Assembly (NCBI RefSeq): GCF_964204645.1 | Contig: NC_134028.1 | Span: 5,802,501-5,866,500, forward strand | DNA: 64,000 nt | Reading direction: 5' to 3' | From: Tubulanus polymorphus | Lineage: Eukaryota; Nemertea; Palaeonemertea; Tubulaniformes; Tubulanidae | Part shown: piece after piece, positions 1-64,000 of the stretch | How the letters are laid out: each line of letters opens with the position of its first letter | Numbering within the stretch: the first letter of the stretch is position 1 | Program-made: the position numbers and the translations under genes | Notes under the pieces: generated by a model | Told to the model about the DNA's origin: nothing | Database searches by the model: none | Seen by the model: only the letters and a program-made list of their open reading frames with translations

Positions 1-1300
1 GAATGTATGAAGAAACCCCCAAGGGGTTTGATAACTGTAAATATAATGGCTTACTTAACACTAATCTGTAAATAGATTTAGATTCAGGGAAGTATTGTTT
101 TTGCCGCTGACTGGACTGTCTATGATTCAAATTACTTCGTTATGATCCATTTTGTCGAACCCAGATATTTATGTTTTAAATCTCATTTGAGTTTTACTAG
201 AAGTGGAAATATGTAGCGGTACGATTCTCAGGATTGCAAATGCGTCCTTTGATTCTGCAGTAAAATTCGGCCTGCTGTCCACATTTACTTGCCGATTGAA
301 TTTCAGTCATCGTTGAAGATAAGATCATAGCCAACCTACCTTGATAAAGTAAAATACTTTTTTTTCGTTTGCAGAATTATTACATCCCCCGAAGTCCAGT
401 TAGCCTTGAAAACAATCATTAGAATTAACTTACATAAACTGATATTGTTAATGAATTTCTAGGTATGTTCTTTTTTTTTATACACGGGTGTATTATTAAG
501 CGGGTGGTGTATAATGTATATTGTCTTCGGTACTTCGTGCTGTATAATTGAGAAGTGACCGTCGTGGGTTAAAAAGAGAAAATCATTATTTTTGTTACTA
601 CAGTCGTCGAAAAGAGATAAAATGTGCCATTCTTATCGATAATTACGAAACTTAATAAACTACCAAAGCATGATTTATTCAGAATCTGAATCATCATATT
701 TTAGTCGATTTTTTGGGGAATTCTGTACATACAAATAACTATTGGCATATGTATGAATCGTTCAATAATGTTTTTGTTCACGTGTCGTCCATTTTTTTTC
801 TGTTCATCCGTCTTGAGTGAACGTGTTTTCGTAACTGAAGACTCTCTTAAACTTAATACTCGACACCGAAGTCTCAGCTCCCTTTCACTAGATAATCTGA
901 ATTCTAGGCGACCTTATTTGGTTGAATATATTCCGCTTTGGAAATTTTGGTATCGGTTTTGAATTCTCGCAACTCACTGAAAGTGTCAGGCTACTCATAG
1001 CATGTTCTACATTTCTTTTAAACCATTTCCAATAACTAGGTAAGGCTGAGTCTTAAGAATCCTAATTATCTAACTGCCAGCATTGCTTTAAACCCCTTAT
1101 ATATGATTTGGTACTTCATTAAGGCTTATATTTTGATGATGCTGATGATGGTGTTCGTTAATGTAACTGTATTGTATAACAGTGTTACAATGTGTAATGT
1201 AAATGTTACAGATTTCTCTGTTCCTGTTTATATATGCCAAGTACAAAAGCTAAAATAAATTTTATGTCCTGTTGCTACAAGATAATTACGTAGTTACTTC
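1..1300 (+). other. No coding gene seen; probable 3' UTR of a gene off the left edge
   Basis: No reading frame here resembles a protein. The stretch is AT-rich and ends in a good poly(A) signal (AATAAA at 1254-1259). The simplest reading is the 3' untranslated region of a plus-strand gene whose coding part lies outside the window. There is no direct proof that it is transcribed. Confidence 0.3.
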
Positions 1301-2110
1301 GTTATAGTTTTATTGAGGTTTCTGGAGGTGGTTGACTGCTGTACTACTGTTAAGTCTGTAAACATTGTCTGTCCGTCATTAACCCATATTCTACTCTGTA
1401 TGTCTGCAGTTCAAACAAAATGGCTAAGTTGCAGTTGTGACCCGGCTATAGAATCGTGATCAACCAAGTCCAACCATGAGCTACTGCACAAATCTGATCT
1501 GTTCAAAGAGAATATTTGTTGCAATTTTTTAGATACCGTCCTACTTGGATCACTAAAAAAACAGCGTAAGCCCGAAGGTAGACAAATAGAGCGGACTTGT
1601 ACCGAATCTGCTGAGACTGCCTTGAACTTTGTAAACAAACAGGGGTTACTATTGAATCAATTAACCTACAATTCCTGCAATATGACATAGAAAAATGCAA
1701 AGATTTATCTAAATCTATCAGACATATTATTATTCTCTTTGAAATGACAAATAAATACAGAATACAAATGTACAAACGAAATCGATAAAATCTAACAAAA
1801 ATTGAGATGGACGGATCCAGAGTAAAACAAGTCATTCAAATCATGGACATTTTAACTTGAACAACAGTGAAAAGTACATAGACATAATCTCAATAATTTC
1901 TCACAAATTCTGGCTTATGAAGAATGAATTGTTCCTATGTTCACGAAAGGTGTTACTCGGCAGACTCTGCTTAGCTTGGATTCAATGATTGATATCAATT
2001 TTTGTCACTAAGCCGAGATAAAATCAGATAACCTCAACAATTGGAAGAAAAGCAGGGTCTACTATTTGATAATGCTAGTCCTCGGGGATTTTAATTAACA
2101 ATTCCATAAT
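1301..2110 (-). other. 3' flank / 3' UTR of the distal IFT56 ending
   Basis: No protein-like frame was found. On the minus strand the first AATAAA downstream of the distal IFT56 stop codon that I can see is at 1308-1313 (TTTATT on the plus strand). That would give a 3' UTR of about 800 nt. A closer, non-canonical signal may exist. Confidence 0.3.
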
Positions 2111-2222
2111 TTACAACGGTACTCGGTTGTCTTTCGCCCACTTCTTCATGATACGTAGAATGTATTCAACTTGCGGATTTCCAGTATTTCGTAGCATCTG
2201 AACAACATCTCGTAGGGTTTCC
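2111..2222 (-). CDS. IFT56: IFT56 terminal exon, distal copy
   Basis: A 112-nt last exon with a CAG acceptor, phase 2 entry and a TAA stop. It encodes [20 protein letters not shown] and then ends [11 protein letters not shown]. It is the same length and phase as the copy at 3783-3894, and the two agree at about 23 of 36 residues. Either can be joined to the exon ending at 4337. The stop position, frame and splice site are intact, so it looks functional rather than a dead duplicate. Confidence 0.85.
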
Positions 2223-5200
2223 CTGGAATCAAATAGATAAACAAAAAACAAATTAAAATCAGTCAATAAAGCCGCCCCCTGAATATTAGATGACCATGTT
2301 AACACTCTTTGATTGATCAATTCGACTAAATGAAGTTGATTTATATCTATAATGAAATAAGTGAAATGATTTAGCCTATTGCTGACTGATTCATTTAAAT
2401 TATGTACCAGTAGTAAAATTGGTTGTCTAGTTAGTAGCCTTTAATAAATAATAGAAAGCTTTTCATATAAAGGGTACAGTTTTCTCATTAGTCCAGTAAT
2501 AGGCCGCGATCACACGGAAAAGATTTGGTCTGGATCAGACCTTTGTCAACTTTGGCCTGTGCCTAATTAGTGAGCGCGTTCACACGTAAACCACTCCATA
2601 CTTAACAATGCTTAAACTAAGTGAATCACTTGCTGACCCAGTTAGCATTCATATGCAATAATTTGACCCGTGCTAAAATTTGGCATGGGTCTGACCAAAA
2701 TATTTGGTCAGGACAATCAGGCACAGGCCCATTTGACGTCCATGCGAACGCTTAGCCCGGGCATAATTTGACACGGGCCAAAAACGCTTGTGTGATGGCG
2801 TCCATAGACTAAAACGCGCTTAGTACTATTTTGTTTCAGTATTTGGACTTAAATTCAATTAGTTAGAAATATTAACGTGATGTATTTGATTTATCCCATT
2901 GAATCAATACTATTATTGCTTATAAACAATGAGCATGATTAAATCCCCAGTAAGGAAGCATCCACCAACATAAAAACATTGACTGCCCCAATCGAAAAAG
3001 CAAGCACAATTATTACATTACAGTATAAAATAAAATCTAAACCAGACAATGCAAACAACATCAAAGAGAACTATGAAATCGAGAAAAACTGTTAATCTTT
3101 ACTGTTGTTCAAAACAGCTTATTGTCAAGATTCTATAAAAGAATTTTCTTCACTGATTTAAGGGCTGAATTCTACAAGCAATTTTTGCAGTCACGAAATA
3201 TGAAAAATCAAACCTACTGCTAAGTTAAGAATTCCTAATAATACGTATATGAATAAACGTCAAAGATAAGACTTCTATCAATACAAAGCCTAAACAATTT
3301 TGACATGAAATGAAAGAATTAAGAAAGCTAGAAACCTTAGAAAATATGAAATTTCAATTCTTTTCTGTTAAGTCCTCTAACTACTGATGAAGGTACCGAG
3401 GAGATTTATGATGTATAATAAAGGGTACTATACTAATGACTAAACCAACAGCTATATGATATGTAAAACAAGTCAACCATTATGTACAGTACTAATTTAC
3501 TAATAATATTCATAGAAATATTGAAAAATTTAACTACACATAAAGTATATTATGATAAATACCATAGAGATAGCTGATGCGGTGATTCTTTTTCATCAAG
3601 GAAACCATAAATACAATTAACCACGCGTAAAGAGCTGAGTAGGTATTTGGTAGTTCGGACTACCAGTACAGATTAACTGACTGGCTGCTTTGGTGAAGTA
3701 CATTACGGTTTCATTGATGGAACAAGATAATTAAATGTAAAGCCAAGAATCTAACAAAAGACTGGTCGCTAACCCGTAGCTGTTACACAGAGACTTTGTT
3801 CTCTTTGGCCCACTTTTTCATCGTACGTATCATATACTCCACTTGAGGGTTGCTCGTGTTGCGTAAAATCTGTATGATTTCGCGCAACTTTTCCCTACAC
3901 AACGTATAATCATCGAAATCAAAATAAATTTCATAAACATTGGGTACACACACGTACCAGTAGATAGAATAACATGTTGGTAATTATACGAAAACAAATC
4001 AGATTTTGTCAAGGAAATTTTGCATATTGAATCAACCTCCCTCTCAGATTTGGTAAACGGACTCCTGATAGTAGCTAAGGTGCACAGCTATTCTTCCCCG
4101 AAACCACATAAATATGAAGTTCCTTCAGTAACACGATATCAATTACTTCTTAACGTGCAAATAGCTGAATACCCTGTCTACAAGGGCAGGGGTTTGTACC
4201 GAGGTAGAATCTTGTGATGCCATGGTTCAAACCTGCTGCTGAGGGAGGCTGTGGCATGTGATTTCTACGATTGATTAAACGCCTTCATCCCACATAAACT
4301 AGAGGTGTATTTTATCTCGAATGGCTTCGTACAAACCTCGGCTCGTGTCCGGCAATGATCATCTGGAAAACACCGACGCAAGCTCCGCGTTTGCCTTCCC
4401 AATACTCCGGGTTCGGGTCGAGTCGCTCCAAAACATCAAAAGCCTTAGCCGCATAGTAGAACTGTCCCATCTGAAACAAATTCATGATCAGTTCATTACT
4501 CAACAAGATGACCTCTTTTAATGTATGATCAATGCAACTTAACCCTTTCAGTGCATCTGGATCTACATCAATTGGTGAACTTTGATCATACACCACAGTG
4601 CGACATAATTATGTTATTAGTACTGGTAATTAGTTTTTTCTCTATTGAAAGACATAGTGAAATATAAGCAAAGCGGTATGCCCATTATTCAACACACAGG
4701 GGTGAAATTTTTCTAAATTCTCAAATTATCTCAAGCACCTTCGGGTACTAATTACTCAGGACTGCAAGGGCTAAATCATACAATTTGCAACCTGTGCTAA
4801 TAATAGCAGGTTCAAGTCAATTTGAGCTTGTTCAATATTTACCTTGTAGCAGTCGTTCGCAATCAATTGCAATAAACTAAATGATTCACCCGATGTTTCC
4901 ATCTTCAGATAAAGCTCCCAGGACAAACGAGCTTTACGATTCATTATATCTGTAGAAAGAAAGCGCGAATAAGAATCTTTCTTAGCTCCGCGGTCAAGAA
5001 TCACCGCATTGATATTTTGAAGTTACTACTGGTATTATAGTTGTTGAAAGTACTGAATATGTTCCAGTTAAATGCGACTTAAGTTGACTTTTGGTAAAGA
5101 GTCGAATGACAAATAAAGCCACAGCAGAATCACAACTAAAACAGGTATTATAGTTGTTGAAAGTACTGAATATGTTCCAGTTGAATGCGACTTAAGTTGA

Positions 5201-8200
5201 CTTTTGGTAAAGAGTCGAATGACAAATAAAGCCACAGCAGAATCACAACTAAAACAAACTTCAATGAACTATTTACCGTACTCGGTACAGTTTGTGTGAA
5301 ATTTGTTTTAGTTGGTGATTCTGTTGTGGCTTTATCGATAATCAAAGTGATGAATTCGATGTATTGAGTTGAATCTGAAGCTGATCATAAAAGTGGATTC
5401 AGGTTCAACGAACTTACAGCAACGAGCCAGCCAACTGAGGTACGTATAATCATTCTTGATTTTATCGCTTTGAATCAACAAAAACACCTGAAAAGATACC
5501 AAATTTCGCCAACTTTCTAAAGCTTTCTTGGCAAGTGAGGGAGTATAAACTGCTGCACTGATTAGATAGAAATTTACCTCCTCTGCCTCTTTGAAATTTC
5601 CTACAGCTGCTTTCGCTTGGGCGTAGTTGAAATTAAATGTATCGTCGTTGTAAAAGTAACTCTGCGAAGAATTTCAAATACAAACAGATCATCACAACGA
5701 TGAGGTGCAGAATTTTTCAAGGCAATTCAATTGAACTTTTTTAATCTACCTTGATCGAGTTGAGATAAATCAAAACATCCTCGAACTGTTTCAGCAAAAA
5801 GAAACAAGCAGCCATACACTGACGACCCGGTATCGTATCTGTGAACATAAACACAGGATTGAAAGTCTTCATCAATCTGATGACCGTATGTTGACAAATT
5901 CCCCAGGTTTCATAGACAAATTAAATACCGGTACCAAAAATAGTATTTCCAACATAATTCTTTATGCTTAAAACTCTAAAACTACACCTTCCAAAGAAAA
6001 ATGTAATTTCATAGTTTCAATCAATTATTTGAAGTTTAAGACAATATTCAAACCTACCACATTCACTAGCAGAACCTCCAACCAATTGAAAATATTGTTG
6101 CGCAACCTTCAGATGCTCTCTCTATGAAATAAGATAAACGTTTGATGAAATATTCTACACCTTTTGCTTTATAAATTTGCCGCTAATTACGAGATTCAGG
6201 CTCTGGCTCACACCACTGACTTTAGTCCATGCCCGCACTTACCAATCCTTGTTCCTGGCCTAAAGCAGCATTGACAACACCTTTCAGAATGTATTCTTGT
6301 GGAGTAGTAGGTTCCAGGTCCTTGATTAAGTTGTATGCTTCTGTAACATCGTCTGAAAATTAAACATTTATAGTTTGCAACCATAATCTACTAGTAGTTC
6401 ATCAAAATATGCGGGAAGTTTGAATGAGTTAATCATCAATACATGCACAAACATTTCTTGTCAAATGATTGAGTTTCGTAACTGATTTGTGACTATCGAT
6501 TAGTTTTTTTGTCTATGAAAGCTTTGTATTAGATTGGAATGGTTTCATGATCAGTTCTTTAAAATCACAACATAATAATTCACCCAGGGTCTATCTAGTG
6601 TGAAAAATATTTTAGCTACTAGTCATCTAATTTCTTCGTTGATTCAGTTAATCTTGATCGATTTTCCATGAAATGAAACACATTTTTTGTATGGAAAACC
6701 TACCCAGAAAATTATAAACCGGTATATGGTCGAATAAACCGGCCCTCAAATTATTTTCATTTGGATTGATTTGAGGAAAGATTACCATTAATGCAAAATT
6801 AGAAATTTGCTGGTCAATTTTTTGATAATCACTTGACGATGGGGAGTAATACAATAATGAAATAAGATCAACGTTACTGTCATGTGGCCCGAATAGATGT
6901 TTAAATTCAGCTACAAAAGAGAAAATAACTTGCAAACATGCTTTCCAATAAGTGAGGGAAGGAACAAATCTCAGATACGGGGCCCCCTGAAAGAAACTAC
7001 GTAGAAGACTACAAAACAAACTTCAATCCAGCCGACGAAATACCGATAACACAACAATAACCCGCCGAATTTAGGTGGCGCACTCGTGACAAATATTATA
7101 CACTACAGTAAAACATTAAAATAGCGCCACTGATTTTAATCCCGACCTTTAGTGGCACCGGCAGCAGTTGTATTATCTTTCATTGTTTTTATCAATGTAT
7201 AGGCTTCAGTCAGGTTATCTACGGAAGACACAAAATCACACAGGGATTAATCAAACGAACACTAAATACGAATTTAAACGATTCGTGGAAATAAGGGTCT
7301 TCTTAGGTCGCGTAATGGGGGTGGTAAGGAGGGAAAAGTAATTCGAAGCAGGGTTTTAAAGTTAAAGCAGTTTATGTATATTTGACCTTTGGAATATATG
7401 CGACGAATGATTATCGTCCCTAGGGCTTAGAATAGAATGTTATCAATAAAATGAAATACAAACAAATGAATTCAATACTTATATATCGCAATTGATCTTA
7501 ACTTGAAACTCACCTTGTTTTAAGAAGTAAATCACTAAATTCAAACGAGCTTCCGGTATAACGTCGATTAAAGGTGGCAGCACCTGCAATGCTCCTTCAC
7601 CTCCCCGGAATACAACCTGTACAGAGTTCAATACTCAATTAAGCATAGCAACAGCGGTTTCTACAATTGAAATTTTTGAAATAAGACCTGGATCAGGCTA
7701 AACCTGTTAATCGAACAAATTGAGATTTAACTTTAAGACCAATTATAATTCATGACTGTGAAACCAGGCACATTTTTTTGACTAATTATAATAATGATGA
7801 TAATAAATAAGTTCTATTTAGCGCAGGTATCCTATTTAAAACAGTTCAGATGCGCTCCTTTAGTAAGTGTTGTCTGAACAGAAGTGTCATTAGATGTGTC
7901 TCGAACCGCTCCAGAGAAAATGAATCAGAATCGGTGAAACTAAGTGAGTTCCGTATTAGCGTGATACATAAAAGGAAGGTGCTTGAACAGGGTTCACACA
8001 GTAACCAACTAACCAGGTTGTGTTTGATGAGATCTCTGGCAAATATGAATGACGGTGAAGCCATGTCTTGTAAACTCTTCAATTCAGCCTGCACAAAAAT
8101 CAAAACATAACTCTATATAGACATAACTCTATATAGCATCTTTCATAGACAACGCAACGTGTTTGTTAATAGTCATGTCATCATTATTAACAAACTTTTT

Positions 8201-10108
8201 GATCGAGTGAAAATATCAAACAATTTTCTGAAAATGTTGAATTTTCCACCATACCTCAGCAGCTTTTCCATTGTACAATCTGAAATGATTACACGCCTTC
8301 AAATTCAACGCTATAGCGCTGTCGGAGAACTGTTGCAGATAAACGGCCAGAACTTCCTGCAAAAGATACCAAAAAATCATCAATCATATTGAACTTGAAT
8401 GTCATGAGCCAATTAAATGACAAAATGGCTACTTCACTGATCAAACCGGAGAGGCCGTGTACCTGGGAGACATCGTAGTAATCTAACTTGTAATAACACA
8501 ATGCAACATAAACATTTAACGCCAAATAATCCCTGAAATAACAAGAGATTTGATCAATTATAACTACAGTGACACACATTAACTTGCTCAAAAGTTGGTT
8601 ATAGTTAAGTTAACTCTGTTGAATGTAACAACTTTTGAGCGACTGATCATTACATTAAGTCATTACATAAACAACTTCTATACCTATTATCGAGCAGTAT
8701 TCTCTTGTAGATGTCGATCGCTTCTTGATAATGACTGCGTAAATAGTGAATCGAAGCCAGGGACAGTTGGTCCTCGATCAGGTCCTGCAGATTCTGGTGA
8801 TAACTCATCAGTCGTTTTTCGTCGTTGAATTTGTGAGACAAATGAAACAGCAGACGGTTTTGTAGTCGAGATCGAGGCGCTGAAATTGTATTTCAATCAT
8901 CAACAAAAGTGGAACGACTGAATTCTAGTCTTATACCTGCTCGCTAAATCCAGATCACTTTGGGTAGATAATAGAATCGATCAGGATTACACCATAAGCT
9001 GGAGTTAGACTCAAACATTGACTTGCTTTTCCCGAACTATTCCCCGACATGCACGTTGTTTTCCCTTACTTGATCTGCCGAGAATCTGATCAATTAACAC
9101 AGTCAAAATACGCAAGACATAGACGAAAAATTTTGGATCCTATGCGATCTAGCAATCTCAAAAAAAATTCCCTGACTTTTCCTCATTTTTAATTTTTATC
9201 AAATTTTCCTGACTTTTCCCTGATTTCCTGGTAGGTGGCCTCCCTGTCGAACTCTACATTTTTCCTGTAGATATCGAGCAGATTCTTGATAAACCCATAT
9301 TCAGATTCAGCAAGTTTGAAGCAAGTGTTCTCAGCATACAAAAATCTAAATTTTCAGCTTCCCTATTTTGAAATGATTACCTTTTGAACAGGCACCATCG
9401 GCTTCCTGGTACATTCCCAGCAGGAAATAACAACATCCCAGATTAACCCAGACATCCGGATGACAATTATCGCGCTTCGACATCCTTTCGTATTCCTAAA
9501 ATACAAGCCAAAACATTTCATTCACAGGCCATCGATTGAATATGACTGAATCTATTCTGTCAATCTCACTTTACCTCCATAGCTCTTTTATAATCACCAA
9601 GATGAAATGCGCAATATGCGACCCACATATCAGTTTCTTCATTACCCTTACCACTATTACGATTGAACTAAATACATAAAAATATATTTAAAAAAAAAAC
9701 TCCCTTGAAAGTGGTTCATTTTTCTATCATATCACAAACCGATTTATACCTCTAGTAGAGTTATAGCCCCAGTGTAATCCCTCGTTAACAAAAAATCTTC
9801 CAATTTAGGTAGTTTCTTTTTCTTTTTCTGTTCTTTCGCCGGTGTTGAGGCGCCAGCTTGCGTCGCCGGCTTAGTCCTTGAGAGCATCTGAAAATAAAAG
9901 TTTATGATTTTAAAATAAATCCAAGAAAAACCAAGCAGTGCGCTGCTTATCCTATCCAGACTTCGTTTTTGGTTTTGAAAAATTGGTTGGCAGGGTCGTT
10001 AGTAGTCAGGCTTTTTTAGTTTTGTTTGGCTTTCACAACTAGGCCTACATTCTTTCTGACTCTGCTCACATCCCTTTGTTTTAAATAAATCCATAGCCTA
10101 CGTACCAT
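2111..10108 (-). CDS. IFT56: Intraflagellar transport protein 56 (TTC26/DYF-13)
   Basis: TPR-repeat subunit of the IFT-B complex, which carries cargo along cilia. Coding exons (minus strand): 10106-10108, 9750-9887, 9575-9667, 9381-9495, 8684-8879, 8463-8532, 8255-8356, 8014-8088, 7514-7616, 6243-6352, 6058-6121, 5750-5838, 5578-5661, 5418-5487, 4843-4949, 4337-4470, then terminal exon 3783-3894 or 2111-2222. The sum is 1665 nt with either ending, giving 554 aa, the length I recall for the human protein. Every junction keeps frame with GT-AG borders. Diagnostic stretches include [57 protein letters not shown] and [17 protein letters not shown]. Exon 1 contributes a single ATG directly before its donor, so the protein begins Met-Met-Leu-Ser-Arg. 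It is transcribed divergently from TSR3. Oddities are two alternative last exons and an optional 72-nt exon (separate entries). Identification is essentially certain; alternative splicing is inferred. Confidence 0.97.
2502..2804. mobile_element. MITE, GCCGCGATCACAC family, TA target site
   Basis: A 303-bp non-coding element bounded by GGCCGCGATCACAC-like and GTGTGATGGCGTCC-like ends, with TA on both sides (2500-2501 and 2805-2806). Internal 'gcgttcacacg' and 'cacgggcc' words recur in the copies at 57561-57765 and 60435-61020. It lies in the intron between the two IFT56 terminal exons. The TA duplication suggests a Tc1/mariner-type parent; this is inference. Confidence 0.65.
3783..3894 (-). 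CDS. IFT56: IFT56 terminal exon, proximal copy
   Basis: A 112-nt last exon with a TAG acceptor, phase 2 entry and a TAA stop. It encodes [20 protein letters not shown], continues [13 protein letters not shown] and ends VSV. It is the nearer of two homologous endings after the exon at 4337-4470. Use of this exon would give a shorter transcript, so choice between the two also implies alternative polyadenylation. Confidence 0.9.
4150..4245 (+). repeat. Possible SINE fragment with B-box-like word
   Basis: An intronic stretch containing GGTTCAAACC (around 4215-4224), which resembles a tRNA/SINE B box, preceded by a short GC-rich segment. No second copy was found in the window, so the assignment is weak. 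Confidence 0.2.
5031..5336. repeat. 113-bp tandem duplication plus inverted partial copy
   Basis: Two head-to-tail copies, 5031-5143 and 5144-5256, differ at about one base (ttaaat versus ttgaat). About 50 bp on, 5307-5336 holds the last ~30 bp of the unit in inverted orientation, so the whole can fold back. It sits in an IFT56 intron. It looks like a MITE or foldback element with a recent internal duplication. Confidence 0.7.
7147..7218 (-). CDS. IFT56: IFT56 optional cassette exon (partial exon duplicate)
   Basis: A 72-nt open segment with a TAG acceptor and a weak donor (AAG|GTCGGG), phase 1 at both ends, so it can be included or skipped without a frameshift. It encodes [16 protein letters not shown] plus eight more residues. 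The following constitutive exon (6243-6352) starts [15 protein letters not shown], and 8 of the first 11 residues match. It is therefore a duplicate of the first part of that exon. Inclusion would give 578 aa with an extra helix in the TPR array. No transcript evidence is available and the donor is poor, so it could be a dead copy. Confidence 0.6.
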
Positions 10109-10408
10109 CTTGAAAAGCTCTTTCGTAATGTATCACTGCCTCAACTTGATTTTGATGTTTTTCAAGCTAAAACTGACAAAATCCTCGTAAAAAGCTGCAA
10201 TTCCAAAAAGCCAAGTAATGTTTCTAAAATATGTGGAGCCGCGTAGTTATGGGTTGTCCCTAAATACTGGACACGGATTTATTTGCGGATCCGGACTGAA
10301 ACTTTAGTCACATGACCACAATATGGCGGCCCCCATGAAAAAAATATTTCTATATCACACTGGTCATTAGAATTGTCATATTTTACGAGAAACGGAAGGT
10401 CTCAGACA
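10109..10408. promoter_or_regulatory. Bidirectional promoter between IFT56 and TSR3
   Basis: Only 300 bp separate the start codons of two divergent housekeeping genes, so both 5' UTRs and the shared promoter must fit here. No TATA box stands out. A YY1-type site, AATATGGCGGC, is present at 10320-10330, about 80 bp before the TSR3 ATG. Confidence 0.6.
10320..10330 (+). promoter_or_regulatory. YY1-like binding site
   Basis: AATATGGCGGC fits the YY1 consensus AAnATGGCGGC exactly. In ribosome-related genes such sites commonly lie at or just after the transcription start, which fits TSR3. Binding is not shown. Confidence 0.45.
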
Positions 10409-13022
10409 ATGGGGAAGAGTGGAAAAGGACAAAGTAGCCGTGGTGCAGGGAAAAACAGGGATAAACCAAAACATCATGGAAAATTTGGTCGTTCTCGCGA
10501 CTCTAAATTCAGTGAAGATCGATTTCGTGAACGGTGTCAAGAGGGTATTTTTTCATTATTCGGAATCTTTAACCAAAAACCTGTTTTATGATGTTTATGA
10601 TATAATTCTGAATTTTAAATCCTGTAGACCCCGAAGGTGAATTGTGGGATAAGACGGCTGATAAGTACTCTGTACCATGTCCTGTCGCGATGTGGGACTT
10701 GGAGCATTGTGACCCGAAAAAATGTTCCGGCCGAAAGTTGGCTCGTCTCGGTTATGTGAGAACGCTGAAACTTAATCAAAGATTTCACGGTTTGATTCTG
10801 TCACCGATGGGAACAAAATGTGTCTCCCCAGAAGACAGGTATGCGATGATATTCAGATCCATACAAATAATCTTTTAAGGAGGGTAAAAATATTGTTTTC
10901 TGGAAAGAAGAAATGAAATCATGTCCTGTCTTTATGACTTGTTGGTGGATAAGGTGTTTAACTCATAACTCTTAAGAGGTTGTGGGTTCGAATCCTAGTG
11001 AAACCATGTTATTTTAGCATGATATATTTTTTATTTTCTAATCTTATGTGAAGTGCATAGATTACTATGTAGATAATAAGAATCAAGATATATGAAGAAA
11101 ATGAATTATTATCATTAATTAATACATTATCAGTGTTTCCCAACTCACTGATCTAAGAACAAAAGTTGTAAACTAATACAAGTCATCAGCATGTTGATGT
11201 TGACTAGTGATACCTAGAAGTAGAAGAATCATCTTTTCAGAAATAGTTTAACTCAATGATGAAATTAATTCTGATTGTGTAAAAATAGATGTCGAACTCT
11301 TGGAACAATGACTATGTATGTATGTATGACTTGAAACTGGACAGGCTACAATTATATATAATTTTGTCATTTATTAAATCTTAGAAAAATCTCTTTTCAA
11401 GACCAATCGTGGAAGAACATGGCGTCGCTGTGGTCGACTGTTCATGGGCGAAATTAGACGAAACTCCTTTTGATAAGATGAAAGGTCGACATACTCGTTT
11501 ATTGCCATATTTAGTAGCCGTAAATCCTATCAATTACGGGCGTCCGTGCAAGTTGAGCTGTGTTGAAGCATATGCCGCCACCTTTTATATTGTCGGTAAG
11601 GAAGTCCCAACATCAGGGTTGACTTTCACAAAAAACCTTCTCCATTAATTCAGGTTATGTTAAATCTATTTTTCACAGGGTTTCTCAGTTAGTGAAAGTC
11701 TTCATCTTTGATTTGATTTATTTTGCATAAATAATTGGTTCAGGGATTATAACAGAACATGATGATAACATGATATATAGGTAGTCGGTGTAGCAATAAT
11801 TTACGCGAGGAATTGAAGAAAAGCCAAAAAGGCTTTGAATTTTCCCCAAAAATAAAAACGGTCTCTAAAACTTAAAATTTCAAGGCGTGCCACTAAAATT
11901 TAACGATGAATTCTAAAATAGTTTTGAAGATACTTTATAGATGGGTTTGGAAAATATATTTTGAAAGTCTTTGAAATTCTTCTCTCAGGGAGGTTATTAA
12001 CTAAGCCTGTCAAACAAGCAGCCGACTGATAGGCAAACAAATGCAATATCATCGCCTTTGAACTGAACTCTAAACTGGTATTTTCAGGTTTGGAGCAATA
12101 TGGTGAAACATTGTTGAAGCAGTTTAAATGGGGAGCAGGATTTTATGATCTTAACCGTGAAATATTAGATCGATACGCGGCTTGTAAAACGGGAGCGGAA
12201 GTTGTGAAAGTTCAACAAGATTATCTTGAACAGTTAGAAAAAGAACACAAAGCTGCCCGGGAACAAGGTATCATTCTATGCTTTATCTCTACTGATTGAG
12301 TTGTTATGATATCTACCACTAATTATGATATCAGGAACTAATCTCTTTCAAATTAATCTGAGTTCGATGATTGTTAAATGTAAATAAAACTTTTGACTGA
12401 ACCCTTGATTTTGCCATCACATGAGAATTTCTTTGAACAGCTTAAAGCGTAAGACAGAATACATGTATCTGAAATTGGGTTTCTAAAACAAAATCATCTG
12501 TTTATTCATCATTTATGTACCTGGTAATTATTTGTTTTCAGATCTCACTGATATTGATCTTGAAGAAGGTAACTTCAATCCAAACCGACGATTAGACTTA
12601 CCCCCATCGTACAGGTAATCAATAACTTATCACTTATATTCCTGCAAAAGAATTAATCAAGACGTGGCTTTGCTTGTTCATGTTATGTTTGGAAAAAGCC
12701 AAATACCGGGTATTTTTTATTTTGGAAAGCTTTAAAGAATGTTGCTTCTTGTGATCTTATTTCGGAAATCTATCAATTTTTCAGCAGTTCGTCCTCATCA
12801 GAGGAAGAAGAAAGTGATGATGATGATGATGACGATGATGATAATTTCGAAGGAAATCGTGATTCAGCTGATGAGGAAAATAAGAACGACGAGCACCACG
12901 ATGCGAAGGATAGTTATATAAATGAACTGACTGATGGGATTTCTCAGGAACTAGTTGTTGAATCTCAGTGCGATACGATTGAAAGTAACGTGTCTAGTCA
13001 TAGAGAAAATAAAGTTTCATAA
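10409..13022 (+). CDS. TSR3: 18S rRNA aminocarboxypropyltransferase TSR3
   Basis: Transfers the 3-amino-3-carboxypropyl group of S-adenosylmethionine to the hypermodified pseudouridine of 18S rRNA, a late cytoplasmic step of 40S maturation. Six exons: 10409-10544, 10628-10838, 11402-11595, 12088-12267, 12542-12614, 12785-13022. They total 1032 nt (343 aa) and all junctions are in frame. Family signatures are [50 protein letters not shown] and [15 protein letters not shown], which form the DUF367 catalytic core. The N-terminus (about 40 residues) is Lys/Arg-rich. The C-terminus is a low-complexity acidic tail with a run of nine Asp after six Ser, a common TSR3 feature. The ATG at 10409 gives MGKSGKG; no in-frame ATG lies just upstream. 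It is divergent from IFT56. Confidence 0.97.
10945..11010 (+). repeat. tRNA-like segment, probably a SINE head
   Basis: In TSR3 intron 2 an A-box-like word (GTGGATAAGGTG) is followed about 40 bp later by GGGTTCGAATCCTAG, a near-perfect B box. A CAT-containing loop lies between. The acceptor stem does not pair and the T stem has a mismatch, so this looks like a degenerate tRNA or the head of a tRNA-derived SINE rather than a working tRNA gene. Confidence 0.4.
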
Positions 13023-13077
13023 ATGCATTCATTCGTTGTTCTGTTGTCTTCTTAGTGCCGGTTAAACGTTGGTATTC

Positions 13078-13083
13078 AATAAA
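13078..13083 (+). terminator. TSR3: TSR3 poly(A) signal
   Basis: AATAAA 56 nt after the TSR3 stop codon, giving a very short 3' UTR. Confidence 0.6.
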
Positions 13084-13210
13084 GCACCGGTTGATAACTC
13101 TCATGTTGATTGGATGCCGAGCGGGTCGAGAAGCAAATATTTGAAAGTAAACCCATTTAAAATCCATGGTTTCTCGAGTTGATCGAATCAGGGAGTTGCT
13201 GAAATCTACG

Positions 13211-13235
13211 TATTGTATTGTATTGTATTGTATTC
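13211..13235. repeat. Pentanucleotide microsatellite
   Basis: Five tandem TATTG-type units, the last being TATTC, in the spacer after TSR3. Confidence 0.8.
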
Positions 13236-13367
13236 AACAGATCTTTATCAAATTCGCGTGCTTTTTGTGATTTAGTGATATGACGAAGTGAAATGGTAAT
13301 TTTTCGTACCCTAATAGCCCTACTAGTCGCAATGTAGTTTGATTCAGCTAAATATCTAATAAATATC

Positions 13368-13373
13368 TTTATT
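13368..13373 (-). terminator. Poly(A) signal of the 13454-14931 gene
   Basis: AATAAA on the minus strand (TTTATT on the plus strand), about 80 nt past the stop codon at 13454. Confidence 0.55.
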
Positions 13374-13453
13374 CACAAAAATTTACAAACTTCAACGTAT
13401 GTTTATGAATAACCAAAATAAAACTCGTTATTTACAGTCACAAGACACATGCG

Positions 13454-14931
13454 CTATGTCAATATATCCCTGGCTTTACTGTCATTTGCCGTGCTAGCCA
13501 TGATCCTTGACAACTGGTTCATGTTCTTTTTAACTTTATACCTATAAACCCACGGTACGTCTCTACGCGCTAAAAAGTTCTTTGGCGGCGGTAAATAGCT
13601 CAGATCACCACCGGGCGGGTGGTCACCGGGGCCTGGTATCAAATTAGGATATGTATGCGTATAAAACGGATATCTTCGCGCGCTAACTTGATTCGGATCC
13701 GATCGTCTGTTGTCGACGTCACTTCCACCGGCGGCGTTGTAATAACGAGCAGTCATCTCTGGACTTGGAGCTATTTCAAAATGTTTCTGTATCTGAAAAA
13801 GATATGATAATTCGTAAATTCAAAAGGGACATTTTTTGCCTTAATCCATCGTGGCCGGTTACACAGTTTGATCCAGTTTTTGGGGGGTAATTTTTAGTTT
13901 CAACTCCGTGTCAAGATATAAATTAATTCACAACTAGGGATCGTTCGTTTATATTATACGTACGCACGAAATACGGTATGGATTTTTTCAAATTGGCCTT
14001 TTCCCCACGCAACGCAATTGCATTAACTTCTCCCCTCTCCTGATGGGTACGTAATAAATGAATGCCCCCTCCCCCGAGCTAGATCCTGTGCAAGGGGACA
14101 TAAATTCAAAACTTGCCGCACTAACATTTCGAACCTTTTTTATTTCTGGAAGGGTTCCGGGTGTATCCTGGCAACATGATTGTCTTGGAGAGAAAAAACG
14201 ATCCACTGTCACGCGTTTAGCATTATCGAAACACAGGGATAAAAGGATTTATTTGGTAAGAACCTTTTACTGGCATATTAAACCGTAAAACGGGTTATGT
14301 TTTTTTCTACGCGAGTTTTTGTCTTGAAAGGGTCAAAGAATGCCACCATATAACACGGCACACATAAACATATATACGGTACAAGTCGTTATGGGCTATA
14401 TTATAGTAAAATATATTCATATGAATCTTCAGTTCTGTAATTCTTGAAGCCGTTGAAATATAGGCCTTATGTAAATGATATCGTTTAAGTTTCGCTGTAT
14501 TTCGTCAAAAAGATTTAATCTTTTTTTCTAATTCAACTTTAATCTACTGCATATTTTCTGTAATAATCTTGTGAAAATACTAAAATTACCTGATTCTGTC
14601 TGTCCATCGAGTCTCTGCTTGACAATCTCAGTTTGTTCGCTGGTGGAAACTGATTCGCGAATTCCCTCGGAGTTGCTCTCGGCGTTCCCCGAGCTAGCGG
14701 TGGTACGGACACCGCCTGGTCCAGGCCGATAACCGCCGGTTTACTGGTTGGTTTCGACCGAAATCTGACGGCGTACTCCTCTGCCGACATCGAAGTTACT
14801 GGCGTTGCCCGGTTGTATTTCGGAGTTGTGCTTGGTGACGTCATAGTGAAAGCGTAAACGTCATAGAAGCTGAAATTTGGAGGAGCGATTTGACAGTAGC
14901 TCCCGTACTGGCCGCGATTTGTAGAAATCAT
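13454..14931 (-). CDS. Unrecognised 226-aa protein, two exons
   Basis: Exon 14590-14931 (114 codons, from the ATG at 14931) joins exon 13454-13792 (112 codons plus TAG) in phase 0 through clean borders (CAG|GTAATT and TTTTCAG|ATA). The product is 226 aa, has no signal peptide or membrane segment, and is rich in Pro, Ser, Arg and Tyr. Segments include MSAEEYAVRFRSKPTSKP, RGTPRATPREFANQFPPANK, and a conserved-looking end with FLARRDVPWVYRYKVKKNMN. I do not recognise the family. The composition (Tyr/Pro/Arg-rich, little predicted secondary structure) is reminiscent of small axonemal microtubule-associated proteins, and IFT56 is a near neighbour, but that link is only a guess. A minus-strand poly(A) signal lies about 80 nt downstream. 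Confidence is high that it is a gene and low for any function. Confidence 0.8.
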
Positions 14932-17836
14932 GATAATCTGGTGTTTACGCTAATAACCGAAACTGTCAATCACAATTAAATTCGAGGCGTTTTTATGACG
15001 CCACAATAAATCCAAGTTGAATAACAAACCCTTGTGAAACTAGGATGGCATTTCATTTAGAAATTCTTTAATCCTTTTCTTAGTAGCTCTATGCGGACTC
15101 GAGTACATAAAGCAGATTAAAATCAAGTGCTGTCTTTACCAATATACGTATTTTCTGATTCCGTTTCGCTAAACGGTTCTTGAATTAGAGGGTATACGTT
15201 ATAATACGAATCTTACCCAACCAAAACATGACCGACCTTATACACAACAAGACCAACGTTATTGTAATTATTGCGGAAATCTCTTTATTTCGTTCTAGTA
15301 TGTGGTCTTTTCAAAATAACCGGTCATTACAATTTGCACGATTCTTTCACCGTTCCTACGCATAAACGTTTATACCGCATGGGACTTCATTTACCGTAAC
15401 AGCTCGCCCATTAAAACCAACCACTTCCAAAAGGCGATAAAAGACCTTTCGTGCATTTTTATTCAGCTAATTTTTTCAGCTATCATGTAATGAATTTAAA
15501 GTAATATCGAGCTCGGGCGCGTTCCAACAAAGTTTCCCACCGATTCGAATCGTCCATAAATTATAGACAGCACGCGACACGTTTTGGGGATACAATATTG
15601 TAAAGTAATTAAGGGATTAATAATTAACACGCTCAGCTATTAGTTTTTCTCGTTTCACCCTCGACGAGATCTCGAGACCTGACACGCTATGCACACGTGC
15701 TAAGATCATTCTCTCTCCCCCACAGGACTAAGTCACAGCGATCAAATACATGTTTTGATTTTCTAGAAACATATTTTCGGTAAGTTTGCTCCAGCTTTGC
15801 TTTTCAATCTCGGCGCTGCTTTACAACATGCAAGCGATGGGGAATTCTAAGCAGCGATGTACCTCATCGTTGTTATATCCTGTTACAAGTTGTATTTAGA
15901 ACTACGCCAAGGTCACCGCTCGGAACTAGGGAATTAATTTGCGGGGAAAACTCTTCTTCTTGCAGCAGCCACTAAGAAAAGCTGCCTCTCACTTGTAGTT
16001 TTAGATATTGCTGTAAATCAGAGCGCTAGCGGTTATCAGTAATCTTCGCTAGTAAGATATTTTCGTAAATCGAGTCGAACAGACTGCCAGAGCGCGAACA
16101 AACAGTTCTCCTGAATTGCGTTTCAATACGATGATAACACATTTGACCGATGCAGACATCGAAAGAATTTCGACTTTTTTTACGAGTGCTAAAAGTTGAA
16201 TGCTATTTCTCGACGAAATATAATGTTTTCTGGTCTATTGGTTTTACCGGGTGGTTTGCAGTACCTTCTCAGCCGGTAGTACGTACATAACAGAATATAT
16301 ATCGCTGCACTCTAAGCGTAACTGTTCATTATAAGCTTCCAGGACTTAATCGCATATTTTTGTGTGCATTTTAGATCATTGTTTTTTTTCCAAATTTCGT
16401 TTTATACATTACGATCAAAAGACTTTTTTGATAAGTTTGAATGTGTACCGAGGATATAGTGAGCTGGTGCATGGCTGGGCAGGTAAGGTCGAACGAAAAA
16501 GGTGCCAAAACATTGGTATAAAACAATCAAAACATTGTACTCATTAACGACGTATTTTCTTAATGATATAATGATAATATAGAATTTCTGAGTTTGATAT
16601 TTCTGAATGTTGCGCGTTAGAATCTCGAAGTGCCTTCAGATATCGTAGACCAATCAATCTCTTAATGTTAAAAGGTTATACATAACAAGTACAGTTGCTT
16701 GCATGTACATGCAACGGTTATTGATATAGCATAATGATATTCATATATCGCACGACTGAGGAGCTATTTCTAACGAAAACATAATAAAACACAACCATTG
16801 TCGGTCGGTAGATATGTACTATGTACATCCCGAAAGATTTGTTTCCATAAATTCGATAGATTCATGTTCACGGGAATAATTATGTTTCAATAAAATGCAA
16901 TGAATGAAAAAATGCGCTGCGGTTTTCGTTTAAGAAAATTTGGTTTTAGCCCATATAATATTATAAGTAAATAAATCACTCATTCATATCGTCCGAAAGA
17001 AACTTTGAACTACTGTTCACTGTCTGATGCAATATCAATGTCAAGTACGTAAATCATTCGGGTATTAAATGTGTTTTATTTCGAAATTCTACTCATTGTC
17101 AACGTAAAGATTATAATTTGAAGCAAAAATATAAGTAACTTGGTAAATCATGGAGTGGTATTATACACGTATTCAATCAAATTGAAAAAGATCTTGTTTG
17201 AAAAAGGTTATCAACTCAGAGATTTTGTGGCCCGAAACAACCGCCTTAGTGTCCCATACACCACGGTACTCGTTTCAAACGAAATCGTAACGTGCCTTTA
17301 AACAACGACCGGTTGGAAACCAGCGGTATTTAATAGAAATTGCCTAAGAACTATATCCATAAGATTGATTGTTTCGTTTGTTATGAATTTTTCCTTTTTG
17401 AGGCCTCGAGATTGAATAATCTGTCTGTATGATATGAAGAATAATGTCCCAGCTTAAATGTCAGACTACGTATGTACTGTTGTAATTCACATTGATAATG
17501 TCACGGGATCATTGCAGAACCTCAAATTGTTTTTTTTTTCTGTCGCCCAAATATTGCGTAAGGTCGAGGAAATCTCATTTATATGTTATCATAAGAAACC
17601 CAACTTTCTTGAGACCTATTCATCCATAAGAAAGCATTTGTGAATGTGTTTTCTGAGGATGGTTTCTGCGTGGTTTGTATGAAATAACTTATTACATTAA
17701 CGATGCCAAGCGCGGGGACTATTGTATTTCATATACCTGCAATTCTAATTAATCTTCCAAGTCTATGGAGGTTGGGGATTTTGCCTGCATCTGCATAAAT
17801 GAATTGTGAATCTTTCTCTTTTTAGGTAAACCATAG
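14932..17836. other. Spacer and probable 5' regions, no coding exon found
   Basis: Contains the promoter of the 13454-14931 gene and possibly non-coding first exons of the plus-strand gene ending at 18430. For example, a good donor (TTTTCG|GTAAGT) follows about 15780. No frame resembles protein, and no repeats shared with the rest of the window were noticed. Confidence 0.4.
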
Positions 17837-18430
17837 ATTCAGTATTTCATAACCGTGGCTGGACTGTCTTTCATTACGGGTTTCATCCCGGCTGTTGAAC
17901 GCAGAAACTTGTTTAAATTCCGCAACCGAAAAGACGATAACCTCAGTATGGCTTCCGTATCTCCGTTTACGATCAGCCCACAACAGGCGAATATTCTCGT
18001 CAACGAGAACAATTTTCACGGACATGACAATCTAAGTTGTTTTCTGATGCAGATCTCCTGTCGTTCGGTTTACGGCGAGCATCCTGTTCCTCAATCGGCA
18101 ATTAAGAAACTTCCTCGTCTAATTAACGGTATTCCACTAGGCGCCGGAACACTGACCTCGGAACAAACCTCCAATATACGATGGCGCTACGTGGAAGGCT
18201 CCGGGGTTTCTGGTGTCCACACTTTCTTGTCGCATCCGCTCACGACAGATGAAGCTATTCACTCAAAGGCAGCATTTCGAGATCGTCTAATGCAAAAGTC
18301 ACAACTTGTATTCGGTGACGTCACCGTCAAAGCAAACATTGTTTTGTCAAAATGTATGTCGTACGATGCTGATTTTTTCATCAACGATATCGCGGATTCC
18401 TTCGATTCTGGGTTACATTTTAAAGATTGA
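17837..18430 (+). CDS. Terminal exon of an unrecognised gene
   Basis: A long open frame of about 198 codons ends at TGA 18428-18430. It is closed upstream by TAG 17834-17836, whose AG can serve as a splice acceptor after a pyrimidine run. The first internal ATG is at 17948 and would give a 160-aa single-exon product; otherwise this is a 3' exon whose 5' exons I could not place. The protein is globular-looking, with no membrane segment and no low complexity. Stretches include LVNENNFHGHDNLSCFLMQ, LPRLINGIPLGAGTLTSEQT and FRDRLMQKSQLVFGDVTVKA. No family is recognised. Even codon use and an AATAAA-containing 3' region support a real gene. Confidence 0.6.
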   Translation: MQYFITVAGLSFITGFIPAVERRNLFKFRNRKDDNLSMASVSPFTISPQQANILVNENNFHGHDNLSCFLMQISCRSVYGEHPVPQSAIKKLPRLINGIPLGAGTLTSEQTSNIRWRYVEGSGVSGVHTFLSHPLTTDEAIHSKAAFRDRLMQKSQLVFGDVTVKANIVLSKCMSYDADFFINDIADSFDSGLHFKD

Positions 18431-19065
18431 TGATAGTTTAAGATTTGTTATATATGTAGTATGTATCTGGTGAACTGTGATATTGTATTTAAGTGTTATT
18501 TGCTTGGCCCCAGTCATCATGAAGACATTGGAGTAACCTCAAAATCACTGAGTTAAACTCTTAAAAGCTTGAAATCATCGATAGGTAAAATCTTAATCTG
18601 TAAACTTCAGAATCTCTTTTTCATAAAGCGGTAGTCCAATATGTGATTGTGTACAATACTTATATTCTAGCCAATATATCAGACAAATATTCTAAAGAGT
18701 CAGTTTCATTTAGTTATGAATAATTGTTTTCTTTTTTTAATATAGATGATTGTTTTGCATGTTTTTTGTTGTTGATGGCAACTTGTTTTTGTTTTTATTA
18801 ATCACTATTATATGATTGTACATGAAGTCACGAATTGGTAGCTCTTAAACGGGTTTGTCAAATCATTGATCATCTAGTTTGATTATAAGATGATTTGTTG
18901 TTAGTTTCTCTGCGAAAGCGAGTTCAATAAATACGAATACAGACGGTTAGATATCAATAAAAAGAAATCGGATATTTTAATCTAGATTATTGTGTTGAAT
19001 CGATGCACGAATCAAAACGTAATAAACATTCAGAATTTTTCACTTTCAGGCAAGCATTCTATTGG
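18431..19065. other. 3' UTR of the plus gene; tail-to-tail junction
   Basis: AT-rich with two plus-strand AATAAA signals (18926-18931 and 18956-18961). The minus-strand coding exon ends at 19066, so the two genes converge here with little spacer. Confidence 0.5.
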
Positions 19066-20286
19066 TTATTCTGTTGCCTTGCGTTCGGCTTTGAGAGCGT
19101 CTTCTATTTTTTCCTCGAGTATCGATTCTTTTCCAGTGATATCTGAAATACATACGCCAGAAACTGATATCGGCTAATATAGTAAATAAGTACAACGTAT
19201 CATAATCAACGAGGGTCCCCTGAAATGGTATTTACCTGACGACGCTGACTGCTTTTTAGTATCGTCAAAACCGCTCTTTGTGGTCTCGATACCATCACCT
19301 TGAATCCGTTCACCAACAATCTCTGCTAAGAAAACAATAGAAAAGCATCTAAATACGTGTTTGTACAACATTTCATCAGGCTTAAAGCAAAATTCTTGAA
19401 AACTACTTCTACAGCATTCGCTGAAATGGGAGGATATGCCTAGTGGGGTGAGGCATGAAAATGCCTGACGCCATAACCGGTCGTGGAGGCTGATAAAGAG
19501 GAAAAATCATAGTAGAAAATACGACACTCAGAGAAATTTCATCAAGGATGACAGGTATAGATATGGTGGCTGATTTATGAAAATTCTTTCGGAATTAAGG
19601 CGACAAAGCGCCAAAATGCAAAACTATTAGAAATACCAGCTGAAATTACACCAAAACCCATTTTGGTGCGATATGAATGATCTACTTGCCTCTTTCCTTA
19701 TCGTCCTCAATTGCCTTCTTTTCGACGCTAAAAAATTAAAAAGAATATGATAAACATTCGTTAAATTGGTCCTCAAACAAAAGTTCAACTGTTCATTGCT
19801 GTATATTTACAAGACACACCTGGCTATCTGGGGTTTACGCCGAGTGGACTTAATTCTGGAACTCAAGGACCACCAATTACACGCCGCAGTTAAAATAATC
19901 AACGCCAAAATTGTATGGAATATCCAATGCATGGTATACACTCCTATAGGAAAATTGACAGAAAGAGAAAAAATGAAAACTTGTACATACATGAATGATG
20001 ATTTATCGTAAAAGTTCCACCCATTTGGGAGGTGGTTCTGGCTACCGATTGAATATTTCCAGCAGTCATATAAGTTCATGAATGATAGCCATCAATTGAC
20101 GTACCGGTAATGCACTTTCAGTATCTATACAACCTCATTACCTTCGTAGAATTTGAGTCGGTCAATTTCTATATTGAGTTTATCGATAATCTTATCATTC
20201 TGTTCACGTTGTGACGCTAGAACGGCATTGTCAGTTTTGCAAGCGCTAATTTCATCCTTGTGCTTAATATGAATATTGTGGCCCTC
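19066..20286 (-). CDS. 3' end of a probable coiled-coil protein gene (partial)
   Basis: Four minus-strand exons. 20142-20286 is EGHNIHIKHKDEISACKTD and continues with a heptad-like segment ending IEIDRLKFYE. 19690-19727 is VEKKAIEDDKER. 19236-19325 is EIVGERIQGDGIETTKSG and onward. 19066-19142 is ITGKESILEEKIEDALKAER and ends KATE. The stop TAA is at 19066-19068. The exon at 19690 uses a GC donor (GAG|GCAAGT), the usual form of GC-AG introns. The charged, heptad-like content suggests a coiled coil. One problem remains: 20142-20286 ends in phase 1, whereas 19690-19727 needs phase 2 entry, so an intervening exon of 3n+1 nt between 19728 and 20141 is probably missing from my model. 5' exons must lie beyond the minisatellite or further right and were not found. 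Confidence 0.5.
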
Positions 20287-20411
20287 CTAAAATGAAGAAT
20301 AATCTTAAAAAACTATTATATAAATAACCTCGTCCGAAAAAATAATGTAAAATCCGAAAAGATACATTTTTTGATTCTGTTTTGATGATTTTTTTTCGTG
20401 AAAAATCATCT

Positions 20412-21476
20412 TCTTTGCGGCTGTTTTGAAGCGAAGGCGTCCCTCAAAAAGGTGTAAAATCAAATTTTTTGGCACTTAAACAGGGGCGTCTCTAAAAAAA
20501 GTGTAAGCTGTTTTGGCACTTAAACGAGGGGCGTCCCTCAAAAAAGTGGGAAATCACGGTTTTGGCACTAAAACGAGGACCGTCCCTCAAAAAGTGGGAA
20601 ATTACGGCTTTGGCACTAAAACGAGGAGCGTCCCTCAAAAAGTGGGAAACTACAGCTTTGGCACTAAAACGAGGGGCGTCCCTCAAAAAAGTGGGAAATC
20701 GCGGTTTTAACACTAAAACGAGGAGCGTCCCTCAAAAAGTGGGAAATTACGGTTTTGGCACTAAAACGAGGGGCGTCCCTCAAAAAAGTGGGAAATCGCG
20801 GTTTTAACACTAAAACGAGGATCGTTCCTCAAAAAGTGGGAAATTACGGCTTTGGCACTAAAACGAGGATCGTCCCTCAAAAAAGTGGGAAATCACGGTT
20901 TTGGCACTAAAACGAGGGGCGTCCCTCAAAAAAGTGGGAAATCGCGGTTTTAACACTAAAACGAGGAGCGTCCCTCAAAAAGTGGGAAATTACGGTTTTG
21001 GCACTAAAACGAGGAGCGTCCCTCAAAAAAGTGGGAAATCACGGTTTTAACACTAAAACGAGGAACGTCCCTCAAAAAGTGGGAAATTACGGCTTTGGCA
21101 CTAAAACGAGGAGCGTCCCTCAAAAAGTGGGAAACTACAGCTTTGGCACTAAAACGAGGGGCGTCCCTCAAAAAAGTGGGAAATCACGGTTTTGGCACTA
21201 AAACGAGGAGCGTCCCTCAAAAAAGTGTGAAATGACTGTTATTGCCCTAAAACGAGGGGCGTCCCTCCAAAAAGTGGGAAATCACGGTTTTGGCACTAAA
21301 ACAAGGAGCGTCCCCCAAAAAAGTGTGAAATGACTGTTATTGCACTAAAACAAGGGGCGTCCCTCCAAAAAGTGGGAAATCACTGTTATTGCACTAAAAC
21401 GAGGGCCGTCCCTCAAAAAAGTGTGAAATCGTTGTTTTGGCACTAAAACTAGGGGCACCCAAGCGTGAAATCGTAA
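20412..21476. repeat. Minisatellite, 48/49-bp unit, about 22 copies
   Basis: Tandem units built on 'ggcactaaaacgagg', 'cgtccctcaaaaa' and 'gtgggaaat'. Units of 48 bp (16 codons) alternate with 49 bp when an extra A is present, so any reading frame breaks every few units. Copies become more divergent at both ends. It is not a CRISPR: the unit is contiguous with no unique spacers. Confidence 0.95.
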
Positions 21477-22500
21477 TTTTGGCGGTGAATCGATAAGCTC
21501 CTCGAATAAGCGTTAATCCCAATCTTGATGGTGAAAAGAGTGCCTCTTGAAGAAATCCGTTTTGACGATAAGATGAGGAATGTCACTGCAATATGTGCGA
21601 AATCGCATATGTTCAAACATCAATGATAATTTGAGAGTATTCAACGTGTATCAAAAATGTATTTATTGACCATTAGAAATTTCTATCAATTTGATAAGCG
21701 CAAATGTTCGATTAATTTTACATAATTCTTGATATTCATAATATTTATTGATGAACACATGACTTTTAAACACGCGTTGTATCTAACAACGCTGAATATT
21801 TACAACGAAAGTGGTTATCGTAATAAGTCTTTATTTCATAAAATATGTACACACCAGGTGTAAAAAGATCATACAAAATTAACAACAAGTTCATATACAT
21901 GGAAAAGTGTCACCGTATATATAATCTGAATGCATTATGATTATGGCATAGATTAGAAAAATACTCTCACTCTCATTGGCTTTATTAACAGATACAATAG
22001 TATATAACAACTGCATAATGCTGGACAGAATAAAAGACATGTACATACGGGATCAAATTAACGTGTACAAAATATAGAAATTGACTCAACTATACATAAA
22101 ACATTGCAACTGTGCAATTTATCGTGGTTACAAAATATGTTTTCAGTTTCCTATACACGGAATTATTGAAATGTTGTGTTAATTTAATTTACTCATCCAA
22201 GTTATACAAACGGGTCTCACATTATTCAACAAAATAATTATAAGAAGGCCGTCTACTAATGACGGCGGAATGAGAGAAATGATAAATGTTATAAAACATG
22301 ATGCAGGCATTAAACATGATGATTTTTTGCGGATGATTATGGTTCGATAGAAAATAGCGGATTCACCGTGTATCCATCAAATTCGAACGCAGCTTATTAA
22401 GGGGAGAATTAAGTACGTAACTAAAATCTAGTAAGTTTCTACTTATTTTACTTGAATGGAGGTAAAACTGGTAGTTCTCTGAAGATTTACTTTATTTAGA
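21477..22500. other. No gene seen
   Basis: AT-rich sequence between two tandem arrays. No protein-like frame and no inverted repeats were noticed. Confidence 0.4.
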
Positions 22501-25500
22501 TGAAGCTTCCACCAATATCATTTTTTCCTAACAACCACGGCATTAATTTGTTGAAATTGCCGCACAGTCAATTCTATTTATAGTATATTTTCAGAAATTC
22601 TATGAAATTTCAAATCAGCCCCCATGTCGGAATATGATAACAAATGACTTGAGTTACAATGTACTAGTAAGAAAAATTCAAATTAAGAATTTAAAATACA
22701 CAAATAACTGTTCATCTGAAAAATTCTAAGACAAGATTATCAGTACACCTAATGTAAGATCTTTGGACGGTATCGCGGGATAAGTCCTCTTAAAGTCACT
22801 TTAAGACGCAACGGTTATTGTCGAAATTCGATATTCTGCAAATCGAACTTAGTACAAAGAGGAAAGCATTTTTTCACTCAAATTTCTCTGTCAAATTCGA
22901 GACAAGCAAATTCATTTGTTTTTCTATAGAAATCGCTTAAACATATTTCAAAGTTAAGTCTTCACTCAATATCTATTGAATCGACATAAAACAGGCAGCA
23001 CTCTGAGGGTTTTCTTTATCTATTGGGCAAGTAAGAGTTTTTTTCTGCTAGTCTAAAGAAGCGACCCGATGAAGCTTCTATAAACTAGTAGCGATAGATC
23101 GTATACATCAAATAAATGTAGACTACCAACAGAGTACTACCTGTTTAACGTCAATTCTTTTGGTTAATGAATTTCGGTCAATTTATTCTGGTTAAAACGG
23201 CTTGCTTCTTCTTAATTTTACCTATGAATATATGTAGACTTTATATCATTCTAATCATTTCAAAATATCGTATAGCACTTAATTGAACGAATAATGATTA
23301 TCATTGAGCGCTAAGTAAACTAAACCCATTTTCCTGGCAATCACGGAACTTATTTGTTGAAATTTTCGCACAGGCAATTCTAATTATAGTATGTTTTCAG
23401 TGATCCTATGAAATGTCAAATCAGCCCCATTGTCGGAATATGATAACGAATGACTGAGTTACAATGTACTAGTAAGAAATATTCAGATTAGGAATTAAAT
23501 ACACAAATAACTGTTCATCTGAAAAATCAAAGACAAGATTATCAGTACACCTAATGTAAGACTCTGGCGCCCAATAAACTTCCTATCAGCGAAACAGAAA
23601 CCTGAATGTCACCGTGGACCAGAATTTCTTATCACACCAGTTAGAATACTAGACTATGAAACTTACACCGGCCGAGGCAAGGATTTAATCCCAGGACCCC
23701 GGAGACGTCAAATCTTTGGACAATATCGCGAGATAGGTCCTCTTAAAGTCGGATATTGAGACGCAACGGTTATTGTCGAAATTCGATAATCTGCAAATCG
23801 AACTTAGTACAAAGTGGAAAACATTTTTTCACTAAAATTCGAGACAAGCAAATTGATTTGTTTTTCTATAGAAATCGCTTAAACCTATTTCAAAATTAAG
23901 TCTTAACTCAATATCTATTGAATTGACATAAAACAGGCAGCACTCTGAGGGTTTTCTTTATCTATTGGGCAAGTAAGAGTTTTTTTCTGCTAGTCTAAAG
24001 AAGCGACCCGATGAAGCTTCTATAAACTAGTAGCGATAGATCGTATATATCAAATAAATGTAGACTACCAACAGAGTACTACCTGTTTAACGTCAATTCT
24101 TTTGGTTAATGAATTTCGGTCAATTTATTCTGGTTAAAACGGCTTGCTTCTTCTTAATTTTACCTATAAATATATGTAGACTTTATATCATTCTAATCAT
24201 TTCAAAATATCGTATAGCACTTAATTGAACGAATAATGATTATCATTGAGCGCTAAGTAAACTAAACCCATTTTCCTGGCAATCACGGAACTTATTTGTT
24301 GAAATTTTCGCACAGGCAATTCTAATTATAGTATGTTTTCAGTGATCCTATGAAATGTCAAATCAGCCCCATTGTCGGAATATGATAACGAATGACTGAG
24401 TTACAATGTACTAGTAAGAAATATTCAGATTAGGAATTAAATACACAAATAACTGTTCATCTGAAAAATCAAAGACAAGATTATCAGTACACCTAATGTA
24501 AGACTCTGGCGCCCAATAAACTTCCTATCAGCGAAACAGAAACCTGAATGTCACCGTGGACCAGAATTTCTTATCACACCAGTTAGAATACTAGACTATG
24601 AAACTTACACCGGCCGAGGCAAGGATTTAATCCCAGGACCCCGGAGACGTCAAATCTTTGGACAATATCGCGAGATAGGTCCTCTTAAAGTCGGATATTG
24701 AGACGCAACGGTTATTGTCGAAATTCGATAATCTGCAAATCGAACTTAGTACAAAGTGGAAAACATTTTTTCACTAAAATTCGAGACAAGCAAATTGATT
24801 TGTTTTTCTATAGAAATCGCTTAAACCTATTTCAAAATTAAGTCTTAACTCAATATCTATTGAATTGACATAAAACAGGCAGCACTCTGAGGGTTTTCTT
24901 TATCTATTGGGCAAGTAAGAGTTTTTTTCTGCTAGTCTAAAGAAGCGACCCGATGAAGCTTCTATAAACTAGTAGCGATAGATCGTATATATCAAATAAA
25001 TGTAGACTACCTACAGAGTACTACCTGTTTAACGTCAATTCTTTTGGTTAATGAATTTCGGTCAATTTATTTTGGTTAAAACGGCTTGCTTCTTCTTAAT
25101 TTTACCTATAAATATATGTAGACTTTATATCATTCTAATCATTTAAAAATATCGTATAGCACTTAATTGAACGAATAATGTTTATTATTAAGCGCTAAGT
25201 AAACTAAACCCATTTTCCTGGCAATCACGGAACTTATTTGTTGAAATTTTCGCACAGACAATTCTAATTATAGTATGTTTTCAGTGATTCTATGAAATGT
25301 CAAATCAGCCCCATTGTCGGAATATGATAACGAATGACTGAGTTACAATGTACTAGTAAGAAATATTCAGATTAGGAATTAAATACACAAATAACTGTTC
25401 ATCTGAAAAATCAAAGACAAGATTATCAGTACACCTAATGTAAGACTCTGGCGCCCAATAAACTTCCTATCAGCGAAACAGAAACCTGAATGTCACCGTG

Positions 25501-26200
25501 GACCAGAATTTCTTATCACACCAGTTAGAATACTAGACTATGAAACTTACACCGGCCGAGGCAAGGATTTAATCCCAGGACCCCGGAGACGTCAAATCTT
25601 TGGACAATATCGCGAGATAGGTCCTCTTAAAGTCGGATATTAAGATGCAACAGTTAATGTCGAAATTCGATAATCTGCAAATCGAACTTAGTACAAAGTG
25701 GAAAACATTTTTTCACTCAAATTTATCTGTCAAATTCGAGACAAGCAAATTGATTTGTTTTTCTATAGAAATCGCTTTAACATATTTCAAAATTAAGTCT
25801 TAACTCAATATCTATTGAATTGACAGGCAGCACTTTGAGGGTTTTCTTTATCTATTTGGCAAGTACGATTTTTTTCTGCTAGTCTAAAGAAGCGACCCGA
25901 TGAAGCTTCTATAAACTAGTAGCGATAGATCGTATATATCAAATAAATGTAGACTACCTACAGAGTACTACCTGTTTAACGTCAATTCTTTTGGTTAATG
26001 AATTTCGGTCAATTTATTCTGTTTAAAACGGCTTGCTTCTTCTTAATTTTACCTATAAATTTACCCATTCTAATCATTTCAAAATATCGTATAGCACTTA
26101 ATTGAACGAATAATGTTTATTATTAAGCGCCAAGTAATCTAAACCCATTTTCCTGGCAATCACGGAACTTATTTGTTGAATTTTCAGTGATTCTATGAAA
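22500..26200. repeat. Tandem array of ~942-bp units (4 copies, partial fifth)
   Basis: The landmark 'ttcctggcaatcacgg' starts at 23331, 24273, 25215 and 26150, giving spacings of 942, 942 and 935. A diverged first unit begins near 22525, 806 bp before the next. The central copies are nearly identical and the outer ones have drifted, as expected from unequal crossing-over. The array is non-coding. It may lie in an intron of the 19066-20286 gene, but that is not established. Confidence 0.95.
23561..23711. mobile_element. ~150-bp insert in array unit (copy 1 of 3)
   Basis: Starts at 'actctggcgcccaata' and ends at 'gacgtca'. It is absent from the first array unit, where 'ctaatgtaag' is followed directly by 'atctttgg'. 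It recurs at 24503-24653 and 25445-25595. On the minus strand it contains GGGATTAAATCC, resembling a worn B box, so a SINE is possible. It must have inserted before the array expanded. Confidence 0.6.
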
Positions 26201-27398
26201 TGTCAACAAGTGACTCCACAAGTTTCAGTCAACAAGTCCCCCCTGCGCACTAAGGCCAGCCTAGCTATCGTCTTCAAAAAATTATACCAATTACGAAGAT
26301 ACAATATCTCAATCTGCTACCACCGACAGTGGTTGGCAGGAACAAATACTTCGGATCGGTTTGTTTTCCTATATGAATCTGAAAATGAATGAAATTGATC
26401 AGAACTGAATTTGGTTTTTTTGTCGAATATAATTAACTTGATATTGAATTTGCTGATCTGCCACTTAATGGTTTAATTTAATTCATATGACTATTAATAC
26501 TTCATTAAAGTTTCTGAATCTCAAGCTGTACCAACTAAGAATGCGTTACATTGATTTCAACTGCTTAGTGAAATATGGCTTAATCGAGTCACGATGATAG
26601 TTCAAAAGATCGAGAGGTACATTTGAATTTTTCAATTGTTGATAACCATCAATTTAATTTTAACCATTAGAATATTGCAGTGGAACTTCTTCAATATACA
26701 GGAGGAAAAATGATGCTCATGTGCCCATAAACCCTTTGAGTAACTAGGTTACTATAGGGTATAGACATATTCATGTAAAATGTACCGCATTCTTTAAAAT
26801 AGTCATTTGAACGGTTCACAAAGTAAATTGATATCTTGTCTCCAGTCATTCTTATAGAATTGTGGTCTTGGAAATATATGGTTGGGACAAACTTTTCTGA
26901 ACATCTACCTCGGGGATTTTTTAAAACTTAGTGAGATTTTAAACTATGTAAATTTACATGTTCCAACCATAAATTACCAAAAGAGACTGGTAGATACGCA
27001 TATTGCATATTTCGAAATGAATTCACTTGTAAACTATTCTTTGAAGAATTAAATCGCCTCCATCAAACTTAAAATATTACATCTATATTTACATACTATC
27101 AATGATACTTTTAAATTTAGTGCTTAAAACGTATCCATTTACCCAATATTATTCAAATTAATATCTAAAAAATCGTTTTGTATTCATTGTTTTTAACATT
27201 CGAGTATCATTCTTGTAAATCGCTTAGAAACGCACATATAAGACGGTATAACAATCATTACCTGGAATTGAATAATAATGGTAATACCATTATTATTCAA
27301 TTTCATTTGAAAAGCGAACTCCATAGCCGCGCAATAGAGGGTAAAAAAGTCAGAGCAGATCCAGGTGGCTAGAGGCTAACTTCAGGCATTCAATGAAT
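26201..27398. other. No gene seen
   Basis: AT-rich spacer with no convincing exon on either strand. It may hold the 3' UTR of the DUF7869-type gene. Confidence 0.35.
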
Positions 27399-30300
27399 TC
27401 ACACAGTTATCTGTAAAGAAAATATAAGATTAGACAATAGTCCTTTCATATTAAAGCAGCTTTTTGCTAAAGCAGCATCTCACTGAAACTTCAACAAAAA
27501 TAATTCAAAAATAGAAATAAAACATACCACTGGATTATCTGTTCCTGCAACTTGTTGAAGCAGGTTAGCAGGAGTTTCTGGCACTGCATCAATCAGATCC
27601 GACAACTGATATTTCTTAAAACGAGGCAGAAACCAGTATGCATCTGCCATTGAATGGTTCTCCAAAAATTTCTTGTCATGTTGTAGTCTTTTTATGGTGT
27701 CAATGTATCTTGTCCACCAGTTCACCGTATTATCGTCCAAAAAGTTTTTCCATTTGTTTAGATTAGTAAGATATTTGCTTGATAAAAAGTCATCATAACA
27801 TTGAATCAAAATTTCTGGCCGACCGACAGGTATTGAATTCAATAGTCCACCTCTCAATACACGCCATGTGCCCGAACTTGACTTTCTATAAAATAAACTG
27901 CAGCCATCCTCTGTTTTGCGGAAGCAAAAATTTCTTATCTTTGAATGCCCAGATATATTTCTAATATGGGGCTCAAGCCACGCCCTTATATCAAAAAGAC
28001 CATTCAAAAATTGACCACCGATTAATTTCTGCAGCATCGCGTCAAGGGTTAAAGCTTCCTCCTTTCGTAAAGTTCCTGCGATTACCGAAAACATTTGATC
28101 AACATCCTCGTGTGTGTGACCGACAGATAGAAATGATAGATTTGTCTGCAAAATAGAATCATGACAGTAGGGAGGTGAAGAAAGGCAAGGCAAAATTAAT
28201 TCCATATCAATCTTTTGAATCTGGAACGAGTGATATTCATTTATGAAATAGTCATGTCTTACCTCATGGCATATTCCAAGTCGTACAAAAAGTTCCAAAA
28301 AGGCTAATAGATAGCGATTTTTGTTTTCTCGACATGTATTATCCGCTTGAAGATAAAGAATTGGCGGTAAATGACCATTCTGAAAATAAACATACATAAC
28401 GCTTTATCAACACTTTTTTGAAACCTACTTATAGTAAATTAGCTAAAATAGGGGATATGTTGTTTGCTAAATTATAAATTAGGCATCCAGGGATCCTTTG
28501 AATATAGAACTAAAATGCTTGACAACTTCTGACCACATTTAATATTCAAATCCCGCTAGCTATGAAAAAGAGCTATGAAAAAGATATTGCTGACCTTGAA
28601 TCTCACCATGATGATATTTCATCAACCATAACTTTGTAACTCATTATCGTTACAAAATATGCATAGGTTCCATAATCAAATCATTAAATTTTTCAATGAT
28701 GGTCCTTCGTGAAACTTGCCTCAACAATGTCAAGGTACGTAGGACTAAAACATCAAAAGCGTACCATATACGTACAAGGGTAGGCAAGGAAGACACATCA
28801 AGATAATTGATTAAAGCCTATTAAGACCTTTCGTGGGAAACTTCAGAACAACAATGGCTGCTCGTTGGCCATCATGATACTGATCCGGCCAGTTTTTGGG
28901 CAGCAGATGTGTCTAGCCACATGTATAAACCAAATATCAGCAAAATCAATTGAAGCGTCATAGAACTTTTTCCAAAACAACTGGATTCTTTCAAAGGATG
29001 AACAGATTGAGAAAAAGCTTAAGACTCAATACTTACCACTGACTCCTTCCACAAAGTCTTCAATAACACATTCATTACCATGTTAGAATCATGCGGATAC
29101 TGTAAGACATCTAAGTAGCAATACCTGCGCTGCATAGCATGACATATGACACCAGTCACGTGTGTTTTTAACAACTCATTAGAGCTAAATTCCTGCAAAT
29201 AGTGTTAACCATTAAAAGAGTATGTATTTTCGTATGGAAAGATTATTGCTTTAATCAACATCGGCTTCAAACTAACCTTAGGAACTGAACCAGTTAAATG
29301 AGGAATGTACGTTTTCTTCTGATCCATGCCATCGATGATTAATGATGTATAGCGTTGTGGGTTAGCTTTAGCTCGATTCCTCCTTACCGTATATGCCTGT
29401 CTATCCATTCTAAATAAAATCCAATTGCATACTTTAATAATCAGCTGTGTTAGGAGATATGAATATCGATGTCAATCGGTTATATCACTGAATCCCAAAA
29501 AAATCTGTATGGAGCATCAATTACTAAAATTCAAGGGAAGTGTTTATGTATATCTTATGACAGTGCCTTGCAAAAGCCTACTTTCCTTCTTAACACACAG
29601 CCACCATAAGAATGGTTTTGGTCTTGAACTGTTGGCCAATTGTGGAAAAATATCTAGTTGCCAATAATCTTAGACATAACAGAAATGCATGCCCGTATTT
29701 AGGGGGTTCAGGGTTCGCTTATTCATGAAGTTCCACTCTGATGTCAGCCTGACAAAAACTGGAGCATGACTCATTTTTGTAAGTGCTCGCTCAAATAGGA
29801 GTCGAACTTAATTCGAGGCAGTTTTTTGGAGACAGAAGTATTGAAAGTTGCTCCTTGTTGTATCTATTGTTTTAATGATTTTCTGGGGTAGCTTTACATG
29901 CCTTGGGTGGCATATTTATCACATATGAGTTAAACTTTCCTTAAAATTCAACCCCCCCCCCCCCCAAAGACAGGGCTGGCAATGGGCCTGAAATGCATCA
30001 TTTTATAAGTACATACGTTATCTGGTCATAATGAGTTTGCCTCAAGCTTTTAATACGCTCTTTCATCGCTGGATCAGTTGTTGCTTGCATCTTACGATTT
30101 AGAATGACGCAAGTTGTGCATTTTGTGAAGGCATTTCCCTTGAAAATATATAGAATTCATCAACAATTACAAATTTCCAAATGAGTGAAATGAGTTGCAC
30201 TTCAATAAAAAAATTGTTTGGATATAAGTAACTTAAGTGATTTAAATAGAAAGTAAATATCTTCCTCGCATACCTTCCGGATTTTAACATTTGGGAAAGA

Positions 30301-33300
30301 TTCTTTCCATAACTGATAGAACGAAGTCCGCTTTAGGTATGGCAGGTTATGGTGATCTCTTTGTTTGCGGTAAAATTTCCAGACGTCAACCTTCCGAGTA
30401 GCGGATGGAAGCCATGCTTCAGCTTTGTGGGGTGCATGCTCAGCATTTTCGGTCAGGTATTTTTCTAACCAAGCCGATGCTTCGATGTTGACAGCTGTTT
30501 TAGAACGTGCACCCACCCTGACACGGCTTTTACCGGAGAGAACATTGCTCAGTGTCACAGCATGAATACCGTGAGCCATCAACCAAGCCTTCTGACACAC
30601 ACTCACACCTTTCACTGTATAGCTTTTTGTACTGCCCAATGAATCCTTTATAAACTGGTGACGTTCTCGCCACGATCTTGACCAAACGCTTCGGCGAATT
30701 TGCAAAATATCTTCTCTCAAAAGGAAGCTGTTGCAATGGTTCTTTTTACAGCACGGCATTAAAGCACGTGCTATTTGCCTTGCTGCTATTTTTTTCAGCA
30801 GAACGTTTGGTTTGGGATTTGATGAACCTACAAATGATTGCAATACATGTATCAGATTTAGTATTCATTGGGGTAACAAACTTAAACATCATTAAACTCA
30901 TTGCATCTCCTCCTGCAATCAAGTGTATGATTAGTGGAACGAAGTGTGTGCACTAAGCAATAGCTATATCCCCTTCTACTACTTACTTTAGCCTATCCCT
31001 TGACTGAAATGCTCCAGGGCACCAGATTGTATTTTTACAAGGAGCAGACTTGTAGGACCGTGTACCCCTCCCAACTTTCGCTATTAAACTACCAGTCCTC
31101 TCATTCTGGTAAGTATAATTTCATTTTTTGAACCCATAAGTAGGTGCCTGTTTGAATAGTATTATAGGGGTCAGGCCATAAATGTGATCCCCTTCCACTA
31201 TGATCCCTTTCAATTTATGATAGTAACTTCTTTCTGAATCTTTCTTTATCATGATACCTCCTCCAATACCATACCTTTTTTAATACATTTTCTAGGCTCC
31301 ACTGGTTTGATAACGCAATCCATAGCAACAGGGGATTCAAGCACTTCATTTCCATCAACTGTAAGGCAAAAGATTTTCACAAAATACATTTTTGATATCA
31401 TTTAATAACTAGGGGTCCTGGGAAAACATGGCCACTTGGGAGTTGGCTTGAAATGCTAAAAAATTAATTAAAATTATTCTTCAAAATTTCCCCTCAAAAA
31501 CTTCAAATACATGTATAAACCAAATATGAAGACAATCCATAGAGATGCGAACAGCAGACGAAATAGCCTGCCTAGGACTGGGCTAAGTGGGCTAAAAACT
31601 GGTTTTAACGTGGCGTTAAAACAAAAGACTGGTTTTCATACTTTTTATGAGTGTTATATTTTTTTCTTAATGTGGCCCGAATCAGCCACCATATGATGGG
31701 CTCTGAGGGATACAAATATATATGACAGATCAAGATAAATCATTGAGGGGTCTTCAAAATTTCCTCGATTAACCCTCGATTACAAGATAATTTGCTTTAA
31801 TTCGACGAGAAAATGAAAAATGGCCCTTTCCACAAATAAAAACTATCCATAAAATCAATGGTAGTTTTTTATTTTGAAAATCCCTACGAAATAGTAGAGT
31901 ATTTACAGAAGTATAGCTATTTTAGAAGTAGAATTTCCGTTTCCCTTACAAAATTCAGTGTAGGGATAGGGACCTGTGTTCTGGCAAAATTTAAGTTTTA
32001 GGTTATGAAGCCTTAAATAAATGCATCTTCTTATTCAGCTTGTGGAGAGGTTATCAGGGCGGGGATTAAACTCAAAGGACTAATGTTTTTTAAACTTAAG
32101 TCATTTTTAATGTGCGGAACTAAATAGTAAATATTGGTCCGGCCAATAAGGCCCCAAATGCCCCGGTTCCGCTGCCCATGGCTGGGTAGGACATATGTTC
32201 AAAGTGGGCTAAAAATTGATCTATAAAGGAATTCCCTGAAAATTTAATTCTATTAAGCCTATTTACCTTTGATGACACTAGTTATAGCGTTCAGGGTTGT
32301 ACTCAAATCAAACTCGTTCGATTCTGAAAAAACACATGTGTTAAATGAATGATTTTGCTTTAGATGTCCATATGTTTCGTTGATTTTACAAATGCTTATT
32401 TCTTTTCGGGTAAACCTACGTTCATTTAGATCTATATCTTCATCATACAAGGAACGATTGTGTGAATTTTCTTCAACTAGCAGTGATCCCATATCTTCTA
32501 AAAATGATTTTATAACACAACATTTGCAATTTTCCTCATTACTGCAATGAACTGCAACTCATATTTAAATTTCAATTAGAACTCATTAAAAAATGAAAAT
32601 TGTTTTTTATCAACATTGATCATTTGGGCCAAAAAACTAGATACCTTGTTTTTTATTACTATTTCTATTATCTTTAAGAAAAAATAAGTTTGTTATAAGA
32701 CAATCACAAGCTTGCTCTCAGAAAACATGAAATACTTATTGAATATAAAACATTAAGGTAAAGGCTGACTTATGTCGACAAGCAACGCGACACCTATCGA
32801 CTCGACTGAGAGCACCAGCAATCGCAGCCCAGCTTATGTCGACTGCGCTCCGATTCGCAGCAACTGATGGCTCAGATGGTCACGCGATAAACATTTAAAG
32901 AATAAATTTATATTATTTTGAATTATAGGGAAATATGTTTCTAGTTGAAAAGCTATTTCTTTAAGATCTTATCTTTCTGATTTTGTTTTGAATACAATGT
33001 GCTAGCGACATCATATAAAGATGGCCGCCCACACGGTAATTCTACCAATTTCATTTCTAGATCGCCGGTCCAGTCATCTGCCGTGCTGAAGGTTTGGTTT
33101 GCCTTTGAAATTACTTAAAGGGCAAATGCTGTCAAAATTGATCTTTCAGTGATTTCTTAACCAGAAGAAACTTAAGTATAATGACCCGAGACCTGACTTA
33201 TCGAAAAAGGTTGCTCGAATTAGCCGTAAATTAGTCATTTATCCTTCACTCCGTGCGTATATTTCACATACAATACAACGCTAACTAGCAGTCAAAATTT

Positions 33301-36300
33301 GCACTGTACATATTCGGTCTCTGATTGGCTGGAATTCATGCGCTCAGTTCCATCGCGTCGTAAATGAGCTTATGTCGGTTGCGATCGAAAGCAACTGCCC
33401 GCCTGCCATAGGCCGGAGTAGAACATGAGCAACTAGCCGGATACGGTTTGCAACGAGTCTGTAGGCGTCGGGTTGCCGTCGCAAGCCGATTTATGTCGAA
33501 CCGATAGAGCAGCAACTGGCGGCCTCTCGTAGGCCGCTATTCGGCGATAAACCCAGTTGCATCGGTAGGCATTGAGTGGCTTGTCGACACCAGCCATTCA
33601 TGCAGTTCAGATTTTATCTATACTATTGAATTTTCAGGTCACTCTACAATCCTGGGCAATTTCGTTATCATTTAGCCTATAATTGTTTACATAAAAATTG
33701 AGACATGGGTAGTGATGAGAAACAAGGTATCTTTTTAGCCCTAATTAATTAACTTAAAGGGTTCATAAGATCCTATAAATTACACTTCAGTTTATCGTAC
33801 CCCTACCTTCAAAGAGACCGACACCTATTTCACCTCCTTGCTGTGAAACGTTTTCAATTATTAGTGACTCCAATCCATCTGAAATTTATATTTGCAAGAT
33901 TGTGATAAACAATTTTCATTCTGACTTTTCAGATATATTTCTATATTATCTTCATTTGATACTGTTTCTTGTGACAAACTTTTTGATATCAAGCCATGCA
34001 ATGAGATTCCACTCCGCTCTAGATCATCAAAACCAGTTTTAACCAGGTTCACATATTCTCTGAGGGGTAATCAGATGTCACCTATGATCCGAGGTCACTG
34101 TTCTATGCAATCATTTATGAGAATTGGATAGTCGACCTCTCTCACGTCAAAATACATGATGTACTTATTTTCACAGTAACAGAATATAAATTAACTTTCA
34201 TGATGCGGTCGCTTGGCTAAGGGATGATAAACTGGGGTCCGTGGACTTATGTTCACTTGGTGAAATGCTTGACAATCTGACAAATATAATATCCAATGCT
34301 GTGATGACTGACCAATTGTGTATGAAAATTGACTGATAAAACACCTGTGTGACAAAACAAAGTCCTATCCGAAGTATACCATCATGAAGTCCATCATGAA
34401 TTTCAAATGACACACACCATGAATAAGCTACAGGGCATGGAAAATGTCTAAGTAGCGTCCAATTGACCTTGTCGAAAAGTGGCGTGAAAGACTTTACCTT
34501 TATGATACCACAAGCAAGGCATACGCAAACAGAACCACTAAACGCGCTGCCCTCCAGTCACATGGCGCCGCCTTGCTTTTCCCTTGGTATTCAATTAAAT
34601 TCAAATTTATTTAGATAGCGCGTGAGTTGCCTTCGATGTGCGCACTGTGGATCTCAACGATCGGCAAGTCCCATGCAGTTGCTGCAACTAACTGGTTGTA
34701 ACTAGAATTTTGATTTGTGCGGGGCAATCACTTGTTAGTGGTCTCCAGTCGCTTTGTCAATGTACGCTAGGCTTAATTTACCAGGTTCATGTATTGATCT
34801 CAATGTAATCGTGTTGGTTCAGCAGCGACCACTAATCAGATCGTTAAAGAGTTCTTAGAATAGCCAGAAAAAGAGTTATGGTCAGCGATTTAAATTTTTT
34901 ACCCTGCTGTTTTGTTGCACAATTATTCATTGTTGTAAGATTTCCACATGAGATTTACTTTGGACATGTCCGCGAATAGCTGCAACTAACAATATGTAAA
35001 AAGTACTTCTCGGTGAACAGCAATGGCTGCCAGCCAGCTAACTAGAATCTGATGTGTCTAGGGGTAGATACACGTATAGCCAAAATATCAAGGCAAAACA
35101 TTGAACAGTCTTCGTGAAAAATGAACACAATTGCTTATTGGGACTAGGCTAAAGTCCTAAGTGGGCAAAAAATGAATTAAATAAATAAGAACTTACCAGT
35201 TCTCTCCTGTGGGGTTACAGATAATTCTAAGTCCTGATCGGCGTTGATGAGTGAGACATCTATGTTCTCCGAAATCACACTGCCTTCTGCAACTACAATG
35301 CATAAAACCCCTTATTTTAAAGCATATATATGGAAATAAAAACAAACATTTATCATTCGTTTCCACTGCCACATCATCTTTTGACATCACACACGCGCGC
35401 GCTCGCGCGCGCGCACCCACGCACGCACGCACACACACACACACAATGGATGGATACATTTTCTCGGGTTAGTTCAGTGAATAGCAACAGTTATTTGTGT
35501 GTGGGCAATAAAAATATGTGTGTAATAAAACGCTTACCAGTACTCTCCTGAGGGGCTACAGATAATTCTAAGTCTTGATCAGCGTTGATGAGTGATACAA
35601 TTGAGACGTCTATGTTCTCCGATATCACACTGCCTTCTGCAACTACAATGCATAAAAATCATTTTCATGTTATCCCTGTTAATAAGATAAAGGTTATTCA
35701 TGCAATTGGTCATGATACATACCTTTAAGTAGGGGTGAGCTTCTTTTCTTATTCGGAGTGCTTGAAAACACATTCATTGAAGTCACATCAACTGAAAATA
35801 AAATAAATGGGGTCCATATTTTTAAGTAATTTCTTTATGTATTAGCATATAACTTGATATTGGTTGCCCCCTAGCTAAAGGATAATAAAATAAAGTTATA
35901 AAGTTATCCCGATTAGATAAAAACATTACAAAATTTTCCTCAAAATATCCTTGTTCCTACGTAATGAGGTCAAAATGGTAGCCTAGCTGATTACGTAATA
36001 ACACACTGCTCCTACAACCCATCAGATATAAGGTTCTTCCCTATCATTCATACCTCACATTTCACTATTATATGCAAACCATTAAAGATCAAGTGTAGCC
36101 TATTCATCAACATTCTTATTATGATCTCATTCCATAGATATACCAGGAGAAAAAAGTTATTTTTTCGATAAATACTGAACTTCAATAAATATATGGATTT
36201 GAGAAATGAATAACAGGTACGCAAATTTTCTGAACGCGCACTGACTACTCGCGCACTGACTACTCGCTATGCATATGAAGTCGAGGGGGCTACAGTGAAT

Positions 36301-39300
36301 ACAACACAACGTGCGCTGTACACACATTGTCAGTATAAGTCTTATCAGTCTTTTTATATTTCAGTAATCCATCACTCATTACAGCTAAAATTTCTCCAGA
36401 ATGATAATTATGAATTTATGTAACATAATCTATTGTTAAACACAAAAGCTATCTTGGGCTACACTTGATCTTTAAGAATCTGTAAGCCTAAGAATTCTAA
36501 CCACAAAAACACTTTTTTGGATAATGCCATCGCATAGGTAAGAGTTTCTGATACCGCTAAATTTCATTGCAATACTGGGCTCTTATGTAAGTAGAACATA
36601 TACACACTTAATATCAAATAAATTCATTGGGTTTTAACATGCTGATTTTGCGAAGAGGGGTTTAGTATGATCGTGCCAGATTTGGGCTGCAGATGTGACT
36701 ACATAAGCTACAAGTAGGCTTATAACCAATTCCAAAAAATCCATCTTAGTGTCATCAAAACATCCCAAATTAAGTGGATTCCATGTACAGATGGACTACG
36801 GCAAAAAAGTAGATCCCCAAGTTGACTCGGGGTTCTCTGACATAGAAATCCAGAAAACTTTAAAAAAAATGCTTACCAGTACTCTCCTGAGCAGCTACAG
36901 ATAATTCTAAGTCTTGATCAGCGTTGATGAGTGATACAATTGAGACGTCTATGTTCTCCGATATCACACTGCCTTCTGCAACTACAATGCATAAAAATCA
37001 TTTTCATGTAATCCCTATAAATAACTCAAGGCCGTTTTTCATTATTAGTTGGGATTACGGATCCGCCGCAAAAATTTTCCGATTCTAGATGTAAACAGAA
37101 ATCTTATTCTTATCCCCCCCCCCTTATACTTAAGCATATACTATACGGATATAAAAACAAATAGGCCTATTTATAACTAGTAAAAATACCCATCTTCGAT
37201 GGGTTGGAAGATTATGTGCGGCTTCTTAAATGTCAGCCTAATAAATCCCGATTGACCTTTCCAATTAAATTCAAGCGATTTTTCCTCCCTCCCCTGAAAT
37301 AATCCCCATTCTCAACATGCCCCTCAAGCAACATTTCCTCCCAGAAGCCTGGAGAATGTCTACCCCTTTATTCCTGGATCCTTACTATGCCTTACAATAA
37401 ATATTTATTTAGAAATTTATTGTTCACCCCGTACTGAGAGTGGCTGGTTTGCAGCGGATACAAATGGTTCAGTGAAATTCGGGTCAAATTGAGTAAAACA
37501 CCCCCACACAACACTGCAGTAACAGATAACACAGCACATGCGCATGTACACGCAATCTACTTCCAACTTCTGGAATCTACTGGGATTTTGGGGTCAAATT
37601 GAGTAAAACACCCCCACACAACACTGCAGTAACAGATAACACAGCACATGCGCATGTACACGCAATCTACTTCCAACTTCTGGAATCTACTGGGATTTTG
37701 GGGATTTAAATGCAGGTGAAATTAGACCCTGGATCCAAAAAAGTTGTTATCTTTACCATAAGAAACCATCCCTCTATGCACATGCCAAGTTTCATTGCCG
37801 AACAACGAAGAGATTTCGCGCAAACTGGTAACGAAAAATGACAGTCCCCTTTATAGTATAGATTATTTTCCACTGCCACATCATCTTTTGACATCACACA
37901 CACACAATGGATGGATAAATTTTCTCGGTTCGTTCAGTGAATAGCATCACTTGCAAAATGATTACGTCAGTTATTTGTGTGTGGGCAATAAAACCTTGTG
38001 TAATAAAATGCTTACCAGTACTCTCCTGTGAGGCTACAGATAATTCTAAGTCCTGATCGGCGTTGATGAGTGAGACATCTATGTTCTCCGAAATCACACT
38101 GCCTTCTTCAACTACAATGCATAAAACGCCTTATTTTAAAGCACATGAAAATAAAAACAAACATTTATCATTCTTTTCCACTGCCACATCATCCTTTGAC
38201 ATCACACACATAATGGATGGATACATTTTCTCTGGTTCGTTCAGTGAATAGCATCACTTGTACAAATGGCGACGTCAGTTATGTGTGTGTGGGCAATAAA
38301 TAGGCAATATTCGGGTATTATTATCTCAAAACGACCTCCATGATAGTTTTATTATTTTTCAAATCCCGCTCCCTGATCACTTATTTAGTAATGAATTCAA
38401 TGCTTTGAGAGAAAAAGAATGTTTGCTTTTTAATTCTTTTCTTGCCTCTGCAATTCTTTCAAGTGCATCAAATCCGTGATCCAACTTATAAAAAACACCC
38501 CATTGGAGTCACATCAACAACTGAAGAGAAGTTGAGAAGTTCTTGATTTCTCAAATTTTGGCCCCAAAAAAATAAACTTAGGTGTCAAAATATTTGTTCA
38601 CCACACACAACCATAATTCACACAATTCCTTCTGAGCACAAATGCAGCAGTTTCTTTACCCAGAGATGAATAAACAAGAAACTTCAGTCACAAGCAATCC
38701 CAAAAGGAAATTGCCAAAAAGATAAAAATGACATCAGTTGTCAAGCATTCATGCATATCATGGAGATCCTAAACCGCCTGATACCAGAAATTTCTTTTTT
38801 TAAATTCCATCTTATATAGCCCAATGAACTATCTCAGAGTACGAAAATGTACACTCAAATTTAATTTATAATGCATGTTGATTAACTAGTTTTCTCGAGA
38901 GAAATAAAGCATCTATTTCTCTCAACTTCAGATTCAAGTTGTGTTGAGGAAAATCTAGCAATATTTATTGTTCAAAGACATGACTCAACTTCAAAATAGC
39001 TTGGCATCCTCGTTTCCAGTTGCTCAATTAGGCCTACTCAATGAAAAATTGTGTAGGCCTTGTGAACCTAGCACAACATTTGGTGCCAAAAAATCTTACC
39101 TACCTATCAGACTTATGCTAGTGTCAGTACAATCAGTTGATTCACCACCTGAAAGTACATATCGAAGGGAACTCATTATGAATTCTAATTTTCTAAAAGG
39201 GATAAAAATGTTTTAGATATGACCAGAGAAAACCGGTGTACACCCCACTTTGCTATCAATTGCTATAAAAAAAATTAATAATTAGGGATAAAATTTGGTA

Positions 39301-42118
39301 AATTACTGATATTCTAGGCAGATTCTAAATAATATGATTTATGGCAGGAATCTGAACAAAAAGTTCAATTAGAATAAAGATAGAGTTTGGCGTGTCTGTT
39401 GCTGTTAACTTAAAAAGGGGTCGTCTCATTGCTCCGAAAGACCCATTACTCCGAAAATCCATTAGATAAAATGTAGTTAAAGCTGGTCCCATTACTCTGA
39501 AGTCGCAATACTCCGAGGTCCCAATACTCCAAACAATTTATTTGTGAGGATCAATAAAGCAGGACTGAACTTAAGATTTCATTAGGAAAGCTAGGCCTGA
39601 TAGCACAAATTATGAAAAATGTTTAATTCAAGGCGCCGAAATAACATCCTTGAAAACGTTCTATTGATTTTTACAATAACATAATGCCGGGGTAGATAGT
39701 GATATAGGGTACGGCGACTTTACGATCAATTCCCCGTTTTTGAAATTCCGTGGCCAGGCGAGTTGTTTCAAAGCGAGTTGTTTAAAAGGCAACCAAAAGG
39801 CTCCCAATCTGAACCCTTCAAATAATGTTCATCAATGTCGTGATTGTGTCTCTTTTACCCCTTTCAATATAGGCCTAGTTACAAATGGATTAAAAATTAA
39901 TATATAGGTCAACTGCCAGTGCTTTCAGGTTTCAATGCAGACTTTTTAGCAATCCTTCAATGGGGCCTACAGTGAAGAATTTATTAGAAATTAATGTTTT
40001 AGGTCAACTGCCAGTCCTCTCTGGCCCTAAAAAGACTTATATCAGGTATGTACCTCCAAAACTGACTGAGGTAGCCCACCTGGTATGCTCTCAAGTCAGG
40101 GCGAAATAGACATTAGACATTGTACTATCTGCATGAGGCCAAGGCCTAATTACCAATTAGGCCTTATTTGGCCTAATTACCAAATCACAAAATTTTTGAT
40201 AAAAGGTATAGTTCCATCATAGCTTGGTCATTTTGATTACTTAAAAAAGGCACTTTTTTGCTAAAAAAATTACACTAAACATGTATTTATTTAAAAAGGA
40301 TATCATTGACACTGATGCCTTTTTTCTTAAATGCCTTTTTTCAAATTCTGACATGGTCAGAAATAACAGCTAGATCCACCCTGATCCTCACTTGCCAGGG
40401 TTTGATTGCTTCCCGCCGCACAGCTCACACCAACACAAACCCTCTAGGCACCCACCAGTCTATGTATTAACCCAATCAGACACGCTACTTTCCATCTAGG
40501 TCCTATTTAATTTAAACACCATCAGAGGGGCCTGACAAAAACTTTTTGACCCCAGTATCAGGTACTATTCTTAAAGGGTAACTGACACTTTTTTTTAATT
40601 TCAAAATATGATGTATTCTATTGATCTATACACTCATCTTCAACCGTTCTGTTCAAAAATGTTAAGTTCACGCGCAATTTGTGATTTTATAACATGATTT
40701 TTGACCTCATTTCATTGTTTACATCGCTTACTGTTCAGCATCGGCTAAATCAGCAGGGGCGCGCTGCAACGTCATTAACGGGACAGCTGAGAAATAGCCT
40801 AGCGTCTATAGAAATGCGTTGTTGAATTTTGAGGAAACTGCGTGTATTTTCTGTTATATCTCAATGCCTGATTGTTCTTCAGCTTTGAAACTGGCCAGGA
40901 AGGCAAAAGGATCTATTGTCTATTGCATAAACCTATTTCAAAGAATCAATGAGTAGGCCTAATTTGAATAGGCTAAATCCATCAAATTGAAGATGCAGAT
41001 TTCAATGCACTGCGTAACGGTACACTATGCTAAGCTCTCAGCACTGTTACTGCTGTTCTACAGTTCACCTATACAAAATGTAGTTCAGCACCACAGGCAC
41101 AAAATGTCTTAGCTGGTAAAAGTGCAGATTCGCACCTCTCGTGATTGACGCAATCTACTGAATTACAAATCACTGTTCTAACTTCAGAATGTCTCACAGA
41201 ATCCAATGCAGTTATTTATTTTATGATATCTCTTCTAGAGAGCAGATTTTTGGCCCGGTTTTTTATCCCAGAATCGTGACGATCTTTCAGTAGGATGCCT
41301 TATTGGATTAGGAAATCTAAAGTTAAGATTTGTCTTAAGTTATAACTGAAACGATGTGAGGGTAATCAGTAGGCCTACATAAAACTAATCAAATTTTTGT
41401 CAACTGTCACTGGGGTTATTAATGCTAACCAAATTTCAAGATATCATCGTTGAAATAGACAAGAAATTTATATTTTCTTCCTCAAAATGAATGGGTCATG
41501 AAACATTGTTTCAGCAATATTCTAAACAAATCTTCACTTTAGATTGACCCATCCAATATGGCGTCCGGTTCAAAAATCGTGACGATCTCGAGACAAAATA
41601 CAGGCTAAAAATGTACTTTCTAGTGAAGATACCATAAAATAAACCAGTGTACTGAATTGCTGATGACATTTTGGGTCTGAATCAGTGATATTTAATGTAG
41701 CCTAATTGATTGAACCATTTTAAGAGAGGTGCGGATCTGCACTTTTACCTCTTAGCCTATAGGACAGATTTTGATCTCAAAAATAAATAGGCCCTAAATT
41801 CATATTCATTTGCTATTTATCCTACTATTTTTCATAGGCCTAGGCCTGTATAATAGCTAGATATAGACTAGTGCCGAGCAGCAACCTGTCTGCCCAGGTC
41901 TTGGACGGTGTTAGGCAGACCAATCGGAGGGTCTGCGGCCGGGAGACAACCCAATCGAGGAGCATGGGTCTCATAAACATTAGTCATCACTCTAGTCTCT
42001 AATCGTCTACAATAATAATAAAACCATGTTTTGTCCTTACTTTTAACTTTTTCGATGTGGCTCTGTTTTTACCGTACTTTGTTTGTGGACTCGGAGGAGG
42101 CAGGTCGGACAACAAAAT
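27399..42118 (-). CDS. DUF7869-type transposase-like protein
   Basis: Core exons: 30274-30827, 30017-30138, 29277-29409, 29037-29192, 28263-28379, 27528-28145 and a possible tiny last exon 27399-27410. All junctions keep frame and no stop interrupts. In order the protein shows FYQLWKESFPNVKI, a Cys cluster (FTKCTTC), RYTSLIIDGMDQKKTYIPHL, THVTGVICHAMQRRY, PPILYLQADNTCRENKNRY and FLSVGHTHEDVDQMFSVI. This is the order I know from proteins annotated DUF7869 in marine invertebrates, thought to derive from transposons; the Asp/Glu-bearing blocks suggest an RNase H-like fold (inference). The 5' part is a series of short acidic exons, nearly all phase 1-1: 31275-31358, 32267-32323, 32420-32497, 33807-33878, four copies at 35197-38111, 35723-35791, 39104-39152. 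A basic exon at 42041-42118 (PPPSPQTKYGKNRATSKK) probably lies near the start, but its phase 0 end does not fit 39104-39152, so an exon is missing from my model. No TIRs frame it, so it may be domesticated. Confidence 0.65.
32763..33594. mobile_element. TIR element in DUF7869 intron
   Basis: Ends 'ggctgacttatgtcgacaag' and 'gcttgtcgacaccagcc' are inverted copies of each other. GC-richer words ('cttatgtcg', 'gcaact', 'taggccg') recur inside in both orientations. No coding frame; about 830 bp. Confidence 0.55.
35197..38111 (-). CDS. Tandem array of four near-identical exons (DUF7869 gene)
   Basis: Exons 35197-35292 (96 nt), 35538-35642 (105), 36877-36981 (105) and 38016-38111 (96) all have TAG acceptors, GTAAGT-like donors and phase 1 at both ends. 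Each encodes EGSVISENIDVS, then (in the 105-nt copies) three extra residues, then SLINADQDLELSV and a variable end (TPQERT, APQEST, AAQEST, ASQEST). Any number can be included without a frameshift. A companion exon at 35723-35791 (DVTSMNVFSSTPNKKRSS) has a decayed copy near 38485-38515 with a stop, so the duplicated block sometimes carried both exons. Confidence 0.8.
35387..35444. repeat. CA/CG dinucleotide microsatellite
   Basis: Alternating purine-pyrimidine tract of mixed (CG)n and (CA)n, a Z-DNA-prone sequence. Shorter (CA)n remnants occur in the homologous intron copies near 37900 and 38205. Confidence 0.9.
37481..37700. repeat. 110-bp perfect-looking tandem duplication
   Basis: Two adjacent 110-bp copies (37481-37590 and 37591-37700) in an intron between exon copies. 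They are identical as far as I can read, so recent. Confidence 0.85.
39153..40570. other. Intron or spacer with short phrase repeats
   Basis: No exon is recognised. 39411-39545 contains repeated 'attactccgaa'-like phrases (cattgctccgaaa, cattactccgaaa, cattactctgaag, aatactccgagg, aatactccaaa), a pattern seen at the ends of some non-autonomous transposons. No partner end was found. Confidence 0.35.
40575..41106. mobile_element. Fragment of TTAA-flanked element (inverted relative to 52483-53913)
   Basis: TTAA (40571-40574) is followed by AGGGTAACTGACACTTTTTT and then sequence matching the right half of the 52483-53913 element in reverse complement, up to about 41105. The rest is interrupted by the MITE at 41115 and not recognisable after it. 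Confidence 0.75.
41115..41749. mobile_element. hAT-like MITE with 8-bp target duplication
   Basis: 26-bp TIRs starting GGTAAAAGTGCAGAT (one mismatch between ends) enclose 635 bp without a coding frame. Flanks TCTTAGCT (41107-41114) and TCTTAGCC (41750-41757) form an 8-bp target duplication, typical of hAT elements. It is inserted into the TTAA element. Confidence 0.8.
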
Positions 42119-43016
42119 GAATCGGCTAGCTAGGCCTAATAATGTTACGAGCCCTTGAAGTGACACTTTAGATATGTGAAACTGGTACCACTGGGGTAAA
42201 ACACGTGTAGCCGTGTAACTCAGCAGGCTCTAGCAGAAATTCAATCGAAGGATCTTAAATAGGGCCTATTAAAGCGGATACTCCACACACCGCTTCTACG
42301 GTGGCCGTGACGTACATAACGGTACAGTACGGTGATCCGTGAGTGCAAATCGTTGCACTTTTTTCTCTAAAGATCCCCTGCTAGATGCACCCCGATTTGA
42401 TCGATTGCTTTCCAAAAGCGATTAGGGCCTGGTCTAAATGAGAAAAGCTGACGAAAAAGAATTCCAAAGCCAACTTGAAATTCATTGGATGTAGCTGCTC
42501 TTAATAAAAGGCCTACAAGCTGCAGGCCTATGAAGGCGAATAAAGGAGGGTACGGCCTAAACACTATATCGAACAATTAAAAATAACTTATTTTCAATTT
42601 CAGGTGTCGGATAATATTCACTTAGGGATTAACCTCGGGACGGCAGAGGAAATTTAAATATTCTTTTCTTAAATCCCGTTATTAAGCGCTTGATCATATC
42701 ATATATCACATATTTTAAAGATTTTATTAACTTCCTATATTTATTGTCTAAGTTTGCGATTACGTACTGGTACTTTTTATCTTTTAATATTTATTGTCAT
42801 AAATTTGTACCGTCGGAATTATATGGGCATTTTTAACATCCAACCAATCTATCACCTAGGGAAAACTCAATCAACCACTACGCGCGTAGCCTCCATTTAA
42901 AACGATTTGACGAGCGCCTCCCAAGAGAGGACTGGACTAGGTCTATAGGCTCTTGAAAAAGTTGGTTAAAGATAACCGGCGGATACAAGTCAACTATCCA
43001 TTATGGTTACTCTAAC

Positions 43017-43038
43017 CATGGACGTATATACGTCCATG
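43017..43038. repeat. 22-bp perfect palindrome
   Basis: CATGGACGTAT followed at once by its exact reverse complement, with 'tctaacc'-type words on both sides. Purpose unknown; possibly the centre of an old foldback element. Confidence 0.8.
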
Positions 43039-43385
43039 CTCTAACCAACTTTTGACTGAGCAACTCACCCGAGATGGTACAATAGGCCTAGGCTAGACTA
43101 AATAATGATTATATTTTCAACTCACATATCGTCAAACTTATTTCACTGCTACCACAATCCATCTCCTTAATGTTGTAGATCAACTTCAGTATAACCACAC
43201 GCCTTAATCCCAAAAATTTGACTGAAATGGTAAAATATTTCAAAATTGAACACAAGGCATGATACAGACAATCAATCATCCAAATCGAATACCCGGTATC
43301 TAGATCAAATTTATGATAAAACAATGTTGTTGGCCTTCGTGTGAAAAATTAAATCGAGACTCTAAAAGAAAACCTTACTTACGCG

Positions 43386-43791
43386 GACGCGAAACGGCTC
43401 GTGGAATGAGCGGAATGAGTGGAGTGGGAGTTCCAATGCAATCGCGTAGTGCGCAACCAATCATGTACCCGTATATTCATAGGCGCTATGCCTAAAACGT
43501 ATCATGTGAGATAAACGCCAGAAGCGGGCAGGCATTCTTTATCACTAGGGGCCTAGATACTGAGTTAATGGCTAGATCTTGTTTTATTCGATCATTAGGA
43601 GAAACCCGGCGGAATGATCCTTAAGGCCTTTTTGAGGGCACGGATTATGGGAGGATAACAGGGAAAACGCAATTTTTTCATTATTCTATTAATTTTCAAT
43701 AAAGTATTTTCCTGACCGAATCTTGAAAACATCCAAAAATTAGCGAAAATTGTTTTTAAATCAATTCAAATGCTGGGGAAGAGAAGCAACA
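43386..43791. other. Spacer; possible promoter/first exon of the DUF7869 gene
   Basis: A strong minus-strand donor (CGC|GTAAGT, just below 43387) follows a less AT-rich stretch up to about 43500. This could be a non-coding first exon of the minus-strand gene. No coding frame is convincing. Confidence 0.25.
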
Positions 43792-44808
43792 TATATGAAA
43801 GGCTGAATCCAAGAACATGTCTATCGCACTTTTGAGCCCAAACGTCTACTTTTACTTAATAGTCACTTGAGAACAATAAGCAATTAACTATATCGGCTAC
43901 TTTTCCAGTAGTATACATTTCAAAACAGTCACTCTGAAATTGTATTCCTTTCAATTCGGTTGGTTTTCTAAAGTGGCTGTTTGGAATAGTCTACTATTGA
44001 AAAGTGACCATGAAAACATCTGGTTGCGATAGTGCACACAAGCAGTAGAGGTGACTGTAAAACCACTCGCCTGTAAACAGTGACTTTGTGATAGTAACTC
44101 CTACTATAACGGCTGCTCCAAAACATATCGTTTCTAAAAGTCAGCTATTGAAAAGTGACCATTTTGAGATCGCTTGCCAGATTCCCTGTTATATATACAC
44201 TGTAGCAACATATGCTTCAGATTTGCAGTGATACGTGACAATATAAACATACTGAGAAACTCTACTCACGCTGTATAGTTCTATTTAGAGTGACTCAGTT
44301 AAGATCTGAAGATATTGTAGATACTCTTTGAGGATGTGAAAAATAATAAAATAATACGCCAAAATGTACGGTGTTCGAACTTCGCTGAATCGATGAACCA
44401 ATGATCATTTAAGATAATTATCAGTTTTTTCCAACTAAACTCTTTTTCACAAATTGTCGTAAAATAATAACTACTAATATGTGGCACCATATTCGACGAC
44501 AGAAGTGCATTCAGAGTAATAACGTTACCAATACTTGAATTCCGATGCGAATGCGGGCTAGAACCAACAAAGGTACCGATTTAAGGTGCAGATATACAGG
44601 GAATCCCTATCATAGCGACCAACACGGTTGTATATCGCTTCCGTGCCGAAAAGTGAATAATTTTCAACCTAAACGACTACAGGACCCGACGAAGTCGAAT
44701 AAAATACTCTAATCCGTTAACTGTAGATAAATGAAGAAATTCCACGATAGAATTTTGTATCATAAAATTTACTAAGTTAACATGTTCTTGGATTCAGCCT
44801 TTCATATA
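43792..44808. mobile_element. 1.0-kb TIR element, TA target site
   Basis: 29-bp perfect terminal inverted repeats (left begins tatatgaaaggctgaatcc; right ends at 44808) enclose 1017 bp. The outermost TA on each side may be the target duplication, suggesting a Tc1/mariner-like MITE. There is no transposase frame. Internal 'attgaaaagtgaccat' appears twice. Confidence 0.85.
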
Positions 44809-46235
44809 CTCAGGTCGAAATTTAGAAAATAATTTCAAATCCAAAATCAGAATTTCAAATCCTACGTTGTAGATTGAGTTAAAGTGAGATCTTAATTAGT
44901 CTGAATGTAGGCTAATAAGTGGAATGATTCATACCTTTAAAGAATAAATGATACGTGATATTGTGCAAATGTGATATGTGAATCCTTCATATACAGAGTC
45001 GATTTGCAAGCTTTAGATAATATTTTCTAGAAAGGATTCATGCCACGAGCAATCATCTCAATGACATAAATGCTCGTAGATTCATGTGACAGGTTTGAGG
45101 CCTCTGGCAACGGATAATGCCAGATTGCCAAGAAAACAAACTTTGAGTAGCCTATAATCAGGTCGCCATTAAGTATCTCAGCAAACATAGGCCTAATGCT
45201 TGTTGATTTTATAACAAATAATAGGTGAGAAGCTTCCTCAGACCAGAGCAACCAGGTTTAACTACCATAAATGATAAAGAGAAACATGAAAATAATCTTA
45301 GATATTATTCTAATATAGGCCTTTATCTGAAGAGATCGTTTCGCAGATCAAATCTATGTGTATAACATGTCATGATTATTCATAAAATAAAAAAGACAAA
45401 TTAAGAAAGTACATGTATAATATTTCATAAACTTGATTGTTTTGCTATATAGGCCCCGTAACGAGCTGAAAATCGTGCTGTGCACGTTGCGTCCGCATTA
45501 TTCGGTATATGGTCAAAATGTCCCCGGGAAAAATTGTCCCCAGAAAAAATGTCCCCAGTCTATCATTACTCACTTGGTAATGTAGTTAATTTCACATCAT
45601 AATAACTCCAGAGAACAAACTTGGTAAAATATTTGATAACAATTTAAACATTTTATAACAAATAATGGCTCTACTATGATTTAATTATATTTGCATTTTA
45701 GATTTAAAATGTTCCTAAATTTGACGTATTAATTGAAGAAACTGTGCATCTACTTTATAACTTTTCATAATTTTTTCTATTAATGATGTGTAATTTAGCA
45801 AATGGCGCATTCAATTCAACAGTAAAATCTTCTTAAATTTGACGTATCATGTAATGAGTTCACGTGTTCTCAATAGGCAAAATTGATTAATGCCAAAGGC
45901 CTATAATTCTCATAGTCACTCAATGAATTCTTTTTTTATGGTTAATGTGCAATTTACTCGGTGTTTTGATGTAGTTGTTTGATGTGAAACTTGCTAAATT
46001 TTTCATTGGATAAAATTAACCCATCTTCAAGGCATTCAAAACCTCAGAAAGGCAAATATCAATAAAAACCATTCCGACTAAATGACTTTCGAATTCCCGC
46101 CTCGATCGATTTGCTGCTCGTCGAGAAATTCACGATTCACATGTACCACAAAATTCACGAAATCACGCTGATGTTATATCATATATTCACGTGCACCAGT
46201 GCCTCTCACTATTATCAATCGATATTGCATTAGGC
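44809..46235. other. No gene seen
   Basis: AT-rich. 45515-45565 repeats a 'tgtcccc(a/g)g' phrase three times, similar in style to other phrase-repeat ends in this window. No protein-like frame. Confidence 0.35.
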
Positions 46236-46467
46236 AGGCGGATCCAGGGGGTATCGGGGGTTTCGGAACACCGTCGAGCTTTGTCCATGCTCCTGGACTA
46301 TCCCTCAATCTATTACAAGTTTAGTATAAAAGTTACTTTGTGTCATATTAGTGAAATATTAAACTTCATTCACATGGCAAAATGTCCCTTTCTTCTCAGT
46401 TTTGAGTTCGGCCTATTGAGTGCTCTTAATTTGGAACACCCTCGAGAGAGGACCCTGGATCCGCCCT
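46236..46467. mobile_element. Short TIR element with GGCGGATCCAGGG ends
   Basis: The left end 'ggcggatccaggggg' and right end 'ccctggatccgccc' are inverted, and 'ggaacacc(g/c)tcga' recurs next to both. Similar end words occur alone near 56331 and 57216. About 230 bp, non-coding. Confidence 0.6.
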
Positions 46468-46473
46468 TGATAA

Positions 46474-47217
46474 ATCGGTTGTAGGTAAAAATCCCCTGGG
46501 TAAAAATCCCCTAGGTAAAAATCCACAAATATTCAAAGTAGGTAAAAATCCCCACTTGTTGAATTTCAAGGACATTTCAAAGCAAGATGTTTCTCCAATT
46601 TTGTTCGTTTGCAATGAGACTGAAATATGTTTAAACTGTGCAATGAAATCTTTTGTTGCGATAAATTCTTAAGAACATTCTTAGAATAAAATAAATAATT
46701 GTTAGAATAAATAAGAATAATGAACTTTTTATTTGTAATATCTTAAAATTCGAACTGGAATATTTTGAACTGTGAACTCTTGTTAACTTGTGGTATATTT
46801 CAGCTGTGCGATGCCATGAATTATTAGAAATAATGTACTTTTAATTTGAACTATTTTAGATTTAAGCTAGTGTAATTTAATTTGAACTATTTTAGATTTA
46901 AGCTAGTGTATTTGAAATGTGCGATGAACCTTTTCATTCAGTTATGCGATCACTTTAAGTACTAATTGAGTATCAATGAACTGTTAATTTGTAGTGTTTT
47001 AATTCAAATAGTTTAAACTATAGTTTGTATGCTCATGATATCCTTATGGTGTTCCACAGAATAATATGAATAAATTGGATATATGTATCAATAATATGAA
47101 TTGATTAACCTAAAGATTGTATCTACTTAGACTGCATTCGAAAGGAGGGGGATTTTTACGTACCTACTTCGAAGAATTGGGTATTTTTACCTAGGGGCTT
47201 TTTACCGCTAAACCGAT
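46474..47217. mobile_element. TIR element with GGTAAAAATCCC subterminal repeats
   Basis: 744 bp bounded by ATCGGTT and AACCGAT. Several copies of 'ggtaaaaatcccc' lie at the left end, and their reverse complement (atttttacctagggg) at the right. It is flanked by ATAA on both sides. The AT-rich interior has no frame. Relatives: 51444-51880 (inverted, partial), 55628-56255 and a half copy at 47690-47935. Confidence 0.75.
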
Positions 47218-47689
47218 ATAAATCTTGTCACAAAATCGTTTCACTATTCATTATAGCTAAAATTGTTTCACTGGCCCCCAATGACCCCCACCTGTTTTAG
47301 CGTATAAAAATACGTTCCGGTATAACCTGGCGCGGGCCTGCTGTTGAATGTTAGCAATCTCTATTTCAAAATCGATGATTTCAAAGATCATGTTAGTTCG
47401 CTAGATCTACGAGCACTGAAACGTTACTCGTGGGCTAGATCAACTTTCATCAATTCTTCCACAAATAAAATGAGTCGCAAAACGAAGACAATTTTCGACA
47501 AAACGGCACGATTTACTAACATGGCACCCATTTCATAGATTAACCCAGGGCCGGGGTACTCGAGATATTTGTGGATTTTTTTAAAGTCACCTCGGGCCAT
47601 CATATATGACCTAATAATCTTAAGTCGCAATGAAACATTCTATAATATGATCATGAGACAGTAGGCATTAGGTTTAAAATAATGTCATT

Positions 47690-47935
47690 TTTATGCACGT
47701 AGCTTGGTAAAAGGCACAGATTATCCAAGGTGAACATTGTGAAACACCACGGCAAATTTGAAATTTTTGAAAACTATTAAAGTTTTTCATAACATAAGAA
47801 TATACATACATATAAGAATATATATACATAAGTATCTTATTGACTTTTGCTGTGAAATCAAATTTGGACGGTTTTTTATCCGGGAATTTTACCTGAGGAC
47901 ATTAACCGGGGGATTACGTATTAGGCCTACCTGTT
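47690..47935. mobile_element. Half copy of the 55628-56255 element
   Basis: 'agattatccaaggtgaa' , 'caccacggcaaattt' and 'tgctgtgaaatc' occur in the same order and orientation as at 56088-56210, and the copy ends in a worn 'ttttatccgggaattttacc' terminus. The left end is missing. Confidence 0.65.
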
Positions 47936-50900
47936 ATCGATAAAAATATATATCTGAGTTGAAAAATGAGTGTGCGTTTTATTGTTTCATAATTTTTTTT
48001 GGAATATGCACATGTCCTTAATCTTCTAAAATGAATTTACTTTTTATTTCTATAGGCGTTGATGAATATAAAAAACTCATAAACTGAAAAGAAAGATCTT
48101 TTCGGTTTATGAGTTTGCAGAACTTTACTTGTTCTATGATTTAAAGTAAATGACACGGGCGTTTTTAGACCACAAAATTGTATTTCATTCATTCTTCAAC
48201 AAAAGATCACATGAGGCCAAATATAAAACTGAAGACTGGCGGACTGTGCTTATACATGTATCGTTTATGGTAGATACTCGTTCCAGATGTTAGCATTTCC
48301 CGCCGATTGCCACAAGGGATAAGAATAGCATTGTAGCCAGCTGAAACCACACACGAAAATCTAAATAGCAGCAGAGCGGAGACCTTCCCGTAGGCCACAT
48401 GGTGCACTGTAAACAACGCTCAAGTTTGACCTATGCCGTATCTGAGACCGTGTACTCTAAAATGCTGAGAGCTCCCGCCGTAGAAACATATTTTATTCTA
48501 AAGCCTTTGCAAATTTTGTCAGTTTTACAACCTGTATAGTATATCCTGTGGTGTGAATATGTCAGCTGATGTTCATGTCAGCATCCAACATCAAAGTGAT
48601 ATTATGATCTTGTGACTAAAAATACGTATTTCACTATCTTGATATTCTTATCATAATCGCAAGTTCCAGACGTATTAAAAGAGGAATAATTTCATTCAAA
48701 TTTTGAAAAATCGAACAAAAACTGGTTCTATTGAAAATATGGATTTTCTGTTTAGCGGAAATTATGAGCATTTATGAAATGTAACGCATTAACAAATCTC
48801 AGTGTTGTTCACGGCGTGAAGACCATACTACTATTCTATTTTGGGGGTAGATTTTCCATGGACCCAAACTCTGTGAAAATATGGTGAATAAAGTAGCTTT
48901 TTGTAAAACACATATTTTTCGACCAAACCTTTAAAAACATTCTAGCTGCGCAACCGCGAAATATTTTCTTCGGGCCTGGTTCGCTTAAAATTAAATACCT
49001 GGCTTGTTGTCGTGTGAGAACAATGGTCACGATTTTAGTTATTTACCCCCTAATGATATTGATCGTAAACGATTGGATTTTTAGAGCAACCGGTTAAAAT
49101 GCCGTCTCAATATTTGGCCAATACGTTTTGATCTTCGGCATATGTCTATCCACACCAGGGACGGATCCAAACCGTGTCACGGGACGGCCAAAATTGTTTG
49201 TGCCCTTCGAAAATCTATTTGATTATAAGGTTATTTGGCCCACACGGCCGTTAGAAGCTATGGACAACGCCTGGTTCAGGGGTCATAACATTTGATACGT
49301 GACATGTGACGTCTTTATTATATATTGATATAGCCGGGCCTCCTGCATGTTCTATCTAGCGAGGACCCCATTATCAAATAGTTAGGCCCGCTAGGCTGTT
49401 AGAGGTTGGGCAACACAACCCAGATCACAGAGGAAAAAACCATAAATATGGATTCCCGTTTTTTTGTATGCAGTGAAGTTTGTATTTCATGACCAGAATA
49501 AAAATTTTTTGCGTAAACAATTATATGATTTATTGTATAGTTTTTAAAAATCCTTGTCGACTCGATTCAGCTTGCGACTTAATGAAATACTGAACTTGTA
49601 ACATGTGCTCTCAAAGTACGATCTATAGCTATTGTGGGATAGACCTACGAGCAATTGTTAGATAATTGCTCGTAGGATAGACCTTCCGTTTTATATCACT
49701 ACTCTACTATCATAGACCGGTCTAAATTTCGTCGTGTGAACGCGCCTTATCATATTTGATTGTTCGAGGTTCCTGAAATCCCCGATCGGTTGTACTCGAT
49801 TCTGAATAATGAAAGAGTAATAAAACAAAGAGCAGAGGCATACGGGATTTTCACGTGGAGTGGGGGTGTTTTTAGGCGGATTTCGCTGCTCGTCGTCCCA
49901 AGAAACCTTAAAAATTAGTCCTATTTTCATGCATTCTGATAATCACGATTCAAAATGCACCTTGTATGCCTACTTTGCAGTAAAGCGTTGAAAGACTGGG
50001 TATAGATAATAAAGAAAGATTTTCAAAAGTTAATCATTTGTTGATTTACGTTAAAACTCAAGTTAGTCTCTTTCGATTTTGGAACCTTCTTCTTCACATG
50101 TCATGTTATTGTTACACCTTGGATCAGTAATCATATGGTTACACTGCACATGCACTATATCCGATACAGTTGATCAGCAAGCGTATTAACCGAATTGGTT
50201 TACTAGGGAAATGAGACACTGTTCGAACATTTATCGTTTTAACGAATTGTTCGTATCATCGTGTTAGTTCACAGTATCAAACTACTTGTATTTTTACTAG
50301 TAATTTGTGTACCGATACATTCCACTATGTTATAAGAATTAACAAAATCGTATTTTATTCAATGACAATCATGTTCCTGACGATGACTGTCTTTGTATCC
50401 TACAAAGATATGTTTAACCGTTCAAATTATTAACAGCTCCTGCGCGTATATATTCGTCTTGAAAGTACATATTTCTATGATGAATCTTATCTTCAATCTT
50501 ATTTGTATGAAGAAATGAAATGTTGTGTAAACCTCATTCATCAATTTGACTTGTTAGATATATGAACGAAATGATGAGATAAAACTGGAAATGATATGGA
50601 GAAAAATTTCAACAATGTGCCTGGGTAAAAAGGCTTTGTAGCCGACGAATATGGCTATGCGGTGTAGAGCTCTAAAGTTAGTGGATTACATGTGGCTGTT
50701 TACTTAGGACGCCATACAATTAGGTTTTTATGCGAAATATATTCATTTTCTTGATTCGCGGAAAGTTCGGTGATAAGTCCAGCCCTTGATAGAACGCGTA
50801 CAAAACGATTTTAGCCCATTTTTAACACGGAACAAGCTTTTCTGTTCGACTTCCTGTGAATTTTGTCTAGTGGAGGTATATTAAATGTGTATTTAACCGA

Positions 50901-51239
50901 TTTTTTTTTCGAGTATCAATTCCTTTTCTGAAGACATAGCAGCGATCTTAGACACAGAATGAATAATGAAAAAATGATTCTCCAAAAAGTTCATCGAGCA
51001 GCAATCTCCCGCATAATATCCACCAACCCCCTTGATTTTGACGATTTTACTCTACTGTAAATTCTATCATTTATCTTAACTGGGTCAAGGAAGTGTAAGT
51101 TTCCGGACTAGGTCAACTACGTACGTACCATCTGTTTGGCCGGAGTCTGAATGCGCGCACTTTATTTCGAGTGGTCGAGAAGTCGCACGAAGCAAAATCG
51201 GGTAGCAGCTTTTCTTAAAAGTTCTAATAATCTATCGAG
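47936..51239. other. Spacer, no gene seen; 5' flank of the ParB-like gene
   Basis: No convincing exon. 49644-49676 is a 13-bp perfect stem with a 7-nt loop (cctacgagcaatt...). 49715-49748 carries 'tagaccggtctaaattt' and 'gtgtgaacgcg', shared with the MITE cluster at 60270-61020. The last few hundred bases should contain the promoter of the gene starting at 51240; no TATA box stands out. Confidence 0.4.
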
Positions 51240-54200
51240 ATGTGTAGCAAAAGTGATTCAAATGGATGGACATTTTTGTATGCGGATGGCTTAACGAAAA
51301 AGGTCATGTTAAGAATCGGAATGCAGGTTGTCGGTCAAGTGAAGAAGTTGCGTTGTGATAAGACCACGAATGACGGATTCATATCGGTAAGTGACTTTAG
51401 ATTCATTGTCTTAAGAAATTCACCATGTAAATGAATATGAAAAATTCGGTTAGCGGTAAAAATTCCCAATTCTTCAAATAGGTAAAAATTCCCATTTTTT
51501 GACTTAGAGTGTTAGTAGATACAATCTTAAGGTCAATGTAGTCAAATTATTGATACAATTTAATTCATATTCACATTTACTGTACGGTATAACATGAATA
51601 TCATGAGCATTCTAATTATCGTGCAATTGAAATTAGAAAATACTACAAATTAACAGTTTATCAATACTAAATTAATACTAAAAGTTATCGCACAGCTCAA
51701 ATATATCGCAAATTGAAAAAGTGTTCATCGGACTTTACATTACGCTAGGTTGAAATAAAAATAGTTCAAATTAGTAATTCATCGAAGAATTCAAAGTAAA
51801 ATATACAACAAGTCAAAAGGATTTCACAGTTCAAAAATATTCGAGGTCAAATCTATAAATACTAGGATAGAACCTGTCCTGGACACGGATTTTATCATGA
51901 TTGAGTTTGAGTTGATTATTTTCTCATCTTGAAAATTGGTCCTGCTTATTGAAATCATAAATTTCGAAATCCACTAATTTAAATACTGGTTTTTCTCCAC
52001 ATAATCAATTATTATCCAGACGTATCAACTCTACTTGATTTTGGTAAATGTCACTATGTGTCACTCTGTTATCGCCACCCTCTTCAGTCCACTTCACTTA
52101 GTTACATAATTTGTTTTTACTCTGAACTGTTTAGAATTGCTGTGGTTTCCACGGTACCCCTTGGTGTTTTATTGCTTGGTCTGTTTATCTTTATAGTTTT
52201 GACACACTGCTTCTATTTTAGATCCTGTGAGTTAATATGCTTTGTTACTTGTTTTTCTGGTCATTCCATCTGATGATGGCTGTTAATCAACAGCCGAAAC
52301 GTTGTGGTTTCATAATAATAAATTGAATCGTATAATTTTAAATGCGAAGTGTGGGATTTCTTCATTTTTTATACGTAACGTAATATATAGTGAGTCACTG
52401 CTGTATAGGAAAGTTTCAGTTACCAGGCGCCTTGCCATTTTGAGGCGGTCCCACAGGTCCCGCATTATTGCACATATTTTACAGGGTAACTGACACTTTT
52501 TTAAAGATTTTCTACTATTCAATACTTTTCTACTATACAATAAGGCTAGGTGATTTCATAATTGGAAAAATCTTTTCAATCTAGTCAGAATTGATGATTT
52601 TGATGTTCGCGCACCTGTTCAGTGTATACATTGCTTCTGCTGAACGCGTGGTACTGTGTCTATTAATAGAACTACGTCACTAAAGTGACGGCTCGGAAAT
52701 GATGTCTATAGAAATGAATAGGAAATAAGCTATAAAAGCAAGCAATTCAACAAAAAAAAAGCAATTCAACTTAATTTTATACCTATTTGGCATTCGAATT
52801 GAGCCAAAATGCCTCTTGATTTTGAAAGTCTACATATTAATGATTATAATTAGCTGTTGAACGGACCATATCCGTTCAAACTAAGCGCAAAAATAGGATT
52901 TGAATAGCAATCCATGGCATTTTCTAGTAGACAGCAAGGAACACGGATGTTTAAATCATCGTTTTGTATTATCATTTAGTGATAGTAAGTATGATCATGG
53001 TTAGATCTAAGAATATTTTCACTTATGAACTGATGAAACTTAGACAGAATTAGCCGCAAGAACAATTTCAATTCCTTTCTTGAAATATACCTCGTATTGG
53101 TAGCGGCTTTGGTCACAAAATTAGAATATTTCCTCATCCATCCTATTTTAAAACTTAGAAATAATGTTTGTGAAAGATTTGTGATGTATCTATCAAAACT
53201 CTTCTGCAGCGTGAAACTTTAATCGAAAAACATTATTCCTTTGAATATTTGTTGTAAAGGCTGTAGAAATTTATTAAAATTTTTTGTAGTGTTAGTTTTA
53301 AAACTACTTAGTCTTAAATGACTATGAAAAATAGTAAATAGTAAACGAATATGAATCTATTTATTCTTTAGCGAGATCGAAATCTGTGATCGCTTATAAG
53401 ACACTTAGTATAGTATGCTTGTGGTGCTAAACTATAGGTGAACTATGGAGCAGCAGTAACAGTGCTGAGAGCTTAGCATAGTGTATTAGCTTCATAGCTG
53501 CGGATTGAAATCTGCATCTTCAATTTGATCGATTTAGCCTATTCAAATTACTCATTGATTCTTTGAAATAGGTTTATCCAATAGACAATAGATCCTTTTG
53601 CCTCCCTGGCCAGTTTCAAAGCTGTAAAACAATCTGGCATTGAGATATAACACGCAAACACACGCAGTTTCCTCAAAATTCAACGCATGACGCTATTTCT
53701 CAGCTGTCCGGTTAATGACGTTGCAGCGCGCCCCTGCTGATTTAGCCGACGCTGAACAGTTAGCAACGTAAACAACGAAATGAGCTCAAAAATCTTGTTA
53801 CAAAATCACAAATTGCGCGTAAACTAAACATTTTGGAACAGAACGGTTGAAGATGAGTGTATAGATCAATAGAATACATCATATTTTGAAATAAAAAAAG
53901 TGTCAGTTACCCTTTAACATTTTCTAAAGTAAAACCTTTAGCGCGATTAATTGTCGTCCATCCCTCTTTTGACACAAAATTTAAACTCATGAATCGTTAG
54001 AAAGGTGACAATTTCTATTTTCCGATGGTGTTTATTTAATTTTTCTCGGCTGCAACAATCGAACACAGTTACAGTTAAGATATGTCACTTTTAGGGAGGC
54101 ACCTAAAAAAATTGGTAGTTTTGTGTCGTTGGCTGAATGAAAATAGAAATGGTCACCATGCATTCTGACGATTCATAAATTGAAATTTTGTGCGTAAAGC

Positions 54201-57200
54201 CCGCCGCACACGGCACCGAAAAAACGTTTTTTCCTCGTGAAAAAAATTTAAATCATATATTGATATAATGTATATACTCGAATTTATTTCAAATCTTAGA
54301 GATTTCTCCCATAAATTTGATAATTTACAAACGATTTTATTCATTTATAACAAAGATTGTTGTATATCATGGAGAAAATAAGCAGTTATCTTGATCACTG
54401 TGTTGCGGGGCGTGGGTGGCATCCTGTATACGCAACTAAATTGACCTTTTGAAATCTAGATCTTTAATTACATCGCAATATGATAACAAGTTTATCTCAT
54501 TTGATAGCTTTTACTCCAATCAGGGACTAGCGAGTGCAAGGAGAACATTATTTGTAGATCCATTGTGGAAGATTCCGGCGTCGATCTCCGTAATTATGTA
54601 ACAACTCATGATTCGGTGGAATGTCATATTTCGCGTAAACTTCCAATGTGTTATTGCCATCGTTTTTTATAATACAGTTAGCGTTTAACTTAGAATGGTT
54701 CAAATATGCACCTGGATTATCCTCTATGGCCAAAAGTGTTCCATTTTTATCTCGACTACCATCGAGCCAGAGATTATTGCCCATATCATACATTGTTACG
54801 ATCTCTCCGTTGCGTTGGTAGACTTTTTCGCGTTCTATTCCCTCTTTTTTACTTATTATCATACCCTTGTATTCGCAAATGAATTCACCGGCTTTGATAA
54901 ATCGCGAAGAAATCGCCCCGTGCCCCTTTTCCTTGCATATAAATTTGTATTCCAACTTAACATCCTGTCTTTTTTCACCAACGTCGTCATTTTTTATATC
55001 TGCGGACCTATGTCTTGTCACCTTCGTAGTTTGAACCATATAACCGCGTTGTTTGTGCGAACAATATTTCCAGCCACGGATACCTGCCTCAGTTGACAAT
55101 TGCTGAAGTAAAAGATGAAAGTGATAGCTATTTTATAATCTATGAAAAATTATAATCTAGATAATGATTTTGATAACTTCGATTCAATTATAACATACCC
55201 TACTGAATCTTTGAAATCCTTTCCCGATATCAATCAACTTTGGTTCACATGTTTTGATCTTAAGCCATGCTACGAACTCCATATGAAGTTCACGAGTACT
55301 CGTGATATTTTCATCGCTTTTTATTTGTTCATCACAAAATTCCTTCAAGAAGGGAATACTTGCTTTGACGTCGTTCGGAAAAGTTGAGCCTCCGTGGTGA
55401 TGTCTTGCTCGTGGCATTTTCTCCTCATTAAAATGCCGACAATGACGTACGGTAACCTGTCTGCGCGTGGGCGTGTTTTGTGTGTATAATAGCTAGTGCG
55501 GTACACTATTCGACGGGGTTGATTGATGCGTACACATTGGAATGATTTGTCCAATTCAAGCGTACACGTTGATTCACATTGATTGCGCAAATACTTTTGA
55601 TAGAATGTATGTATATATAGTAATAATCCCCTGGTAAATATCCCCCCCCCCCCGGTAAAAATCCCTCTCAACGGGTAAAAACCCATTTCAGTTTTCTATC
55701 ATATTTAAGTATAAGTCCTAAATGAAAATAGATTATACTTTTTAACAATAATATTCAGGAATATATATGTAAACCGCCTATCCCAAAGAGGAATATCGGT
55801 AGCCAATCTTTTAGCTTTATCTCACCAACACTATAATCTTACCAATATATATTCGGGTGAGCGAGTCGATTCAAATAAGAAAAAATAAAAAAAGGAAGAC
55901 TTAAAACATATTTTTGATGAAATTTAAAACTGGAAATGATTTAGCTAAAGGGAATATTGTATTTCAAACTGTTATGTTGAACATTTTTTCGTGAAGCGCT
56001 CTGAGACATTATGAGATTTAGCGCTAAACAATAATAAATTTTGATAATGTGATTTTTATGCACATACGTAGCTTAGTAAAAGTCACAGATTATCCAAGGT
56101 GAATATTGTGAAAAACACCACGGCAAATTTAAATTTTTTTATCAAACTATCTAAGTTTTTCAACATAAGAATATCGAAGTATCTTATTGTATTTTGCTGT
56201 GAAATCCAATTATTAGGGGATTTTTACCGGGGGTTATTTATCGGGGGGGGGGGTTGACCTGTTACCGTTTTGATAAGCACGATCCACACAAAAATATATA
56301 CTATATGTCGGTACTGATTAAGACGCAGGGGTGGATCCAGAGGGGGTTCGCGGATCCGAACTTTAGACCAAGTGCCCTTTCGAAAATCACATGTGGATAA
56401 TTCCACACGACATTGATCTATGACGAAAGTCCACACCGGCCATAGGCCTATATTTGATACATTTTTAAAATATCTTTTCTACTGGACTGTGAAAAAAGAA
56501 GGGATCAAGCATTGGTTCTTTTCTTTGTTATTCAGTTAGGTTAAAATGTACATAGTTCGCTAGTTTGAACCGAGAGGTGGTGTAAAATATATATGATCGA
56601 ATATCAATTTCGGGGATTTCGATTAAAACTAGAACACCAAGTAACTGATGCATAATGGCATAATATTTTTCTGTGAAACAACTAACAAGAAATCTGGATA
56701 GATTTACAGAATGTCATGAAATGCCCAATCAAGAAACAATATAGGATCTCGGCGCATTCGCTTGTCGCCTGGTTTTTTTTCATGGGTGTCATACAGCTTC
56801 TTGGAACTAATTTTCTTGTTTAGAATATCTGTAATAGGCTACTCCTCTACAAACCAAAATAAAACCTCTATAAATCAAAACTCGTAAACAAACAGCTCAC
56901 GGGACTAGATAAAACATCTCATTTCACGATAAAAACTTTTACTAATGGTAATGTCACCTCTTATCGTCTAGTTCTTTTCCTTGTAGATCATTCTAAGATC
57001 GAATGAAGTCAAATGTTTAGCGCTGAATGACTTCAGGTTCCGAACTTCTAGTGGTACTTTCACGCCACAAGCATCGGAGTCGCGGACGATCTTCAGTCGA
57101 GAATTTAAACAAAACTTCTCGGTCCAATCAAGATATGTTGTTGATGAGACGGATAATGGTAAGTATAGCGTCTTAAATCTAAATTTGTTTTCATTTCTTT

Positions 57201-60200
57201 CTATCCACTAAGCAGGCGCAGATCCAGGATTTTTCCCAGGAGGGGAAAAATGTTAATGTTAAACTGCCGACTAAAATCTCTAATCATAGGGGCCTATTCG
57301 GCATATTGTTTGGCCAAACATAAGATGATATGGTACCATCGGAGCCATCGGATATTTTAAGCTGGTTATAGGTTTTTATGATAGGTGGGTCGTTTAGGTC
57401 GCCCTTAGTCATCATTGGCGAATGCGCGACTCATTTGAGCTACTAAACTACTATTAGCAGCGACCGTCAGCGAGACCCCGATATGTTGTCAGTTGCATCT
57501 ATGGGTAATCAGACTGAATTACTCCAAGGTTGCATTGGCCCGAGCATGTTTACAACACTAGCCGCGATCACACAAGTGTTTTTGGGCCGGGCCACCCGAG
57601 CCAAATTCTAGCACGAGACAAATGATTGCGTTTGAATTGCAACTGGTACCGGAAAAAACCCCACTTCGCTTTGTTCGAGCATTGTTTTAGTATCGATTGA
57701 ATGGTTTGCGTGTGAACGCACTCTCTAATTAGGCACGGGCCAAATCGTCTCCGTGTGATCGCGGCTAATGTCAGCGACGAAAAATACCAGTGGTGAGTTG
57801 CGCACTAATGAGCATGGCGTCTGAACGACATCACTCGTTGCTGAATGCACGGGGTTTTTGTCGACCGAGCGCTTCTGCGTCGCGATCGCTCCAAGGCTGA
57901 CCTACCCCGGGTATATGACCTATATGACCTCTAAATAGAATAGGTTTAAATGCAACATTGCAACAAGCGTTTCAATGCTTGAAACAATAAATTTTCAATA
58001 TCAAAATCACTTATAAATAATTAGTGTGGATGTCAAATATAAACTGAATATTTTTGACGCTTATGCTTCGTTGTATGAATACGCAGAATTCCTTTTTCTA
58101 GGCATCGCTCCCTCACTAACTGAAGAACAGCCCGAGTCATCTGTTTATGGTAAATTATATTCCATTAATATCGACCCAAGCAGAAGCACAGTTTTATCTG
58201 CACTTAACACGAAAATGTCTTAATGTTTTAGATTTTGGACACGATATTCCAGAACATTTTACAAGTAAGTAGAGTATGATGGATGCTTTAGAAGCTTCAT
58301 TAATGCAATCCCTTTAGCATTCAAACATACCATATTCAACAATTAAGATTAATCAATCCATAACGATTAAATTTTAAAATATTTCCTTTATAATTCCTCA
58401 ATTTTTAATTTCCGTTATAGGTCAATCAGTTGAATCAGCGAATGAAACGAGTGAAAGTGAGTACCGGTAATTGTAAAATGAAAGCAGAATAATGACGCCT
58501 AATATGTTTTATATGTAATGGGTTTATCAAATTACTTGAATTATCATATGAATAACATGTTTCCTGCCCACAGGTCAAGAAATCGAACCTCAGACATCGC
58601 GTGAGTTACTAGCAAGTACGTTATATCTAAAATTATTTTTGAATTGAAAAATAATCCATATGCCATCTAAAAGATTACCTGAAACCACCTTCAAAATAAA
58701 TAGATAGTATATGTAGGAATATCAAATGAGCATGATTTATCTAATATCACCTGAAACATTGTAGGAACGCGTTTGCTGAAAGATGATACTATGAAATTCT
58801 TCATAGGTGAGCTTAAAAGTTATCCTGAAAAACGAGATCTCTAGATTCCCCTTTGTACGATGGTTGGGTAATTGAAATCCCTCCCGGTTGTGCAAACTGC
58901 TCTTGAGACAATAACGTCAATTTCTATGTGTCTTAATTCGAGCTAATTTTAATGATCATTTACGAAAAATAACATCTTGTGATATTTCGAAAGACGAATA
59001 ACTCGCGCCGATAAACCTCATTAAGAAATTTTATCTGACCAACTGTAGGAACTCAGCCAGTACCTGCGTCAAAAATTCGACAGACAGAATGGTGCCGTTC
59101 AGTGCGGGAATTGAACGGCGATCATGTTTCTTATCTCGAAAAACAGTTTCTCGAGAATCCCGCATTCTATACAATAATGTTGGTGCGGCAGGATGGAGCG
59201 GGAGAATTCGAGGTTATCGGAGGAAATCACACTCTGGCGGCGCTAAACAGAGTTCTATTAAAAGAAGGTAAGATGATTTCTGATCCCTGTCGTGATGACG
59301 TAAAAATTGAATTATTGCAACCAAGTCCCATTTATTCTTTTCAGATCTAGGAGATAAACGAAAGGTTTATGAGACGCCGATATGCAGCGTATACTCCGCC
59401 CAGATGCCGGATGATTTAGCGAGATTTCTGGCTGCCGACCATAATCTGGCACACTCCCGGATACTTGACACTAAGTATACCGACTTGGTTCGGTCAGCCA
59501 GAATCGTTCTCCTTCAACTCGAAGGAAAATCTGACTTCGGGGAAGAAATCGCGGCTCGAAAAGAGATAATTCAGAGATGGAAAGCTTCTCTAGAAGTTAT
59601 GTTTGGTCTCAATGTAAGTTTTCAAATACTTGTATTAGAATAAAACACTCTAATCCGTCTAAACTATAGAGATAAGTGGAGAAGTTCCCCAATAGAGTAG
59701 TATGATAGGTTTAGTATATTGCATTAATGTGACTTGTATAGTTTGGACGATTTAAAATGGTTCTTATAAACAGGTATCAGTTAAAATGATCCTTCCAATC
59801 TAAATTTGCTTTATCTATCAGAGCCGAGAAATGTGGGGTCTTAAGTTTAGTAAAGTATATATAGGTGTCACTAAACCTAAGAACCCCTAAACCCAACACC
59901 TAAGAGTAAGGGGGTCTTATTACAACGAATCCACAACGTTTCGGCTTTTGACTAACAGCCATAATCAGATGGAATGAGATTATCATCCACCTGACTATGG
60001 CTGTTAGTCAAAAGCCGAAACGGTGTGATCTCGTTGTAATAATTGCCATCGTGAATCTAGAATTCTATTATGTGTGACTTCTTTGATTATTTCAAATACT
60101 TGAGAATAATGGTACGTAAGTGAAACTAAAAGAGTCAAGTCGTTGTGATTTGTGGTTTGAACCGTCGATATAGCACTCGGCAGTGTTGCTTTTGGCAGAT

Positions 60201-63200
60201 CGTTTCCCGCTAATGGAACTGTATTTTTTGGAATGAAACGAAACACTACAGAGTTTTTGCACAACGTTATTTAGACCGGTCTAAATTTGATCCGGTCCAA
60301 TTTAGACCCGACCAAGCGTTCACACCGGCAAAAATTCCGTTCCAAATTGGCCCGGTCCATTTTAGACCGATCTAATTTTGACCACAAAGAGTGAACCAGG
60401 TCCGGTCCAAATTTTGGTACGGATTAAATCTCTAGCCGCGTTCACACGACAACTAGTTAGACCGGTCTAAATGAGTCAGTACCTGGGGCCAGTTGCATAG
60501 TCGTGGCTTAGACTTAAGACCAGTCTAAGACCAACTTAGTTCTATAGCCAATCTAACAAATTAAGATCAGTCTTAAGATTTAAGACCACTTTTAGACTTA
60601 AGTCACGACTGTGCAACTGGGCCCTGGTCCGGTCCAAATTTAGACCGGACCAAATTTTGGTTAGCGTTCACACGGCGTTTTGACACGCGTTGATAAAATC
60701 GCTTGTCTCTGGGCCCACAATATGTTGCCATCTGCTAGATAATTAACTGGGCCTGGATGAAGTCTTACTTCCAGATTCCAAGTAGAGCAAGACATTCTTC
60801 ATTTGACGAATTCGATTCTCTCTCAGTTTTAGACATTTTTGATTCAGACGCTATCATTTGTCCTGGACACAAATTTGGTCCGCCCAAGTCCGATGTTTTT
60901 GGTCGGGCCAAGTTTGACCCTCAAGCAGACACACGCCAAAAAGGGTACCCGTCTAAACAGTTTTCCCGGGCCAATTTGGCCGGTGTAAAAATGCCAAAAA
61001 TGCTCGTGTGATCGCGGCCATAAACTGGTATCACACTCAAACCAATATTTTCTTTTAGCGCAAGCAACTCAACGATCGGTACCGTATCGTCATTAAAGCA
61101 GCACAAATGCCCACGTGTGCATGGCTGCTATGGGAAAAAATGATCGAAGGATGGTCGAAGGGGCATATCAAAGGCCAAAAATATGAAACAATCGACAGGA
61201 ATGGCGAAAAAATGAAAACATTGGTACCTTTTGGGTCAAGGAAGGTCAAATCTTTGGTATCATTACCTGTACCGGATATGATGGCTATCATGAAGGATAT
61301 TACCAACGGAAAAATCGACCAAAAAGACATTATTCCATTATGCAGTAGTAGAGCCAGGTTAGTTTGCTATTTATCTGTTATATATATAATGTCTATAAAT
61401 CATATTTTAATTTATTTATTCATTCCATTTACAGGGTTACTAAGACTACAGCTGCTAAGACTAGGGAAGTAAGTATAACAATTTAGTAGCTTCTCATTTA
61501 AAAATTAACCAAACATGTCTGATATGGATTCTCATACTGATATATTTCATTTGTTTACAGCCTGCCGTAGAACGAGAGAAGAATGAACAAGCTGAAAATG
61601 AGGTACAGACACTTACAGCTCATATAGCTCTTTTTTCGTATATGTCACATTTCTTACAAATGATGAATATGTTTCATGAGTTATTATCAAGAGGGAGATT
61701 TTGTTTCAGCAAAACAGAGCAAATTTAGATCGACGAGTCACCGGAGAGGTAATTTATGATTGTAAAAATATTATCACTTCATAAGAACTTAAAGCATGGA
61801 CGATTAGTACAGAAGGAGTGGATTCAGTTGGGTTCTAGGAGCCCTCCCCCTCCCCGATTTTTGCCCAAAAGAAGATTATTGTATATTAGTGGTTTGTCTT
61901 AGGGCCTTAGGTTTATCTGAGGCCATCTTAACTTAAGTTATGTTTGAGGATGATAAACCTTTGACTGTGAACAGTACGTAATCTCTCAGTTAACTCATTT
62001 TGATTGATAGTCATCAGTGTTCAATCAACATTCTTTTATTGGAAGTCATGATCAAAGGAATTTTCTCATTTCTATTCGGTTTCAGTTGGAAGTTGACCAG
62101 TCATCATTTGCAGAAGATATGGATATGGAAGACGACCCTAGTGTCTTCATAGTAAGTATATGACTATTGCACGGGCACGTTGAGCATTTTTGAGGTTTAT
62201 TTCTTTGTCAGTCATCGGCTGCCTAGGCGCATTTTCATTAAGATTTTCTGAGAAAAAATTTAGTGCATTATTTCTCAGCACGTATAAGATGGGCTGGCTG
62301 GCTGGTGAATCAAGGCACACGCGTCCTCTATGTATTGAGATGCCTTTTTGCTCTGGTTGCGTGGGTGATAAAAACTTAATTTATAAGAGTAAAATCAGAA
62401 TTCATTAATATACTTTTTTCTTTTCAGGAAAAAGAACACGCATCAATCAGCCAAGAGGTATGGAATATGTCATTTACGTAGATATTGTTGTTACAATTTT
62501 TCATTGCTTGTCTAAAAGCTTACACCCATTCTATGCGACCAACTAAGTTTTTTTTCAAAATCAACATCGATTGTTACAATTACTGATATTGTAGGTCAAT
62601 GAATTGTTGACCTCTATATGTTATCTACGTCTACTAGCTTCAGAGTACCTTTATTGATGGCAATAAACGAAGACGTCCGCGCCACGATTTAGAGGTTAGT
62701 TATCATTCAAAAAAGTTTAAAATGGGAAGCGTCCTAGGAACATTGAAAACATTTTTTTAAAAATCCTATTTTCGAAAAATATCCAACGTCTGAATTAAAC
62801 AAAAATAGAATTTTTGAATAAAATACCCAGGGCCTGGTGTTATAGACTGGTATTAACTTTTAACCGAGAGGTTAACTCAATTGAAAATGAATTGAGTTAG
62901 CTCTGGGTAAAAGATAAATACAATTCTATAAAGCCGGCCCCAGGATTTTTTAATCAAACAATGATATTTTCCAGGACGCTTCCGTAAGGGTTAAACGTAT
63001 TTACATTATATTGTATAATCACTTGTGTTTTTTGCACTTGTAACTCATTAATGTTGATAAACCAATGATTACACGGATACGTGTTAGAACAGTTCTTTTT
63101 ATATATCCAATCAACCATTAGTCATGTTATATGTAACTCAAGTGCATATTTCTTTAGATATCCCATGTTCTACCTACGAAGAGTTTACGCTTACAGGCAA

Positions 63201-64000
63201 GTAAATCTTAGTATTTTTGTTTATAAAAGAAAAAACTGTATTTGCCGTCGCTTTCCCTCTCAGTGAATTATACAGTTCATAACGACCCTACCACTACTTG
63301 AGAACGAAATCGGTTTCAGCTATGTCTCGCTTTCTACGTTCAATGGTAACTGCTGTGTATTTTATAGGTGAATCAAATCAATGCGACAAGCCAGACCGAA
63401 CCTAGTAATGAGGTATATATCGATAATGTAACCCTCAAGTTGTTTCAAAGGACATCGGGTGCCACAACAACAGTCAGTTTTGGTAGTATGTACTTGACAT
63501 GTGTCAAAATGATCAGCATGCTAAACCAGAGAAATAAAATATCGATTCTCAATCCATCCTGTACTGCATGGCCCGATTTTATAGACTGGTATTAACTTTA
63601 ACCCGGGGGTTAACTCAATTGAAATTGAATTGAGTTAGCCCCCGAGTGAAAGTTAATACCTGTCTATGAAACTGGCCCCAGGAGTTGAAGAATTGCATAA
63701 AATTCTTTTCACAAGGTGAATCAGAGAAAAAGTCACTCCAGCCGTAAATCAAGTTTAACCCATATATACCTATAGGGACATTGTTAAACATAAGAAAACA
63801 ATTAGGTTTTTCTTCATTTAACAAAATTGGAACTGCGCATCTGTGCTGGTCATTTTAACACCTTTATCAGGTGAACTAATCGAGTTATGGCACCCCGGCT
63901 TCCTTTCAAACGTCAAGTCGAAATTTATACTAATGGCAACTTGCATCGAATTTTACAGGTTGTTACACAACAGCTCGTTACAGAGCTGAGGGAAAAGCTT
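51240..64000 (+). CDS. ParB/sulfiredoxin-like domain protein (partial, continues right)
   Basis: Exons: 51240-51386, 56987-57158, 58102-58149, 58232-58264, 58421-58456, 58574-58615, 58765-58806, 59049-59267, 59345-59613, 61059-61357, 61435-61468, 61561-61602, 61710-61748, 62086-62151, 62428-62457, 62644-62694, a 9-nt microexon 62974-62982, 63158-63196 (GC donor), 63368-63412, 63959 onward. Frame holds throughout, about 568 residues so far. Residues 1-106 form an unrecognised N-terminal unit (GWTFLYADGLTKKVMLRIGM). Residues ~185-300 look ParB-like: WCRSVRELNGDHVSYLEKQF, then EVIGGNHTLAAL (~230-240, cf. the GxRR/GNHR box), then a basic/tyrosine segment and RFLAADHNLAHSR (cf. LAENxxR). Next come a helical region (~337-447) and a charged tail with a likely nuclear signal (GNKRRRPRHD). 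ParB-fold proteins bind or hydrolyse nucleotides or DNA in bacteria; its role here is unknown. Start: ATG with a strong donor 147 nt later. Confidence 0.75.
51444..51880. mobile_element. Partial inverted copy of the GGTAAAAATCCC element
   Basis: Begins 'cggttagcggtaaaaattcc' and then follows the reverse complement of the right part of 46474-47217 ('agatacaatctt', 'ttcatatt'). The far end is not recognisable. It lies in intron 1 of the ParB-like gene. Confidence 0.6.
52266..52307 (+). other. Hammerhead-ribozyme-like conserved motif
   Basis: CTGATGA (52270-52276) is followed by a 7-bp stem (GGCTGTT/AACAGCC) with a 4-nt loop and then GAAAC (52296-52300), the order of a hammerhead core. One unpaired T separates CTGATGA from the stem and no cleavage triplet could be placed. 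The same motif occurs twice as an inverted pair at 59917-60043, with CTGA followed by TTA or CTA instead of TGA. Hammerhead motifs are known in Penelope-like elements and retrozymes; whether this is one is uncertain. Confidence 0.35.
52483..53913. mobile_element. 1.43-kb TTAA-type TIR element
   Basis: 20-bp matching termini AGGGTAACTGACACTTTTTT. Flanks are TTAC (52479-52482, one change from TTAA) and TTAA (53914-53917). Such target sites suggest a piggyBac- or Kolobok-type non-autonomous element. No transposase frame inside. A partial second copy is at 40575-41106. It is in intron 1 of the ParB-like gene. Confidence 0.8.
54548..55417 (-). CDS. SET-domain lysine methyltransferase-like protein with primase-type winged helix
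   Basis: Two exons, 55199-55417 (73 codons from the ATG) and 54548-55102 (184 codons plus TAA), join in phase 0 through AGG|GTATGT and CTTCAG|CAA, giving 257 aa. Residues ~125-250 form a SET domain closest to KMT5A/PR-Set7: GHG (133-135), FICEYKGMII, LNHSK (the NHS motif at 208-210, which shapes the cofactor and substrate site) and LLHNYGDRRR near the end (cf. YDYGDR). Family members methylate lysine, classically histone H4 K20. Residues ~15-97 (PFLKEFCDEQ, ITSTRELHMEFVAWLK, GIRGWKYCSHKQRGYM) resemble the winged helix closing P4/D5-type primase-helicases (inference). It lies antisense in intron 1 of the ParB-like gene. Key SET motifs are intact. Confidence 0.8.
55628..56255. mobile_element. 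TIR element with GGTAAAAATCCC ends and C/G runs
   Basis: The left end 'cccctggtaaatatccccc', extended by a C run and two more 'gtaaaaa(t)ccc' phrases, faces the right end 'ggggatttttaccgggggtt' with a G run. About 630 bp, no frame. Shares its interior with 47690-47935. Confidence 0.7.
57561..57765. mobile_element. 205-bp MITE, GCCGCGATCACAC family
   Basis: Perfect GCCGCGATCACAC / GTGTGATCGCGGC ends with TA on both sides (57559-57560 and 57766-57767). Internal 'cacgggccaaat' matches the copy at 2502-2804. Confidence 0.85.
59917..60043. repeat. Foldback of two hammerhead-like motifs
   Basis: Two ~56-bp arms, inverted, each carrying 'atggctgttagtcaaaagcc' then gaaacg, separated by about 15 bp. 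The arms match the motif at 52266-52307. The intron is otherwise unremarkable. Confidence 0.8.
60435..61020. mobile_element. MITE, GCCGCGATCACAC family, with nested MITE
   Basis: Ends GCCGCGTTCACACG and CGTGTGATCGCGGCC, with TA on both sides (60433-60434; 61021 starts 'ta'). Internal 'tagaccggtctaaat' and 'gtccggtccaaattt' palindromic words recur outside it at 60274-60420, so a second related copy or a tandem duplication lies immediately to the left. A 145-bp foldback (60483-60627) is inserted inside. Confidence 0.7.
60483..60627. mobile_element. 145-bp foldback MITE nested in the previous element
   Basis: Arms begin 'ggggccagttgcatagtcgtg' (left, 60484) and 'cacgactgtgcaactgggcc' (right), continuing inward with 'gcttagacttaagacc' and its inverse. 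No coding content. Confidence 0.75.
62829..62943. mobile_element. 115-bp palindromic MITE, copy 1
   Basis: Foldback with 'tatagactggtattaactt' on the left arm and a worn inverse on the right. Its centre 'ttaactcaattgaa' pairs with 'attgagttag'. It is in an intron of the ParB-like gene. Copy 2 is at 63570-63682. Confidence 0.8.
63570..63682. mobile_element. 115-bp palindromic MITE, copy 2
   Basis: Same family as 62829-62943 but better preserved: the arms 'tatagactggtattaactt' and 'aagttaatacctgtctat' are nearly perfect inverses, with 'cccggggg' near the centre. Confidence 0.85.

Follow-up and report, generated by a model that had tools for sequence, protein, structure and literature searches.

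Teratorn, a giant eukaryotic transposon, is large and carries accessory genes. Elements of this kind have also been described among the Terminons (PMC6431247), the KDZ, EnSpm and Sola groups (PMC12477816) and the Starships (PMC12153272). In algae, DNA transposons are described as encoding ParB-like and DNA-methyltransferase proteins, as in the 21.5-kb Sola1-1_Ec32 of Ectocarpus, and the brown-algal giant transposons as containing nested repeats (PMC12477816, which cites Iyer 2011 and Petroll 2025). Fungal transposons are reported to carry a TET/JBP dioxygenase (PMC12730594).

We analyzed a stretch of 64,000 nt (the window) from the nemertean Tubulanus polymorphus (GCF_964204645.1, NC_134028.1:5,802,501-5,866,500, forward strand). 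Coordinates are window positions, and values above 64000 continue the same numbering past the window end. The ParB-like gene in this stretch is the cargo of a ~52-kb mobile element, rather than an ordinary animal gene. Like the giant transposons above, the element is large and has accessory genes, and it shares nested repeats with the brown-algal ones. It resembles Sola1-1_Ec32, as described in PMC12477816, in having a ParB-like domain as part of a long accessory protein whose gene runs opposite to that of the probable transposase, and in its link to epigenetic enzymes. However, the Ectocarpus element belongs to Sola1, comes from an alga and joins its ParB-like domain and a DNA methyltransferase in one protein, whereas Tubulanus, an animal, has a separate SET-domain protein, and DUF7869 as the transposase-like gene. 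The fungal TET/JBP transposons likewise carry an enzyme for epigenetic marks, although there it is a DNA dioxygenase and here a SET-domain protein (PMC12730594). In the literature searched we found no ParB-like proteins in animal transposons, no mention of DUF7869, and no known giant transposon that combines a DUF7869 core with a ParB-like partner. Our findings suggest that an animal genome harbours a family of giant DNA elements built on a core of two genes, DUF7869 and ParB-like, which is kept across several diverged families. DUF7869 would then be explained as a probable transposon component, and ParB-like transposon accessories would extend from algae to animals.

The element spans positions 20326-72464 (52.1 kb) and has terminal inverted repeats of ~4.6 kb. 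The left repeat (20326-24900, forward strand; inner border approximate) begins AACCTCGTCCGAAAAAATAATG and was aligned to the right copy, which ends at window-equivalent position 72464, beyond the window. The two are identical in 1747 of 1750 alignment columns (left 20936-22685), and then ~95% identical to ~24900. Both contain an array of 49-bp repeats, which in the left repeat consists of ~21 copies of the unit (20437-21456, forward strand). Three further copies of the element were found, with 98.5-99.98% identity in blocks longer than 5 kb and with sharp, common ends; long blocks are >99% identical between copies over tens of kb. The terminal sequence is present at 10 places, with both ends found only in copies C4 (52,139 bp) and C8 (48,943 bp), and the flanking sequences differ at all 10 ends read. 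As in an inverted-repeat DNA transposon, inverted ends thus occur at several sites with differing flanks. Since copies with differing flanks are nearly identical, the element was apparently active recently. AAAT is a possible target-site duplication at C4, none is present at C8, and for the other copies no paired ends were found. Searches for the empty sites of C12 and C4 gave no match, and an Rfam search returned nothing.

On the reverse strand, at 27483-30864, lies a gene whose exons were modelled in part only. It matches Pfam PF25273 (DUF7869; E=2.9e-40) at 27483-28403, has an additional exon match at 29040-29186, and in its N-terminal part (30205-30864) shares 39% identity with an ORF adjoining a ParB-like gene of a diverged family (B). 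Its product is probably the transposase of the element, a role that we presume from genomic context. With regard to a possible DDE transposase, two motifs with Asp, IIDGMDQ and LQADN, were recognized by eye; a structure model of a DUF7869 ORF had a pLDDT of 41.2, too low for use. Linkage between ParB-like genes and DUF7869 recurs in several diverged families. The 24 exon-level matches to the ParB-like gene in the genome group into 13 loci, comprising four near-identical copies, at which an exon stretch is identical, and diverged relatives at nine further places. Of the 13 loci, eight have one of the 36 DUF7869 loci no more than 36 kb away (~0.13 expected), and at a ninth, C10, the N-terminal part of the transposase gene adjoins.

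The ParB-like gene was modelled as 24 exons at 56987-67341 on the forward strand, with exons 1-19 (56987-64000) falling within the window. The 2136 nt encode 711 residues with no internal stops; donors are GT at 22 of 23 introns and GC at the other, and all 23 acceptors are AG. By frame, the unspliced interval holds 224, 219 and 201 stops. No start codon was identified, and the first placeable exon is that at 56987. The initial annotation had the gene begin at 51240, which is doubtful because a SET gene occupies the other strand at 54551-55417. The two exons in which it recognized motifs are real, being open in consistent phase: exon 7 (59049-59267) carries the GGNH box and the first half of the ParB-like core, exon 8 (59345-59613) the second half with an LAADHN motif, and together they encode EVIGGNHTLAAL (model residue 174) and RFLAADHNLAHSR (residue 219). 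Described as the two largest, they in fact rank third and fourth, behind 67036-67341 and exon 9 (61059-61357). Exon 9 encodes a conserved RKQLN region common to three families (A, B and C), across which the core and the C-terminal domain are conserved. The long charged tail noted previously is encoded by exons 10-19 (61435-64000) and includes, as judged by eye, an NLS-like stretch (KRRRPR) and repeats resembling a coiled coil. Of the 23 junctions, six are shared with NCBI model P0001 (LOC141914662, Tubulanus polymorphus). That model omits exon 16 and starts within exon 9, and the ParB-like part therefore lies outside it.

The initial annotation, which described a deeply intron-split gene that is neither contamination nor a fresh transfer, is supported in these respects. 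The spliced chain has GT/GC-AG junctions and no internal stop. Contamination is very unlikely, since four near-identical copies lie within contigs of the animal assembly, and two intron positions common to the three diverged families (in family C with one donor inferred from the reading frame) indicate long residence. Its framing as a nuclear animal gene was not right, the mobile-element setting having been missed. It had also proposed a search for homologues among invertebrates; protein searches, one of which scored the 7996 candidates with most shared words, returned nothing beyond the partial NCBI model of this gene and no relative outside Tubulanus polymorphus.

Residues ~118-280 are likely to form a ParB/sulfiredoxin-like domain that lacks the GERR box canonical for CTP binding. 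As read from sequence, the assignment of the core to ParB/sulfiredoxin is plausible but weak, and the likeness rests mainly on the GGNH box. The suggested order of box I, box II and an Asn-bearing helix is that of bacterial ParB, Spo0J and KorB (PF02195), but box II is GGNH(T/S)xxAL in the three aligned families and not the CTP-binding GERR(x)RA (GERRxRA in those proteins). The sulfiredoxin box is GGCHR, similar in its glycine-glycine-x-histidine pattern. The catalytic Cys position is occupied by Asn in all three families compared.

The protein may instead be unrelated to ParB, its box II having arisen by convergence within the same mobile element, for example in a part of the transposition complex; we consider this unlikely, yet still to be reckoned with. 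Scanning the core against Pfam and NCBIfam, the check proposed for the ParB claim, gave no ParB match in any of three family members (PF02195 not matched), and a PDB profile search returned a single, irrelevant match (E=0.17). The likeness is confined to a few residues, and with the GGNH box masked the signal of the profile comparison with ParB was gone. Against convergence, each of the three diverged families matches a ParB family in PHROGs over the GGNH box (phrog_723 at E=0.0016 for A and 0.18, as second match, for B; phrog_6392 at 0.031 for C), with only family A below 0.01, and none of three reversed-sequence controls matched a ParB PHROG. The unmasked profile comparison placed boxes I and II in register (P ~0.014; 5 of 300 column shuffles equally good). 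A comparison with three ParB sequences was not significant (P=0.22), with helix, box II and Asn helix in order, and GGNHR-type phage ParB-like proteins have, by eye, the same motif order.

Several other comparisons were set aside. SopB was dropped as a ParB seed sequence as too narrow, and an hhalign match to the GGNHR-type phage proteins (80%, P=1.4e-5) was biased by the choice of those proteins by motif. Among 30 motif-bearing ORFs, three ParB-like ORFs ranked first and three others 13th-15th, a ranking we did not count, as nothing was left with the motif masked. Families A and B, run by tblastn against phage sequences, gave only noise (E of at least 5), none of the 56 stretches fitting a pattern in viral contigs searched with the core was confirmed, and a structure model of exon 7 alone was too low for use (pLDDT 57.7).

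The SET gene (54551-55417, reverse strand; two exons, 249 aa modelled) matches Pfam SET (3.8e-15). Its best solved structures are KMT5A/SETD8 (E=2.4e-7), and 14 of 16 structure matches are to KMT5A/SETD8/SET8. The domain is closest to KMT5A and of KMT5A type by sequence, and a methyltransferase is predicted. The gene was matched in four family-A copies, of which C8 has a TAA in the exon-1 match; the other families gave no match, and so far it is found in family A only.

Our combined findings are best explained by a giant inverted-repeat DNA transposon with the ParB-like gene as an accessory and the DUF7869 protein as probable transposase, a reading we hold with moderate confidence. The ParB-like protein, likely a DNA-binding transposon accessory, would be nuclear and would oligomerize through its coiled-coil-like tail. 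It would bind the arrayed repeats near both element ends, pairing or marking them, and could thereby help the transposase or protect an intermediate, while the SET protein may modify chromatin on the element. Because the copies are nearly identical and the repeat array is defined, binding and movement are directly testable. SopB of plasmid F binds tandem repeats, to which the 49-bp arrays can be compared. A plasmid-like maintenance module is conceivable but improbable; in it, the ParB-like protein on centromere-like arrays would pair or segregate the element or an extrachromosomal intermediate, and a self-encoded H4K20-type methyltransferase would mark its chromatin.

Rather than a transposon, the element could be an endogenized large DNA virus with a linear genome and terminal repeats, as its size, its multi-kb repeats and the lack of a target-site duplication at C8 might suggest. 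We regard this as very improbable given the many introns of the ParB-like gene, the linkage to DUF7869, and the absence of capsid or polymerase-like domains among the subset of ORFs tested with Pfam. An ordinary animal gene that was segmentally duplicated, its inverted repeats being coincidental, would fit the >99% identical blocks across tens of kb, but is most improbable and disfavoured by the sharp common inverted ends, the differing flanks, the DUF7869 linkage in diverged families and the protein searches without a relative from another species.

Synonymous and nonsynonymous changes in the young copies number 1/3 in C8, 1/6 in C12 (over 1830 of 2136 nt) and 2/1 in C59, counts too few to interpret. 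In C12, a splice dinucleotide is altered at exon 61435-61468, and the stretch preceding the last exon is missing.

The two exons proposed in the initial annotation to encode the ParB-like motifs of an animal gene (59049-59267, exon 7, and 59345-59613, exon 8) are genuine coding sequence, translating as GTQPVPASKIRQTEW...EVIGGNHTLAALNRVLLKED, then LGDKRKVYETPICSVYSAQMPDDLARFLAADHNLAHSRILDTKY..., in a consistent single phase. They can be extended into a chain of 24 exons from 56987 to 67341 (2136 nt, 711 residues plus stop), with the part past the window end taken from the same contig. All 23 acceptors are AG and 22 of 23 donors are GT. The NCBI model P0001 ("uncharacterized protein LOC141914662 [Tubulanus polymorphus]") has 6 of the 23 junctions in common with this chain and lacks its exon 16. 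No in-frame ATG was found in the first modelled exon, the first Met being residue 115.

From profile comparisons, the gene probably carries a ParB/sulfiredoxin-like domain, as had been claimed, but the evidence is divided. In PHROGs, the best match of family A (the window copy and those on contigs C8, C12 and C59) was to ParB-like phrog_723 (E = 0.0016), the sole match of the diverged family C was to ParB-like phrog_6392 (0.031), and phrog_723 was the second match of family B (0.18); none of three reversed controls matched a ParB family. With hhalign, comparison to a ParB profile built from 82 sequences (3 plus 79 of 80 viral loci, the other having failed a stop/length filter) gave P = 0.014 with boxes I and II in register, relative to 0.097 and 0.44 for reversed controls; 5 of 300 column shuffles scored equally high. 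On the other side, the core had no match to ParB in Pfam or NCBIfam, and the profile match depended on box II (GGNH, exon 7), with P = 0.47 once it was masked. Against only three ParB sequences P was 0.22. Unlike ParB, the protein has no GERR box, so ParB-style CTP-dependent clamping should not be assumed, and unlike sulfiredoxin it lacks the sulfiredoxin Cys. A match to GGNHR-type phage proteins was rejected, being biased by their choice by motif and lost after motif masking. By eye, phage proteins L181, L160 and L167 have GGNHR followed by an Asn-bearing helix, an order similar to that of the core.

A 32-base piece of the box-II exon has exact matches at four places in the 268-Mb assembly. 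Searching with the core gave 24 matching stretches, which we merged by our own grouping into 13 loci: the four family-A copies (C4, which is the window copy, C8, C12 and C59), two relatives of this family (C8:2764238 and C8:4107137), family B on C10 and C2, family C on C9 (three loci) and C36, and, on C6, a fragment containing stops (E = 7.7e-5). A PHD finger (Pfam, 5.1e-8) lies ~1.9 kb downstream of a diverged ParB-like exon on the same strand (L049:4340-4618, from C8:2762001-2768000) and may belong to a gene of a related element.

The family-A copies are young. Within blocks >5 kb, identity is 99.9-99.98% for the C59 copy, 99.2-99.8% for C8 and 98.5-99.3% for C12, and coding changes relative to C4 affect 3, 4 and 7 codons, respectively, the last over 1830 of 2136 nt. 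The C12 copy also has an altered splice dinucleotide at exon 61435-61468 and is missing 176 bp before the last exon. The C59 contig (60 kb) may be a second assembly version of a locus placed elsewhere; its left flank is unlike that of C4. Core identity to family A is 37% for family B and 31% for family C, and all three share a C-terminal domain (GDVLLVDW..GIY). The introns on either side of exon 8 are at the same positions in the three families (the second donor of family C, outside the range examined, was deduced from the reading frame), and thus the gene was already intron-bearing before the families split.

The element carrying the window copy has defined ends. The C8 copy, the C12 copy and a second C12 end terminate at the same base as C4, after ...CGGACGAGGTT, and the sequences beyond are unlike one another; the reverse complement of this right end starts at 20326. 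The terminal 26 bases, allowing up to 3 mismatches, were found at 10 places in the genome (reversed control pattern, 1): C4 and C8 each have a pair of ends, separated by 52,139 and 48,943 bp, respectively, and the remaining, single ends are on C7, C11, C12 (two), C59 and C6. Flanking sequence was distinct at all 10 ends read. A 4-bp duplication, AAAT, is compatible with the flanks at C4, with none at C8, and the joined flanks of C12 and of C4, used to seek a pre-insertion site, matched nowhere else. A 4.9-kb stretch on C12 (G000:C12:8749256-8754128), running from a right end to another left end, has GTTA at both borders, which could reflect a 4-bp target duplication plus rearrangement; searching with its joined flanks found no empty site. 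A partial copy on C7 (G000:C7:11652057-11664655) has one terminal repeat end and a DUF7869 region, with no ParB-like match on that contig.

The terminal inverted repeats are ~4.6 kb each and differ in the length of a 49-bp array (20437-21456, ~21 units). Past this difference, the two repeats agree in 1747 of 1750 alignment columns (left 20936-22685), followed by ~95% identity up to near left 24900 and right 67490, where the match stops. The ParB-like gene ends ~60-150 bp short of the right repeat. Within the 49-bp unit, conserved parts lie on both sides of a short inverted repeat, GAGG...CCTC; 17 of the 19 plus-strand ACGAGG motifs in the window, complementary to CCTCGT in the element's terminal bases, fall within the array. 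The protein's features would most simply be read as those of a transposon accessory binding to repeats close to the ends of the element: a DNA-partition-like domain is joined to a long tail of coiled-coil-like character that includes an NLS-like stretch, and both ends contain iterated repeats.

The element also encodes DUF7869, its probable transposase (27483-28403, minus strand; PF25273, E = 2.9e-40; more pieces upstream), and a Pfam SET domain (54551-55132). The spliced SET protein (249 aa; Pfam SET, 3.8e-15) is closest among solved structures to KMT5A/SETD8/SET8 (14 of 16 matches, best E = 2.4e-7). Its 8 exon matches in the genome lie only in the four family-A copies, with a TAA inside the exon-1 match in C8; because no SET gene besides these was returned, the search may have overlooked more diverged ones. 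By our own grouping, 66 exon-level PF25273 matches form 36 loci. Of the 13 ParB-like loci, 8 have a DUF7869 locus within 36 kb, relative to ~0.13 expected by chance at this radius (~0.12 at 35 kb, where ~0.94% of random points would qualify); the radius was set after viewing the data, and the count includes non-independent same-family copies. The distances are 30.0 kb (C4), 32.0 kb (C8), 35.5 kb (C59), 24.5 kb (C8:2764238, to a weak 26-residue match, E = 1.9e-5), 20.2 and 21.0 kb (two C9 loci), 22.3 kb (C36) and 11.8 kb (C6); for C12, C8:4107137, C10, C2 and one C9 locus they exceed 200 kb. By family, linkage holds for four of six (A, C8:2764238, C and C6; not B or C8:4107137). On C10 (family B), an ORF ~4 kb from the ParB-like gene shares 39% identity with the N-part of the window DUF7869 gene (E = 1.7e-45). 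These findings make the DUF7869 and ParB-like pair look like the shared core of the elements, and SET like an extra of family A.

Searches of the open-access PMC literature found no mention of DUF7869 and, among the papers returned on SET or SETD8 and transposons, none on a SET-bearing transposon, judging by titles and opening abstract lines; such absence from an open-access set is weak evidence. One paper linking ParB with transposable elements dealt with eukaryotic transposons. The passages of PMC6431247 consulted mention neither ParB nor a SET domain, and TET/JBP in fungal transposons (PMC12730594) is a parallel to a SET-bearing transposon.

Among the element's other ORFs and exons, the ten scanned with Pfam all stayed below the cut-off, and Rfam gave no match over 20000-64000. 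Three identical copies of a 78-aa ORF, spaced at 942 bp, lie in and beside the left terminal repeat (23523-25640). Inside the element are an inverted repeat pair (40591-40955 and 53549-53899, arms 94-95% complementary) and a nested ~0.8-kb dispersed repeat (32758-33596; >30 places among the matches listed, longest stretches 85-88% identical). Left of the element, a host gene at 10612-12296 combines Ribo_biogen_C and Fer4_RLI domains, as does TSR3.
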